DNA of 64,000 nt from Pythium myriotylum (lineage: Eukaryota; Oomycota; Peronosporomycetes; Pythiales; Pythiaceae), in assembly GCA_023091665.1 (NCBI GenBank), contig JALJCQ010000007.1, positions 496,001-560,000 of the forward strand. Reading direction: 5' to 3'. The notes under the pieces are model-generated. The model made no database searches. It was not told the origin of the DNA and saw only the letters and a list, made by a program, of their open reading frames with translations. This document shows, in pieces, positions 1 through 64,000 of this stretch. The position numbers and the translations under genes are program-made. The stretch's first letter is position 1; every line of letters starts with the position of its first letter.

Positions 1-2469
1 GTGAACGGCGTTGCCGGTGTGCGAGCCTCGCTTGGTGCAGGTGTCGAAGCGGCGGTAGAAGGGGACTCAACCATCGGGGCGAACGTGAGGGATCGCTGGA
101 CAAGCCGGTCGGATACGACCTCAGAGTGCTCGATGCAAGCCGACTTGTTCCTGTAGTCGGTGGACGATCGAACAACACATCCAGCATCTGAAAACGTACC
201 CTGTGGCAGGTAGTACTGGTGGTACTTCTCCCAGCACGACCAGTCGTGACGCTGACAACCGTATCCCCTCGTGTCTTCCCCGTAGGTTCGCTTGCAGAGC
301 GACACGTTATGCTTCAGGCACACCGTCGTGATCGTTGTATCCGCACGTCCTTCAAAACGGCAGACTATGCAAGTGCGCTTCCTTCTCTGTCCCTTGAACA
401 CGTGCGCGGACGACATATCAGTGCACACTTCTGAGGTGTTAGCTGGTGATCCGAGACTCGGTGAGCGTGCAGGCTGGGACGACGGCGACTGCCAGGGCGA
501 TCGCTCATTCGATCTTGGTGTCGAGCTCACTGCGCCCTCGTACAACATAGCCTCATCGCCCATTGCATCCTGCCATTTGCCGTGCAGCATCTCTCGGATC
601 AAGTCGGTCACGAATGCCCGATGGGAATCGCGCTCAGGTCTTGTGTCGTTTAGACACAGTCGTCTGGTGAGGTACGCGTTGACACGAGCGATGTCAATGA
701 CTGCGAACGCAAGTTTCTTGTGCCACTTCTTGAAAGAATGGCCATCAGCAACTGAGAAGCGAGCCCGCAATTGATCGTTTCGATCCACGCCCTGCATATG
801 CTGATTGTACTCCTTGATTGCAGTCGGCGCTTGAACCGAGACCTTCTCTCCACGGATCTGTCGCTCAACAGACGATATCGACGAGGTGTCCGCATTGGAG
901 ATGATTGTAACAATATTCCCATCACACCACGATGCTGCCAGGATCTTGGAATCTGTGCAGACAGCTTGTAAGTAGTCTCCTCGCTTGACCTCTCCTCCAC
1001 CTCGAGGTGTGCGATCACCAGCTTCCACCCGATCCAAAGGTTCACTTTGGTCGCCAAGGTCTTGTTCCGAACCTGAGTCGTCATCACCTCTGCTACGCTT
1101 CTGCTTCGACTTGTTGGTGTCCTTTTCCCTCTTGCGCGGGTCAGGGAGCACAACATGGCGAGGGAAGTGCTTGCTCAGCTGCTTCACAGTTCCTGTGCAG
1201 AACAATCGCTTGATGCGAAGGGCTTCGAGCAACTGGACGGACGTGTTGTAGTTGTCACAGTTGACGATTCGACCGCTGCCGTGGAACGGGAGCGTGATCT
1301 CGAGCACGATCTGCCTTGTCTTCGACGTGATACTCATTTCATCAGCGAGAAGCTCCGTGTTCGTCGCGTCGTGCACACCAGTCGCTCTTTGCTCTATGGT
1401 GGATTCGCAGTGAAGTCGGTAGCTGAGAGCAATCCACGTAGTCGCACAGCAGCACATATAAAACTTGAAATGGTACTTGCCCGTCGGTTTCGTAGGGTTG
1501 AAGACGATCATGTGACGAGCGAACTTGGACCTCGCAGCCACACTCGCTTCGTCCACGGCTAGGTTTCGGCCCACCTCGACGTACTTGCCACCCGTCTGCT
1601 TGAGCATGTTGAGCAGAGTGCGAATGCGGACCGCGGCGTCGACGCGAAGCTCATCTGGCGTGATCGACCTTGGGTTTCGGAAGCAAAACGCTGAGCGGAG
1701 CTGCTTGAAGCGTCTCAAAGACATGATATTGTCGAGGTTGCTCCTTGTGGTCGTGAAAATAGCGTCCTCAATTTGCTCACCCCAGTAGTTCGCGTACTCA
1801 CCCTTTCGAACGAGTGCCATATACCAAATGATACCGAGGAACTTCATCAACTCGTCCATCGTAAAAGGAACCGGCACCTTGTTTATTCTGGCTTGACAAT
1901 TCGTGTGCTCTAGCACTTGTCGCCAATAGTAAACTGGAAGATAGGCGAAAAAGCTGGAGCTTGCCGAGTGGTCAAAGATGTGGCGGTACTCCGGCTTGGG
2001 TCGGGTCAAATTCGTTCCGTCGTCATGCGAATACAGAGTTGTTGGGGCTCGCATAGCTGCCTCCGGCGTGAATCGCATGCTTTGGATCTTCTCGACTTCA
2101 GCGAGACTTGTAGGTGCAGTTTGCTTCGTGTCAAACTCTTCGTACTCCACGAGGTGTTGCACATCTTCGTCGATTTCAACAGCATCATGCGGATCGGGGC
2201 GACACAACTGTTGCCATCGCGTGACGGACGTCTGTGCGCCGAGTCTCTTATAGTTCTCGAAGCCTTGCTTGACAATAGCGACGCTGATCTTCTCAGCTCG
2301 ATTCTGGAACTTGGATTCCAGCCAACGAATCTCGTACAATCCTTGCTTCGTCATGTAGCGGTAGTCGCTGACCCGACCCACGATGTACGCAGCGCCAACA
2401 TCTTCGTAGGTTTTGTCCTTGAGCCACTTATCGTAGGCTGGAGAAAAAGCTACTAGTTTCCCCAAAAAA
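1..2469 (-). CDS. PiggyBac-type transposase (DDE core and C-terminal Cys-rich finger), 3' end beyond window
   Basis: The frame is open from about 2492 down to the window edge, so the stop codon is not visible. The translation follows the PiggyBac (DDE_Tnp_1_7) plan: an N-terminal helical part, then VDEAS with the first catalytic Asp at 1551-1553, CDNYNTS with the second at 1254-1256, and MQGVDRND with the third at 783-785, followed by KKWHKK and an NAYLTRR helix. All three catalytic Asp are kept. After a Ser/Pro-rich linker comes a Cys/His-rich segment (CIVC, CLKH, LCKR, CQRHDWSCW) that resembles the PiggyBac C-terminal zinc-binding domain, which contacts transposon ends in known family members. 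It would cut and paste DNA at TTAA sites; the ends are outside or unrecognised here. It has no own start: the frame is entered from the chromodomain reading frame at 3246 through a one-base shift in the T6 run at 2464-2469 (minus strand). Confidence 0.8.
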
Positions 2470-3246
2470 GTACGCTCCAGACCGTCCGTGCGTCAGGTCT
2501 TCTTCTTCTTGCCTCCTGTGGTCGTCGCTCGACCGGCACGCGTGGGCCACGAGAGGCTGACCGGCTCTGGCTTTCTGCTTCCCTGGGGCGCGCGGACGGT
2601 CCATGGTGTCGGTGGGGCTCAACTCCATTGGCGCATGCTGTGCGTTCGCACCGCACAAGCCAAGCTCAAATTCTTTTCGCTCCTCGAGACCACTCGCAGG
2701 CTGCCATTCAGGTTCGTCGAGACCAACACGCTTCACAAGATACTCGACAGTGTTGCCTCTCAACCGCTTCTTGAGGATGGCTTCGACTGCTGGCGCCTCA
2801 TGTCCCTTTTCGAGGCCGTAGTCACAGTCAGGGTCGCTCGCGCAATCGCCGTCATCGTCGTCGCCACCAGCGGATTGATCGGGATCTAGCTCGAGAGCTC
2901 GAGGGCTCGAGGGAGTAGCGCCGACAGAAGACTGACTGGGCGACGAAGAATCGGATTTGCTCTCTTCAAGGTCATGATCGCCGTGCACATGACGGGGCAT
3001 TGGAGTTACCTTCGCCCTCTTTTTGGCCTTGCTTGGAGCTGTCTTCCCCTTTGCTTCGAATGCGGCGACAAGGTCATCACAGCTCAGATCGCTCTCCTTC
3101 ACCCACGTGCACTCCGTATAGCCCTTCCACTTCACAAGGTAATCGATACCGCGCCTGTGTACGCGTTTGTCTCGGATAGCTTCTACTTCGTACTCATCTT
3201 CGTTCTCATCTTCTTTCACTGCTGGTTTCTTCCGCTTCGACCCCAT
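2428..3246 (-). CDS. Tandem chromodomain N-terminal region of the PiggyBac-type transposase
   Basis: This 272-codon frame starts with ATG at 3246. Residues about 19-66 form a clear chromodomain (YEVEAI, YLVKWKGY, TWV). An acidic and Ser-rich linker follows, then a second, more divergent chromodomain at about 151-190 (VEAILKK, VEYLVKR, EPEWQP). The second copy lacks the usual VKW aromatic. The frame runs into a stop at 2428, while the transposase frame overlaps it. Removing one T from the T6 run at 2464-2469 would fuse the two, so I read them as one gene whose product binds methylated histone tails and directs the transposase. The overhang 3' of the run (about 13 residues) is then spurious. 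Chromodomain fusions to transposases and integrases are known from chromoviruses; the tandem arrangement is directly visible here. The frameshift could be a real mutation, a sequencing error, or less likely recoding. Confidence 0.8.
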   Translation of the reverse strand: MGSKRKKPAVKEDENEDEYEVEAIRDKRVHRRGIDYLVKWKGYTECTWVKESDLSCDDLVAAFEAKGKTAPSKAKKRAKVTPMPRHVHGDHDLEESKSDSSSPSQSSVGATPSSPRALELDPDQSAGGDDDDGDCASDPDCDYGLEKGHEAPAVEAILKKRLRGNTVEYLVKRVGLDEPEWQPASGLEERKEFELGLCGANAQHAPMELSPTDTMDRPRAPGKQKARAGQPLVAHACRSSDDHRRQEEEDLTHGRSGAYFFGETSSFFSSLR

Positions 3247-3538
3247 CGCTCACTTCCAACACTCAGTTCGCGTGTTGCACGCGTTGGCTATCTCCAAGGG
3301 CATCAATCCACTTGGACTTACAATAAGCGCGACAACCAATCATGTCCTTTCATCTTTTGCCTTGCTTGCTCTATACCATTAATGCCGATAAAGCTATACC
3401 AATTGTAAGCTTTATGATGGTGACTAGTGAGGTGAAGAATCAACTACCATCATTTAGCTCACCTCTTGTATATAATTACTGGGGGTAATCATATACAAAT
3501 AAGAAGGATCGTGAAGGTGCTTGCCCATCGCATGCTGG

Positions 3539-3648
3539 CCTCACTTGAATGACACCATCTTTAAACATGATGTTTGTATGTGAATATAGCTCTTTATTTA
3601 ATACCCATTGTAAGCTTAAAGATGGGCACTAGGGTCATTCAGATGAGG
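3539..3648. repeat. Short inverted-repeat element (MITE-like), 110 bp
   Basis: The two ends are imperfect inverted repeats: the left arm reads CCTCACTTGAATGAC then ACCATCTTTAA, and the right arm, reversed, reads CCTCATCTGAATGAC, a few extra bases, then CCCATCTTTAA. The middle is AT-rich. A related right-arm piece (TACCAATTGTAAGC, then GATGGTGACTAG) lies just to the left at about 3396-3427, and ACCATCATTTAGCTCACCTC is at about 3446-3465. No target duplication was resolved. It lies 5' of the chromodomain-PiggyBac start, so it could equally be regulatory. Confidence 0.45.
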
Positions 3649-3649
3649 T

Positions 3650-3884
3650 TATGAAACGATCATGAAGAGCTGATGAGCTGAGTGCGATGGTGCCGCAGTA
3701 AGGAGTATGAGTCTCCTAGGCGAGGCAGCGCTGACTTGACGAAGCACCAGCTGCGTTCAACAATACCAACAAATCGCTAGCACCTCTGTGTCTGACGCGA
3801 TAGGACGCTATTCGTACGCAACAAACACACTGACGACGCTGGCGCGCTGTGTGTGCCTCAGATGATGAAAAAATTGGCATTCAA
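3650..3884. other. Non-coding spacer
   Basis: I see no convincing reading frame, tRNA or repeat between the inverted-repeat cluster and the 3' end of the coiled-coil gene. Confidence 0.4.
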
Positions 3885-5561
3885 TTATCCACGCAACCTG
3901 TTATTCGAGAACTCCTGTTGCTTCCCTAGGACATATGAGACTACGCTACTGAGTAGTTCCGTGCCCGAAGAATCACTCATGGCAATGATGGATGGAGCCA
4001 CGGCTTCACACAGCGCATCCATATCCCTCTTCAGCTCGTCTGCCTCGACCACGTACTTTATGTACCCGTCAGGAGTGTGGCTGATGTCGTTTCGCACGTC
4101 TCGCCATCTCTTGAAAAGCTTTCGGAGGCGATTCAATTGGACAGTGTCAGCCCCGCGAGCCTCCGTTACACGCACTGCCATGTTTGCCATGCTTGCATTG
4201 TTCCCTAGGGCACCAACAACTCAGCATCCAGCACACACCAACCAAGGTATGTAGAACTTACAGAATGGGCCATTCTCGAAAGGGCTCTTGGCCCGGCTCT
4301 TGAAGCGCCCATCTCCATTGTACGCACAACTTGTGGCCATCTTGAGTTTCTTGAGCTCGAACTCCACCTTGCTGGCGCGGCTGAACAAGTCAAGCGACGC
4401 GATTGCCTCGTCACGCTGTTCCTCAGCGACACGTAATTGCATCTTGGACTGTTCGAGCTGTGCTCGATATTGATGCTGTTGTTGTGCAAACGTAACCTCC
4501 GCGGCCTGAAACTGTGTCTTCAATCGATGCAACTCCTTCAACTTCGGGCCAAGCACTTGGGACAACTCGAGGTTAGTCGCTTCTGCCTTGGCCAACTTCT
4601 CTTTCGCAGCTTCTAACTCCTTCTCAGCCATCGTACTGCCCGATATTTGCTCCCTCAGTGTCCGTGATGCTTGTTCTTTGCGCCTGAGGGTTTCTTGCTG
4701 CGTCGCCACTTGCTCATCTTGCTCTTGAATCTTTTTCTTGAGCTCCTTGATCATAGATATGTAGCTTGATGAGGCCTCCTCCACTGCGCGCTTCTGCTGC
4801 TCCTCAATATCCTGTTTCGCCTTCGCCACTGCAGCATCGCGGGCTTTTACGGCTTCTTCCAGACACGTACACTGCGCGACAAGCTTCGTGTTCTCCTCAG
4901 CGAGTGCAGATGCGTCCGCGGCAAGCTTTCTCTTTGCCTCAACTTCTTGCTCCAAGCTCGCCTTGGCCTCATCGGATTCACGTCGAACTCTGGCCTCTTC
5001 GTCTCTCACCTTCTGCATCTGTTGCTGCTTCAATTCGAGCCGACGCCGCGCTTGCTTGATGTGGTTATTGAGAACACGTTCTTCAAGATGAGCTAAGCGT
5101 GTGTTGAGCAACTTGTAGAACGGTCCGACTTTTCCCCCGCTCTTCTTCTTTTTGTCGTGATCGGAGACGACGCCCAAGAGCCACGCAAAATCTGCATCCG
5201 AGATCGCATTCGGCTGTGTTTGCACAGCAGGCGGTCGACCGCGAAGCTTCGGAGCTGGTGTGTCCGAGAAGATGGTGGACTTGTAGTTCTTGTACTTCTT
5301 CCTCGGCCTTCCTGTCTCCCCACTGCTACCAACCCACGCTGACGGTGTGGTGGACACTGTCGGTAGCTCTGGGTTCTCCGTCGCGGCGGATGAGGCTCCG
5401 ACTTGGGAGCTAGTATCCTGGACAGCCGTCGCGCAACCATGGCGCAGTTCCTGAGGAGGTGACGATGGCATCAAAATACTTGACTTTTGACTGAATCGGG
5501 GGGCCAATCGCGTTGTTCTCGACGGAGCTCGTTTGTCTGACCGGTCAACTCTAGTGACCAT
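3885..5561 (-). CDS. Coiled-coil protein of unknown function, two exons
   Basis: Exon 1 runs 5561-4262 and exon 2 runs 4204-3885. The 57-nt intron (4261-4205) begins GTAAGT and ends CCCTAG. Splicing joins the frames exactly (1300 + 320 nt = 540 codons, 539 residues) and replaces the run-on end of exon 1. The first 150 residues are Ser/Pro/Lys-rich and hold a basic, AT-hook-like GRPRKK and a RGRPP stretch. About residues 155-420 are a long charged coiled coil (Gln/Glu/Lys/Ala-rich heptads). Exon 2 adds a short conserved-looking helical tail (LRKLFKRWRDVRNDISHTP). No catalytic motif is visible. The basic GRP motifs plus coiled coil suggest a nuclear, DNA- or chromatin-associated oligomer, but that is inference. 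It is one of the few intact, intron-bearing non-transposon genes here. The start ATG lies inside an AAAGATGGTCACTAG string that resembles the nearby inverted-repeat ends. Confidence 0.7.
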
Positions 5562-5840
5562 CTTTAAACGGTTCCTTTGAATACCGTTAACTGACGAAAC
5601 CCTATACCTATTTCAAGCTTAAAGCTGAAGATGTCAAGCCGACTACCATCAATAATCAATATTTTTGTATATCATTACACCTCCTTAATGTATACTAAAA
5701 CCAAGCAGAAAGATGGTAAAACTTCAATTGAGTGACATAATTGTGGATACTGACGCACCAGACCACCATCAATAAGCTTGGAGTGTGTATATGATTATGG
5801 ACGGGAATTACATAGCAATACCAAGTCGAAAGATGGTGTG
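5556..5840. repeat. Cluster of ACCATC...GATGGT-bounded AT-rich pieces between divergent genes
   Basis: Three stretches of about 73-76 bp start with ACCATC and end with AAGATGGT or a variant: about 5558-5634 (degenerate right end AGATGT), 5644-5717 and 5763-5836. They share internal GTATAT and ATACCAA-type words and resemble the pieces at 3396-3648. The cluster fills the space between the coiled-coil gene (-) and the DOT1-like gene (+), so it contains whatever divergent promoters these genes use. It may be a family of tiny MITEs or promoter-associated repeats. Confidence 0.4.
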
Positions 5841-6259
5841 GTTTGAACGCTGAGCCAGAGTGATCGAAAATGTCTGGCTTCTCTGAGCATGAAGATTACC
5901 ATCTCGTGGCCCTGGCCAGAGAGTACGAGGATTGAGGCAGGAAGGTCTCGTGGGCAGCGCTAGCAGCTGCGATGGCGTACTCAAAGAAGGATGCGCAGGC
6001 GCTGAAGCGGCGGTTGACCACTCTGAAGACAACACACGGCAAGCTTCTGCGAGGGTTCCCAAGTCGTTTTCTCAAGTCCCTTGAGCATGCACGATCGGTC
6101 ACCTCAAGACCCCGAAGACATGGCTTCATCCTCCCATACACTACGCCCACTCACCAGCCCGTCTCGCTTCACCCATTGACTCTGAGTAAGGTCGATTCAC
6201 CGCTATCGTCAAACACTTCTGTCTGCAGAGAATCTCAAGGCGACGAGCACCAACACAAC

Positions 6260-6931
6260 ATGGTCAGGACCACCCAACCCACCATCGAAGCCAACCCGCT
6301 CTCAGTGTCGGACTCTGGCCGCGTGGTTGCAGAGATATTTGCTGGGATCGCCAAGTCTGACGTCCGCCAAGCTGCCGGCCGCACGGAGTTCAATGTTGGC
6401 GAGTTGGCGACAGATGGAGTGGCAAACTTGGTTGATCGATGCCAACTCCGTCGACAAGATGTCTTCCTCGACGTCGGCTCAGGTGTCGGGAACGTGATTG
6501 CTCAAGTTGTCCTTCAAACGGCGGCGGATCGAGCGATTGGAATTGAGATCCGCAAGGATGTCGCGTCCCTTGGGTCACTGGCAATTTTCGAGGCGACGGC
6601 GCAGTACCCGCGTCTCTCACGAGCAAGTAACCACCAGGGCGACGTCTTGCAGCTTGCCGAGGATTGGTCGGAGGTACTCGATACCACGGTGCTGTACGCA
6701 AACAATTTGCTCTTCACGCAGGAAGCCAGCCATGCTGTGCATCACTTATGCTGTGTCTTGCCAGGCTTGCGCATGGTTGTGCTTGGCGCGAGAGCTTGTC
6801 CACGGCATCGAAATCGATGCATGCGAGAGTTTTGTTTGCTGTGGCGCGAAGAGACTGGGACTCTCAGTGTTCGGACTGAGTACAAACATAGTCGAGTAGC
6901 CTTGTACGTCTACACAAGACCAACAGAGTAG
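6260..6931 (+). CDS. DOT1-like SAM-dependent methyltransferase (putative histone H3K79 methyltransferase), short form
   Basis: From the ATG at 6260 the product has 223 residues. The order of motifs fits the DOT1 fold: GELATDGV (about 47-54), then VFLDVGSGVGN (68-78, SAM-binding motif I), GIEIRKD (94-100), HQGDVLQL (125-132) and VLYANNLLF (144-152, the equivalent of the NN-F substrate or SAM loop of DOT1). Known DOT1 enzymes methylate Lys79 of histone H3 in the nucleosome core. Here almost the whole protein is the catalytic domain, with no long nucleosome-binding extension. An upstream in-frame ATG at 5972 would add 96 residues; I prefer 6260 because the upstream part is low in family similarity and overlaps the promoter region. 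The C-terminal strand region (LRMVVLGARACP onward) is less conserved. It appears intact and unspliced. It could be a member of an expanded oomycete DOT1-like family rather than the main enzyme. Confidence 0.72.
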   Translation: MVRTTQPTIEANPLSVSDSGRVVAEIFAGIAKSDVRQAAGRTEFNVGELATDGVANLVDRCQLRRQDVFLDVGSGVGNVIAQVVLQTAADRAIGIEIRKDVASLGSLAIFEATAQYPRLSRASNHQGDVLQLAEDWSEVLDTTVLYANNLLFTQEASHAVHHLCCVLPGLRMVVLGARACPRHRNRCMREFCLLWREETGTLSVRTEYKHSRVALYVYTRPTE

Positions 6932-6999
6932 GGATGGCAAAAATGAAGTTAAAATGAAGTCCATTACGAGATCAAATTCACGCCGCAGGAGCGACCGCA

Positions 7000-8259
7000 C
7001 TAGTTGTAGCGATGGGCATCTTCCGTAAGGAAATCCCATGCGTTGAACGTTGGGAAGACGTCCACGTGCTCTGGGAGTTGCGCAGCTTGGAATTCTTGGA
7101 AGTTGGCGGGCAGCCTCGCGCGATCGTACTCAGTGCAGTGTGTGAACGTACGCGAGATCAGTGCTTGAGCTTGCTCCATCGTAGTGCACACGAAGTTCAC
7201 GAATACGACCTGATGCAAACGCACTTCCGCCAAAACTGGGGTCCATTCGGCGGCCGTGATATGCGCGTCATCGACGACGACGACAGGGACATGGCGGTGG
7301 AGAGCGAAGCGCAGCGTCTGCAGGCATTCCCCACGGGCGTCGGCAAGGTTGGCCGGCACAAAATGGAAGCCTTGCTGGCTGCGGAAGACGTCGTCGCTTG
7401 AACAGATCAGGGTCTGGAGTCGCCGAGCTTGGGCGTACACCTTCGTCTGCAAAGCAAATGTCGTCTTGCCGCATCCCGGGAGACCGCGAAGAACGAAGAC
7501 GAGGCTCTGGAGCGCATCCCATCCAGTCGCACCCGCCCGCAACGTCGCGAAAGCGTCAACCCGTTCTCGTATCAACTCGAAGAACATGAGCAGCATCGGA
7601 TGGGTTCGCTCCAGGACTTGATCATCTTGCGCGGCGAAAATATCGCGGCGGATGGCGACCGTGTAGTGTGCAGCGTAAGCTTCGTTGTCCTGATAGAACA
7701 ACTGGAGTCGCCTGCGCATCGTTGACTCAGGAATGTCGTGCCACGAGCGAGTGAGGAGGTCTTGAGCGTCGAGATTTCCCTCGAAACTGACGCGACAGAA
7801 TGCGTGGTAGCCCTCTCGTGCCAGCAACACGTATCTGTTCCACTCTGAGTACGTCACGTTGGTGTTGTCGATTATCACGATCGGAACACGTCGAATCAGC
7901 GCTTGGAAACACTCCGCTTGGCAACGCGCATGCGCTTCCCCGAGCCTGGTCGAATCATATCTGTAACCGTGGTGAGTGATGAAATATGTGTCTGCGCTGC
8001 AGATCTGGGCCTCGAGCCCAATCGATTCGGCGTAAAGCTTGAGGAACGTTGCGAACGTTGACTTCCCGCACCCTGGTAGCCCACGGAGGATGACGACGAG
8101 GCTTCGACGATCGCGAGTGCGGATGCGCTCGTCGCTGAACTTATCGACGATCATACGGACCTCCTCGGGGAACATGCGGACGATCGGGTGCTCCATGATT
8201 GTGAGACCCAGAGCAACTGTGGCACGAGAGCGAGAAAACTCGTGCTTGATGGGAATCAA
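7000..8259 (-). CDS. Tandem P-loop kinase-like protein (two N4BP2/AAA_33-type domains)
   Basis: Uninterrupted 419-residue frame. Two copies of the same domain follow each other. Copy 1: VVILRGLPGCGKST (Walker A, 55-68), CSADTYF (87-93), DNTNVTYSEW (131-140). Copy 2: VFVLRGLPGCGKTT (254-267), CSSDDVF (286-292), DDAHITAAEW (330-339). These are the hallmarks of the small polynucleotide-kinase-like P-loop family found in NEDD4-binding protein 2 and its paralogues, where a Ser/Asp after strand 2 and the DNT motif form the active site. Copy 2 has changed DNT to DDA and may be less active. The substrate cannot be told; nucleic-acid 5' ends or a nucleoside are possible. An alternative start is Met22. 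It lies convergent with the DOT1-like gene, 68 bp away. The codon pattern and lack of breaks suggest a functional host gene. Confidence 0.75.
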   Translation of the reverse strand: MIPIKHEFSRSRATVALGLTIMEHPIVRMFPEEVRMIVDKFSDERIRTRDRRSLVVILRGLPGCGKSTFATFLKLYAESIGLEAQICSADTYFITHHGYRYDSTRLGEAHARCQAECFQALIRRVPIVIIDNTNVTYSEWNRYVLLAREGYHAFCRVSFEGNLDAQDLLTRSWHDIPESTMRRRLQLFYQDNEAYAAHYTVAIRRDIFAAQDDQVLERTHPMLLMFFELIRERVDAFATLRAGATGWDALQSLVFVLRGLPGCGKTTFALQTKVYAQARRLQTLICSSDDVFRSQQGFHFVPANLADARGECLQTLRFALHRHVPVVVVDDAHITAAEWTPVLAEVRLHQVVFVNFVCTTMEQAQALISRTFTHCTEYDRARLPANFQEFQAAQLPEHVDVFPTFNAWDFLTEDAHRYN

Positions 8260-8289
8260 TGACAGCTTGAGCGGGACAGGACGTTAGCA

Positions 8290-9375
8290 TGCATCAACCA
8301 ACGATGAGAATCACGTCTACTTACACATTCGTTGCACGCGCATTGTGCTGTTTTGGAGGCGTTTGCTGTCGCTGTTGAGATGGCGGAGCGGAGCAGAGCG
8401 AAGTCGAATGGCTAGGAGGAGGTGGAGAACTGGTTGAGTGGGCCACGATGAATATGTGGCAACGAGCTCACGCATCATGTGACGACGAGGGATGGACAGC
8501 CGCGAAGATTAGCTTTGAAACTTTCCTGAAAACAACGGCGTTCAATTGAGTGGTGTCGGAAAGCAACGGCACTTGATGCAGCTATTTCTCCAATCGTTGC
8601 TTGACCCCACATTTTTCTCCAATCAACATCGACAAGTCAAACGGGCAAATTTTGCACGATCGAGGGATGGGACGGTAAAAATTTATCCACTTTTGGGTTG
8701 AGGGAACAGCCCAATTTTTCGAATGCGTGATATGGAAAGACGAAATTATGGGTGCGGGAATGGCGAACGGGCAAATTTTGCACGATCTATAAATATTATA
8801 CTTGAAATTTGTATTGATACACTTCCTATTGTTCAGCTCGCGTTCGCGAAAGGGTTAAGTGCTACAAGCGCATTAAAAAAGAACATTTTGCGGTGGATCC
8901 CATCTACGGTCGCCGCGCCGGCCTCCCACAGTGTCAATTCTGCCGCCGAGAGTGGATCCTCACAGACAGTTGTGCCCCCATCCACCTTTCACAGTAGAAA
9001 CCATAAATAAGAAGAGTTTCTAAACATCACTTTCTCATGTGTACGTTCAATACACAATATAATGTGGACCACTCGGGATTGTGGATAATAACATCTAGCG
9101 TAACGATCTGGTTAGTTACGGAAGTAGACGTGGAATATGGACGAAGGCCAATATGGTGCACTTCATTCATGGAAGAAAGGAACACTCACAGGAGCAAATT
9201 CTCCACTTTTGTGAACAAGCAGTGTCTCGAGGTTCTAGTTCGGACTCGCCTACGTCTAGCCTCAAACAAAATCACACGCAACATGAACGATCGGTGCCTT
9301 TTCTCTAAACCGTGCGCAAAATTCGCCTTTCCTAAGGGGAAACAGTATCGGCTGCGCAAAGTTACCGGAGATTTT
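8290..9375. other. Non-coding spacer with a 21-bp direct repeat
   Basis: There is no supportable gene. The string ACGGGCAAATTTTGCACGAT, followed by C in both places, occurs at about 8641 and 8767, 126 bp apart. TTCTCCAATC also occurs twice (about 8586 and 8614). The remainder is AT-rich and anonymous. Confidence 0.45.
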
Positions 9376-9501
9376 GCTCAATTTTGCCGGAGAAAATGCG
9401 CACGTTTGCCAGAGATGTGCGCAAAACTGTCGGAGAATTGCGCAAAACTGTCGGACAATTGCGCAAAACGCCGAGAGACCTGCGCAAAACTACGGACAAA
9501 A
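9376..9501. repeat. 21-bp tandem repeat
   Basis: TGCGCAAAAC recurs at 9418, 9439, 9460 and 9481, an exact 21-bp period, with one or two diverged copies before it (about 9376-9417). Since 21 is a multiple of 3, the overlapping + frame reads Cys-Ala-Lys heptads, but no other evidence supports a gene there. Confidence 0.7.
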
Positions 9502-9602
9502 GCAGTTGTGACTGAGTCAGTACACAGCCAACTCAACACCATTTCCGCTCGGCTTTGCTTCCCATCTGTGGTACCATGGAGTTGGATTTTCTGCCGGGAA
9601 CC

Positions 9603-10830
9603 TTAGGCACGAGCACACGTCCGAATGTTACGCCCAATTTCTCCGCTATTCCCACACCTGGTGCCTTTCTTTGCCGTGGTTCCTCCATCCTCGCCCTGGC
9701 CCCGGATCCGCTTAGTCTTGTTTCTACCAACATTTGTCAGATCTTGTACCGGCGGCAAAGTTTGATCCATAGTGATGGATGCCGGCGGGACAAGCTCAAC
9801 ACCGCCGTTTGCGCCACAACCATAGCCTTCCAGGAAATTCTCGATGAAATAACATTCATCACACACGTCGTATATCTTCTCTGGAGTTTTAGCGCTTGCT
9901 AAAGCGGCGGCGTAGTGGCGACATGGAAGACCGTACTGCCGAATGAACGGGCACGTGCAAGTCCTGGCACTCAAATCGACTCGGTGTTGTACATTTTGGA
10001 CGTGGATGCTGCGAGCAAATGCGACATTTTCATTCTTCTGCAAAACCGTGTAATCACCGACCTGGCTGCGTTCTTCCTCGACTTTGTTTTGAGCGTAAGG
10101 CGTCAAAATGTGGCCTTCTTCCACCCACGTCCTTCCCAACTTCTCGTTTTGTACTGCATCCTTCATAAAGTTGTCCATGTAGTGCATCAAGAGTTGTAGC
10201 GGAAACATCTGCCTCGTCTTGATGGCCTTTCCGTTGGCGGACTCGTCGAAATTGGTTGTACGCCACCCGTAGAGTTTCACTCATTGGATTTCGTCAGGAT
10301 GCATAGCCCACTTCAACCGTGGAATACTAGCCACGTACTCAGCAATCGCGGGATGAGTGAGCTCCAGTGTAAATAACAGGGACCGAAATTCTTCCTGCGT
10401 CTGGGCAGCTTGGGTTCTGTAGACAATGCTTGTCAAGTCCGCCGGAACATTCCCCTTGAAGTTGCTCTTGATATTACCGACAATGTGTCGTGTGCAAAAA
10501 CGGAGTAGAAGACCGTGGCCGCCTTTCTCCAGAGCAGCGCAGAGACCGCGACCCCGATCGGAGAAAACCGGGACATTTTCGAGGGAGATTCCTGCTTGGC
10601 TAGCGTTGCGCAAGAACCAAGCGCAGTTGTCTTCGTCTTCCGACTTGCAGAGACCGAGGGCTAAGATGACGTTGTTGTTGTTGCCGTTGCGACCGACCAA
10701 AACCAACATGGTTTCACAAAACACCCCATGCTTCATAAACGTGCCGTCGATGCCGAGTACCTTCTGACCGTGCGTGCAGACGGCTCTCGACAATGACGTC
10801 GTGATCCAAGCGATGAGTGCATTCCCTTGT
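9603..10830 (-). pseudogene. MULE transposase remnant 1 (MULE domain and SWIM finger), one in-frame TGA
   Basis: The MULE catalytic domain is readable from about 10820: LGIDGTFMKH, then SEDEDNCAWFL, FSDRGRGLCAAL and CTRHIVGN. After the domain the frame meets a single TGA at 10281-10283, in HPDEIQ(stop)VKLYGWRTTN, and continues without shift into a region with a SWIM zinc finger (CTCP, then LPCRHYAAAL) and a basic tail ending at 9603. The stop most likely replaces a Trp or Arg codon. Upstream of about 10830 the frame is closed by another TGA and no N-terminal DNA-binding domain is seen, so the copy is also 5'-truncated or has an unrecognised upstream exon. Intact homologues are cut-and-paste transposases of Mutator-like elements. 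Terminal inverted repeats were not found. Confidence 0.75.
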
Positions 10831-11189
10831 CAGGTGGCGGTGATCAATTTCCTCGCGGACGTGCGATTTCGTCGGTGGCGGATCCACCGACTATCACGGA
10901 TCCATTAGCGACAGAGACTCGAGTCCGCGATGTTGGTGTCGGTGGCGCGTCGCCGTACGCCTTCTCGACGAATCGGTACAAGTCACATGTGAGCTGCCAT
11001 AGCTTGAGCCTGGTTGTCGCTGCTACTACCTGTATGGCTTAAGCCTATTGGCCCACCGAAGAGCTGTCGTGACTTGAGTCTGACATTGCCAAGTGCTTGC
11101 GAGTCTTGAGACCGCTGCCACTTCATATCATCGTGGATGTCTGCGTTTTATATAAAAATACATGCACATACGTACTACAACAAAGTATC
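10831..11189. other. Non-coding spacer
   Basis: I find no convincing coding sequence or repeat here. It may include the degraded 5' part of MULE remnant 1. Confidence 0.35.
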
Positions 11190-11776
11190 TCAGTTCCTCT
11201 GACGTCTTCTCCAACGTTGTTCTCTTTGCGCCCGCTGAAACTCTGCAGCGGCTTCAGCTGGTACGTGGTGCAAAGGCTCACGGATAGGTGTCCATCGCAG
11301 CAAAGCGTGTGGAATGCCATCCACATAGTCGATGTCGATGATCTCGTCGAATGGATAGTAAGGTTCCTGGACAGTGGAGGACTCGATGGTTAGATCGATG
11401 ACCTCCCCAGCTTCGTCTTCATCTTGAGGAATCACTGCTTCCGCACGACATGGCATGAGACATTGCCACGTCAGGTTCACCAGCTCACACATTTACCGTG
11501 ACGAATGCGCTTGTCGGTGCCGTCGTGTTTCCTACAGAAGCACTCAGGTAAGTGAACTATGACGAAACAGTGATTCGAATCATACCTCCATAATCCATTT
11601 CCTCCTCGTCGACGTCCACGGCATAGTTGTTCGGTGCTGTTGCCAAAGCATTATCCGTGTTCTCGTCAACTGAAGTAGTTTGAAACATCGTTAGACCACC
11701 AACGTTAGAATACAAGAGAGATGCGTCAACCACATACCTTGCGCGGCTTGTAGTTCTGGTTGATTCACTCGTTGCC

Positions 11777-11832
<56 letters not shown>

Positions 11833-12046
11833 CCACCCAGTCGTCGACAGTCTCAGCCGTGTAGGTTTCCATTGATGTGTTCATCAGAAATGCTTCTATG
11901 TGTGGGCGAACTTCATCTTCCTCGACGAAACCCATAGCAGCAAGTGCCGCGCGGAGCCGACCCATCGCCTGCCCATTTATGGTCACACTCGGTCTTTGGA
12001 TGATGATGGCGAGGCAGATACCACGAAATCTAGTGCGCGAGGTCAT
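11190..12046 (-). CDS. Small multi-exon gene of unknown function with chromo-like C-terminus; disrupted by a T50 run
   Basis: Exon 1 starts at ATG 12046 (MTSRTRFRG) and ends near 11738 (CAAG, then GTATGT). Introns at 11737-11670 (ends TTCAG) and 11585-11532 (ends TGTAG) are well formed. Frames join as VDENTDNALAT and then GNTTAPTSAF. A further intron starting near 11496 or 11489 must lead to the last exon, which holds a VIDLT motif (like a SUMO-interacting motif) and a chromo-like end (DEIIDIDYVDG, then ALLRW). I could not place that last junction. Between WVEG and LRQRVNQPE the coding strand carries 50 T; a natural GGTTTGCGG would keep the frame, so the run looks like an expansion or an error. 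I do not recognise the family. Confidence 0.4.
11779..11828. repeat. Poly(A) tract on + strand, 50 nt
   Basis: An unbroken run of 50 A (T on the minus strand) interrupts the exon of the gene at 11190-12046. No target duplication or retroposed sequence flanks it, so it is more likely slippage expansion or an assembly fault than a retroposon tail. Confidence 0.9.
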
Positions 12047-12073
12047 TGGTAGTGTTAGCGGTCGATGTGCCAA

Positions 12074-12726
12074 TCAACAGTGCTGCATCTTACATCTACG
12101 CGCGAGGTAGTTCGCGGCAAACAGGCTTCAAGCTCTGGTCAGCTCATAGAATCCGAGGACGGCGTAGCCTGAAAATATAGAATCAAAATCGAAGAACAAA
12201 ATGCATCAGAATGTGCGAATCAGCATGGCGACGTACCGTACTAATCAAAATTGAGCGCACTTGAGGCCAACCGGTGGCGCTCGCGTCGTGACGATGCTGG
12301 GAGAGTTGGTATCTGTCACACTTCTCTCACTTGGCTAGCTGTGTTGCAAATGCGGTGTTAATCCCAGCGAGGACTGGACGGGTCTTGAGATCGGGAGGTC
12401 GCAAAGGACACGTCTAGATTTATGTGAGAGTGGTCGCCCTGTACGATTCGCCCTCGTTGCGTTGGCGTTGGTGGAGCTGGGATTCCTTCAACCTGAGTAG
12501 AAGTGCTCGAGACACGGTGCCAACCCCAGCGTGGACTGGATCTAGGCTGGTGAATCCCAACTGGGACACTGTTTGTCTATTCTTGTACCGTACATGAGAG
12601 CAGTCGGGGTTTTTGTGTCGAACGCTGTCTTTGTGGAGGTGTGGGTTCGTCATGCACCCCGTATCCTTGGTCGACAATGGTGTTGTTGGTGTGGGCAAAC
12701 GAAACCGGTCGGTCTTGTTCGGTGTT
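12074..12726. other. Non-coding spacer
   Basis: There are no frames with recognisable content. It lies between the 3' end of MULE remnant 2 and the small multi-exon gene, and may contain a MULE terminus that I could not define. Confidence 0.35.
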
Positions 12727-14897
12727 TTAATGTTGCCAAACATGGGTTGGGATCGGATCGTGAGGATAGTGGTGTGTGCTTCGCGGTGAGAGCGCATCGA
12801 CGTGATGTTGTGGTTGTAGTGGCGTTGCTAGAGCTGGACGTTGATAGGGGTGGAAGCGTTCGAATCGACTATTCTCACGAGGCTGATCGCCGTAAGATCG
12901 AAACGAGGGCTGGGATTCACGTTGAGATGCGAGCATTGCCGTGTTTCGTCTCGTGGATACGACTGAATGTCGTTCGACTTGATCATGTTGAGTCGGAGGA
13001 TGGATCTGGACGTCCAAACTGCGTGACTGAGATAACGTTTGCGCGCTAGCATTAGCCTTGCACCGTACCGAGCGATCGAAGATCTTCAACGGCTCGCCCA
13101 ATGCGCCAAGATCAAAGCAATGTTGAGCAATCAGCAGGTGAGCGCACACGTTGAGCTTGGCGAAGTATCTACAATAACAATGGCGACGATGATAACCCAT
13201 CACCCATCCTTGCTGAGGCATATCCAAGGAATGCATGCGCCAAAGCGACCACGACACGGCTTGCCTGTACAACTGGGCCCCCTTCGCTTTTTCAGCATCA
13301 GCCTTGACTCCTTTGTCCGAACTACTTGCAGCTTTCTTTGGTACTTCAACATTCTTGTCAAATGAGTCCGTGAATGAACCTGCAATCGATGTGTCGGTGT
13401 CGTTGCGATTGACATTTCATGTGTACTTGACGAGCACTCGAGTGTCACCGACAATCTGACTGCACGTGGTTTGGTTGGAGGCGACCATTTTCTTTGCTGC
13501 TGCGATCACATCTGAAGTTGGTTGGGGTTCGTAGTCAGGGTCAACCGGAGGTATCGGCTGGTGTGATTCCACAAGCTCGCTCAGCGTTTGCAGGAGTCTT
13601 GTCATGTGAAACTTGTGCCGACGAGTATATCGCTTCATCGCGGTGTTGTAAACTTCATATGGATTGTTGGTCGTTGCGTGACCTGGTGGTGAGTGGTACG
13701 CTTGCCATCACCAAAATGGCTCGGACAACCACTGTTGCTTGAAGTAATCAGTGAACACCTTCAGCTCGGTGTTTTGATACCAACGATGCAGCACTTGATC
13801 TCGAACGGCAAAGAACTCCGTGAAGTGCATGTCCATGATGTCGGTCATGATCATCTGTCGAATAGGCGGACGGAAGTGTGTTGTGCGCTTGCGAACGTTG
13901 TATAACACATGAAAGAAACACATCAATACCGTCGCGTTCCTAAACGTTGAGGCCGACTGGAAGCCATTGATTTGAGCTTGATCTGCATCACCCATAATTG
14001 CGGTTACGTGCATCGTACACTCGCGCATCTCCCATACAAGGTCTTCCAGAGTTTGAAAGTACAGGCGGTACTCTCGTTGCGTTCGTTGACTCACCACGAA
14101 CAACGCCGCGATCTGGTAACTTCTCCCGTTATCAGTCACACCGCACGTGATGACAGGGTGTGAGAAATCACTCAGCTTGAACGTGGCATCGGCGTGGAAG
14201 ACTGAGAATCGTGTCCCGTCAGTGTAGCGCGGCACGTTGTCAATCAGTGCTGGTGAGGTGACTCCAAGTACAAATGGATCGTCATCAGTGCCACGCACAA
14301 CGTAGGCGTGGCCGTTGAATGTTCGTCTGGGCGCGAACACGAACGCTGAGTAAGGTTGACGTTCCGCACTTTTGGTATACGCTCGACCAGCCACAAACGC
14401 CTGGATAGCTTCAATCGTGTTCCGGTGCCCATCTTCGGAACAAATGCGCTTCAGTGCGTTCACAATCTGGTCAAATTCAGGCCAGCCACGCACAGGTTCT
14501 GGTATCAAGGCGTGGTTCCTTAGACGCATCTCGATAGCCTTTGGTGGGTCTTCTGTTTGGAAAAAAAGGTCTTCATTGCCTTCGTGATTCGTGCTCGATG
14601 GTTTCCGAGGCATGGAAGTGCACCACGGCTGTAAGCCGCATCATTCACGAGCACCACAAATGTTCCAGCACCAGTGCAGTGACGCACCTTCCAAACCACG
14701 GAGCACTTTCGCGCATCACTGCAGGTCTCGCTGGTGCAACGAATTCGTCGTTCGATTGAAACGTGATCACCACCGCAGACGGTACACGTGTTCTTGCCGT
14801 CCTTGTAGAGGACGGTAGAGCAGCACATCTCTTGATCGCGATATGCCTCGAAGGCATCTTCCGATGCGAGACTCTTGATGATGGTCCACCCGTACAT
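12727..14897 (-). pseudogene. MULE transposase remnant 2 (FLYWCH-like finger, MULE domain, SWIM finger), one frameshift and two in-frame TGA
   Basis: It is a homologue of the split MULE at 19.4/44-46 kb. The start at 14897 (MYGWTIIKSL) aligns with MTIQWTSIGS of that copy. The N-terminal zinc-binding domain reads CCSTVLY, CTVCGGDH, ERRIRC, SETC and WKVRHC. A frameshift lies in the T7 run at 14561-14567. Then come the catalytic domain (HADATFKLSDF, VITCGVTD, MGDADQAQ, CFFHVLYNVRKR), a TGA at 13708-13710 where the homologue has Arg (FW-stop-WQ against YWRWQ), the HATTNNPYEVYN region, a second TGA at 13417-13419, and a SWIM-type finger (CYCRYF, then VCAH). The frame is otherwise continuous to 12727. 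Only three point lesions break it, so it is a young pseudogene or contains sequencing errors. Confidence 0.8.
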
Positions 14898-15206
14898 CCT
14901 GCGCGCTATCTGGACGTTCTCGATGCGTCCCGAGGCCAAATTGGGCGCCACCCTTCCTTCTCCACCAGGAACAGCTGTCTAAAAATTAGGTAGCGTACAT
15001 TAATTATGCTTTAGTGTAGACCACATAGTTTTCGTCTCGAATGTGGACACGTCGTCGCTGATGTGACAAATACAGGCCGTTTTCAATACGCCTGTCTCTT
15101 TCCTGTGAAGATGACATGAATTCCTGTGATTCCGATCCACTGCCAGGATATTTTGTGATTCCACCAATAATTTTGTGAAGAAGTCACGCAAATGTGTGAT
15201 TCGACC

Positions 15207-17090
15207 CTAAAAGATTGTGACTAAAATCACCTCTCTCCAGTGACCACATCGAGCAAGAGACATCTTCCACGCCGTGTGCTTCAACTTCCTCGCCTCGATC
15301 GCCATCAACTTCAACTTCCCCAACACGGTCAACGTGTTCTCCACTCCATTTCCAACGTTGCCGTGACCTTCAACGTTGACCGTGGCTGCTCGTGTAGTAT
15401 GGGTGTCTTGTTGAGTTGATATTGGTGTGGCTGATGCGTTCGAGGTGGCCTTCACTAACTCGCGCTGTCGACTGCGCCTGTCGCACGTTCTGATATTGTG
15501 ACCCCTCTCTCCGCATTTGGAACAAATCACAGGGGACTCGGCCCTCGGTATCTCGCCGCGCGATCGGGTCGGCACTGTCTTTGGTCGGTCAGCCGCTCTA
15601 TACGAGACTGGTGGAAGTGTGACTCCGTCTTTCTTGCACTTGCTGACGCCAATGGGTACAATGTAGTGTTGAAGAGCTTGAGATACAGTCCTGCGCCTGT
15701 ACAAAGGTGAGACGTGCTTCAGGAACTGAAAACGCCGCTGGAGACAGACAGCCATTGCATGGACACATGGGTACCGAAGTTCTTGCCACACCTTGCAGCT
15801 ACATCGAGGTCGACGACCCGAAATGTACCGTTCTCACGTTGCACCTCGAAGAGGTTGCCGTTTCCCGGAATGACTAATCGTCCCCTTGCAGATGGTTGGA
15901 TCTTCTTGAGTTCCGTCTCTACCCAAGAGACAACGTCAAGCTCTTCGGCAACAGCGCATCTATCGCGTAGCTTTCCCATCCTCTCCATAGTTCTACGCGT
16001 CACATGAACGAACACTGCAAAGTGGGCAAGCTGATGGTCCTTTCCGATCCAGTTGTTCATAGACTCGGCGGCGTTCGATGTGACGATGCTGAATCTTGGA
16101 ACCGAAAACTGCGCAGTAACCCACTTTGACATGTCTGTGCCAACCAAATACGCACGCACACCGGAATGTAGCCCGTCGATCACAGAGAGGCAATCTTCGA
16201 CCTCTTCTGCAACGGCTGCTGTGGCGAGAGCGTGGATCTCTTTGTTCATTTTGACGTGGAACTTGCTCTAAACGTTCCGCTCGATGTGGACAGAGCAATA
16301 GGAGTGATGGACATCAGAGAGTTGGACCTGAACCGCTGGAATGAGTCCTTTTTCTCGGTCGCTGACGACCACAAGCTGAGCAACAGACTTGAGATGGGGC
16401 ATGCCCTCGATTACAGCTTCAAGGAACCAGCTCCAATCCAGGCTGTTCTCTTCACGGTTTTAAATTTTCGAAGCCCGCAATAACAATGTCAAAGTTTCCA
16501 GTGACGACCGAAGCCACATACAACGTTCCTTTAGCTTTCGTCTTCAGATGACACGCGTCGAGAGCAAGTACAGGGAGCGTATATTGGATGACCGTGTCGA
16601 AGGCTTCGTGTACAACACAGGCGCGGCTGAAGTGGTTCTGTTCGTCACGTTCGAACCTGGTTGCCGTACCGGTGTTGCACGCCCTTAAACGATCCAACCA
16701 GTCACTGATGAGTATATAGCTGTCCTATACGTGTAGCGTCGCGGCTTCAAGAACCGCTCTTCGGGCTTTCCGCACCATGTGACCTGAGACATCGAGGCTG
16801 TGCTCCTTCAGTAGATGTCGCTTTAGCTCAGATGCAGACGCTCTGTTCTCGGTCAGCTCCATGTGTTTCTTTACAATCGGAAAGATGACACTGAGAGACA
16901 CAGTTGATGTATTGCGCTTTCTGTGAAGATTTTTCTCGACAAAAACCATAGTGTTTGTCGATCAGCTTGGTGATGTACACCTCACTCTCGTCCTTTTTCT
17001 TGTTCGCGAGGACAAGGAACGGGCAGTCAACGTGTTCAGAGCAGAGAACCTTCAGTCGCCGCTTGGAATTCGTTGGCTTCACGTTCCCAC
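15207..17090 (-). pseudogene. MULE transposase remnant 3 (MuDR-type N-domain, MULE domain, SWIM, zinc knuckle), heavily broken
   Basis: The pieces in order are: RRLKVLCSEHVDCPFLVL (MuDR-like DNA-binding domain, from about 17080), LALDACHLKTKAKGTLYV and GNFDIVIAGF (start of the catalytic domain, to about 16455), VVVSDREKGLIPAV and CSVHIERNV followed by TAG at 16268-16270, SNAAESMNNWI, then a SWIM finger CSCKVW/LRYPCVHAM reached by a frameshift near 15810, and a CCHC knuckle CSKCGERGHNIRTC. It ends at 15207. At least four frame changes plus the TAG mean it cannot make a full product. It belongs to a lineage different from remnants 1 and 2 because of the zinc knuckle and motif wording. Confidence 0.7.
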
Positions 17091-17164
17091 ACCCAATTTA
17101 AGCGAGGGGTCTGTTAACTGCCAAGCGGAGAAGAGACATGGAGTCGAACGCCTTTCCCTCAGCT

Positions 17165-18845
17165 AGTTCTTCGCTGGAGACTTCCATGGTGCTGGTAGAG
17201 TATCCTGTGTTATGGTGCGGGCGACCGACTCGTCGTTGAAGTTCTTCCTACCCAATGTACCCATTATTAGATCCGGATGTAGCCATCTAACCCGCCAAAA
17301 ATGTCTAAGGTACCAAATTGTAATTAAAAAGTTTGAAGGCTATTGATTAGCAATGGTTAACCATTCTAGGGTACCGATTAGCAATTTCCCCATAAAATAG
17401 CCTATAAACTTGCAATTTTGTGAGGTTTTATTACAAAGGCGGTAGGTTTTCGGGAAACTTCATCTGTTGCAATTCCAGAACGTGTAAATTCTACATCATC
17501 TGGAAGGTTTAACTTGATTAATGTACCCACCCATTCCTTGTTTGCAGGGAGGTGATTGCAGAGGGGTTAAAACCAGTACCTAAACCATTAAAAATGGTTA
17601 TTAATTGGGTGTGTCTACCGTCACCAACCTGTGGATTTACTTGTGTTCGTGAGACAACACCAGGATCCTGAGTGTGCTCATCCGACAAACCAAACGTCGT
17701 GGAACCCCCCCCCCCCCCTATGAGATGAGGTGGTGCAGGAATAGGCGGAAACGACCGCACAATTATGCTGGTGATTCTGTTCGAAAATACGCAGACATCA
17801 TCTAGTTTTGACATGGATGCAATCAGCCCAGATCAGTGCACTAGAAGTCTGAGCTGCGGCATTAGCACGTCCACGTGTAAGGCGCACGAGAGCAACTTGG
17901 CTGTCATCAGCAAATGGCTCAGAATCACACAGACCAACCACTGGATCTTTTTTAATGCCAGTGATAATATTGACTTCGACGTGTTCGGCTCGTTCCTGTC
18001 CGCACGCACCATTTTCATACTGCTTTCACAAACAGCTGGGTTACAGGTCAGTCACTTCTCGACTGAGGCTGCATGATTGTCATCACAACGGTTGTCACGC
18101 AATCAATTGGGGCGCATCAACTTGGACAATGATTGCGAACGAAATTCGACGTATCGAACATTACAGACTCATGGATGCGTTCTCAAGAAGCATCATGTGG
18201 AGAAGTGTTCATTGATTAGATATACGTTATCTTGTAAACAATCCTGAGGGATCGAGGCTTGAGAGCAAAGAGCGGCAGACGGTCACAGGTTATACTTCGT
18301 ATCATGGCCTCCGCACGGGACGAGTTTGATGCACGACGACACGCCTACGTGGACAAAGACATTGTCAGACTAAATGGCAGAGCGTCGACCGACACCACAG
18401 GGGGTTCACTGTAAGACTCACAGCACCTGCAATGACGATAACGCAACTCTGTCTCCGAGTCGATACCATGAACAGACAGCCAACCGGAACGCGATAGGCA
18501 CCACCACCGCACCATCAAGATCGGCAGCACCAGCGGCTCCTGCAGGCCACCTTGCCTCAGGTCGGCACGAGAACGTGCCTACCTTGCACAGTATGACTAA
18601 AATGAACCTTCTTCCAGAATCAAATCTCGACGCGCGCACAGCCACCGCCACAGTCACCGCAGGCTTGTCACGAGCGGGGAAAACACATCCTTGGGTAACA
18701 CTCGACGTTGGAGAGCACGTCCTTGATGTCAGTCTTTGTGGTATTGGCCTTCACGAGGTGAAAGGAGAAATGGGACTGCCGGTCGGCACGATCCATCGAA
18801 AGGTATGGCCTCTCCTGAGTTTGGCGGGAAGGGAAGAGTGTGCAC
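17165..18845. other. Non-coding stretch with a poly(C) tract
   Basis: There is no gene I can support. A C14 run sits at 17705-17718. Short frames at 17765-18076 and 18374-18886 (+) have no recognisable domain and biased composition, so I leave them uncalled. Confidence 0.4.
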
Positions 18846-18984
18846 CCAAATCTTCAGATTGCTGGTCAACTTGGCAAAATCAATGATGATGCCAAGTTGG
18901 TCAGCACTCTAAAGATTTGGAAACGTGGATTGGGTGAAAGCTCCCCATGAGATTATCATTGCGAGCTTTCACCCAATCCACGTT
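18846..18984. repeat. Two adjacent inverted-repeat hairpins
   Basis: Hairpin 1 has a 30-bp imperfect arm at 18846-18875 (CCAAATCTTCAGATTGCTGG...) pairing with 18891-18920. Hairpin 2 has a 21-bp perfect arm, AACGTGGATTGGGTGAAAGC plus T, at 18922-18942, pairing with 18964-18984. The loops are 15 and 21 nt. They sit about 425 bp 5' of the split MULE start. They may be termini of small non-autonomous transposons or a structured RNA; the sequence does not decide. Confidence 0.75.
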
Positions 18985-19408
18985 GCCTTTTCTTACTTCC
19001 CTGGCTGCGATTGGCGGACTCGAAGTTGGAGATTCAGTGAGATCCTCGATCTGTGCTGGATCATCCCTCCGGATATTATTCCACAACATTGAGCAGGAGT
19101 CTAAGTCAATATCATACGTGTTTTGGTACGTCATCAAACGTTTCCGGATCAACACCAATCAAAAATGGACAGCTGCAAAAAATGGACACTCCTTCAGACA
19201 CCATCAAACACATTTAGGCTCTCCAACAACCCTACCACGGGAAAACATTCGCATTTGGTGTGAACCACCTCACGCGAGAAAGCAAACCAGAATTAGTGTG
19301 ACCCACGTAACGAAGTGCAGACCTGGACACCACCTCCCACACCATTCACGAAACATCAGTCACAACGTGCAGCCCAACCCAGCTCCTCTCCGACGACCAC
19401 CACGCGCA

Positions 19409-19872
19409 ATGACAATTCAATGGACTAGCATCGGCTCGTTTAGTAATGAAGACGACTACACTAAATTCCGAGTGGAAAACTTTTGCTGCTCCATCATCTA
19501 CACGAAGCGATCTCTAGTGTGCGCTGTGTGTCCAGGGGGCCACGAGATGATTGAGCGACGTCTACGCTGCAACAGCGAAACATGCGACGCACGATTGGAC
19601 GGACAACATGGGTGTCCTGTCCGCTGGAAGGTGCGCATGTGCCCAGTGACGTCGATTTGGGTCGTCCAAACCAACGGTCTCGAGCATACACGAGGCTCCC
19701 AGTCCTGTGCTGTTCCACCTCGACCGATGATTACGCCGGCTGTACTTGACTTCATTGTACGTGAAGAGTACAAAGAGACTGCACCTCGAAACATTTGGAG
19801 CAACCTCTTGCGAGCGCCAGATGTAAAAGAGCCCGTACTCGGCTATCCGTCTCATACCCAAGTCCAGCGTTG
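19409..19872 (+). pseudogene. Split MULE transposase, N-terminal half (interrupted by retroelement A)
   Basis: ATG at 19409 (MTIQWTSIGSF). A zinc-binding domain follows (CCSIIY, CAVCPGGHE, ERRLRCNSETC, CPVRWKVRMC), then FIVREEYKETAPR and GYPSHTQVQR, where the retroelement LTR begins at 19873. The frame then runs on into LTR sequence and stops at 20041; those residues are spurious. The matching C-terminal half is at 46505-44392 on the other strand. After removing one copy of the 4-bp target duplication, 464 nt here plus 2110 nt there give 2574 nt, exactly 858 codons including the stop, in frame through QVQR-W-LRGSKNS. No other lesion is seen in either half, so the transposase was probably intact when the retroelement landed. 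Confidence 0.85.
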
Positions 19873-22800
19873 TGTGATGAAGTGCGCTGCCTTTTCGCTA
19901 GCTTCTGGAGCTGGAAAAGGGTATAGACCTAGCGTGTATATGGGGAATACACGCAGGCGAACTTGGGTCCGTTGTGAAAACCCAAGTTCTGGCTTCGTAC
20001 CTCACGTTATGTATCCCTTGACCGGTTCTTTTGAGCTTTGAAGTATGGGGAAATACGTCCACTTGGAGTATTCCACCAACCCAAGATGGCTCAACCAGCT
20101 CTAGGTAACGATGAGGACCAGTCTTTTAATACACAAATACAAACGACACACTTAGACCCAGGACGGAAGACTAACTTCGATCCGCTGGGTCTCGCCTGGG
20201 ACGGAGGACAACCTCGATCCGCCAGGACACTGGGAATCCCCTCTGGGATCTGGGAAACTCTCTCTCAATCAAATGAAGTGTATTACTTTAACTGGGGAAC
20301 TACGACCAGTTCCCAGCTATCGCAACACAAGAATACGCAAGAATATGGAGTGCTCCAGGTCTCTAGTACAAACTAGTAGCTTCCCATCCTTCTTCCTAGC
20401 CTTCGACTGGCTCGAAGCTGCCTCGGCTTGGTCTTGGAGGCTGGACTTGGTCTTACCAGCTCGCAAAGCGACGTCACCCAGATCGAGACTGCTGATACTA
20501 GCACGAGGTGAACCATACTCAGTGCTTCCTTTGCGCGGGCTAGCTCGGCGTGGGATTGCCGAGCCAGAAGGTTCCTTTTCTTCGTCGTCGTCAGGCATAA
20601 GCACACGCCGACGGACAGCGGAGGACTGCCCCATCTTGCCAACGACTTGCTGGCGTGAACCAGCTCCACGACCGCCAGAGCGGGTCGCAGGCTGGTTGGT
20701 GGTGCCGGAACGCTGACTAGCTTCCTGGACACCGGTCGACTGGTCTTCATCTACCACAAACGAGAATGGTTTGACCATCTCGGCCTGGTTAGTGTCAGAC
20801 TCACCAATAGCGGACATACTCGCACGACCAGTACTAGCTCCTGGCATACGCACCAGTTGTGATGAAGTGCGCTGCCTTTTCGCTAGCTTCTGGAGCTGGA
20901 GAAGGGTATAGACCTAGCGTGTATATGGGGAATACACGCAGGCGAACTTGGGTCCGTTGTGAAAACCCAAGTTCTGGCTTCGTACCTCACGTTATGTATC
21001 CCTTGGCCGGTTCTTTTGAGCTTTGAAGTATGGGGAAATACGTCCACTTGGAGTATTCCACCAACCCAAGATGGCTCAACCAGCTCTAGGTAACGATGAG
21101 GACCAGTCTTTTAATACACAAATACAAACGACACACTTAGACCCAGGACGGAAGACTAACTTCGATCCGCTGGGTCTCGCCTGGGACGGAGGACAACCTC
21201 GATCCGCCAGGACACTGGGAATCCCCTCTGGGATCTGGGAAACTCTCTCTCAATCAAATGAAGTGTATTACTTTAACTGGGGAACTACGACCAGTTCCCA
21301 GCTATCGCAACACAAGAATACGCAAGAATATGGAGTGCTCCAGGTCTCTAGTACAAACTAGTAGCTTCCCATCCTTCTTCCTAGCCTTCGACTGGCTCGA
21401 AGCTGCCTCGGCTTGGTCTTGGAGGCTGGACTTGGTCTTACCAGCTCGCAAAGCGACGTCACCCAGATCGAGACTGCTGATACTAGCACGAGGTGAACCA
21501 TACTCAGTGCTTCCTTTGCGCGGGCTAGCTCGGCGTGGGATTGCCGAGCCAGAAGGTTCCTTTTCTTCGTCGTCGTCAGGCATAAGCACACGCCGACGGA
21601 CAGCGGAGGACTGCCCCATCTTGCCAACGACTTGCTGGCGTGAACCAGCTCCACGACCGCCAGAGCGGGTCGCAGGCTGGTTGGTGGTGCCGGAACGCTG
21701 ACTAGCTTCCTGGACACCGGTCGACTGGTCTTCATCTACCACAAACGAGAATGGTTTGACCATCTCGGCCTGGTTAGTGTCAGACTCACCAATAGCGGAC
21801 ATACTCGCACGACCAGTACTAGCTCCTGGCATACGCACCAGTTGTGATGAAGTGCGCTGCCTTTTCGCTAGCTTCTGGAGCTGGAGAAGGGTATAGACCT
21901 AGCGTGTATATGGGGAATACACGCAGGCGAACTTGGGTCCGTTGTGAAAACCCAAGTTCTGGCTTCGTACCTCACGTTATGTATCCCTTGGCCGGTTCTT
22001 TTGAGCTTTGAAGTATGGGGAAATACGTCCACTTGGAGTATTCCACCAACCCAAGATGGCTCAACCAGCTCTAGGTAACGATGAGGACCAGTCTTTTAAT
22101 ACACAAATACAAACGACACACTTAGACCCAGGACGGAAGACTAACTTCGATCCGCTGGGTCTCGCCTGGGACGGAGGACAACCTCGATCCGCCAGGACAC
22201 TGGGAATCCCCTCTGGGATCTGGGAAACTCTCTCTCAATCAAATGAAGTGTATTACTTTAACTGGGGAACTACGACCAGTTCCCAGCTATCGCAACACAA
22301 GAATACGCAAGAATATGGAGTGCTCCAGGTCTCTAGTACAAACTAGTAGCTTCCCATCCTTCTTCCTAGCCTTCGACTGGCTCGAAGCTGCCTCGGCTTG
22401 GTCTTGGAGGCTGGACTTGGTCTTACCAGCTCGCAAAGCGACGTCACCCAGATCGAGACTGCTGATACTAGCACGAGGTGAACCATACTCAGTGCTTCCT
22501 TTGCGCGGGCTAGCTCGGCGTGGGATTGCCGAGCCAGAAGGTTCCTTTTCTTCGTCGTCGTCAGGCATAAGCACACGCCGACGGACAGCGGAGGACTGCC
22601 CCATCTTGCCAACGACTTGCTGGCGTGAACCAGCTCCACGACCGCCAGAGCGGGTCGCAGGCTGGTTGGTGGTGCCGGAACGCTGACTAGCTTCCTGGAC
22701 ACCGGTCGACTGGTCTTCATCTACCACAAACGAGAATGGTTTGACCATCTCGGCCTGGTTAGTGTCAGACTCACCAATAGCGGACATACTCGCACGACCA

Positions 22801-25800
22801 GTACTAGCTCCTGGCATACGCACCAGTTGTGATGAAGTGCGCTGCCTTTTCGCTAGCTTCTGGAGCTGGAGAAGGGTATAGACCTAGCGTGTATATGGGG
22901 AATACACGCAGGCGAACTTGGGTCCGTTGTGAAAACCCAAGTTCTGGCTTCGTACCTCACGTTATGTATCCCTTGGCCGGTTCTTTTGAGCTTTGAAGTA
23001 TGGGGAAATACGTCCACTTGGAGTATTCCACCAACCCAAGATGGCTCAACCAGCTCTAGGTAACGATGAGGACCAGTCTTTTAATACACAAATACAAACG
23101 ACACACTTAGACCCAGGACGGAAGACTAACTTCGATCCGCTGGGTCTCGCCTGGGACGGAGGACAACCTCGATCCGCCAGGACACTGGGAATCCCCTCTG
23201 GGATCTGGGAAACTCTCTCTCAATCAAATGAAGTGTATTACTTTAACTGGGGAACTACGACCAGTTCCCAGCTATCGCAACACAAGAATACGCAAGAATA
23301 TGGAGTGCTCCAGGTCTCTAGTACAAACTAGTAGCTTCCCATCCTTCTTCCTAGCCTTCGACTGGCTCGAAGCTGCCTCGGCTTGGTCTTGGAGGCTGGA
23401 CTTGGTCTTACCAGCTCGCAAAGCGACGTCACCCAGATCGAGACTGCTGATACTAGCACGAGGTGAACCATACTCAGTGCTTCCTTTGCGCGGGCTAGCT
23501 CGGCGTGGGATTGCCGAGCCAGAAGGTTCCTTTTCTTCGTCGTCGTCAGGCATAAGCACACGCCGACGGACAGCGGAGGACTGCCCCATCTTGCCAACGA
23601 CTTGCTGGCGTGAACCAGCTCCACGACCGCCAGAGCGGGTCGCAGGCTGGTTGGTGGTGCCGGAACGCTGACTAGCTTCCTGGACACCGGTCGACTGGTC
23701 TTCATCTACCACAAACGAGAATGGTTTGACCATCTCGGCCTGGTTAGTGTCAGACTCACCAATAGCGGACATACTCGCACGACCAGTACTAGCTCCTGGC
23801 ATACGCACCAGTTGTGATGAAGTGCGCTGCCTTTTCGCTAGCTTCTGGAGCTGGAGAAGGGTATAGACCTAGCGTGTATATGGGGAATACACGCAGGCGA
23901 ACTTGGGTCCGTTGTGAAAACCCAAGTTCTGGCTTCGTACCTCACGTTATGTATCCCTTGGCCGGTTCTTTTGAGCTTTGAAGTATGGGGAAATACGTCC
24001 ACTTGGAGTATTCCACCAACCCAAGATGGCTCAACCAGCTCTAGGTAACGATGAGGACCAGTCTTTTAATACACAAATACAAACGACACACTTAGACCCA
24101 GGACGGAAGACTAACTTCGATCCGCTGGGTCTCGCCTGGGACGGAGGACAACCTCGATCCGCCAGGACACTGGGAATCCCCTCTGGGATCTGGGAAACTC
24201 TCTCTCAATCAAATGAAGTGTATTACTTTAACTGGGGAACTACGACCAGTTCCCAGCTATCGCAACACAAGAATACGCAAGAATATGGAGTGCTCCAGGT
24301 CTCTAGTACAAACTAGTAGCTTCCCATCCTTCTTCCTAGCCTTCGACTGGCTCGAAGCTGCCTCGGCTTGGTCTTGGAGGCTGGACTTGGTCTTACCAGC
24401 TCGCAAAGCGACGTCACCCAGATCGAGACTGCTGATACTAGCACGAGGTGAACCATACTCAGTGCTTCCTTTGCGCGGGCTAGCTCGGCGTGGGATTGCC
24501 GAGCCAGAAGGTTCCTTTTCTTCGTCGTCGTCAGGCATAAGCACACGCCGACGGACAGCGGAGGACTGCCCCATCTTGCCAACGACTTGCTGGCGTGAAC
24601 CAGCTCCACGACCGCCAGAGCGGGTCGCAGGCTGGTTGGTGGTGCCGGAACGCTGACTAGCTTCCTGGACACCGGTCGACTGGTCTTCATCTACCACAAA
24701 CGAGAATGGTTTGACCATCTCGGCCTGGTTAGTGTCAGACTCACCAATAGCGGACATACTCGCACGACCAGTACTAGCTCCTGGCATACGCACCAGTTGT
24801 GATGAAGTGCGCTGCCTTTTCGCTAGCTTCTGGAGCTGGAAAAGGGTATAGACCTAGCGTGTATATGGGGAATACACGCAGGCGAACTTGGGTCCGTTGT
24901 GAAAACCCAAGTTCTGGCTTCGTACCTCACGTTATGTATCCCTTGGCCGGTTCTTTTGAGCTTTGAAGTATGGGGAAATACGTCCACTTGGAGTATTCCA
25001 CCAACCCAAGATGGCTCAACCAGCTCTAGGTAACGATGAGGACCAGTCTTTTAATACACAAATACAAACGACACACTTAGACCCAGGACGGAAGACTAAC
25101 TTCGATCCGCTGGGTCTCGCCTGGGACGGAGGACAACCTCGATCCGCCAGGACACTGGGAATCCCCTCTGGGATCTGGGAAACTCTCTCTCAATCAAATG
25201 AAGTGTATTACTTTAACTGGGGAACTACGACCAGTTCCCAGCTATCGCAACACAAGAATACGCAAGAATATGGAGTGCTCCAGGTCTCTAGTACAAACTA
25301 GTAGCTTCCCATCCTTCTTCCTAGCCTTCGACTGGCTCGAAGCTGCCTCGGCTTGGTCTTGGAGGCTGGACTTGGTCTTACCAGCTCGCAAAGCGACGTC
25401 ACCCAGATCGAGACTGCTGATACTAGCACGAGGTGAACCATACTCAGTGCTTCCTTTGCGCGGGCTAGCTCGGCGTGGGATTGCCGAGCCAGAAGGTTCC
25501 TTTTCTTCGTCGTCGTCAGGCATAAGCACACGCCGACGGACAGCGGAGGACTGCCCCATCTTGCCAACGACTTGCTGGCGTGAACCAGCTCCACGACCGC
25601 CAGAGCGGGTCGCAGGCTGGTTGGTGGTGCCGGAACGCTGACTAGCTTCCTGGACACCGGTCGACTGGTCTTCATCTACCACAAACGAGAATGGTTTGAC
25701 CATCTCGGCCTGGTTAGTGTCAGACTCACCAATAGCGGACATACTCGCACGACCAGTACTAGCTCCTGGCATACGCACCAGTTGTGATGAAGTGCGCTGC

Positions 25801-28800
25801 CTTTTCGCTAGCTTCTGGAGCTGGAGAAGGGTATAGACCTAGCGTGTATATGGGGAATACACGCAGGCGAACTTGGGTCCGTTGTGAAAACCCAAGTTCT
25901 GGCTTCGTACCTCACGTTATGTATCCCTTGGCCGGTTCTTTTGAGCTTTGAAGTATGGGGAAATACGTCCACTTGGAGTATTCCACCAACCCAAGATGGC
26001 TCAACCAGCTCTAGGTAACGATGAGGACCAGTCTTTTAATACACAAATACAAACGACACACTTAGACCCAGGACGGAAGACTAACTTCGATCCGCTGGGT
26101 CTCGCCTGGGACGGAGGACAACCTCGATCCGCCAGGACACTGGGAATCCCCTCTGGGATCTGGGAAACTCTCTCTCAATCAAATGAAGTGTATTACTTTA
26201 ACTGGGGAACTACGACCAGTTCCCAGCTATCGCAACACAAGAATACGCAAGAATATGGAGTGCTCCAGGTCTCTAGTACAAACTAGTAGCTTCCCATCCT
26301 TCTTCCTAGCCTTCGACTGGCTCGAAGCTGCCTCGGCTTGGTCTTGGAGGCTGGACTTGGTCTTACCAGCTCGCAAAGCGACGTCACCCAGATCGAGACT
26401 GCTGATACTAGCACGAGGTGAACCATACTCAGTGCTTCCTTTGCGCGGGCTAGCTCGGCGTGGGATTGCCGAGCCAGAAGGTTCCTTTTCTTCGTCGTCG
26501 TCAGGCATAAGCACACGCCGACGGACAGCGGAGGACTGCCCCATCTTGCCAACGACTTGCTGGCGTGAACCAGCTCCACGACCGCCAGAGCGGGTCGCAG
26601 GCTGGTTGGTGGTGCCGGAACGCTGACTAGCTTCCTGGACACCGGTCGACTGGTCTTCATCTACCACAAACGAGAATGGTTTGACCATCTCGGCCTGGTT
26701 AGTGTCAGACTCACCAATAGCGGACATACTCGCACGACCAGTACTAGCTCCTGGCATACGCACCAGTTGTGATGAAGTGCGCTGCCTTTTCGCTAGCTTC
26801 TGGAGCTGGAGAAGGGTATAGACCTAGCGTGTATATGGGGAATACACGCAGGCGAACTTGGGTCCGTTGTGAAAACCCAAGTTCTGGCTTCGTACCTCAC
26901 GTTATGTATCCCTTGGCCGGTTCTTTTGAGCTTTGAAGTATGGGGAAATACGTCCACTTGGAGTATTCCACCAACCCAAGATGGCTCAACCAGCTCTAGG
27001 TAACGATGAGGACCAGTCTTTTAATACACAAATACAAACGACACACTTAGACCCAGGACGGAAGACTAACTTCGATCCGCTGGGTCTCGCCTGGGACGGA
27101 GGACAACCTCGATCCGCCAGGACACTGGGAATCCCCTCTGGGATCTGGGAAACTCTCTCTCAATCAAATGAAGTGTATTACTTTAACTGGGGAACTACGA
27201 CCAGTTCCCAGCTATCGCAACACAAGAATACGCAAGAATATGGAGTGCTCCAGGTCTCTAGTACAAACTAGTAGCTTCCCATCCTTCTTCCTAGCCTTCG
27301 ACTGGCTCGAAGCTGCCTCGGCTTGGTCTTGGAGGCTGGACTTGGTCTTACCAGCTCGCAAAGCGACGTCACCCAGATCGAGACTGCTGATACTAGCACG
27401 AGGTGAACCATACTCAGTGCTTCCTTTGCGCGGGCTAGCTCGGCGTGGGATTGCCGAGCCAGAAGGTTCCTTTTCTTCGTCGTCGTCAGGCATAAGCACA
27501 CGCCGACGGACAGCGGAGGACTGCCCCATCTTGCCAACGACTTGCTGGCGTGAACCAGCTCCACGACCGCCAGAGCGGGTCGCAGGCTGGTTGGTGGTGC
27601 CGGAACGCTGACTAGCTTCCTGGACACCGGTCGACTGGTCTTCATCTACCACAAACGAGAATGGTTTGACCATCTCGGCCTGGTTAGTGTCAGACTCACC
27701 AATAGCGGACATACTCGCACGACCAGTACTAGCTCCTGGCATACGCACCAGTTGTGATGAAGTGCGCTGCCTTTTCGCTAGCTTCTGGAGCTGGAGAAGG
27801 GTATAGACCTAGCGTGTATATGGGGAATACACGCAGGCGAACTTGGGTCCGTTGTGAAAACCCAAGTTCTGGCTTCGTACCTCACGTTATGTATCCCTTG
27901 GCCGGTTCTTTTGAGCTTTGAAGTATGGGGAAATACGTCCACTTGGAGTATTCCACCAACCCAAGATGGCTCAACCAGCTCTAGGTAACGATGAGGACCA
28001 GTCTTTTAATACACAAATACAAACGACACACTTAGACCCAGGACGGAAGACTAACTTCGATCCGCTGGGTCTCGCCTGGGACGGAGGACAACCTCGATCC
28101 GCCAGGACACTGGGAATCCCCTCTGGGATCTGGGAAACTCTCTCTCAATCAAATGAAGTGTATTACTTTAACTGGGGAACTACGACCAGTTCCCAGCTAT
28201 CGCAACACAAGAATACGCAAGAATATGGAGTGCTCCAGGTCTCTAGTACAAACTAGTAGCTTCCCATCCTTCTTCCTAGCCTTCGACTGGCTCGAAGCTG
28301 CCTCGGCTTGGTCTTGGAGGCTGGACTTGGTCTTACCAGCTCGCAAAGCGACGTCACCCAGATCGAGACTGCTGATACTAGCACGAGGTGAACCATACTC
28401 AGTGCTTCCTTTGCGCGGGCTAGCTCGGCGTGGGATTGCCGAGCCAGAAGGTTCCTTTTCTTCGTCGTCGTCAGGCATAAGCACACGCCGACGGACAGCG
28501 GAGGACTGCCCCATCTTGCCAACGACTTGCTGGCGTGAACCAGCTCCACGACCGCCAGAGCGGGTCGCAGGCTGGTTGGTGGTGCCGGAACGCTGACTAG
28601 CTTCCTGGACACCGGTCGACTGGTCTTCATCTACCACAAACGAGAATGGTTTGACCATCTCGGCCTGGTTAGTGTCAGACTCACCAATAGCGGACATACT
28701 CGCACGACCAGTACTAGCTCCTGGCATACGCACCAGTTGTGATGAAGTGCGCTGCCTTTTCGCTAGCTTCTGGAGCTGGAGAAGGGTATAGACCTAGCGT

Positions 28801-31800
28801 GTATATGGGGAATACACGCAGGCGAACTTGGGTCCGTTGTGAAAACCCAAGTTCTGGCTTCGTACCTCACGTTATGTATCCCTTGGCCGGTTCTTTTGAG
28901 CTTTGAAGTATGGGGAAATACGTCCACTTGGAGTATTCCACCAACCCAAGATGGCTCAACCAGCTCTAGGTAACGATGAGGACCAGTCTTTTAATACACA
29001 AATACAAACGACACACTTAGACCCAGGACGGAAGACTAACTTCGATCCGCTGGGTCTCGCCTGGGACGGAGGACAACCTCGATCCGCCAGGACACTGGGA
29101 ATCCCCTCTGGGATCTGGGAAACTCTCTCTCAATCAAATGAAGTGTATTACTTTAACTGGGGAACTACGACCAGTTCCCAGCTATCGCAACACAAGAATA
29201 CGCAAGAATATGGAGTGCTCCAGGTCTCTAGTACAAACTAGTAGCTTCCCATCCTTCTTCCTAGCCTTCGACTGGCTCGAAGCTGCCTCGGCTTGGTCTT
29301 GGAGGCTGGACTTGGTCTTACCAGCTCGCAAAGCGACGTCACCCAGATCGAGACTGCTGATACTAGCACGAGGTGAACCATACTCAGTGCTTCCTTTGCG
29401 CGGGCTAGCTCGGCGTGGGATTGCCGAGCCAGAAGGTTCCTTTTCTTCGTCGTCGTCAGGCATAAGCACACGCCGACGGACAGCGGAGGACTGCCCCATC
29501 TTGCCAACGACTTGCTGGCGTGAACCAGCTCCACGACCGCCAGAGCGGGTCGCAGGCTGGTTGGTGGTGCCGGAACGCTGACTAGCTTCCTGGACACCGG
29601 TCGACTGGTCTTCATCTACCACAAACGAGAATGGTTTGACCATCTCGGCCTGGTTAGTGTCAGACTCACCAATAGCGGACATACTTGCACGACCAGTACT
29701 AGCTCCTGGCATACGCACCAGTTGTGATGAAGTGCGCTGCCTTTTCGCTAGCTTCTGGAGCTGGAGAAGGGTATAGACCTAGCGTGTATATGGGGAATAC
29801 ACGCAGGCGAACTTGGGTCCGTTGTGAAAACCCAAGTTCTGGCTTCGTACCTCACGTTATGTATCCCTTGGCCGGTTCTTTTGAGCTTTGAAGTATGGGG
29901 AAATACGTCCACTTGGAGTATTCCACCAACCCAAGATGGCTCAACCAGCTCTAGGTAACGATGAGGACCAGTCTTTTAATACACAAATACAAACGACACA
30001 CTTAGACCCAGGACGGAAGACTAACTTCGATCCGCTGGGTCTCGCCTGGGACGGAGGACAACCTCGATCCGCCAGGACACTGGGAATCCCCTCTGGGATC
30101 TGGGAAACTCTCTCTCAATCAAATGAAGTGTATTACTTTAACTGGGGAACTACGACCAGTTCCCAGCTATCGCAACACAAGAATACGCAAGAATATGGAG
30201 TGCTCCAGGTCTCTAGTACAAACTAGTAGCTTCCCATCCTTCTTCCTAGCCTTCGACTGGCTCGAAGCTGCCTCGGCTTGGTCTTGGAGGCTGGACTTGG
30301 TCTTACCAGCTCGCAAAGCGACGTCACCCAGATCGAGACTGCTGATACTAGCACGAGGTGAACCATACTCAGTGCTTCCTTTGCGCGGGCTAGCTCGGCG
30401 TGGGATTGCCGAGCCAGAAGGTTCCTTTTCTTCGTCGTCGTCAGGCATAAGCACACGCCGACGGACAGCGGAGGACTGCCCCATCTTGCCAACGACTTGC
30501 TGGCGTGAACCAGCTCCACGACCGCCAGAGCGGGTCGCAGGCTGGTTGGTGGTGCCGGAACGCTGACTAGCTTCCTGGACACCGGTCGACTGGTCTTCAT
30601 CTACCACAAACGAGAATGGTTTGACCATCTCGGCCTGGTTAGTGTCAGACTCACCAATAGCGGACATACTCGCACGACCAGTACTAGCTCCTGGCATACG
30701 CACCAGTTGTGATGAAGTGCGCTGCCTTTTCGCTAGCTTCTGGAGCTGGAGAAGGGTATAGACCTAGCGTGTATATGGGGAATACACGCAGGCGAACTTG
30801 GGTCCGTTGTGAAAACCCAAGTTCTGGCTTCGTACCTCACGTTATGTATCCCTTGGCCGGTTCTTTTGAGCTTTGAAGTATGGGGAAATACGTCCACTTG
30901 GAGTATTCCACCAACCCAAGATGGCTCAACCAGCTCTAGGTAACGATGAGGACCAGTCTTTTAATACACAAATACAAACGACACACTTAGACCCAGGACG
31001 GAAGACTAACTTCGATCCGCTGGGTCTCGCCTGGGACGGAGGACAACCTCGATCCGCCAGGACACTGGGAATCCCCTCTGGGATCTGGGAAACTCTCTCT
31101 CAATCAAATGAAGTGTATTACTTTAACTGGGGAACTACGACCAGTTCCCAGCTATCGCAACACAAGAATACGCAAGAATATGGAGTGCTCCAGGTCTCTA
31201 GTACAAACTAGTAGCTTCCCATCCTTCTTCCTAGCCTTCGACTGGCTCGAAGCTGCCTCGGCTTGGTCTTGGAGGCTGGACTTGGTCTTACCAGCTCGCA
31301 AAGCGACGTCACCCAGATCGAGACTGCTGATACTAGCACGAGGTGAACCATACTCAGTGCTTCCTTTGCGCGGGCTAGCTCGGCGTGGGATTGCCGAGCC
31401 AGAAGGTTCCTTTTCTTCGTCGTCGTCAGGCATAAGCACACGCCGACGGACAGCGGAGGACTGCCCCATCTTGCCAACGACTTGCTGGCGTGAACCAGCT
31501 CCACGACCGCCAGAGCGGGTCGCAGGCTGGTTGGTGGTGCCGGAACGCTGACTAGCTTCCTGGACACCGGTCGACTGGTCTTCATCTACCACAAACGAGA
31601 ATGGTTTGACCATCTCGGCCTGGTTAGTGTCAGACTCACCAATAGCGGACATACTCGCACGACCAGTACTAGCTCCTGGCATACGCACCAGTTGTGATGA
31701 AGTGCGCTGCCTTTTCGCTAGCTTCTGGAGCTGGAGAAGGGTATAGACCTAGCGTGTATATGGGGAATACACGCAGGCGAACTTGGGTCCGTTGTGAAAA

Positions 31801-34800
31801 CCCAAGTTCTGGCTTCGTACCTCACGTTATGTATCCCTTGGCCGGTTCTTTTGAGCTTTGAAGTATGGGGAAATACGTCCACTTGGAGTATTCCACCAAC
31901 CCAAGATGGCTCAACCAGCTCTAGGTAACGATGAGGACCAGTCTTTTAATACACAAATACAAACGACACACTTAGACCCAGGACGGAAGACTAACTTCGA
32001 TCCGCTGGGTCTCGCCTGGGACGGAGGACAACCTCGATCCGCCAGGACACTGGGAATCCCCTCTGGGATCTGGGAAACTCTCTCTCAATCAAATGAAGTG
32101 TATTACTTTAACTGGGGAACTACGACCAGTTCCCAGCTATCGCAACACAAGAATACGCAAGAATATGGAGTGCTCCAGGTCTCTAGTACAAACTAGTAGC
32201 TTCCCATCCTTCTTCCTAGCCTTCGACTGGCTCGAAGCTGCCTCGGCTTGGTCTTGGAGGCTGGACTTGGTCTTACCAGCTCGCAAAGCGACGTCACCCA
32301 GATCGAGACTGCTGATACTAGCACGAGGTGAACCATACTCAGTGCTTCCTTTGCGCGGGCTAGCTCGGCGTGGGATTGCCGAGCCAGAAGGTTCCTTTTC
32401 TTCGTCGTCGTCAGGCATAAGCACACGCCGACGGACAGCGGAGGACTGCCCCATCTTGCCAACGACTTGCTGGCGTGAACCAGCTCCACGACCGCCAGAG
32501 CGGGTCGCAGGCTGGTTGGTGGTGCCGGAACGCTGACTAGCTTCCTGGACACCGGTCGACTGGTCTTCATCTACCACAAACGAGAATGGTTTGACCATCT
32601 CGGCCTGGTTAGTGTCAGACTCACCAATAGCGGACATACTCGCACGACCAGTACTAGCTCCTGGCATACGCACCAGTTGTGATGAAGTGCGCTGCCTTTT
32701 CGCTAGCTTCTGGAGCTGGAGAAGGGTATAGACCTAGCGTGTATATGGGGAATACACGCAGGCGAACTTGGGTCCGTTGTGAAAACCCAAGTTCTGGCTT
32801 CGTACCTCACGTTATGTATCCCTTGGCCGGTTCTTTTGAGCTTTGAAGTATGGGGAAATACGTCCACTTGGAGTATTCCACCAACCCAAGATGGCTCAAC
32901 CAGCTCTAGGTAACGATGAGGACCAGTCTTTTAATACACAAATACAAACGACACACTTAGACCCAGGACGGAAGACTAACTTCGATCCGCTGGGTCTCGC
33001 CTGGGACGGAGGACAACCTCGATCCGCCAGGACACTGGGAATCCCCTCTGGGATCTGGGAAACTCTCTCTCAATCAAATGAAGTGTATTACTTTAACTGG
33101 GGAACTACGACCAGTTCCCAGCTATCGCAACACAAGAATACGCAAGAATATGGAGTGCTCCAGGTCTCTAGTACAAACTAGTAGCTTCCCATCCTTCTTC
33201 CTAGCCTTCGACTGGCTCGAAGCTGCCTCGGCTTGGTCTTGGAGGCTGGACTTGGTCTTACCAGCTCGCAAAGCGACGTCACCCAGATCGAGACTGCTGA
33301 TACTAGCACGAGGTGAACCATACTCAGTGCTTCCTTTGCGCGGGCTAGCTCGGCGTGGGATTGCCGAGCCAGAAGGTTCCTTTTCTTCGTCGTCGTCAGG
33401 CATAAGCACACGCCGACGGACAGCGGAGGACTGCCCCATCTTGCCAACGACTTGCTGGCGTGAACCAGCTCCACGACCGCCAGAGCGGGTCGCAGGCTGG
33501 TTGGTGGTGCCGGAACGCTGACTAGCTTCCTGGACACCGGTCGACTGGTCTTCATCTACCACAAACGAGAATGGTTTGACCATCTCGGCCTGGTTAGTGT
33601 CAGACTCACCAATAGCGGACATACTCGCACGACCAGTACTAGCTCCTGGCATACGCACCAGTTGTGATGAAGTGCGCTGCCTTTTCGCTAGCTTCTGGAG
33701 CTGGAGAAGGGTATAGACCTAGCGTGTATATGGGGAATACACGCAGGCGAACTTGGGTCCGTTGTGAAAACCCAAGTTCTGGCTTCGTACCTCACGTTAT
33801 GTATCCCTTGGCCGGTTCTTTTGAGCTTTGAAGTATGGGGAAATACGTCCACTTGGAGTATTCCACCAACCCAAGATGGCTCAACCAGCTCTAGGTAACG
33901 ATGAGGACCAGTCTTTTAATACACAAATACAAACGACACACTTAGACCCAGGACGGAAGACTAACTTCGATCCGCTGGGTCTCGCCTGGGACGGAGGACA
34001 ACCTCGATCCGCCAGGACACTGGGAATCCCCTCTGGGATCTGGGAAACTCTCTCTCAATCAAATGAAGTGTATTACTTTAACTGGGGAACTACGACCAGT
34101 TCCCAGCTATCGCAACACAAGAATACGCAAGAATATGGAGTGCTCCAGGTCTCTAGTACAAACTAGTAGCTTCCCATCCTTCTTCCTAGCCTTCGACTGG
34201 CTCGAAGCTGCCTCGGCTTGGTCTTGGAGGCTGGACTTGGTCTTACCAGCTCGCAAAGCGACGTCACCCAGATCGAGACTGCTGATACTAGCACGAGGTG
34301 AACCATACTCAGTGCTTCCTTTGCGCGGGCTAGCTCGGCGTGGGATTGCCGAGCCAGAAGGTTCCTTTTCTTCGTCGTCGTCAGGCATAAGCACACGCCG
34401 ACGGACAGCGGAGGACTGCCCCATCTTGCCAACGACTTGCTGGCGTGAACCAGCTCCACGACCGCCAGAGCGGGTCGCAGGCTGGTTGGTGGTGCCGGAA
34501 CGCTGACTAGCTTCCTGGACACCGGTCGACTGGTCTTCATCTACCACAAACGAGAATGGTTTGACCATCTCGGCCTGGTTAGTGTCAGACTCACCAATAG
34601 CGGACATACTCGCACGACCAGTACTAGCTCCTGGCATACGCACCAGTTGTGATGAAGTGCGCTGCCTTTTCGCTAGCTTCTGGAGCTGGAGAAGGGTATA
34701 GACCTAGCGTGTATATGGGGAATACACGCAGGCGAACTTGGGTCCGTTGTGAAAACCCAAGTTCTGGCTTCGTACCTCACGTTATGTATCCCTTGGCCGG

Positions 34801-37800
34801 TTCTTTTGAGCTTTGAAGTATGGGGAAATACGTCCACTTGGAGTATTCCACCAACCCAAGATGGCTCAACCAGCTCTAGGTAACGATGAGGACCAGTCTT
34901 TTAATACACAAATACAAACGACACACTTAGACCCAGGACGGAAGACTAACTTCGATCCGCTGGGTCTCGCCTGGGACGGAGGACAACCTCGATCCGCCAG
35001 GACACTGGGAATCCCCTCTGGGATCTGGGAAACTCTCTCTCAATCAAATGAAGTGTATTACTTTAACTGGGGAACTACGACCAGTTCCCAGCTATCGCAA
35101 CACAAGAATACGCAAGAATATGGAGTGCTCCAGGTCTCTAGTACAAACTAGTAGCTTCCCATCCTTCTTCCTAGCCTTCGACTGGCTCGAAGCTGCCTCG
35201 GCTTGGTCTTGGAGGCTGGACTTGGTCTTACCAGCTCGCAAAGCGACGTCACCCAGATCGAGACTGCTGATACTAGCACGAGGTGAACCATACTCAGTGC
35301 TTCCTTTGCGCGGGCTAGCTCGGCGTGGGATTGCCGAGCCAGAAGGTTCCTTTTCTTCGTCGTCGTCAGGCATAAGCACACGCCGACGGACAGCGGAGGA
35401 CTGCCCCATCTTGCCAACGACTTGCTGGCGTGAACCAGCTCCACGACCGCCAGAGCGGGTCGCAGGCTGGTTGGTGGTGCCGGAACGCTGACTAGCTTCC
35501 TGGACACCGGTCGACTGGTCTTCATCTACCACAAACGAGAATGGTTTGACCATCTCGGCCTGGTTAGTGTCAGACTCACCAATAGCGGACATACTCGCAC
35601 GACCAGTACTAGCTCCTGGCATACGCACCAGTTGTGATGAAGTGCGCTGCCTTTTCGCTAGCTTCTGGAGCTGGAGAAGGGTATAGACCTAGCGTGTATA
35701 TGGGGAATACACGCAGGCGAACTTGGGTCCGTTGTGAAAACCCAAGTTCTGGCTTCGTACCTCACGTTATGTATCCCTTGGCCGGTTCTTTTGAGCTTTG
35801 AAGTATGGGGAAATACGTCCACTTGGAGTATTCCACCAACCCAAGATGGCTCAACCAGCTCTAGGTAACGATGAGGACCAGTCTTTTAATACACAAATAC
35901 AAACGACACACTTAGACCCAGGACGGAAGACTAACTTCGATCCGCTGGGTCTCGCCTGGGACGGAGGACAACCTCGATCCGCCAGGACACTGGGAATCCC
36001 CTCTGGGATCTGGGAAACTCTCTCTCAATCAAATGAAGTGTATTACTTTAACTGGGGAACTACGACCAGTTCCCAGCTATCGCAACACAAGAATACGCAA
36101 GAATATGGAGTGCTCCAGGTCTCTAGTACAAACTAGTAGCTTCCCATCCTTCTTCCTAGCCTTCGACTGGCTCGAAGCTGCCTCGGCTTGGTCTTGGAGG
36201 CTGGACTTGGTCTTACCAGCTCGCAAAGCGACGTCACCCAGATCGAGACTGCTGATACTAGCACGAGGTGAACCATACTCAGTGCTTCCTTTGCGCGGGC
36301 TAGCTCGGCGTGGGATTGCCGAGCCAGAAGGTTCCTTTTCTTCGTCGTCGTCAGGCATAAGCACACGCCGACGGACAGCGGAGGACTGCCCCATCTTGCC
36401 AACGACTTGCTGGCGTGAACCAGCTCCACGACCGCCAGAGCGGGTCGCAGGCTGGTTGGTGGTGCCGGAACGCTGACTAGCTTCCTGGACACCGGTCGAC
36501 TGGTCTTCATCTACCACAAACGAGAATGGTTTGACCATCTCGGCCTGGTTAGTGTCAGACTCACCAATAGCGGACATACTCGCACGACCAGTACTAGCTC
36601 CTGGCATACGCACCAGTTGTGATGAAGTGCGCTGCCTTTTCGCTAGCTTCTGGAGCTGGAGAAGGGTATAGACCTAGCGTGTATATGGGGAATACACGCA
36701 GGCGAACTTGGGTCCGTTGTGAAAACCCAAGTTCTGGCTTCGTACCTCACGTTATGTATCCCTTGGCCGGTTCTTTTGAGCTTTGAAGTATGGGGAAATA
36801 CGTCCACTTGGAGTATTCCACCAACCCAAGATGGCTCAACCAGCTCTAGGTAACGATGAGGACCAGTCTTTTAATACACAAATACAAACGACACACTTAG
36901 ACCCAGGACGGAAGACTAACTTCGATCCGCTGGGTCTCGCCTGGGACGGAGGACAACCTCGATCCGCCAGGACACTGGGAATCCCCTCTGGGATCTGGGA
37001 AACTCTCTCTCAATCAAATGAAGTGTATTACTTTAACTGGGGAACTACGACCAGTTCCCAGCTATCGCAACACAAGAATACGCAAGAATATGGAGTGCTC
37101 CAGGTCTCTAGTACAAACTAGTAGCTTCCCATCCTTCTTCCTAGCCTTCGACTGGCTCGAAGCTGCCTCGGCTTGGTCTTGGAGGCTGGACTTGGTCTTA
37201 CCAGCTCGCAAAGCGACGTCACCCAGATCGAGACTGCTGATACTAGCACGAGGTGAACCATACTCAGTGCTTCCTTTGCGCGGGCTAGCTCGGCGTGGGA
37301 TTGCCGAGCCAGAAGGTTCCTTTTCTTCGTCGTCGTCAGGCATAAGCACACGCCGACGGACAGCGGAGGACTGCCCCATCTTGCCAACGACTTGCTGGCG
37401 TGAACCAGCTCCACGACCGCCAGAGCGGGTCGCAGGCTGGTTGGTGGTGCCGGAACGCTGACTAGCTTCCTGGACACCGGTCGACTGGTCTTCATCTACC
37501 ACAAACGAGAATGGTTTGACCATCTCGGCCTGGTTAGTGTCAGACTCACCAATAGCGGACATACTCGCACGACCAGTACTAGCTCCTGGCATACGCACCA
37601 GTTGTGATGAAGTGCGCTGCCTTTTCGCTAGCTTCTGGAGCTGGAGAAGGGTATAGACCTAGCGTGTATATGGGGAATACACGCAGGCGAACTTGGGTCC
37701 GTTGTGAAAACCCAAGTTCTGGCTTCGTACCTCACGTTATGTATCCCTTGGCCGGTTCTTTTGAGCTTTGAAGTATGGGGAAATACGTCCACTTGGAGTA

Positions 37801-39572
37801 TTCCACCAACCCAAGATGGCTCAACCAGCTCTAGGTAACGATGAGGACCAGTCTTTTAATACACAAATACAAACGACACACTTAGACCCAGGACGGAAGA
37901 CTAACTTCGATCCGCTGGGTCTCGCCTGGGACGGAGGACAACCTCGATCCGCCAGGACACTGGGAATCCCCTCTGGGATCTGGGAAACTCTCTCTCAATC
38001 AAATGAAGTGTATTACTTTAACTGGGGAACTACGACCAGTTCCCAGCTATCGCAACACAAGAATACGCAAGAATATGGAGTGCTCCAGGTCTCTAGTACA
38101 AACTAGTAGCTTCCCATCCTTCTTCCTAGCCTTCGACTGGCTCGAAGCTGCCTCGGCTTGGTCTTGGAGGCTGGACTTGGTCTTACCAGCTCGCAAAGCG
38201 ACGTCACCCAGATCGAGACTGCTGATACTAGCACGAGGTGAACCATACTCAGTGCTTCCTTTGCGCGGGCTAGCTCGGCGTGGGATTGCCGAGCCAGAAG
38301 GTTCCTTTTCTTCGTCGTCGTCAGGCATAAGCACACGCCGACGGACAGCGGAGGACTGCCCCATCTTGCCAACGACTTGCTGGCGTGAACCAGCTCCACG
38401 ACCGCCAGAGCGGGTCGCAGGCTGGTTGGTGGTGCCGGAACGCTGACTAGCTTCCTGGACACCGGTCGACTGGTCTTCATCTACCACAAACGAGAATGGT
38501 TTGACCATCTCGGCCTGGTTAGTGTCAGACTCACCAATAGCGGACATACTCGCACGACCAGTACTAGCTCCTGGCATACGCACCAGTTGTGATGAAGTGC
38601 GCTGCCTTTTCGCTAGCTTCTGGAGCTGGAGAAGGGTATAGACCTAGCGTGTATATGGGGAATACACGCAGGCGAACTTGGGTCCGTTGTGAAAACCCAA
38701 GTTCTGGCTTCGTACCTCACGTTATGTATCCCTTGGCCGGTTCTTTTGAGCTTTGAAGTATGGGGAAATACGTCCACTTGGAGTATTCCACCAACCCAAG
38801 ATGGCTCAACCAGCTCTAGGTAACGATGAGGACCAGTCTTTTAATACACAAATACAAACGACACACTTAGACCCAGGACGGAAGACTAACTTCGATCCGC
38901 TGGGTCTCGCCTGGGACGGAGGACAACCTCGATCCGCCAGGACACTGGGAATCCCCTCTGGGATCTGGGAAACTCTCTCTCAATCAAATGAAGTGTATTA
39001 CTTTAACTGGGGAACTACGACCAGTTCCCAGCTATCGCAACACAAGAATACGCAAGAATATGGAGTGCTCCAGGTCTCTAGTACAAACTAGTAGCTTCCC
39101 ATCCTTCTTCCTAGCCTTCGACTGGCTCGAAGCTGCCTCGGCTTGGTCTTGGAGGCTGGACTTGGTCTTACCAGCTCGCAAAGCGACGTCACCCAGATCG
39201 AGACTGCTGATACTAGCACGAGGTGAACCATACTCAGTGCTTCCTTTGCGCGGGCTAGCTCGGCGTGGGATTGCCGAGCCAGAAGGTTCCTTTTCTTCGT
39301 CGTCGTCAGGCATAAGCACACGCCGACGGACAGCGGAGGACTGCCCCATCTTGCCAACGACTTGCTGGCGTGAACCAGCTCCACGACCGCCAGAGCGGGT
39401 CGCAGGCTGGTTGGTGGTGCCGGAACGCTGACTAGCTTCCTGGACACCGGTCGACTGGTCTTCATTTACCACAAACGAGAATGGTTTGACCATCTCGGCC
39501 TGGTTAGTGTCAGACTCACCAATAGCGGACATACTCGCACGACCAGTACTAGCTCCTGGCATACGCACCAGT
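19873..39572 (-). repeat. 985-bp macrosatellite, 20 units (3' LTR part + primer site + truncated gag)
   Basis: Each unit, on the minus strand, is 479 bp of internal sequence (spacer, primer-site region and the first 469 nt of gag from its ATG) joined to the 3' 506 bp of the LTR. The junction is gag ...GGGAAGC | TACTAGTTTG... LTR; no obvious microhomology is present beyond a base or so. The leftmost LTR part is 19873-20378 and its gag part 20379-20857. Units are almost identical: the only differences I saw are single bases, such as GGAAAAGGG at about 19912 and 24838 (GGAGAAGGG elsewhere), CTTGACC at about 20018, a T at about 29686 and a T at about 39466. The apparent frames on the opposite strand repeat with the unit and are not genes. 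Confidence 0.95.
39032..39562 (-). CDS. Truncated Gag ORF carried by every array unit (representative copy)
   Basis: One of 25 equivalent frames (20 in array A at 985-bp spacing, 5 in element B). From the ATG it encodes 176 residues: the first 156 are the N-terminus of the element B Gag (MPGASTGRASMSAIGESD...), then about 20 residues from LTR sequence (LLVCTRDLEHSIFLRILVLR), then a stop. It is Ser/Gly/Arg-rich with a DDDEEKE acidic patch, and lacks the capsid core and zinc knuckles. This copy differs from the others by Asp to Asn (T at about 39466). Each unit also contains the 3' part of the LTR upstream of the next ORF, so separate transcription is conceivable. Whether any copy is expressed is unknown. 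A truncated Gag could interfere with full Gag; that is inference. Confidence 0.5.
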   Translation of the reverse strand: MPGASTGRASMSAIGESDTNQAEMVKPFSFVVNEDQSTGVQEASQRSGTTNQPATRSGGRGAGSRQQVVGKMGQSSAVRRRVLMPDDDEEKEPSGSAIPRRASPRKGSTEYGSPRASISSLDLGDVALRAGKTKSSLQDQAEAASSQSKARKKDGKLLVCTRDLEHSIFLRILVLR

Positions 39573-40703
39573 TGTGATGAAGTGCGCTGCCTTTTCGCTA
39601 GCTTCTGGAGCTGGAGAAGGGTATAGACCTAGCGTGTATATGGGGAATACACGCAGGCGAACTTGGGTCCGTTGTGAAAACCCAAGTTCTGGCTTCGTAC
39701 CTCACGTTATGTATCCCTTGGCCGGTTCTTTTGAGCTTTGAAGTATGGGGAAATACGTCCACTTGGAGTATTCCACCAACCCAAGATGGCTCAACCAGCT
39801 CTAGGTAACGATGAGGACCAGTCTTTTAATACACAAATACAAACGACACACTTAGACCCAGGACGGAAGACTAACTTCGACCCGCTGGGTCTCGCCTGGG
39901 ACGGAGGACAACCTCGATCCGCCAGGACACTGGGAATCCCCTCTGGGATCTGGGAAACTCTCTCTCAATCAAATGAAGTGTATTACTTTAACTGGGGAAC
40001 TACGACCAGTTCCCAGCTATCGCAACACAAGAATACGCAAGAATATGGAGTGCTCCAGGTCTCTAGTACAAACTAGTACCCTTTGCAGGTGCCTCAAGGG
40101 CTGGAAAGGGGGTTGGCTCCTCTCCTCACTCGCAAACACACCAATACCCACGCACCAGCAGCCAGACACACGCGCACACAGTCCACTACGGTAAATCCAA
40201 CACACGCAGGCTTACCTTGTGGTGTAGACGCTTGGTCCTCCCGCGGTTCGACGGAGGAGACTTGGGGGGTTGAGAGCAAAAAAGCGAAGTCTTTTGAATA
40301 GAGAATAAAACCTCAAGGGGAGCCAGGAACTGGCTCCCTGAACCCTACCTACTTAACTACCAGATCTGATAAGAACCCTACTCTGTGTGGTCTAACTGGA
40401 AATTGCACAATCCGAACTGGGAAAACCGGTAAAAACCAGTTTCCGGAATGGATGAATCTGGTCAACATCCGGAGGGAGCCAGCTCAAGCCAGACAGAAAA
40501 TCACCCACTGGGAAGGTCCTGTGGATGAATCCAGCTCTTGGCACACTGTGCCAAACTGGAAAGGTGGGTGAGTAGCTGGTACAGTGTACCAGGCTACCGC
40601 CACCTACTAACTCTTGTCATTTAATTTCCTAGCCAACTAATCTAGCCCTGTGCCAGCTCCTGGGGCCTGGCCAGGCTGCAAAAGACGCGGGCACTTTATC
40701 ACA
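39573..40703 (-). repeat. Full-length LTR of retroelement A (5' LTR)
   Basis: 1131 bp, starting TGTGATAAAGTGC (minus strand, from 40703) and ending GCGCACTTCATCACA at 39573, a 13-bp terminal inverted repeat with one transition. It has the same length as the 5' LTR of element B and shares variants with it, for example GACCCG at about 39880 where every array unit and the 3' LTR of B have GATCCG. Inside it is a good 5' splice-site match (AAGGTAAGC, about 40215, minus strand). Confidence 0.9.
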
Positions 40704-40869
40704 ATTGCAGCACAGAGTCCACCCGCTACCGATGCCCGAGCAGTCAGACGCATGCAGCATGAACCCGGGGTAATCTGGATAAATCGAAGTCAGCGCAGTT
40801 GAGTGGGACCGGGAAGGATCTCAATGCGGGCATCGTTTGACCGGGCAATTAGTGCTTCCACCGCCTTCT

Positions 40870-41480
40870 CAAGAACCCGTGCGCCACCCATGATCTGCTT
40901 GAGGTTGGCCAACGAGTTCGACGATGGAGTTCGGGCACCCACCATTGTTCTTTACCGCCATGACCAGTTGCGACGGTGCCATACAGTAATGGCCCTCCAC
41001 TATCCATTCCTCCACGATTGCCATTGCTCGAGCAAAATGTGCGTCCAGCACCGACTTGCCATCTTGTGTCTCGCTGGGGATGAAATCCTCGATTGAGGCG
41101 CCGTACTGAGTCAGCAGGTACGGTAGAAATGAAGTAGCATGACGTTGCTGTAGCAGGATGCGTTGTCATTCTGGAGGGTGATTCGCTTGATATGGGGCAA
41201 CTCCTCGCAAAGTCGGATAAGAACCGCTTCGAGGATCGAGATGACATACCCTTTGTCTTGCCACCGCCATCGGAAATATGTTCAATGTATATGCGTTCAT
41301 CGACGGCAAGCGGGTCAGCCTCGTCACCCTAGAAACTGAACGAGTGGATCATCGCACCATACCGATTGAGGGTAGGGACTACTTTCACGTAAACTTTGGC
41401 AGACTTGCGAGTTAGGGAAATTTTGGACGACTTTCAAACTTGAGGGGAAGCGATTCGAGTTCGACTGTGGGATGGAATGG
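40870..41480 (-). pseudogene. Degraded transposase-like remnant
   Basis: Pieces on the minus strand read ELPHIKRITLQNDNASCYSN and then ETQDGKSVLDAHFARAM, EEWIVEGHYCMAPSQ and NNGGCPNSIVEL. A pattern of D-N/G-A-x-C-Y-S followed by TQDGKSxxDxHFAxAM occurs in transposase-like proteins dispersed in oomycete and some animal genomes; I do not know a formal family name. The frame changes several times and stops occur, so it is not functional. It lies in the inverted 5.8-kb segment, next to LTR A. Confidence 0.45.
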
Positions 41481-41579
41481 AATCGAGTACCACCGGGGCT
41501 ACTAATCATGTGCCCACAGTACCATATGAGACAGTCCAGCTAATTCCTTCAATGAATTGACTACTTGAAGTCACTAGAA

Positions 41580-42330
41580 TGAACTTCAACGTCAAGGAGT
41601 TACAACTTAAGTGTGCACCTCGTTCGGATGATCCTGCTTTGGTATATATAATATCCAATCAGCTGCTTCCCTTTTTGGGTCAGAAGTTTCGCACTCTCAG
41701 GGCCGCTGAGCGGTCGTTTTATAGGTCGGTTATGAGGGCTCCACAGAGCAGCGACGTATGTGCTGCCACTTCACACAGTCAAGTCTGGTTTGAAGAACTG
41801 TATGCTCTTTGCCCAAGGGACTCGTGGTTCGCGTCCAAGGCTGGACGATTTCTGAGCCCAACTAAAATGCTCTCGAAACATTCAACGCGACTATTAAAAA
41901 GGCGTGCATCTCCGGCCTTTGCGCTAACACTGCTACCTTTTTGGAGACATCGCTCCTGGGTGTTCTAACAGTCTGCGGCACCCTCCAGTCGAAATCCAAG
42001 AAGCACTTTTTCGGTCACTACAGAGGGGATTTTGGTGGCAAGGAACGCCTCGTACACCTCGAGGATGTTACCAGTGTGAAGCGTGAACATACTATACAGC
42101 TGTCTGGACGCGAAGAAGTCATTGACGGCCTCCTCTTGTTCCCAGCGCCTGGGCTTTCGGATCAGCTGGCGCAACATTCGCACCGCCTATGGTTCAAGCT
42201 CCAAACGACGGCGGGTTTCTTCCCAGCTTTCGTACGCAGGCGCATAAGGGCGGGTCCCTTCTCCTTGCCAGTTTGTATACCAAACACTCCTTCATCACGC
42301 CGTCGACTAAAACCTGCTTCACAGTGATAT
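41580..42330 (+). pseudogene. Possible transposase fragment
   Basis: Two overlapping + frames can be read together: WFEELYALCPRDSWFASKAG, then after a frame change NALETFNATIKKACISG and TATFLETSLLGVL. The N-x-LE-x-FNATIKK string resembles the segment after the catalytic domain in MULE-type transposases. No catalytic motif is present. The rest to 42330 is unassigned. Confidence 0.3.
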
Positions 42331-42543
42331 TGGCAGGTGGCTTCGTTCTTGTCATCTTGATTGTCTTGTGGGTCAACTGCTCAATGAGTAGAGTACGTCG
42401 TCAAACATCATAACGGCCATCATCAAACAATCACGGAGGCCACCATCAAACATTCGAGCAAAACCGGTGCAACTGCTACCACACCAGAAACACATCCCGT
42501 CACTTCACACTATATTATTAGCAGATTGACCCTTCGTTGTCAT

Positions 42544-44002
42544 TTACTGTTCGTAAGAAACGATCTCATATTCACTATCGTTTTGAATCAGACCGCGAAT
42601 CTCCTCGCGGAACACAGCGGGATCGAACCTGTCTGATCCACTCAAGGCAGTGCAGTAGCCCTGGATGGCCTGGAAGAGAGCTTTTTCAGGTTCCCGCGCA
42701 AGACATATGGCTACACGTCGCATAAACTGAAACACGAATACGCCACAGTCGTCTCCATTCTGCTGCAGTGGGCTTGTCGTGTAGCTTTTAAACACGAAAA
42801 TGAATGGTTGGCATTTCGACCAAACTTGATGTATTCCTCTCGAACGAAATATGAGGTCAACAGGTTGGCGATCTTCTCAGTTGAATGGATAGGAAGGGAG
42901 TTGACATGGAGGATGTACGATTGTTCGTCGCAATGTAACGGATTTTGTGCGACGACAAAGCTCCAGTGTTTGCCCGTGCACACAGGGATCAAAACGTGTC
43001 GGTAACGGAAAAGTCACTGTGGACCCACGGCTGTACTTGTACGTCAGCTCATCGACCATCATCGTGAGGCTTCTGTTTTTCTTCTTCTCCGCCGTTGCAC
43101 GTGTGCGATTCATCAAGATGTTGCCAAAGAATCGGCTATCGAAGCAAAAATGGCCGCCGTAACTTGGGATATGCTGTCGTATGTAGTAGTCATCATGGTA
43201 TCATCGAGCCACTCCCCTGGGCACAGCGTCGCCAAATCCTTCTCATGAACACTCATCCTCTGCGAAACTTCATCGCCGTCGAAGCACGGTATCTCAAAGG
43301 AGCATACGACCGGGCTGAACTTTGGATCGATAAGAGACACACACTCGGTCAAATCTTCACTATCGGACACTTCGATGATCTCGACGACTGGTTGTTGAGG
43401 GGATAAGAGTGTGAGCTCACCGTGATCACCCGGGGTAGCGACATGGGACTCAGTAGGTATAGCTTGATCATCGTCAGAGCTGGAGATTGGGTGGCAGTTC
43501 GGGTTGGCTGGGTTTTTCGGGTTTTGAGGGCAAACTGGATTTTTCGGGTTTTGAGAACACACGGAGGTTTTCGGGTTTTGCTGACACACCGGAGTTTTTT
43601 ATCTGGTTGACTGGGCCTTGATTAAGAACGGATGGATGCCATTACGGTCGATGAATCGTGTCAACCAAGAGCTCTGGCCTCCTCCACTCTTGTTTCCCAT
43701 GGCAGGAAAGGTGCTTGCAGAGTACTTGAGCAGACTATCTCTCGAAAAGGGATCACCGTCGAGATGTCGCCGTTTGACTGCTTGCACGATGTCATCCTCG
43801 AACGCGATGGTTGTTGCTTATGGCCCAGGCTTAGCCCATCGCTTTCAACGTCTGTAGCCGTCAATTTGTCGCTGTTCTCATTCCACTTTCGCAAGGTCGT
43901 CCTTGGGATGCCTAAATGCTCAGATGCCTCGGCTTGATTCCATCCATTCTCATTCCATTCCGCGAGAGCTTCAATTTTAACCGCTAGTGGGTACGACGCC
44001 AT
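42544..44002 (-). pseudogene. HTH (Psq/CENP-B-like) plus Ulp1-type cysteine protease gene, broken
   Basis: ATG at 44002. In order: a Psq-type helix-turn-helix (YPLAVKIEALAEWNENGW, then LGIPRTTLRKW); a CENP-B/Tc5-like helix-turn-helix (FEDDIVQAVKRR, SRDSLL, SSWLTRFIDRNGI); a TAA at 43599-43601; 9-residue QNPK repeats; a VVEIIEVSDSED string like a SUMO-interacting motif; and then a C48/Ulp1 core, LCPGEWLDD, IPVCTGKHWSFVV (catalytic His), ILHVNSL (the Asp position is Asn) and LQQNGDDCGVF (catalytic Cys). Known Ulp1 proteases cleave SUMO. The frame changes about four times, so it cannot make the whole protein as it stands. The order and shared direction suggest one ancestral gene. It could be a host gene or a transposon-borne protease; Ulp1 domains are common in MULE-type elements. 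Confidence 0.6.
43518..43598. repeat. 27-bp minisatellite, internal cluster
   Basis: CGGGTTTTG recurs at 43518, 43545 and 43572, a 27-bp period. On the minus strand it encodes the 9-residue QNPK repeats of the Ulp1-type gene. Confidence 0.8.
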
Positions 44003-44028
44003 ATTCGAGACTGGTGCGATAGAAATTG

Positions 44029-44110
44029 ATTGCGTTTTGCTGCCGCGTGTCTTGTTCGGGTTTTGCTGCTACGTGTCAGTATTTCGGGTTTTGCTCAATG
44101 AGTTGATGTG
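44029..44110. repeat. 27-bp minisatellite, upstream cluster
   Basis: The same 27-bp unit (CGGGTTTTGCTGCTACGTGT...) recurs at 44057 and 44084, with a diverged copy from about 44030, in the same orientation as the internal cluster but just upstream of the gene start. Confidence 0.7.
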
Positions 44111-44391
44111 TGACGCTGGGTAGCAAAGCATACAATGCACACACAGGTCAAGTCGAAGATACGTAGTGGTTGGCTCCACGACGTGTGATGACAAGTTCGA
44201 ATGCTTGGGTAGCTTTGCAAAATGGAGTAAATGATCTTTTGGTAGCCTAGATGTGCCCACGCACCTCCAGCTGCATTGACGTCTACTCAATGATAAGGCA
44301 ATTTTGTAGACCACATGTTACATGTTACTTGTTCACCTTGAAGTGCTCGTTGGTTGTGAGTATTACAACTCGTATATAAGTGCACTTGTTG
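44110..44391. other. Non-coding spacer
   Basis: Anonymous sequence between the start side of the HTH-Ulp1 pseudogene and the stop of the split MULE. It probably holds the 3' terminus of the MULE, not identified. Confidence 0.35.
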
Positions 44392-46505
44392 CTAGTGGTG
44401 GCCTGCCGATTCTTGCTGGACGGTTGACGAGGTCGCGTGGAAGTCATGGAGTATCTTCGATAACCCTCTCCCCTTCGCGCTCATACCCGAAATCGACGTC
44501 AAAGAAGGACACCCTTTGCTCTGGGCGGTCACAAAGACAGAATGGTGTGGAGAGTCGAGCTGGTGGGGACGGAATCGATTGTGTGGACGGTTGCTAGCTA
44601 ACATCATGTCCGGGTATCGCACGATCTGGCTTAGATCATTGTATCGGAAGTCGTGAAAGTTGTGTTGGATGAGTGGGGGGGGGGGGGGGGGGGGGGGGTT
44701 GGTGCAGTGGTCTTGGCGATCGTAGTGCTGGGATCTGTAGTCACTAGAATTGTCTTGGTCAGGGCTTTGGGAAGTCCACCGGTTGTGCACGGGTAATCCT
44801 TGGGTTTCTTGTTGCCTGTCGTGGCTGTGCGTATGGTCAATTTGCTCGAACTGAGGCTCGCTTGTCCACAACTCGGATCTATATTCGCGATGATATGGGG
44901 TGGACACGTGCTCACGAGCATCACAGCGGGAGTATTGCTGTGCCGATACGCGATGCGTGCGATCGATTAGTTGGCAGGACTGCTCATCGTTCCCCTCGAC
45001 TCTCCCAGACACGTTGGAATCACTATCCGAGGCTTGAACGCATGATTGGCCACTTCCACGCCGTTCGATTGATGTATTTGGGACTTCACTTCCATGTCGA
45101 TCGATTGATGTGTTCTGGACTTGCGGGCGGCGGATGCGACGGTCCTTGAACTTCAAAAATCGTGCGTTGACACCTGTAACGCCCATACCTTCGACAACAC
45201 GAGCACAGATTATGTGCGCACAGGTATCAAACCTGGAGTAATACTTGCAGGAGCAAGTACTGGTGCTTATATTCACCTTCCAACCGTGAGTTGGCATCCC
45301 ATCATGATGGGATCGTCGTACTGACCACTTTACAGCGGCACGATAAAATGCTGCAGCGGACTTCTTCCCTGCGTCACTGAGGCACGCGTTGGCACTTCGA
45401 TTGGCGTTCTTGCTCTTACATTGCATAGCTGGTGGCAAATGCCCAGGATCCTCGCCTCGCTGATCTCCAACATACTGGACAAGGCAAAATGCTTCGTCGT
45501 CGGTGTGGTACACAGCAACTCTGTTTGTGGATAACAAAACCTTTGCCAAGGTTTTCGCCTCCTGGGGTGGCTCAGGCGGTGACGAGGCAAGCGTTAATCC
45601 ATTTGGTACGCTTGCAGTCGTATCCTCTGCGATTACGGAGAGCTTCGTCATCAAGCGCCCAATGTCGAGCGACTTCCGCAGTGTGTACCGCTTGATGCTT
45701 GCATTGAAGACCTCACACGGGTTGTTTGTCGTCGCGTAACCGTGTGGAGAGTGATAGATCTGCCAACGCCAGTATCGACTGGCAATCCACTGCGTGTAGA
45801 AGTAGTCAATAAACCTCTTGAGTCTCGATTCTCGATTCCATGTCTGCCACACAGCTTCCCATAGTCTATGGAACTGTGCTTTGCTCGTCGCAAAATGCAA
45901 CTCCATAACACCTTTGAACACGATCACACGCAGCTCTTCGGTTAGATGGCGGACGCGCTTGCGAACGTTGAAAAGGACGTGAAAGAAGCACATCAAATAT
46001 CTGGATTCGTCGAAGGCTCTGAGAGATTCAAGAGCGTTGTACTGAGCGTCCTCCGCGTCTCCCATAACCCTGTCGATCTTGAGACTTGTCCCCATTTTTG
46101 ACTCGAACAGTTTGACGAAGCTTCCAATTGCAAGTCGATACTCGTTGGCTGTGCGACGACTCACTATGAACATGGCAGCCAAGTGGTACTTGCGTGCTCG
46201 GTCAGTGAAGCCACAGGTGATCACGGGATACCCGATATCACTGAACTTGAACGTCGCGTCCTTGTGGAACAAGTGGAACTGCTCGTGAGTCTGGAGTGCT
46301 GCGATACGACGCATGATGGCCGTACTCGTGATCCCAAGAATAAGAGGGTCGTGATCCTGTCCGTTGCCGACGTATGAATATCCTTCACCATCCTCACGAT
46401 AGCCGAAAACGAAAGCTGTCGCGTCGTCCAGCTCATCCGTGAATGACCGCTCGCGAACTTGCTCCTGAACGTGAAGAATGGAATTCTTGCTCCCGCGCAG
46501 CCAGC
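44392..46505 (-). pseudogene. Split MULE transposase, C-terminal half
   Basis: Open without a stop from the LTR boundary at 46505 to 44392, about 700 codons and no start of its own. It continues the protein from 19872: LRGSKNSILHVQEQVRERSF, AFVFGYREDG, then the MULE catalytic domain (FHKDATFKFSDI, VITCGFTDRARKY, DRVMGDAEDAQ, CFFHVLFNVRKR), YATTNNPCEVFNASIKR, a SWIM finger (CSCKYYSRFDTCAH) and a Ser/Gln/His-rich tail with eight Pro encoded by a G24 run at 44675-44698. The first four bases next to the LTR (GCTG, minus strand) are the partner of GTTG at 19869-19872. It is on the opposite strand to its N-terminal half, which is the main evidence for an inversion. Confidence 0.85.
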
Positions 46506-47636
46506 TGTGATAAAGTGCCCGCGTCTTTTGCAGCCTGGCCAGGCCCCAGGAGCTGGCACAGGGCTAGATTAGTTGGCTAGGAAATTAAATGACAAGAGTT
46601 AGTAGGTGGCGGTAGCCTGGTACACTGTACCAGCTACTCACCCACCTTTCCAGTTTGGCACAGTGTGCCAAGAGCTGGATTCATCCACTGGACCTTCCCA
46701 GTGGGTGATTTTCTGTCTGGTTTGAGCTGGCTCCCTCCGGATGTTGACCAGATTCATCCATTCCGGAAACTGGTTTTTACCGGTTTTCCCAGTTCGGATT
46801 GTGCAATTTCCAGTTAGACCACACAGAGTAGGGTTCTTATCAGATCTGGTAGTTAAGTAGGTAGGGTTCAGGGAGCCAGTTCCTGGCTCCCCTTGAGGTT
46901 TTATTCTCTATTCAAAAGACTTCGCTTTTTTGCTCTCAACCCCCCAAGTCTCCTCCGTCGAACCGCGGGAGGACCAAGCGTCTACACCACAAGGTAAGCC
47001 TGCGTGTGTTGGATTTACCGTAGTGGACTGTGTGCGCGTGTGTCTGGCTGCTGGTGCGTGGGTATTGGTGTGTTTGCGAGTGAGGAGAGGAGCCAACCCC
47101 CTTTCCAGCCCTTGAGGCACCTGCAAAGGGTACTAGTTTGTACTAGAGACCTGGAGCACTCCATATTCTTGCGTATTCTTGTGTTGCGATAGCTGGGAAC
47201 TGGTCGTAGTTCCCCAGTTAAAGTAATACACTTCATTTGATTGAGAGAGAGTTTCCCAGATCCCAGAGGGGATTCCCAGTGTCCTGGCGGATCGAGGTTG
47301 TCCTCCGTCCCAGGCGAGACCCAGCGGGTCGAAGTTAGTCTTCCGTCCTGGGTCTAAGTGTGTCGTTTGTATTTGTGTATTAAAAGACTGGTCCTCATCG
47401 TTACCTAGAGCTGGTTGAGCCATCTTGGGTTGGTGGAATACTCCAAGTGGACGTATTTCCCCATACTTCAAAGCTCAAAAGAACCGGCCAAGGGATACAT
47501 AACGTGAGGTACGAAGCCAGAACTTGGGTTTTCACAACGGACCCAAGTTCGCCTGCGTGTATTCCCCATATACACGCTAGGTCTATACCCTTCTCCAGCT
47601 CCAGAAGCTAGCGAAAAGGCAGCGCACTTCATCACA
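46506..47636 (+). repeat. 5' LTR of retroelement B
   Basis: 1131 bp, TGTGATAAAGTGC ... GCGCACTTCATCACA. It resembles LTR A (same length, same GACCCG variant, same TTTTTATTCTCT-type region at about 46905) much more than it resembles its own 3' LTR, which differs at several places. It contains a 5' splice-site match AAGGTAAGC at about 46991. Confidence 0.9.
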
Positions 47637-50600
47637 ACTGGTGCGTATGCCAGGAGCTAGTACTGGTCGTGCGAGTATGTCCGCTATTGGTGAGTCTGAC
47701 ACTAACCAGGCCGAGATGGTCAAACCATTCTCGTTTGTGGTAGATGAAGACCAGTCGACCGGTGTCCAGGAAGCTAGTCAGCGTTCCGGCACCACCAACC
47801 AGCCTGCGACCCGCTCTGGCGGTCGTGGAGCTGGTTCACGCCAGCAAGTCGTTGGCAAGATGGGGCAGTCCTCCGCTGTCCGTCGGCGTGTGCTTATGCC
47901 TGACGACGACGAAGAAAAGGAACCTTCTGGCTCGGCAATCCCACGCCGAGCTAGCCCGCGCAAAGGAAGCACTGAGTATGGTTCACCTCGTGCTAGTATC
48001 AGCAGTCTCGATCTGGGTGACGTCGCTTTGCGAGCTGGTAAGACCAAGTCCAGCCTCCAAGACCAAGCCGAGGCAGCTTCGAGCCAGTCGAAGGCTAGGA
48101 AGAAGGATGGGAAGCTACTAGTTTGTACTAGAGACCTGGAGCACTCCATATTCTTGCGTATTCTTGTGTTGCGATAGCTGGGAACTGGTCGTAGTTCCCC
48201 AGTTAAAGTAATACACTTCATTTGATTGAGAGAGAGTTTCCCAGATCCCAGAGGGGATTCCCAGTGTCCTGGCGGATCGAGGTTGTCCTCCGTCCCAGGC
48301 GAGACCCAGCGGATCGAAGTTAGTCTTCCGTCCTGGGTCTAAGTGTGTCGTTTGTATTTGTGTATTAAAAGACTGGTCCTCATCGTTACCTAGAGCTGGT
48401 TGAGCCATCTTGGGTTGGTGGAATACTCCAAGTGGACGTATTTCCCCATACTTCAAAGCTCAAAAGAACCGGCCAAGGGATACATAACGTGAGGTACGAA
48501 GCCAGAACTTGGGTTTTCACAACGGACCCAAGTTCGCCTGCGTGTATTCCCCATATACACGCTAGGTCTATACCCTTCTCCAGCTCCAGAAGCTAGCTAG
48601 CGAAAAGGCAGCGCACTTCATCACAACTGGTGCGTATGCCAGGAGCTAGTACTGGTCGTGCGAGTATGTCCGCTATTGGTGAGTCTGACACTAACCAGGC
48701 CGAGATGGTCAAACCATTCTCGTTTGTGGTAGATGAAGACCAGTCGACCGGTGTCCAGGAAGCTAGTCAGCGTTCCGGCACCACCAACCAGCCTGCGACC
48801 CGCTCTGGCGGTCGTGGAGCTGGTTCACGCCAGCAAGTCGTTGGCAAGATGGGGCAGTCCTCCGCTGTCCGTCGGCGTGTGCTTATGCCTGACGACGACG
48901 AAGAAAAGGAACCTTCTGGCTCGGCAATCCCACGCCGAGCTAGCCCGCGCAAAGGAAGCACTGAGTATGGTTCACCTCGTGCTAGTATCAGCAGTCTCGA
49001 TCTGGGTGACGTCGCTTTGCGAGCTGGTAAGACCAAGTCCAGCCTCCAAGACCAAGCCGAGGCAGCTTCGAGCCAGTCGAAGGCTAGGAAGAAGGATGGG
49101 AAGCTACTAGTTTGTACTAGAGACCTGGAGCACTCCATATTCTTGCGTATTCTTGTGTTGCGATAGCTGGGAACTGGTCGTAGTTCCCCAGTTAAAGTAA
49201 TACACTTCATTTGATTGAGAGAGAGTTTCCCAGATCCCAGAGGGGATTCCCAGTGTCCTGGCGGATCGAGGTTGTCCTCCGTCCCAGGCGAGACCCAGCG
49301 GATCGAAGTTAGTCTTCCGTCCTGGGTCTAAGTGTGTCGTTTGTATTTGTGTATTAAAAGACTGGTCCTCATCGTTACCTAGAGCTGGTTGAGCCATCTT
49401 GGGTTGGTGGAATACTCCAAGTGGACGTATTTCCCCATACTTCAAAGCTCAAAAGAACCGGCCAAGGGATACATAACGTGAGGTACGAAGCCAGAACTTG
49501 GGTTTTCACAACGGACCCAAGTTCGCCTGCGTGTATTCCCCATATACACGCTAGGTCTATACCCTTCTCCAGCTCCAGAAGCTAGCTAGCGAAAAGGCAG
49601 CGCACTTCATCACAACTGGTGCGTATGCCAGGAGCTAGTACTGGTCGTGCGAGTATGTCCGCTATTGGTGAGTCTGACACTAACCAGGCCGAGATGGTCA
49701 AACCATTCTCGTTTGTGGTAGATGAAGACCAGTCGACCGGTGTCCAGGAAGCTAGTCAGCGTTCCGGCACCACCAACCAGCCTGCGACCCGCTCTGGCGG
49801 TCGTGGAGCTGGTTCACGCCAGCAAGTCGTTGGCAAGATGGGGCAGTCCTCCGCTGTCCGTCGGCGTGTGCTTATGCCTGACGACGACGAAGAAAAGGAA
49901 CCTTCTGGCTCGGCAATCCCACGCCGAGCTAGCCCGCGCAAAGGAAGCACTGAGTATGGTTCACCTCGTGCTAGTATCAGCAGTCTCGATCTGGGTGACG
50001 TCGCTTTGCGAGCTGGTAAGACCAAGTCCAGCCTCCAAGACCAAGCCGAGGCAGCTTCGAGCCAGTCGAAGGCTAGGAAGAAGGATGGGAAGCTACTAGT
50101 TTGTACTAGAGACCTGGAGCACTCCATATTCTTGCGTATTCTTGTGTTGCGATAGCTGGGAACTGGTCGTAGTTCCCCAGTTAAAGTAATACACTTCATT
50201 TGATTGAGAGAGAGTTTCCCAGATCCCAGAGGGGATTCCCAGTGTCCTGGCGGATCGAGGTTGTCCTCCGTCCCAGGCGAGACCCAGCGGATCGAAGTTA
50301 GTCTTCCGTCCTGGGTCTAAGTGTGTCGTTTGTATTTGTGTATTAAAAGACTGGTCCTCATCGTTACCTAGAGCTGGTTGAGCCATCTTGGGTTGGTGGA
50401 ATACTCCAAGTGGACGTATTTCCCCATACTTCAAAGCTCAAAAGAACCGGCCAAGGGATACATAACGTGAGGTACGAAGCCAGAACTTGGGTTTTCACAA
50501 CGGACCCAAGTTCGCCTGCGTGTATTCCCCATATACACGCTAGGTCTATACCCTTCTCCAGCTCCAGAAGCTAGCTAGCGAAAAGGCAGCGCACTTCATC

Positions 50601-52573
50601 ACAACTGGTGCGTATGCCAGGAGCTAGTACTGGTCGTGCGAGTATGTCCGCTATTGGTGAGTCTGACACTAACCAGGCCGAGATGGTCAAACCATTCTCG
50701 TTTGTGGTAGATGAAGACCAGTCGACCGGTGTCCAGGAAGCTAGTCAGCGTTCCGGCACCACCAACCAGCCTGCGACCCGCTCTGGCGGTCGTGGAGCTG
50801 GTTCACGCCAGCAAGTCGTTGGCAAGATGGGGCAGTCCTCCGCTGTCCGTCGGCGTGTGCTTATGCCTGACGACGACGAAGAAAAGGAACCTTCTGGCTC
50901 GGCAATCCCACGCCGAGCTAGCCCGCGCAAAGGAAGCACTGAGTATGGTTCACCTCGTGCTAGTATCAGCAGTCTCGATCTGGGTGACGTCGCTTTGCGA
51001 GCTGGTAAGACCAAGTCCAGCCTCCAAGACCAAGCCGAGGCAGCTTCGAGCCAGTCGAAGGCTAGGAAGAAGGATGGGAAGCTACTAGTTTGTACTAGAG
51101 ACCTGGAGCACTCCATATTCTTGCGTATTCTTGTGTTGCGATAGCTGGGAACTGGTCGTAGTTCCCCAGTTAAAGTAATACACTTCATTTGATTGAGAGA
51201 GAGTTTCCCAGATCCCAGAGGGGATTCCCAGTGTCCTGGCGGATCGAGGTTGTCCTCCGTCCCAGGCGAGACCCAGCGGATCGAAGTTAGTCTTCCGTCC
51301 TGGGTCTAAGTGTGTCGTTTGTATTTGTGTATTAAAAGACTGGTCCTCATCGTTACCTAGAGCTGGTTGAGCCATCTTGGGTTGGTGGAATACTCCAAGT
51401 GGACGTATTTCCCCATACTTCAAAGCTCAAAAGAACCGGCCAAGGGATACATAACGTGAGGTACGAAGCCAGAACTTGGGTTTTCACAACGGACCCAAGT
51501 TCGCCTGCGTGTATTCCCCATATACACGCTAGGTCTATACCCTTCTCCAGCTCCAGAAGCTAGCGAAAAGGCAGCGCACTTCATCACAACTGGTGCGTAT
51601 GCCAGGAGCTAGTACTGGTCGTGCGAGTATGTCCGCTATTGGTGAGTCTGACACTAACCAGGCCGAGATGGTCAAACCATTCTCGTTTGTGGTAGATGAA
51701 GACCAGTCGACCGGTGTCCAGGAAGCTAGTCAGCGTTCCGGCACCACCAACCAGCCTGCGACCCGCTCTGGCGGTCGTGGAGCTGGTTCACGCCAGCAAG
51801 TCGTTGGCAAGATGGGGCAGTCCTCCGCTGTCCGTCGGCGTGTGCTTATGCCTGACGACGACGAAGAAAAGGAACCTTCTGGCTCGGCAATCCCACGCCG
51901 AGCTAGCCCGCGCAAAGGAAGCACTGAGTATGGTTCACCTCGTGCTAGTATCAGCAGTCTCGATCTGGGTGACGTCGCTTTGCGAGCTGGTAAGACCAAG
52001 TCCAGCCTCCAAGACCAAGCCGAGGCAGCTTCGAGCCAGTCGAAGGCTAGGAAGAAGGATGGGAAGCTACTAGTTTGTACTAGAGACCTGGAGCACTCCA
52101 TATTCTTGCGTATTCTTGTGTTGCGATAGCTGGGAACTGGTCGTAGTTCCCCAGTTAAAGTAATACACTTCATTTGATTGAGAGAGAGTTTCCCAGATCC
52201 CAGAGGGGATTCCCAGTGTCCTGGCGGATCGAGGTTGTCCTCCGTCCCAGGCGAGACCCAGCGGATCGAAGTTAGTCTTCCGTCCTGGGTCTAAGTGTGT
52301 CGTTTGTATTTGTGTATTAAAAGACTGGTCCTCATCGTTACCTAGAGCTGGTTGAGCCATCTTGGGTTGGTGGAATACTCCAAGTGGACGTATTTCCCCA
52401 TACTTCAAAGCTCAAAAGAACCGGCCAAGGGATACATAACGTGAGGTACGAAGCCAGAACTTGGGTTTTCACAACGGACCCAAGTTTGCCTGCGTGTATT
52501 CCCCATATACACGCTAGGTCTATACCCTTCTCCAGCTCCAGAAGCTAGCGAAAAGGCAGCGCACTTCATCACA
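47637..52573 (+). repeat. Five LTR-gag tandem units in element B
   Basis: The unit is the same as in array A. The first three units are 989 bp because of a 4-bp duplication (GCTAGCTAGC for GCTAGC, near the LTR end), and the next two are 985 bp: 3 x 989 + 2 x 985 = 4937 bp, exactly the span. The first gag part is 47637-48115 and the first partial LTR 48116-48625. Truncated Gag ORFs start at 47647, 48636, 49625, 50614 and 51599. The last partial LTR has a private T at about 52487. Confidence 0.95.
47639..47651 (+). promoter_or_regulatory. Putative tRNA primer-binding site
   Basis: TGGTGCGTATGCC starts two bases after the LTR terminal CA, the usual place, and begins with TGG, the complement of the tRNA CCA end. 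The gag ATG lies inside it. The tRNA is not identified. The site is repeated in all units of both arrays. Confidence 0.5.
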
Positions 52574-52583
52574 ACTGGTGCGT

Positions 52584-55500
52584 ATGCCAGGAGCTAGTAC
52601 TGGTCGTGCGAGTATGTCCGCTATTGGTGAGTCTGACACTAACCAGGCCGAGATGGTCAAACCATTCTCGTTTGTGGTAGATGAAGACCAGTCGACCGGT
52701 GTCCAGGAAGCTAGTCAGCGTTCCGGCACCACCAACCAGCCTGCGACCCGCTCTGGCGGTCGTGGAGCTGGTTCACGCCAGCAAGTCGTTGGCAAGATGG
52801 GGCAGTCCTCCGCTGTCCGTCGGCGTGTGCTTATGCCTGACGACGACGAAGAAAAGGAACCTTCTGGCTCGGCAATCCCACGCCGAGCTAGCCCGCGCAA
52901 AGGAAGCACTGAGTATGGTTCACCTCGTGCTAGTATCAGCAGTCTCGATCTGGGTGACGTCGCTTTGCGAGCTGGTAAGACCAAGTCCAGCCTCCAAGAC
53001 CAAGCCGAGGCAGCTTCGAGCCAGTCGAAGGCTAGGAAGAAGGATGGGAAGCCAGGAAAAGGTCGTGGTGGCAAGCCAGTGGCTGGGAAGTCGCCAAGTA
53101 CCAGTTCAACCGACGAAGGCGTGAAGTCGCGACCTGGAACCGAAATGACGGCTCGCGACAACCGTGCGAGGGACCTGGTCCATCTAGGCGGCGAGCTGGG
53201 AGACGTTTCAGCCGCCAGAAGTGGTCGCTCCAAGATTCACGACGCTTTCGTGATCCAGGAGTGCGTTGACATCTGAAGTCACGCACCGGAAGACCGTATC
53301 CTGCCTCGAGAAGCTGGATCGCCCAACCTCGGGCCCAGACAAGTCATCGAGCGAAGCTCGGATGTGCTGGACAAGTTTCACGAGCCAGGCTCGTGGTTGA
53401 AGCTTTTCGACATTATCAGCACGACGAATCCGCTGTCGCCACGAAACGTCCTGCACGTTGTCCGGCTAGAAGGTCTATCTGGCATCGAAATGTTGGCATT
53501 GATCCAGTCTGCTCTGTTCGAAGCTGGGTATTCGTTCATGAACCTGGTCCCAGCTGCACTTCGTCATGCTCCAGAGCTAGCAGGCCTCCATCTGCACGAA
53601 GTTGAGGTGAAGGTCCGGTCAGCCAGATATCTACTCTCGCTGGAAGTCCAGGAGTGGATCAGGTTTCGAAGTATTCGACCCGAGCAACGGTCTCCGACGG
53701 TATCGTCCAGATCCCCAGTCGATATCCACGCCATGCGCAAGCCAGAATCGATTCTGAGCTCGAGTGACGGTATTCCAGGCCGGCAATCGAGTCTTCGAAC
53801 TAGTCAGTTCTCGTTTTTGGCGCCTCAAGCTAGCACAAGTGCACCGACAGACCTGGTTCAGCCTTTATCGAGCCAGTCAGCCGGTCAGAGCCTTGCGTTT
53901 GGTCTAGCTCGACCAGAAGTCCAACCACAACGGTTTGTTGATCCTAACAACTACCGTTTCCAGCAACCTGCCGTTGCTCCAGTGGTTTCAGCGCCGCTTG
54001 CGTTTGGTTCGCACCTGCAGCAGTCAGCTCATGCGCCTCCAGCACCAGCGCTCGTGAATACACCTTACCCGGCTCCTGGTGTCACTTTCCATGCAGCTCC
54101 TGCTCTGACCCAGCCAGCGGATGCGTCGTTCTATCTGGGATCAGGAGTTGGCGACCGCGCTGGAGGTTTTGTCTCGGGTAGGCCAACACCACGTCGAGTG
54201 GATGCCCAGGCAGCCTCCGCGCCGTTGTCAGCTCCGGTTCCAGTCCACGCAGAAGCTTTTCCAGCTGGACGTTACACCAGTGATGGTGCTGGAGAGTCTA
54301 GAGCTCGTAGAGTGCCCGACTATGGCGCTAACGAGCTGGGAAGTGCCTTACCAGCCTCCGTGATGCCACCGAGCCAGCTAGGCCAGTCAGTGCCACGACC
54401 GTTAGTGCCAAATCGGTATCTAGACAAGTTTACTGGTCTGGAGTCACTAGCTGACCGCAAACTCTGGTATAAAGAGTATGTGTACCTTGCAGACAGTGGT
54501 TACTGGACTGACACCGAGCGGTGCCGGAATATCGAGCTATACCTTCGTGGTCCAGCTGAGGCCTGGCTCCAACAACTTGGGTCAGCTCGCCGGAGCTGGA
54601 ACTCGCTGAGTTCAGCGTTCCAGAGCGAGTTCTGCGTCGCTAGAGGGTCCCCGTTCGAAAAGTACTTTGGGTTGACCCAGCGGAAGGACGAGACTCCGCT
54701 CCAGCATCTATGGCGTTTGAATGCAGCGGCAGTCAAGGCTCGTATCCCGCTGACCAGCTCGACTGACCTCAAGAACCATCTGGATCGCTTCATCAAGAGC
54801 CTGGCTAGCGAAAGCGCCAGGAATGCGTTCAGAGGGCGTTCTTACGAGTCGTTGGCCCAGCTCGAGGACGCAGCCAGAGATCTGGATCGAGAAGTGGACC
54901 GGGATGACTATCGTCGCTCCAGCCGGCACCAGGATCGCGATCGTGAACGTGAACGCTCGATTCCCAGGTCGGCGACCGTCTATTATGCTTATGACGGCGA
55001 CGAAGACGGTGAAGAAGCTGGGCGGGGGCTGGGCGATGAGCGTCCAGTGCATTTCGATGACGATGAGCCAGGCGATTGCTACGCTGAGTCGGTCTATCAG
55101 TTGTCAGGCCGCGTTCAGAACCAGCATCCAAGTCGCTGGAGGCCAGGTAGCCATAATCAGAATCATTCTGGTCGATACGGTCCAAGCTCTAGCCAGTCGA
55201 GTCGTCACGCTACGGCTCAAGGGCCAGCCTCGCACCAGTCAGGCCAAGCTCCTTTCGCTCGTTCGGTCCAGCTTCCCAGCTCCGGCACAAGTGTTTCTGG
55301 CTCAGCCGGTCGTTCTCGACCTGGCTTAAGCGTTCAGAGTCCTCGCGGACCGAACTGCTTCAATTGCGACGAGCCAGGACACTGGGCGAGTGACTGCCCG
55401 CAGAAAGGTTTCTGTTCTCTCTGCGAGGCACCAGGTCATCGTCCTGAGCCGTGCCCAAGGAAGTGCTCGTTCTGTGACGAGGTGCACTCTCCAGGCGACT

Positions 55501-55589
55501 GCGAGCTAAAGAAGGCTCTCAAGTCCTTGGTTAAGGGTGAGGCGAAAGCCAGTGCTGTTCCAGCCGGCCCAGCCCAGCCTTTAAACTAG
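52584..55589 (+). CDS. Gag of retroelement B, with one in-frame TGA
   Basis: The frame starts at ATG 52584 (the GTG at 52578 is in the primer site) and is continuous to TAG 55587-55589 apart from a single TGA at 53274-53276 (VDI-stop-SHAPED). The N-terminal 156 residues equal the truncated Gag of the units. Further on come a Gln/Pro/Ser-rich linker, a retrotransposon Gag capsid-like core at about 54416-54830 (YLDKFTGLE, WYKEY, RGPAEAWLQQL, SSAFQSEFC, PLQHLWRLN), Arg/Asp-rich stretches, and near the C-terminus a CCHC zinc knuckle CFNCDEPGHWASDC followed by CSLCEAPGHRPEPC and CSFCDEVHSPGDC. It would form the particle and bind RNA. The TGA either kills full-length Gag, is read through, or is a sequencing error. 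Gag ends on a frameshift signal. Confidence 0.85.
55580..55586 (+). promoter_or_regulatory. Programmed -1 ribosomal frameshift heptamer (T TTA AAC) at gag-pol junction
   Basis: In gag phase the codons are CCT TTA AAC TAG, so T TTA AAC is a canonical X XXY YYZ slippery heptamer, immediately before the gag stop. Pol is in the -1 frame, and that frame is open from the heptamer into the protease ORF. Seven bases downstream, GCTCG (from 55593) can pair with CGAGC (about 55627), with CCGG/CCGG inside, a plausible stimulatory stem. Confidence 0.8.
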
Positions 55590-58500
55590 GCAGCTCGCCG
55601 GGGACCCGAGGGGATCCGGTACGCGTCGAGCTTCAAGTCCCTCAAGCGACACAAGAAGCCCAAGTCATGCATGTGTTTGCATATGTTGGTAGTGAAGACA
55701 TTAATACCAACAACAAGTTGCCAGTTGGCCAAGGTGAAAACGAAGCGCGTTCGTTCCTTGTTTGTGCTGGCGACCCAAGTCCTGGTCTGGAAAGACACTT
55801 CCAACTCCAGCCAGGCGAACGTCGTGGATGGTGGTCCATGCACCCTGAGCCAGTTGGCCAGGCCAGGATTGCCATCGTCAACGGTGCTGTGTGCGACCGT
55901 AGGGTCCGCATCTTGCTGGATTCCGGCTCATCGACCAGCATGGTCAGTCTGGACCTAGCTAGGAAGCTGGGACTTCAGCTCAAATTCGGTGACCGGCTTA
56001 AGGTCAGCGGCATCGGCGGCGTCGTGACCTACGCCACAGCCAGAACCAGGGTTAAGGTGACGCTCGGCATGAGCGTCGCCTACTTTCTGGACCTCTGGGC
56101 TGGGAATATTGGCGAGGGCATCGACTGCTTGCTGGGACTCGACTTCATGGTCTGGGCAGGAGTCCGACTCTGTGCCTACGAAGGGTCGGTCCGGCTGCCA
56201 GACGAAGAGTTCATCCCGCTGGTCGCAGCTGGTCAAAGACCGAAGCTGCCAGAACGAGCGTCAGTCAGCACCCTGGAAGACATTTACTTGTCGCCGGGTC
56301 GCAGCACGCTGGTGCCAGCTCGCCATCGAGCTGGAAAGCTTCAGGTCTGGGCGTGTCGTCAAGACAACTGGGTGACAACCGTCGTCGTCGGGCCAGACGG
56401 CCAGCTTCAGGCCGTCCGAGTGACGAATGTGTCACCTCAGCCGATCATGATCCCAGCTCGGACGCCAGTCGCTCACCTGGTCGAGGATGGCCACCTGCCG
56501 CTAGGCCAGAGGTGTGCCAGGCTCAACTCGACTAGGTATCTTGAGTGGCAGGCGCTGGTCTACGAGGGTTCTCACTCTAGCCAGTTCATCCGGGCGCAGG
56601 ACGAGCTCATCGACGCCTACAACGCCAGTCTGCCTCCAGCTGTGGTTAAACCAGCCTACGACGCACCTAAGAAGATTCTGCCAAGGGGCGAGGTGCTCGT
56701 GGAGCTGGAAGATGTGCCAGATCTTCGTGTAGGTGCGTCTTCCCAGTTGGACCAAGCTGCTGTGGCATCGTCTGAGCCAGGAGGGCAATCTGCTCAAGGT
56801 GTCAGCGCCGAGCGACCACGCAGCGAGCCTGAGCCAGTCCAAGCGCGCGATCCAGGTTGTGCTCAACATGTCGAGCCAGGAGAAGTCGCTTCGGAGCTGG
56901 AAACAGCCATGCCACCACCACCACGACAAGATTCCGTGCTAGCAACACCAGCTGCACGACTGCCCGAGCCAGGCACCAACCTACCCAGAGTGGCCGCTCC
57001 AAGCGTGCCTGTTGTACCGGCGAGCTCGTCATTGACGAGTGAGCTTCCCGCCGAGGCGGGGTCTGCAGGCGCCGGAGTGGTTATGATGGCTCTTGACCAG
57101 GTGCCAGACTCAGGCGAACCTCACTTGCTGCAAGTCGAGCCAGAGCGGCAACACTCACTGCCGGCTCAGCGACCCAGGACTAGTCAGGGAGCGACCTCTA
57201 CAGCAAGTGTTCCAAGTCCTCAAGCTCCTGCCCAACCGCAGCTCACCATTGGTATGAAGCTAGTTCAGCGCCGAGTGAGCCGGGAAAGCACGCCGATCCA
57301 GCGTCTCGCGTGCACGTTGAAGCTGGTTTCGTCTCAAGATAACCAGGGAGACGACGATGCGCTCTCATCGGTAGTGAAGTCACCGCTGGTCAGTCTGGAA
57401 ATGCTGGATAGCGAGAACTCTGGGCTGGTTCTCAGTTTTGACGGTGCGGCTAAGCTCAAGCCCAACGCTGGAAGTGCCAGTTTTGTGTTGTGGCAGTTGC
57501 CAGGCTGGATCCCAGTGTTTGCTAGGTCGATATACCTGGAAAATGTGACTGTGAACCAGGCCGAGTACCACGGCCTGCTGCGAGGGCTGGAATACGTGCT
57601 GGAACTGAAGACAGAGCTAGTCAAGCGGCTTGTTGTGGTTGGAGATTCACGAATTGTGATCCAGCAATGCCAGGGAGCTATTGGCTGCAACCAACCCCAT
57701 CTAGCACTACTCCTAGAAGAGTTCGATCGACTCCGAGCTGGGTTCGATGCGATCGACCTGGTTCACGTGAAGCGAGAGTTCAACGGTGCTGCAGACTACC
57801 TAGCTGGGCTAGCACTCCGGACGCAAAAGACCCAGGACATTCAGGACGAGGTGACGTTCGGTGAGCTAGTCCAGCTCAACAAGCTGCCAGACCAACTAAC
57901 GCGAAGGCAAGGTGCTCAAGATGCTCAAGATCGCGGTGAGACGGCTCAAGATCCAGGACCAAGTGTTGAAGATGCTGGAGATCCAGGTACAGCGACTGAG
58001 GGCGCCACCCAGCGCTCAGAACGTCACCGAAGTGAGCGCGACGCTGGTTCCGGCGTCCCCGAGTCAGGTATCCAGGGCGATGACGACACGGCCGGTCTCA
58101 CGGGACCGCGCACGAGCCAGGAAGAAGGAAAGCCACGCTTGCCCGGCTCTGCAGCCGTTTTCGTCGCTCGGACGCGCAGCGCAAGCCGCGCCGCGGCTCA
58201 AGCGCCGTCCGCGACTGCCGTTCCGGTACCACGGCGTCGAAGGAGCTCGAGGATCGCCGCGCAAGCTCCCACATCGGTTGAGCTCGGTCAATCGTCGGCC
58301 CCAAGTCTCCAGCGACGCGTGACTGCCGAAGATTCGGTGCCGAGCCAAATCCCTGTGGGTGTGAATCTTCGTGACGCAGCTGCTCTTCCCGAACCAGATT
58401 TTGTCGCACCGCCTGTCCCATCTGGACCCGTCTTTACACCGGACGCCACCCATCGTCCAGTCTCTGAACGTGAATCCAGCGTGGATCCAGCTCCACACCC

Positions 58501-59242
58501 ATCGTCAGTCGCCATAGACGTTGGAACGGCCAGCCAGTCGAGGCCGCAACCTCCTGGTTATGTACAAGTCGACGAAGAGCCCCCGTTCTATGTGCGACAA
58601 GGCGCTGAGAATCTTGAGGGCGTGTCAAGTTCGCGCAGTCGTTTCCCAACTCAAAGCGAACATGACCCAACTGGAAGTGGTGTCGGAGAGACTGGAAATG
58701 CAGTCGAAGAGCGATGGCGGCGGATCCGTGCTCACCAGGACGCTGACGAGTACACCAAGAAGATGAAGCTGTTCCTAGCCGGAGATACTCGTTTCCTAGA
58801 TCGTGACGACGTTTTCCAGCTCGCTAAAGTCGCTGACCAGTTCGTACTTGACGAACATGACGTGCTCCGGTGTGTGAGTCTCCGGCCTAGGGCCAGAGAG
58901 AGGCCAGCTCAGCTAGTCGTCCCAGCTGGCATGAGGAAAGACGTGCTGCATCACTGCCACGTCGACAGGGCGGCCACCAGGGTATTACACGCACGTATGA
59001 GCGAGTCCGTTCAGAGTATTACTGGACTGGGATGTACCAGGACGTCGTTCGATTTTGCTCCAGCTGCGTCGACTGCAGTACGGGCAAAGGTCTCCCAGCC
59101 AACCCTGGTCCGTCTCCTGGTAATATCCAGCCAGAATATCCGTTCCATGTTGTCTCGATGGACTTCGTGCTCCCACTGCCTCCGTCTGAGCAGGGAAGCA
59201 CGGCGTTGCTACTGTTCCAGTGCATGTTTACTGGCTTCGTGA
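55587..59242 (+). CDS. Pol part 1 of retroelement B: protease - linker - RNase H - integrase zinc finger start
   Basis: Open in the -1 frame from the slippery site; the first ATG is 55667. Aspartic protease: ILLDSGSSTSMVS with Asp at 55919, and DCLLGLDFMVW downstream. After a conserved post-protease region (to about 56720) there is a Gln/Pro/Ser-rich linker. Then RNase H of the extra chromovirus type: LSFDGAAK (Asp at about 57440), NQAEYHGLLRGLEY, VVGDSRIVIQQ and FNGAADYLAGLA, all four acidic positions kept. No reverse transcriptase motif (no DD box, no RT core) occurs between protease and RNase H, yet there is no stop. The start of the integrase zinc-binding region (HHCHVDR) is reached at about 58950; after about 58970 the correct frame is -1 and the residues to 59242 are spurious. 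Confidence 0.85.
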
Positions 59243-60357
59243 TGTGTAAGGCGATGTCGGATACCAGCGCCCCAGCAGTCGCCAAGGCATACGACGAAGT
59301 GGTATTCCAGCGTTTTGGAGCCAGCTCTATCATCCGCCATGACCAGGACCCAGTCTTCATGAGCGAAGTGTTTGGTCAGTTCCGAGCTATGCTAGGTAGC
59401 CAGCAACGTGCGACGCTGGCTTACCGGCCCCAAGCCAACGGCCAGCAGGAGCGCTCAGTCCAGACTATTTCCAGAAGCATCAAGGCTTACGTAGCCAGGC
59501 CGGGCCAGGACGACTGGGAAGACGTCGTCTATCGACTCATGTTCGCTATCAACACCTCCGTCGATGCCACCAGGAAGGATACGCCTTTTTTCCTAGCTCA
59601 CGGTTGGGATGCCAAGTCGACGATAGCCGCCATGATCGCCCAGGCACCCAGGAAGCGGCGTGGAAACAAGATGGCTGCGTATTTCTGGCGAATCAAGATC
59701 CAACGCGAGTACCAGTATGCACTAGCTTGGGCAAGGGATCTCCAGGCCGAGGCCAAGCAGTCCAGAGCCGAGCGTCAGACTGCTAGCTGGAACAGGCTTC
59801 CGGACTCTGTTAAGACCGGTTTCGAAGTTGGAGACGCGGTCTGGTTATATCTAGCTCGAGTGAAGCCAGGTCTAGCTAAGAAACTTGCTCACCACTGGCA
59901 CGGACCGTTCCGGATCATCGAAAAGGCCAACGATCACCGTGTCCGGCTCAAGACTGAAGGGACTGCGTATCGTGTGAACCCCTGGGTTCACGTAAGTCGT
60001 CTGAAGCCACGTGTGCTATTCGAGGATCGTCCAGCTGATGTTCTCGACCCAGTACCAGAAGACTTGGACTGGGACGCTGCTCTGCTACCAGAAGATAGCT
60101 GGGAGCCAGATGAAGCCAGTGGTGAGTATGAAATGGAGTCAATCCTGGATGTTAGATGGGAGTCCCAGCGAACTAGAGCCGGCAACAAACTGAAACGTCA
60201 GTATTTGGTCAAGTTTGTCGGGTACGACGAGCCAGAGTGGATTCCAGTCGAGAAGATCAAGGCTGGCAAGTTGCTGTACGAGTTCGACAACAGCCGCCGC
60301 GCCGAGAGTCGCTTCGCTGCTATGCAGTCGGGCGACGGCGAGCCTGAGGACCGCTAG
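58970..60357 (+). CDS. Pol part 2 of retroelement B: integrase and chromodomain
   Basis: The frame carries on the integrase after a one-base loss near 58970: GGHQGITRTYERVR, YYWTGMYQDV and CSSCVDC complete the HHCC finger. Catalytic core: VSMDFVLPL (Asp), RHDQDPVF (Asp) and NGQQERSVQT (Glu), with exactly 35 residues between the second Asp and the Glu. The C-terminal region has VGDAVWLYL and HWHGPFRI, then a chromodomain at about 60130-60300 (YEMESILDVR, QYLVKFVGYDEPEWIPVE). The first ATG is at 59032, but translation would normally come from pol. Chromodomain integrases of chromoviruses target heterochromatin. The stop is at 60355-60357. Confidence 0.88.
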
Positions 60358-61312
60358 GGCAACCTAGCGTGGATTGGGAGCTAGCATCCCCAGCGCCCAG
60401 CGTTGAAAGCTAGCGTCTTGGGTGCCAGTGCCCTTGCGCTCCGCGCAGAATACTGGCGACCTGGGAATGAAGCTTGCTGCACTCCCAACCTGCATATGCA
60501 TATGTGACGGTGACTAGCACCAGCGAGCCAGTCTTCACGACTGGGTGCAAGTCGGCTGGGTCAGAGGGCGCGTCTTTCCGAGCTAGCTCGAGTTGGATCG
60601 TGAATTTCCAGTTCGAAGTCCGACTCGGCGAGCTAGTCTGGATGTGAAATCCATCGACCCTCTGCTCCCAGCCACAACCATGAAAAACTGCATGTATCAA
60701 GTCGATCGGTGAACGCTACCTGCTATTGCACAAGATTTCCAGATCGTTCCAGGTGAACTTACTATTGCACAAGATTTCCAGATCGTTCCAGGTCAACCGC
60801 GATTACGCTTCACTGGCTATGGCATGTGGAGCCAGACGAATGAGCCCACCCTTGCGAGCATGCGACGCTAATGGTCCGCGAACTGCTAGTTCCAACGTTT
60901 TGGTGACGCCCGCCGGCCTCTGCGCCACTCGTTTGAAAAGTCGTCGGCTTCTCTACGCAACGTTGACTCAGCACCTGCTGATGCGCGCTTTTTTTCGCCA
61001 GACGCTGTCTCCAGTTGGGTCCAGCTCGTTAGAAGCCCACGACCAGTTGCAAGAATGTCCCTAGTACTGAATGCTGTCTGCGCGGACAATGGAGGCGACG
61101 TTGCTACAACAGGATCGCAGGAAGCCAGCGTCCTAAGGATGGATCCAACTTCTGGCGTCAACGACATCAAGTCTAGCACCCAGTCAGCCGTGCTGTTGCG
61201 ATCGATGCCCGTGCACTGTGCACTGTGTTGTTGCCCAGATCAGAAGTATGTGAGTGCTCAGCGCCTCGACGCTTCTCTCCTAATCCGCGTCTCGGGTTGA
61301 GCAGAGGGCGGT
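60358..61312 (+). other. 3' untranslated region of retroelement B, with a 39-bp tandem duplication
   Basis: 955 bp without a supportable gene. CTATTGCACAAGATTTCC begins at 60723 and again at 60762, two copies of a 39-bp unit. A weak polypurine tract (GAGCAGAGGGCGGT) ends at 61312, directly before the LTR. Confidence 0.6.
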
Positions 61313-62441
61313 TGTGATAAAGTGCCCGCGTCTTTTGCAGCCTGGCCAGGCCCCAGGAGCTGGCACAGGGCTGGATTAGTTGGCTAGGAAATTAAATGAC
61401 AAGAGTTAGTAGGTGGCGGTAGCCTGGTACACTGTACCAGCTACTCACCCACCTTCCAGTTTGGCACAGTGTGCCAAGAGCTGGATTCATCCACTGGACC
61501 TTCCCAGTGGGTGATTTTCTGTCTGGCTTGAGCTGGCTCCCTCCGGATGTTGACCAGATTCATCCATTCCGGAAACTGGTTTTTACCGGTTTTCCCAGTT
61601 CGGATTGTGCAATTTCCAGTTAGACCACACAGAGTAGGGTTCTTATCAGATCTGGTAGTTAAGTAGGTAGGGTTCAGGGAGCCAGTTCCTGGCTCCCCTT
61701 AGGGTTTTACCCTGTATTCAAAAGACTTCGCTTTTTGCTCTCGACTCCCCAAGTCTCCTCCGTCGAACCGCGGGAGGACCCAGCGTCTACATCACAAGGT
61801 AAGCCTGCGTGTGTTGGATTTACCGTAGTGGACTGTGTGCGCGTGTGTCTGGCTGCTGGTGCGTGGGTATTGGTGTGTTTGCGAGTGAGGAGAGGAGCCA
61901 ACCCCCTTTCCAGCCCTTGAGGCACCTGCAAAGGGTACTAGTTTGTACTAGAGACCTGGAGCACTCCATATTCTTGCGTATTCTTGTGTTGCGATAGCTG
62001 GGAACTGGTCGTAGTTCCCCAGTTAAAGTAATACACTTCATTTGATTGAGAGAGAGTTTCCCAGATCCCAGAGGGGATTCCCAGTGTCCTGGCCGATCGA
62101 GGTTGTCCTCCGTCCCAGGCGAGACCCAGCGGATCGAAGTTAGTCTTCCGTCCTGGGTCTAAGTGTGTCGTTTGTATTTGTGTATTAAAAGACTGGTCCT
62201 CATCGTTACCTAGAGCTGGTTGAGCCATCTTGGGTTGGTGGAATACTCCAAGTGGACATATTTCCCCATACTTCAAAGCTCAAAAGAACCGGCCAAGGGA
62301 TACATAACGTGAGGTACGAAGCCAGAACTTGGGTTTTCACAACGGACCCAAGTTCGCCTGCGTGTATTCCCCATATACACGCTAGGTCTATACCCTTCTC
62401 CAGCTCCAGAAGCTAGCGAAAAGGCAGCGCACTTCATCACA
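61313..62441 (+). repeat. 3' LTR of retroelement B
   Basis: 1129 bp, TGTGATAAAGTGC ... GCGCACTTCATCACA, followed by CAAT. It has the GATCCG variant of the array units, but also private changes (GGCCGATCG at about 62091, GGACATATT at about 62256, and a changed segment at about 61700-61750), so it has diverged from both 5' LTRs. Confidence 0.9.
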
Positions 62442-63399
62442 CAATCCCTTCAACGAAGTGGTAGTCTTGGTGAGTGGACCGACCGAGACGGCTCAAGAAG
62501 AAGGCGATGACGAAGATATCGACGGCGAGTCTGAGCGCTGGCCAGCTGATTAGATGCGGAGCAGCTAGGAAAGGAAGTACAGACGGAGCGGTACACTAAG
62601 CTGGCAACCAAGATCGCTGATAAGCTCAATTTAGCCCCCCCAAGAGCTGCTTCTTCGCTTCCAAACCTGACCGCAAGCGAAACGATGACTGTCCTTGTGA
62701 GAAACTTCCTAAGCCGTAAACACGAGACCGATTTTGAAGTCGATTTGGCGAAGAAGTTAAAGAGTAAAGCATTTAAAAGCAGTTCAACAAGACGATGGGT
62801 GCGTTCGCAGAGGCCGACCCGAATGCAACGACGAATGAACAAACGGAAGTGGCGTTCAAGCTCATCGATGAAAAACATTCCGAAAGGTGACAGCAGCTGT
62901 TCGTAAGTAGGCTGAGTGTATTTCTTTTGCCACCCATATAGGTGGTCGTGTTCGTGAGCAACCAGCGCCGACTGCGGTCCTATGTCGCTGAGCGACGAGT
63001 AGAAGAGCACAAAGCTGACATACATTAGATCGGTACATGGAGGAGCAGCGGGGTACGGACATCCAGGCCAATCGCTACTCGGAGATCGCCACGCGAATAG
63101 GTTCACGGCTGAGCGGTGCCACAATGAACAAAGGACTTCAGGTACTCGCGGCAGCAGTCTCGAGCAAGTCACTTGATCAGCTTATGAAGCGATACCTGGC
63201 AACACCAGCCTCCACCCCGTCACGTCCGCGGCTTGAGCGTACGAGCAGCCATTATAGAGCAGGTATCGGACGAGGAGGTGGGTTCGATCCACCGCGCGCT
63301 GACTGAGCGCCTTGTCAGCGTGTCGAAAATGGCCATTGCGCCGTGCGTAATGGCGCATCAGCTCGATCCTCTGCTTCAGCTGCATCTTCTCATCTTCTC
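62442..63399. other. Unrecognised sequence, possibly a decayed gene on +
   Basis: Short + strand pieces such as GKEVQTERYTKLATKIADKL (about 62560-62630) and QANRYSEIATRIGSRLSG (about 63060) look protein-like and similar in style to each other, but the frames change and I cannot assign them. A minus frame over 62450-63172 looks like the complement of these pieces and is not called. Confidence 0.3.
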
Positions 63400-63790
63400 G
63401 TTGACGTCGAGACGCCTCTTGTCCAGGAGCGCGACCACGTGGCCGATGACGTCACCTTGCCCGCGAGAAGAATCGGCCCGAGGTCGCGCGGAGCTAACAC
63501 CGGGTACTTCTTGGTCATGCTACGGATCGCCTCGCAGGCGGCGGCGGCGCTCAGCTCAAGCACCTCTCGTACATGCACACGTGGGTAAACCACAGCAAGA
63601 AATCCAAATACCATCACACCGGATCCCACACAAACAGCATCGAGGGTGCGTGGGAGACGAAGCTCAAGTACTAGTAGAAGGTCATTCGTCGATGGAGCAA
63701 GTTCGCGGGGTGGTTGACGAGTGGCGATGGCGAAGCTGCTTCTTCCGTGAGAACTTCGCCGCGGGCGATAAGTTCAAGGGCTTGGTGACA
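63400..63790 (+). pseudogene. ISXO2-like (IS1595-type DDE) transposase fragment
   Basis: A piece TGYFLVMLRIASQAAAAL (about 63500-63545) is followed, in another frame, by QLKHLSYMHTWVNHSKKS, HHTGSHTNSIEGAWETKLKY and a stop at about 63669. HxxVNHS plus GxHTNxIEGxW is the characteristic C-terminal part of ISXO2-like transposases, with the catalytic Glu in SIEG. The copy is frameshifted and short; termini were not found. Confidence 0.5.
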
Positions 63791-64000
63791 CCAGCCACGC
63801 ACCACCCTACTGCTTAGACTCATTTAAGTACGATACTCATATGAGACAACGGGTTACACTTTGATATTAACGACTTTGAGTACGAATCGGAGTTGCGCAC
63901 TCCACGAGAAAGAGCGCGATCGCAGCATGATATATTATATCATGAGGGTTAAGCTACAGAACCAAAAATACAGAGCCAAAAACACAGCGGGAATACCGAT
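63791..64000. other. Non-coding end of window
   Basis: AT-rich sequence; no gene or clear repeat is visible. Confidence 0.3.

Follow-up and report, generated by a model that had tools for sequence, protein, structure and literature searches.

In maize, CRM1TR and CRM4TR are tandem repeats composed of part of the long terminal repeat (LTR) and the adjoining untranslated region (UTR) of centromeric Ty3/gypsy elements, with mean CRM1TR monomer lengths of 696 and 819 nt at two loci (PMC3648361). According to the sections of that report available to us, the junction of these repeats carries no short direct repeats for one-step recombination, and an LTR-UTR~LTR intermediate was proposed that grew by gene conversion (or unequal exchange); the separation of one CRM1TR cluster into two was also considered by the authors (PMC3648361). 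In Lathyrus sativus, Ogre-derived satellites are arrays that, as described in the accessible part of the source, grew from tandem repeats within LTR retrotransposons (PMC7004042). In the tandem arrays of Cassandra, the LTR is the repeated unit and the internal sequence is the spacer, and recombination is proposed as their origin in the portion of the report at hand (PMC7215508).

The locus described here is located in a 64-kb stretch of oomycete DNA (hereafter, the window, meaning the whole stretch analyzed). The initial annotation, which recognized one array in it, stated that no described element had such an architecture; the maize CRM1TR and CRM4TR repeats, as presented in the available sections of the report, show that this statement does not hold (PMC3648361). 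At the level of titles and abstracts, our literature search found no description of such an architecture in an oomycete. The window contains two arrays, E1 and another at the 5′ end of the element E2, which are probably the halves of a single repeat of approximately 25 units that grew in the 5′ end of one insertion (Y) and was cut by an inversion via another (X).

Results

The E1 array (19873–40703, minus strand) measures 20,831 bp, corresponding exactly to 1131 + 20 × 985 bp, and has an LTR terminus at each end; read on the minus strand, it starts with TGTGATAAAGTGC and ends with GCACTTCATCACA. Its 5′ end consists of LTR positions 1–625 (40079–40703, minus strand), an upstream LTR part that shares 216C with the 3′ LTR of E2 and was probably contributed by element Y. 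This is followed by 20 units (20379–40078, minus strand), each comprising LTR positions 626–1131 (506 bp) and 479 bp of internal sequence with the primer site and 5′ gag, and by a last LTR half of 506 bp (19873–20378, minus strand), the putative tail of solo LTR X, which carries the alleles 358T and 463T. With the unit number taken from the assembly, the unit length is 985 bp in all 20 units; 17 of these are identical, and the remaining three have one or two private changes. Chance is irrelevant as an explanation at such unit identity. The junction that characterizes the units (GGGAAGC joined to TACTAGTTTG) is present in 20 copies on the minus strand and in five further copies on the plus strand at 48.1–52.1 kb. 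The initial annotation had already reported the exact length with proper LTR termini, the few private single-base differences among units, and a unit made of the LTR 3′ part, primer site, and 5′ gag, and each of these observations was borne out.

The five plus-strand junctions belong to E2 (46506–62441, plus strand), a probable gypsy-type LTR retrotransposon with gag, protease (PR), RNase H-like, and integrase-like sequences, an array at its 5′ end, and no reverse transcriptase (RT). Its 5′ end is formed by LTR positions 1–625 (46506–47130, plus strand), likely derived from solo LTR X. Five junction-bearing units follow (47131–52067, plus strand; 985, 989, 989, 989, and 985 bp), with a 4-bp insertion common to units 2–4, and a sixth LTR 3′ half (52068–52573, plus strand) runs into the full gag. 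The primer binding site (TGGTGCGTATGCCAGGAG; 52576–52593, plus strand), which is repeated in the units, lies 2 nt past the LTR end and is complementary, at 18 of 18 nt, to the 3′ end (CCA included) of the genome's tRNA-His(GTG); a tRNA scan of the 64-kb window found none. The 5′ gag reading frame of 232 aa (52578–53276, plus strand), the first part of which is the portion repeated in the units, has no Pfam match. Downstream of it are a gag reading frame with a zinc knuckle (CCHC; 53364–55589, plus strand; PF00098, 2e-07), a pol frame with an aspartyl protease and an RNase H-like domain (RVT_3) but without an RT match (55667–59242, plus strand), and an integrase-like frame with a weak chromodomain-like C-terminus (59032–60357, plus strand), where the rve and Chromo matches are below the Pfam cut-offs (E value of 0.044 for the chromodomain-like match). 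The domain order in E2 is CCHC, PR, RNase H-like, and integrase-like, the last of these below the Pfam cut-off.

Comparison with other family copies located a gap of approximately 1.7 kb in E2 (57366–57372, plus strand). The corresponding stretch in the C8 copy encodes RT and RNase H (RVT_1, 6.3e-22; RT_RNaseH, 1e-18), and the C33 copy likewise lacks it, in a comparison that covered 39 of 91 candidates. Because this stretch is absent, E2 appears from its sequence to be an RT-less, non-autonomous copy. The 3′ LTR of E2 (61313–62441, plus strand) is plain, with a length of 1129 bp and no array, and the paired LTRs of E2 and of the family begin with TG and end with CA.

The initial annotation had proposed searching the genome for the gag-LTR junction. 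A 77-bp junction query against the 58.7-Mb assembly yielded 25 full-query matches at 100% identity, 20 in E1 and five in E2, among the 40 of 85 candidates listed; the junction therefore occurs in at least 25 copies, and all of those listed lie within E1 and E2. The same query gave 15 further matches on the LTR side alone, three of them inside the window, among the matches listed, and these genome-wide counts are lower bounds. A gag query identified the gag of E2 itself, 25 array pieces, and 14 other elements (among 40 of 55 candidates listed), and in all 14 of these elements, among the matches listed, the gag start directly adjoins the LTR with no array. With the junction seen only in E1 and E2 among the matches listed and the 14 other elements plain, the array represents an event found at one locus. 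The gag part of the units showed no differences from the gag of E2 over 479 positions, compared with 6–32 differences from the 13 other elements fetched with this region, indicating that it came from E2's own element. A search of the viral_contigs collection for the exact 29-base junction pattern gave no hit, a result of little weight for a eukaryotic sequence, and the truncated-gag protein of one unit had no match at an E value of 1e-3 among 150 candidates.

These results bear on how the junction was founded. By inspection, no base is shared on either side of the join between the gag (...GGGAAGC) and the LTR (TACTAGTTTG...). A template switch during reverse transcription, from the 5′ end of the RNA into the gag of a co-packaged RNA, could produce such a junction without microhomology as an end-to-interior jump, with Y inserted already carrying the repeat. 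The unit start also falls within the LTR, at a point that could be the beginning of R, and abnormal strand transfer between co-packaged copies has been proposed for plant Ogre tandem repeats in the accessible part of the report (PMC7004042). Nevertheless, we consider this origin unlikely, as a strong-stop jump should place the repeat in both LTRs, whereas the E2 3′ LTR is plain; moreover, the junction is found at one locus only (among the matches listed), and a transcription start at LTR position 626 is hypothetical. With a plain 3′ LTR and the junction found at one locus, a DNA-level duplication in the element after its integration is instead favored over an origin in reverse transcription. 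It is highly improbable that the locus represents an expandable 5′ array, in which repeats of R-U5, the primer site, and the gag start are made during reverse transcription; if this were true, each RNA would bear many primer sites, and truncated Gag might act in trans to hold the family in check. Such an array would be comparable to the promoter monomers of mouse LINE-1.

E1 and E2 are separated by a 5.8-kb spacer (40704–46505), and the sequences on both sides of each element were compared in the assembled order and with the spacer turned round. As assembled, the flanks mismatch: E1 has GTTG/ATTG (3 of 4 bases) and so lacks an exact target-site duplication of its own, and E2 has CAGC/CAAT. With the spacer turned round, the flanks become GTTG/GCTG for X, with one mismatch, and CAAT/CAAT for Y, an exact pair. 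The inferred target duplication of X would thus consist of GTTG (19869–19872, plus strand) and CAGC (46502–46505, plus strand; GCTG on the minus strand), and that of Y of ATTG (40704–40707, plus strand; CAAT on the minus strand) and CAAT (62442–62445, plus strand). A 4-bp target duplication was present in 10 of the 11 family members with both ends pairable among the fetched loci, the exception being the C14 copy. Since E1 as assembled also matches at three of four bases and the X pair is mismatched, the target duplications by themselves constitute modest evidence.

The joins provide a further comparison. The X insertion interrupts a MULE-transposase-like gene, the first half of which (18947–19872, plus strand) has no Pfam match of its own, and the second half of which, containing the MULE domain (44392–46505, minus strand; PF10551, 7.9e-09), lies across the inverted spacer. 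When the spacer is turned round, the X join forms one open MULE-transposase-like frame, and, at the protein level, 36 of 46 matches (the two halves themselves excluded) cross the join, extending from residue 80 or lower to residue 120 or higher. At the DNA level, no paralogue was found for the X join, the support for which comes from the protein search. The Y join, with the spacer turned round, is spanned by three paralogues with 76–80% identity (C1:1723236, C12:3943934, and C1:1587255). As a control, the two joins as assembled were spanned by no paralogue, with one side matched in each. The restoration of the joins by a reading frame and paralogues, and of none as assembled, indicates that the spacer (40704–46505) is inverted relative to the ancestral order. 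Among the 36 matches crossing the X join, 23 come from two tandem arrays of nearly identical copies, and stops interrupt some of the others. The second half of the MULE-like gene had 19 protein matches, of which the 12 with an organism name (11 from Phytophthora and one from Pythium) all showed at most 49% identity.

An error in the assembly, affecting either the number of units or the orientation of the spacer, has to be weighed here, given that many reads are shorter than the 20.8 kb occupied by near-identical units. The assembly (58.7 Mb in 55 contigs) is presumably based on long reads, judging from these figures. In the un-inverted order, X would measure 1.1 kb as a solo LTR, short enough for any long read to span, making a false inversion unlikely, and the E2 5′ end should be resolvable with reads of only approximately 8 kb. 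The 4-bp insertion in three contiguous E2 units and the private changes in E1 units also argue against such an error, which we regard as quite improbable.

To assign the LTR halves, we aligned the first LTR of E1, both LTRs of E2, and 28 other LTRs outside the window, drawn from 37 near-full-length matches outside the window (39 of 64 candidates listed). The last LTR half of E1 combines 358T with 463T, a combination unique among the array halves; these states were found in 28 of the 28 other LTRs at site 358 and in 26 of 28 at site 463. In both arrays, the LTR halves other than this one all carry 358C, as does the E2 3′ LTR. Along the LTR, the first half of E2 reads 198G and then 358C, and the last half of E1 reads 198A and then 358T, the pattern expected if X and the Y array had recombined once, reciprocally, at a point between sites 198 and 358. 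X would have to have been a solo LTR, because neither crossover product holds an X interior. The combination of 198G with 358T in X itself is reconstructed rather than observed. At site 216, C is shared by the E1 first LTR and the E2 3′ LTR, and T is shared by the E2 first LTR and 27 of the 28 others, the remaining one having C.

The LTR data also contain traces of additional events. In their upstream LTR portions, taken together with site 823, E1 and E2 have 10 derived states in common (nine substitutions and one indel); neither the E2 3′ LTR nor any of the 28 other LTRs has them. As both LTRs of one insertion start out identical, these states require an extra gene conversion, with X and the Y 5′ LTR as partners. 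E1 unit 16 also carries 463T and needs another conversion or a mutation. The shared states and unit 16 suggest that exchange took place more than once, which fits a pair of inverted repeats separated by 5.8 kb, and the order of the steps is therefore uncertain.

Under the proposed history of one array divided 20/5, a tandem duplication at the DNA level in the integrated Y element, joined without microhomology, would have been followed by unequal sister-chromatid exchange or conversion that produced approximately 25 units. Before the inversion, Y would have consisted of U3, 25 junction-bearing units, gag-pol, and the 3′ LTR. The spacer would then have been inverted by a crossover in which the inverted solo LTR X recombined with LTR half 21 of the Y array, leaving U3, 20 units, and the X tail on one side (E1) and the X U3, five units, gag-pol, and the 3′ LTR on the other (E2). 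Growth by unequal exchange or conversion is suggested by the near-identity of the units and by the three adjacent units with a 4-bp insertion. The founding duplication and unequal exchange considered in the initial annotation are thereby supported as a likely route, and the array is either very recent or homogenized. Its reading of E1 as a self-standing element is not supported, since a sister array lies in a longer element 5.8 kb away, the two flanks of E1 come from two different ancestral sites, and the last LTR half carries the alleles of another LTR. The second array in the longer element, the inverted spacer, and the lack of an exact target-site duplication at E1 as assembled had been overlooked.

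The array might alternatively have originated in X. A deletion joining gag′ to the middle of the X 3′ LTR would give an LTR-gag′~LTR intermediate of the kind proposed for maize CRM1TR and CRM4TR in the available sections of that report (PMC3648361); growth there by unequal exchange and a recombination handing part of the array to Y would complete the process. Such an origin directly gives 1131 + n × 985 bp with a proper LTR end. However, the gag′ of the units is identical to the gag of Y itself, and the units have 358C, as in the Y 3′ LTR, and not the 358T of the X tail, rendering an origin in X rather improbable compared with growth in Y followed by division through X.

Two further candidates were tried and rejected. 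E1 as one transposed unit was ruled out by its flanks, which come from different sites, and by the lack of a second copy among the matches listed. Folding as the cause of the breakpoints found no support in a comparison with shuffled sequences, in which neither breakpoint showed an excess (z of −0.32 and −0.47). Nothing that we saw suggested a function under selection. The truncated Gag frames of the units may be by-products, as may the repeated primer sites and any small RNAs.

Discussion

Satellites that arose from retrotransposons tend to be observed when their founding already lies far in the past. This locus still retains the parent element, a nearly unmutated array, the likely partner in recombination, and both sites of insertion, and the steps leading from an element to a satellite are therefore testable in one locus. 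The same holds for how inverted solo LTRs contribute to cutting and moving an array.

Solo LTRs and inter-element recombinants without a target duplication are a sign of recombination between two insertions. Like these, E1 is an LTR-bounded remnant with mismatched flanks; unlike these, it holds 20 tandem units inside.

The conversion of an element into a satellite-like array is striking but precedented. In the accessible parts of the respective reports, the Ogre satellites of Lathyrus sativus derive from the 3′ untranslated region (PMC7004042), and the Cassandra arrays, of at least 12 copies, comprise the LTR and internal domain of a small element that lacks both gag and pol (PMC7215508); the unit described here contains the LTR, primer site, and gag. 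The resemblance to CRM1TR and CRM4TR, as far as the available sections of that report describe them, lies in a monomer composed of part of the LTR and the adjoining internal region of one parent family, and in a junction without short direct repeats that is common to the monomers (at least 25 copies here, 100% identical over 77 bp). Unlike the maize repeats, the internal part of which is called UTR in those sections, our unit includes the primer site as well as coding sequence of gag. The maize monomer arrays are described there as situated at or near centromeres (PMC3648361). At our locus, the E2 array is still joined to gag-pol and the 3′ LTR, with E1 standing apart, and both arrays can be followed back to one particular inversion involving the two sites of insertion. 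Relative to the literature found, in the portions available to us, the new features of this locus are thus a unit with a primer site and gag coding sequence, a half-array that remains on its parent element, and a division traceable to an inversion.

Coding capacity of the units and of the longer element

A reading frame for a shortened N-terminal part of Gag was open in 25/25 units, comprising every unit of E1 (19873-40703, minus strand), the array of 20 units of 985 bp, and the five units at the 5′ end of E2 (47131-52129), the longer gypsy-type LTR retrotransposon of the same family (46506-62441, plus strand). The frame encodes 178 aa from a GTG codon and extends approximately 20 codons into the LTR. 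That the frame is open would be expected from the parent gag and does not indicate that it is used. In E2, a stop divides gag into two reading frames (52578-53276 and 53364-55589), and approximately 1.7 kb of pol is missing at 57366-57372, the reverse transcriptase having been removed with it; a direct duplication of 39 bp lies between pol and the 3′ LTR (60723-60797). A copy on contig C33 carries a gap at the same point of pol and has LTRs of a different subtype; the shared gap could reflect either a non-autonomous lineage or a mosaic. Elsewhere in the window there are 50 consecutive A residues (11779-11828), possibly a non-LTR retroelement tail.

Primer tRNA and tandem structures elsewhere in the genome

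The primer tRNA of the E1/E2 family, tRNA-His(GTG), is clustered in the 58.7-Mb assembly (G000): 56/56 exact matches to its pattern fell within a single cluster (C23:889688-1000449; L062-L067), mostly spaced at approximately 1.5 kb. At L062, tRNA-Ala(AGC) is followed immediately by tRNA-His, with another tRNA-Ala approximately 1.5 kb further. A search with the protein of the X join, the restored junction of the MULE-transposase-like gene halves, revealed tandem arrays of such genes with 15 matches on C27 (982660-1040699) and 8 on C18 (1034498-1053681), the period being mostly approximately 2.67 kb.

Three LTRs at an exact spacing of 14,090 bp were found at C8:1011893-1041197 (L053, L056, L057), with only one 4-bp duplication, CGAA, flanking the entire structure; this locus consists of two internal regions in tandem, with the middle LTR common to both. 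A different tandem repeat was observed in another LTR of the E1/E2 family (L061; C12:388400-391400, minus strand), the first approximately 450 bp of which is present in two additional copies with a period of 499 bp. After each additional copy comes one common stretch of approximately 50 bp, absent from the ordinary LTR next in line, and the repeat represents a second tandem growth within an LTR of this family.
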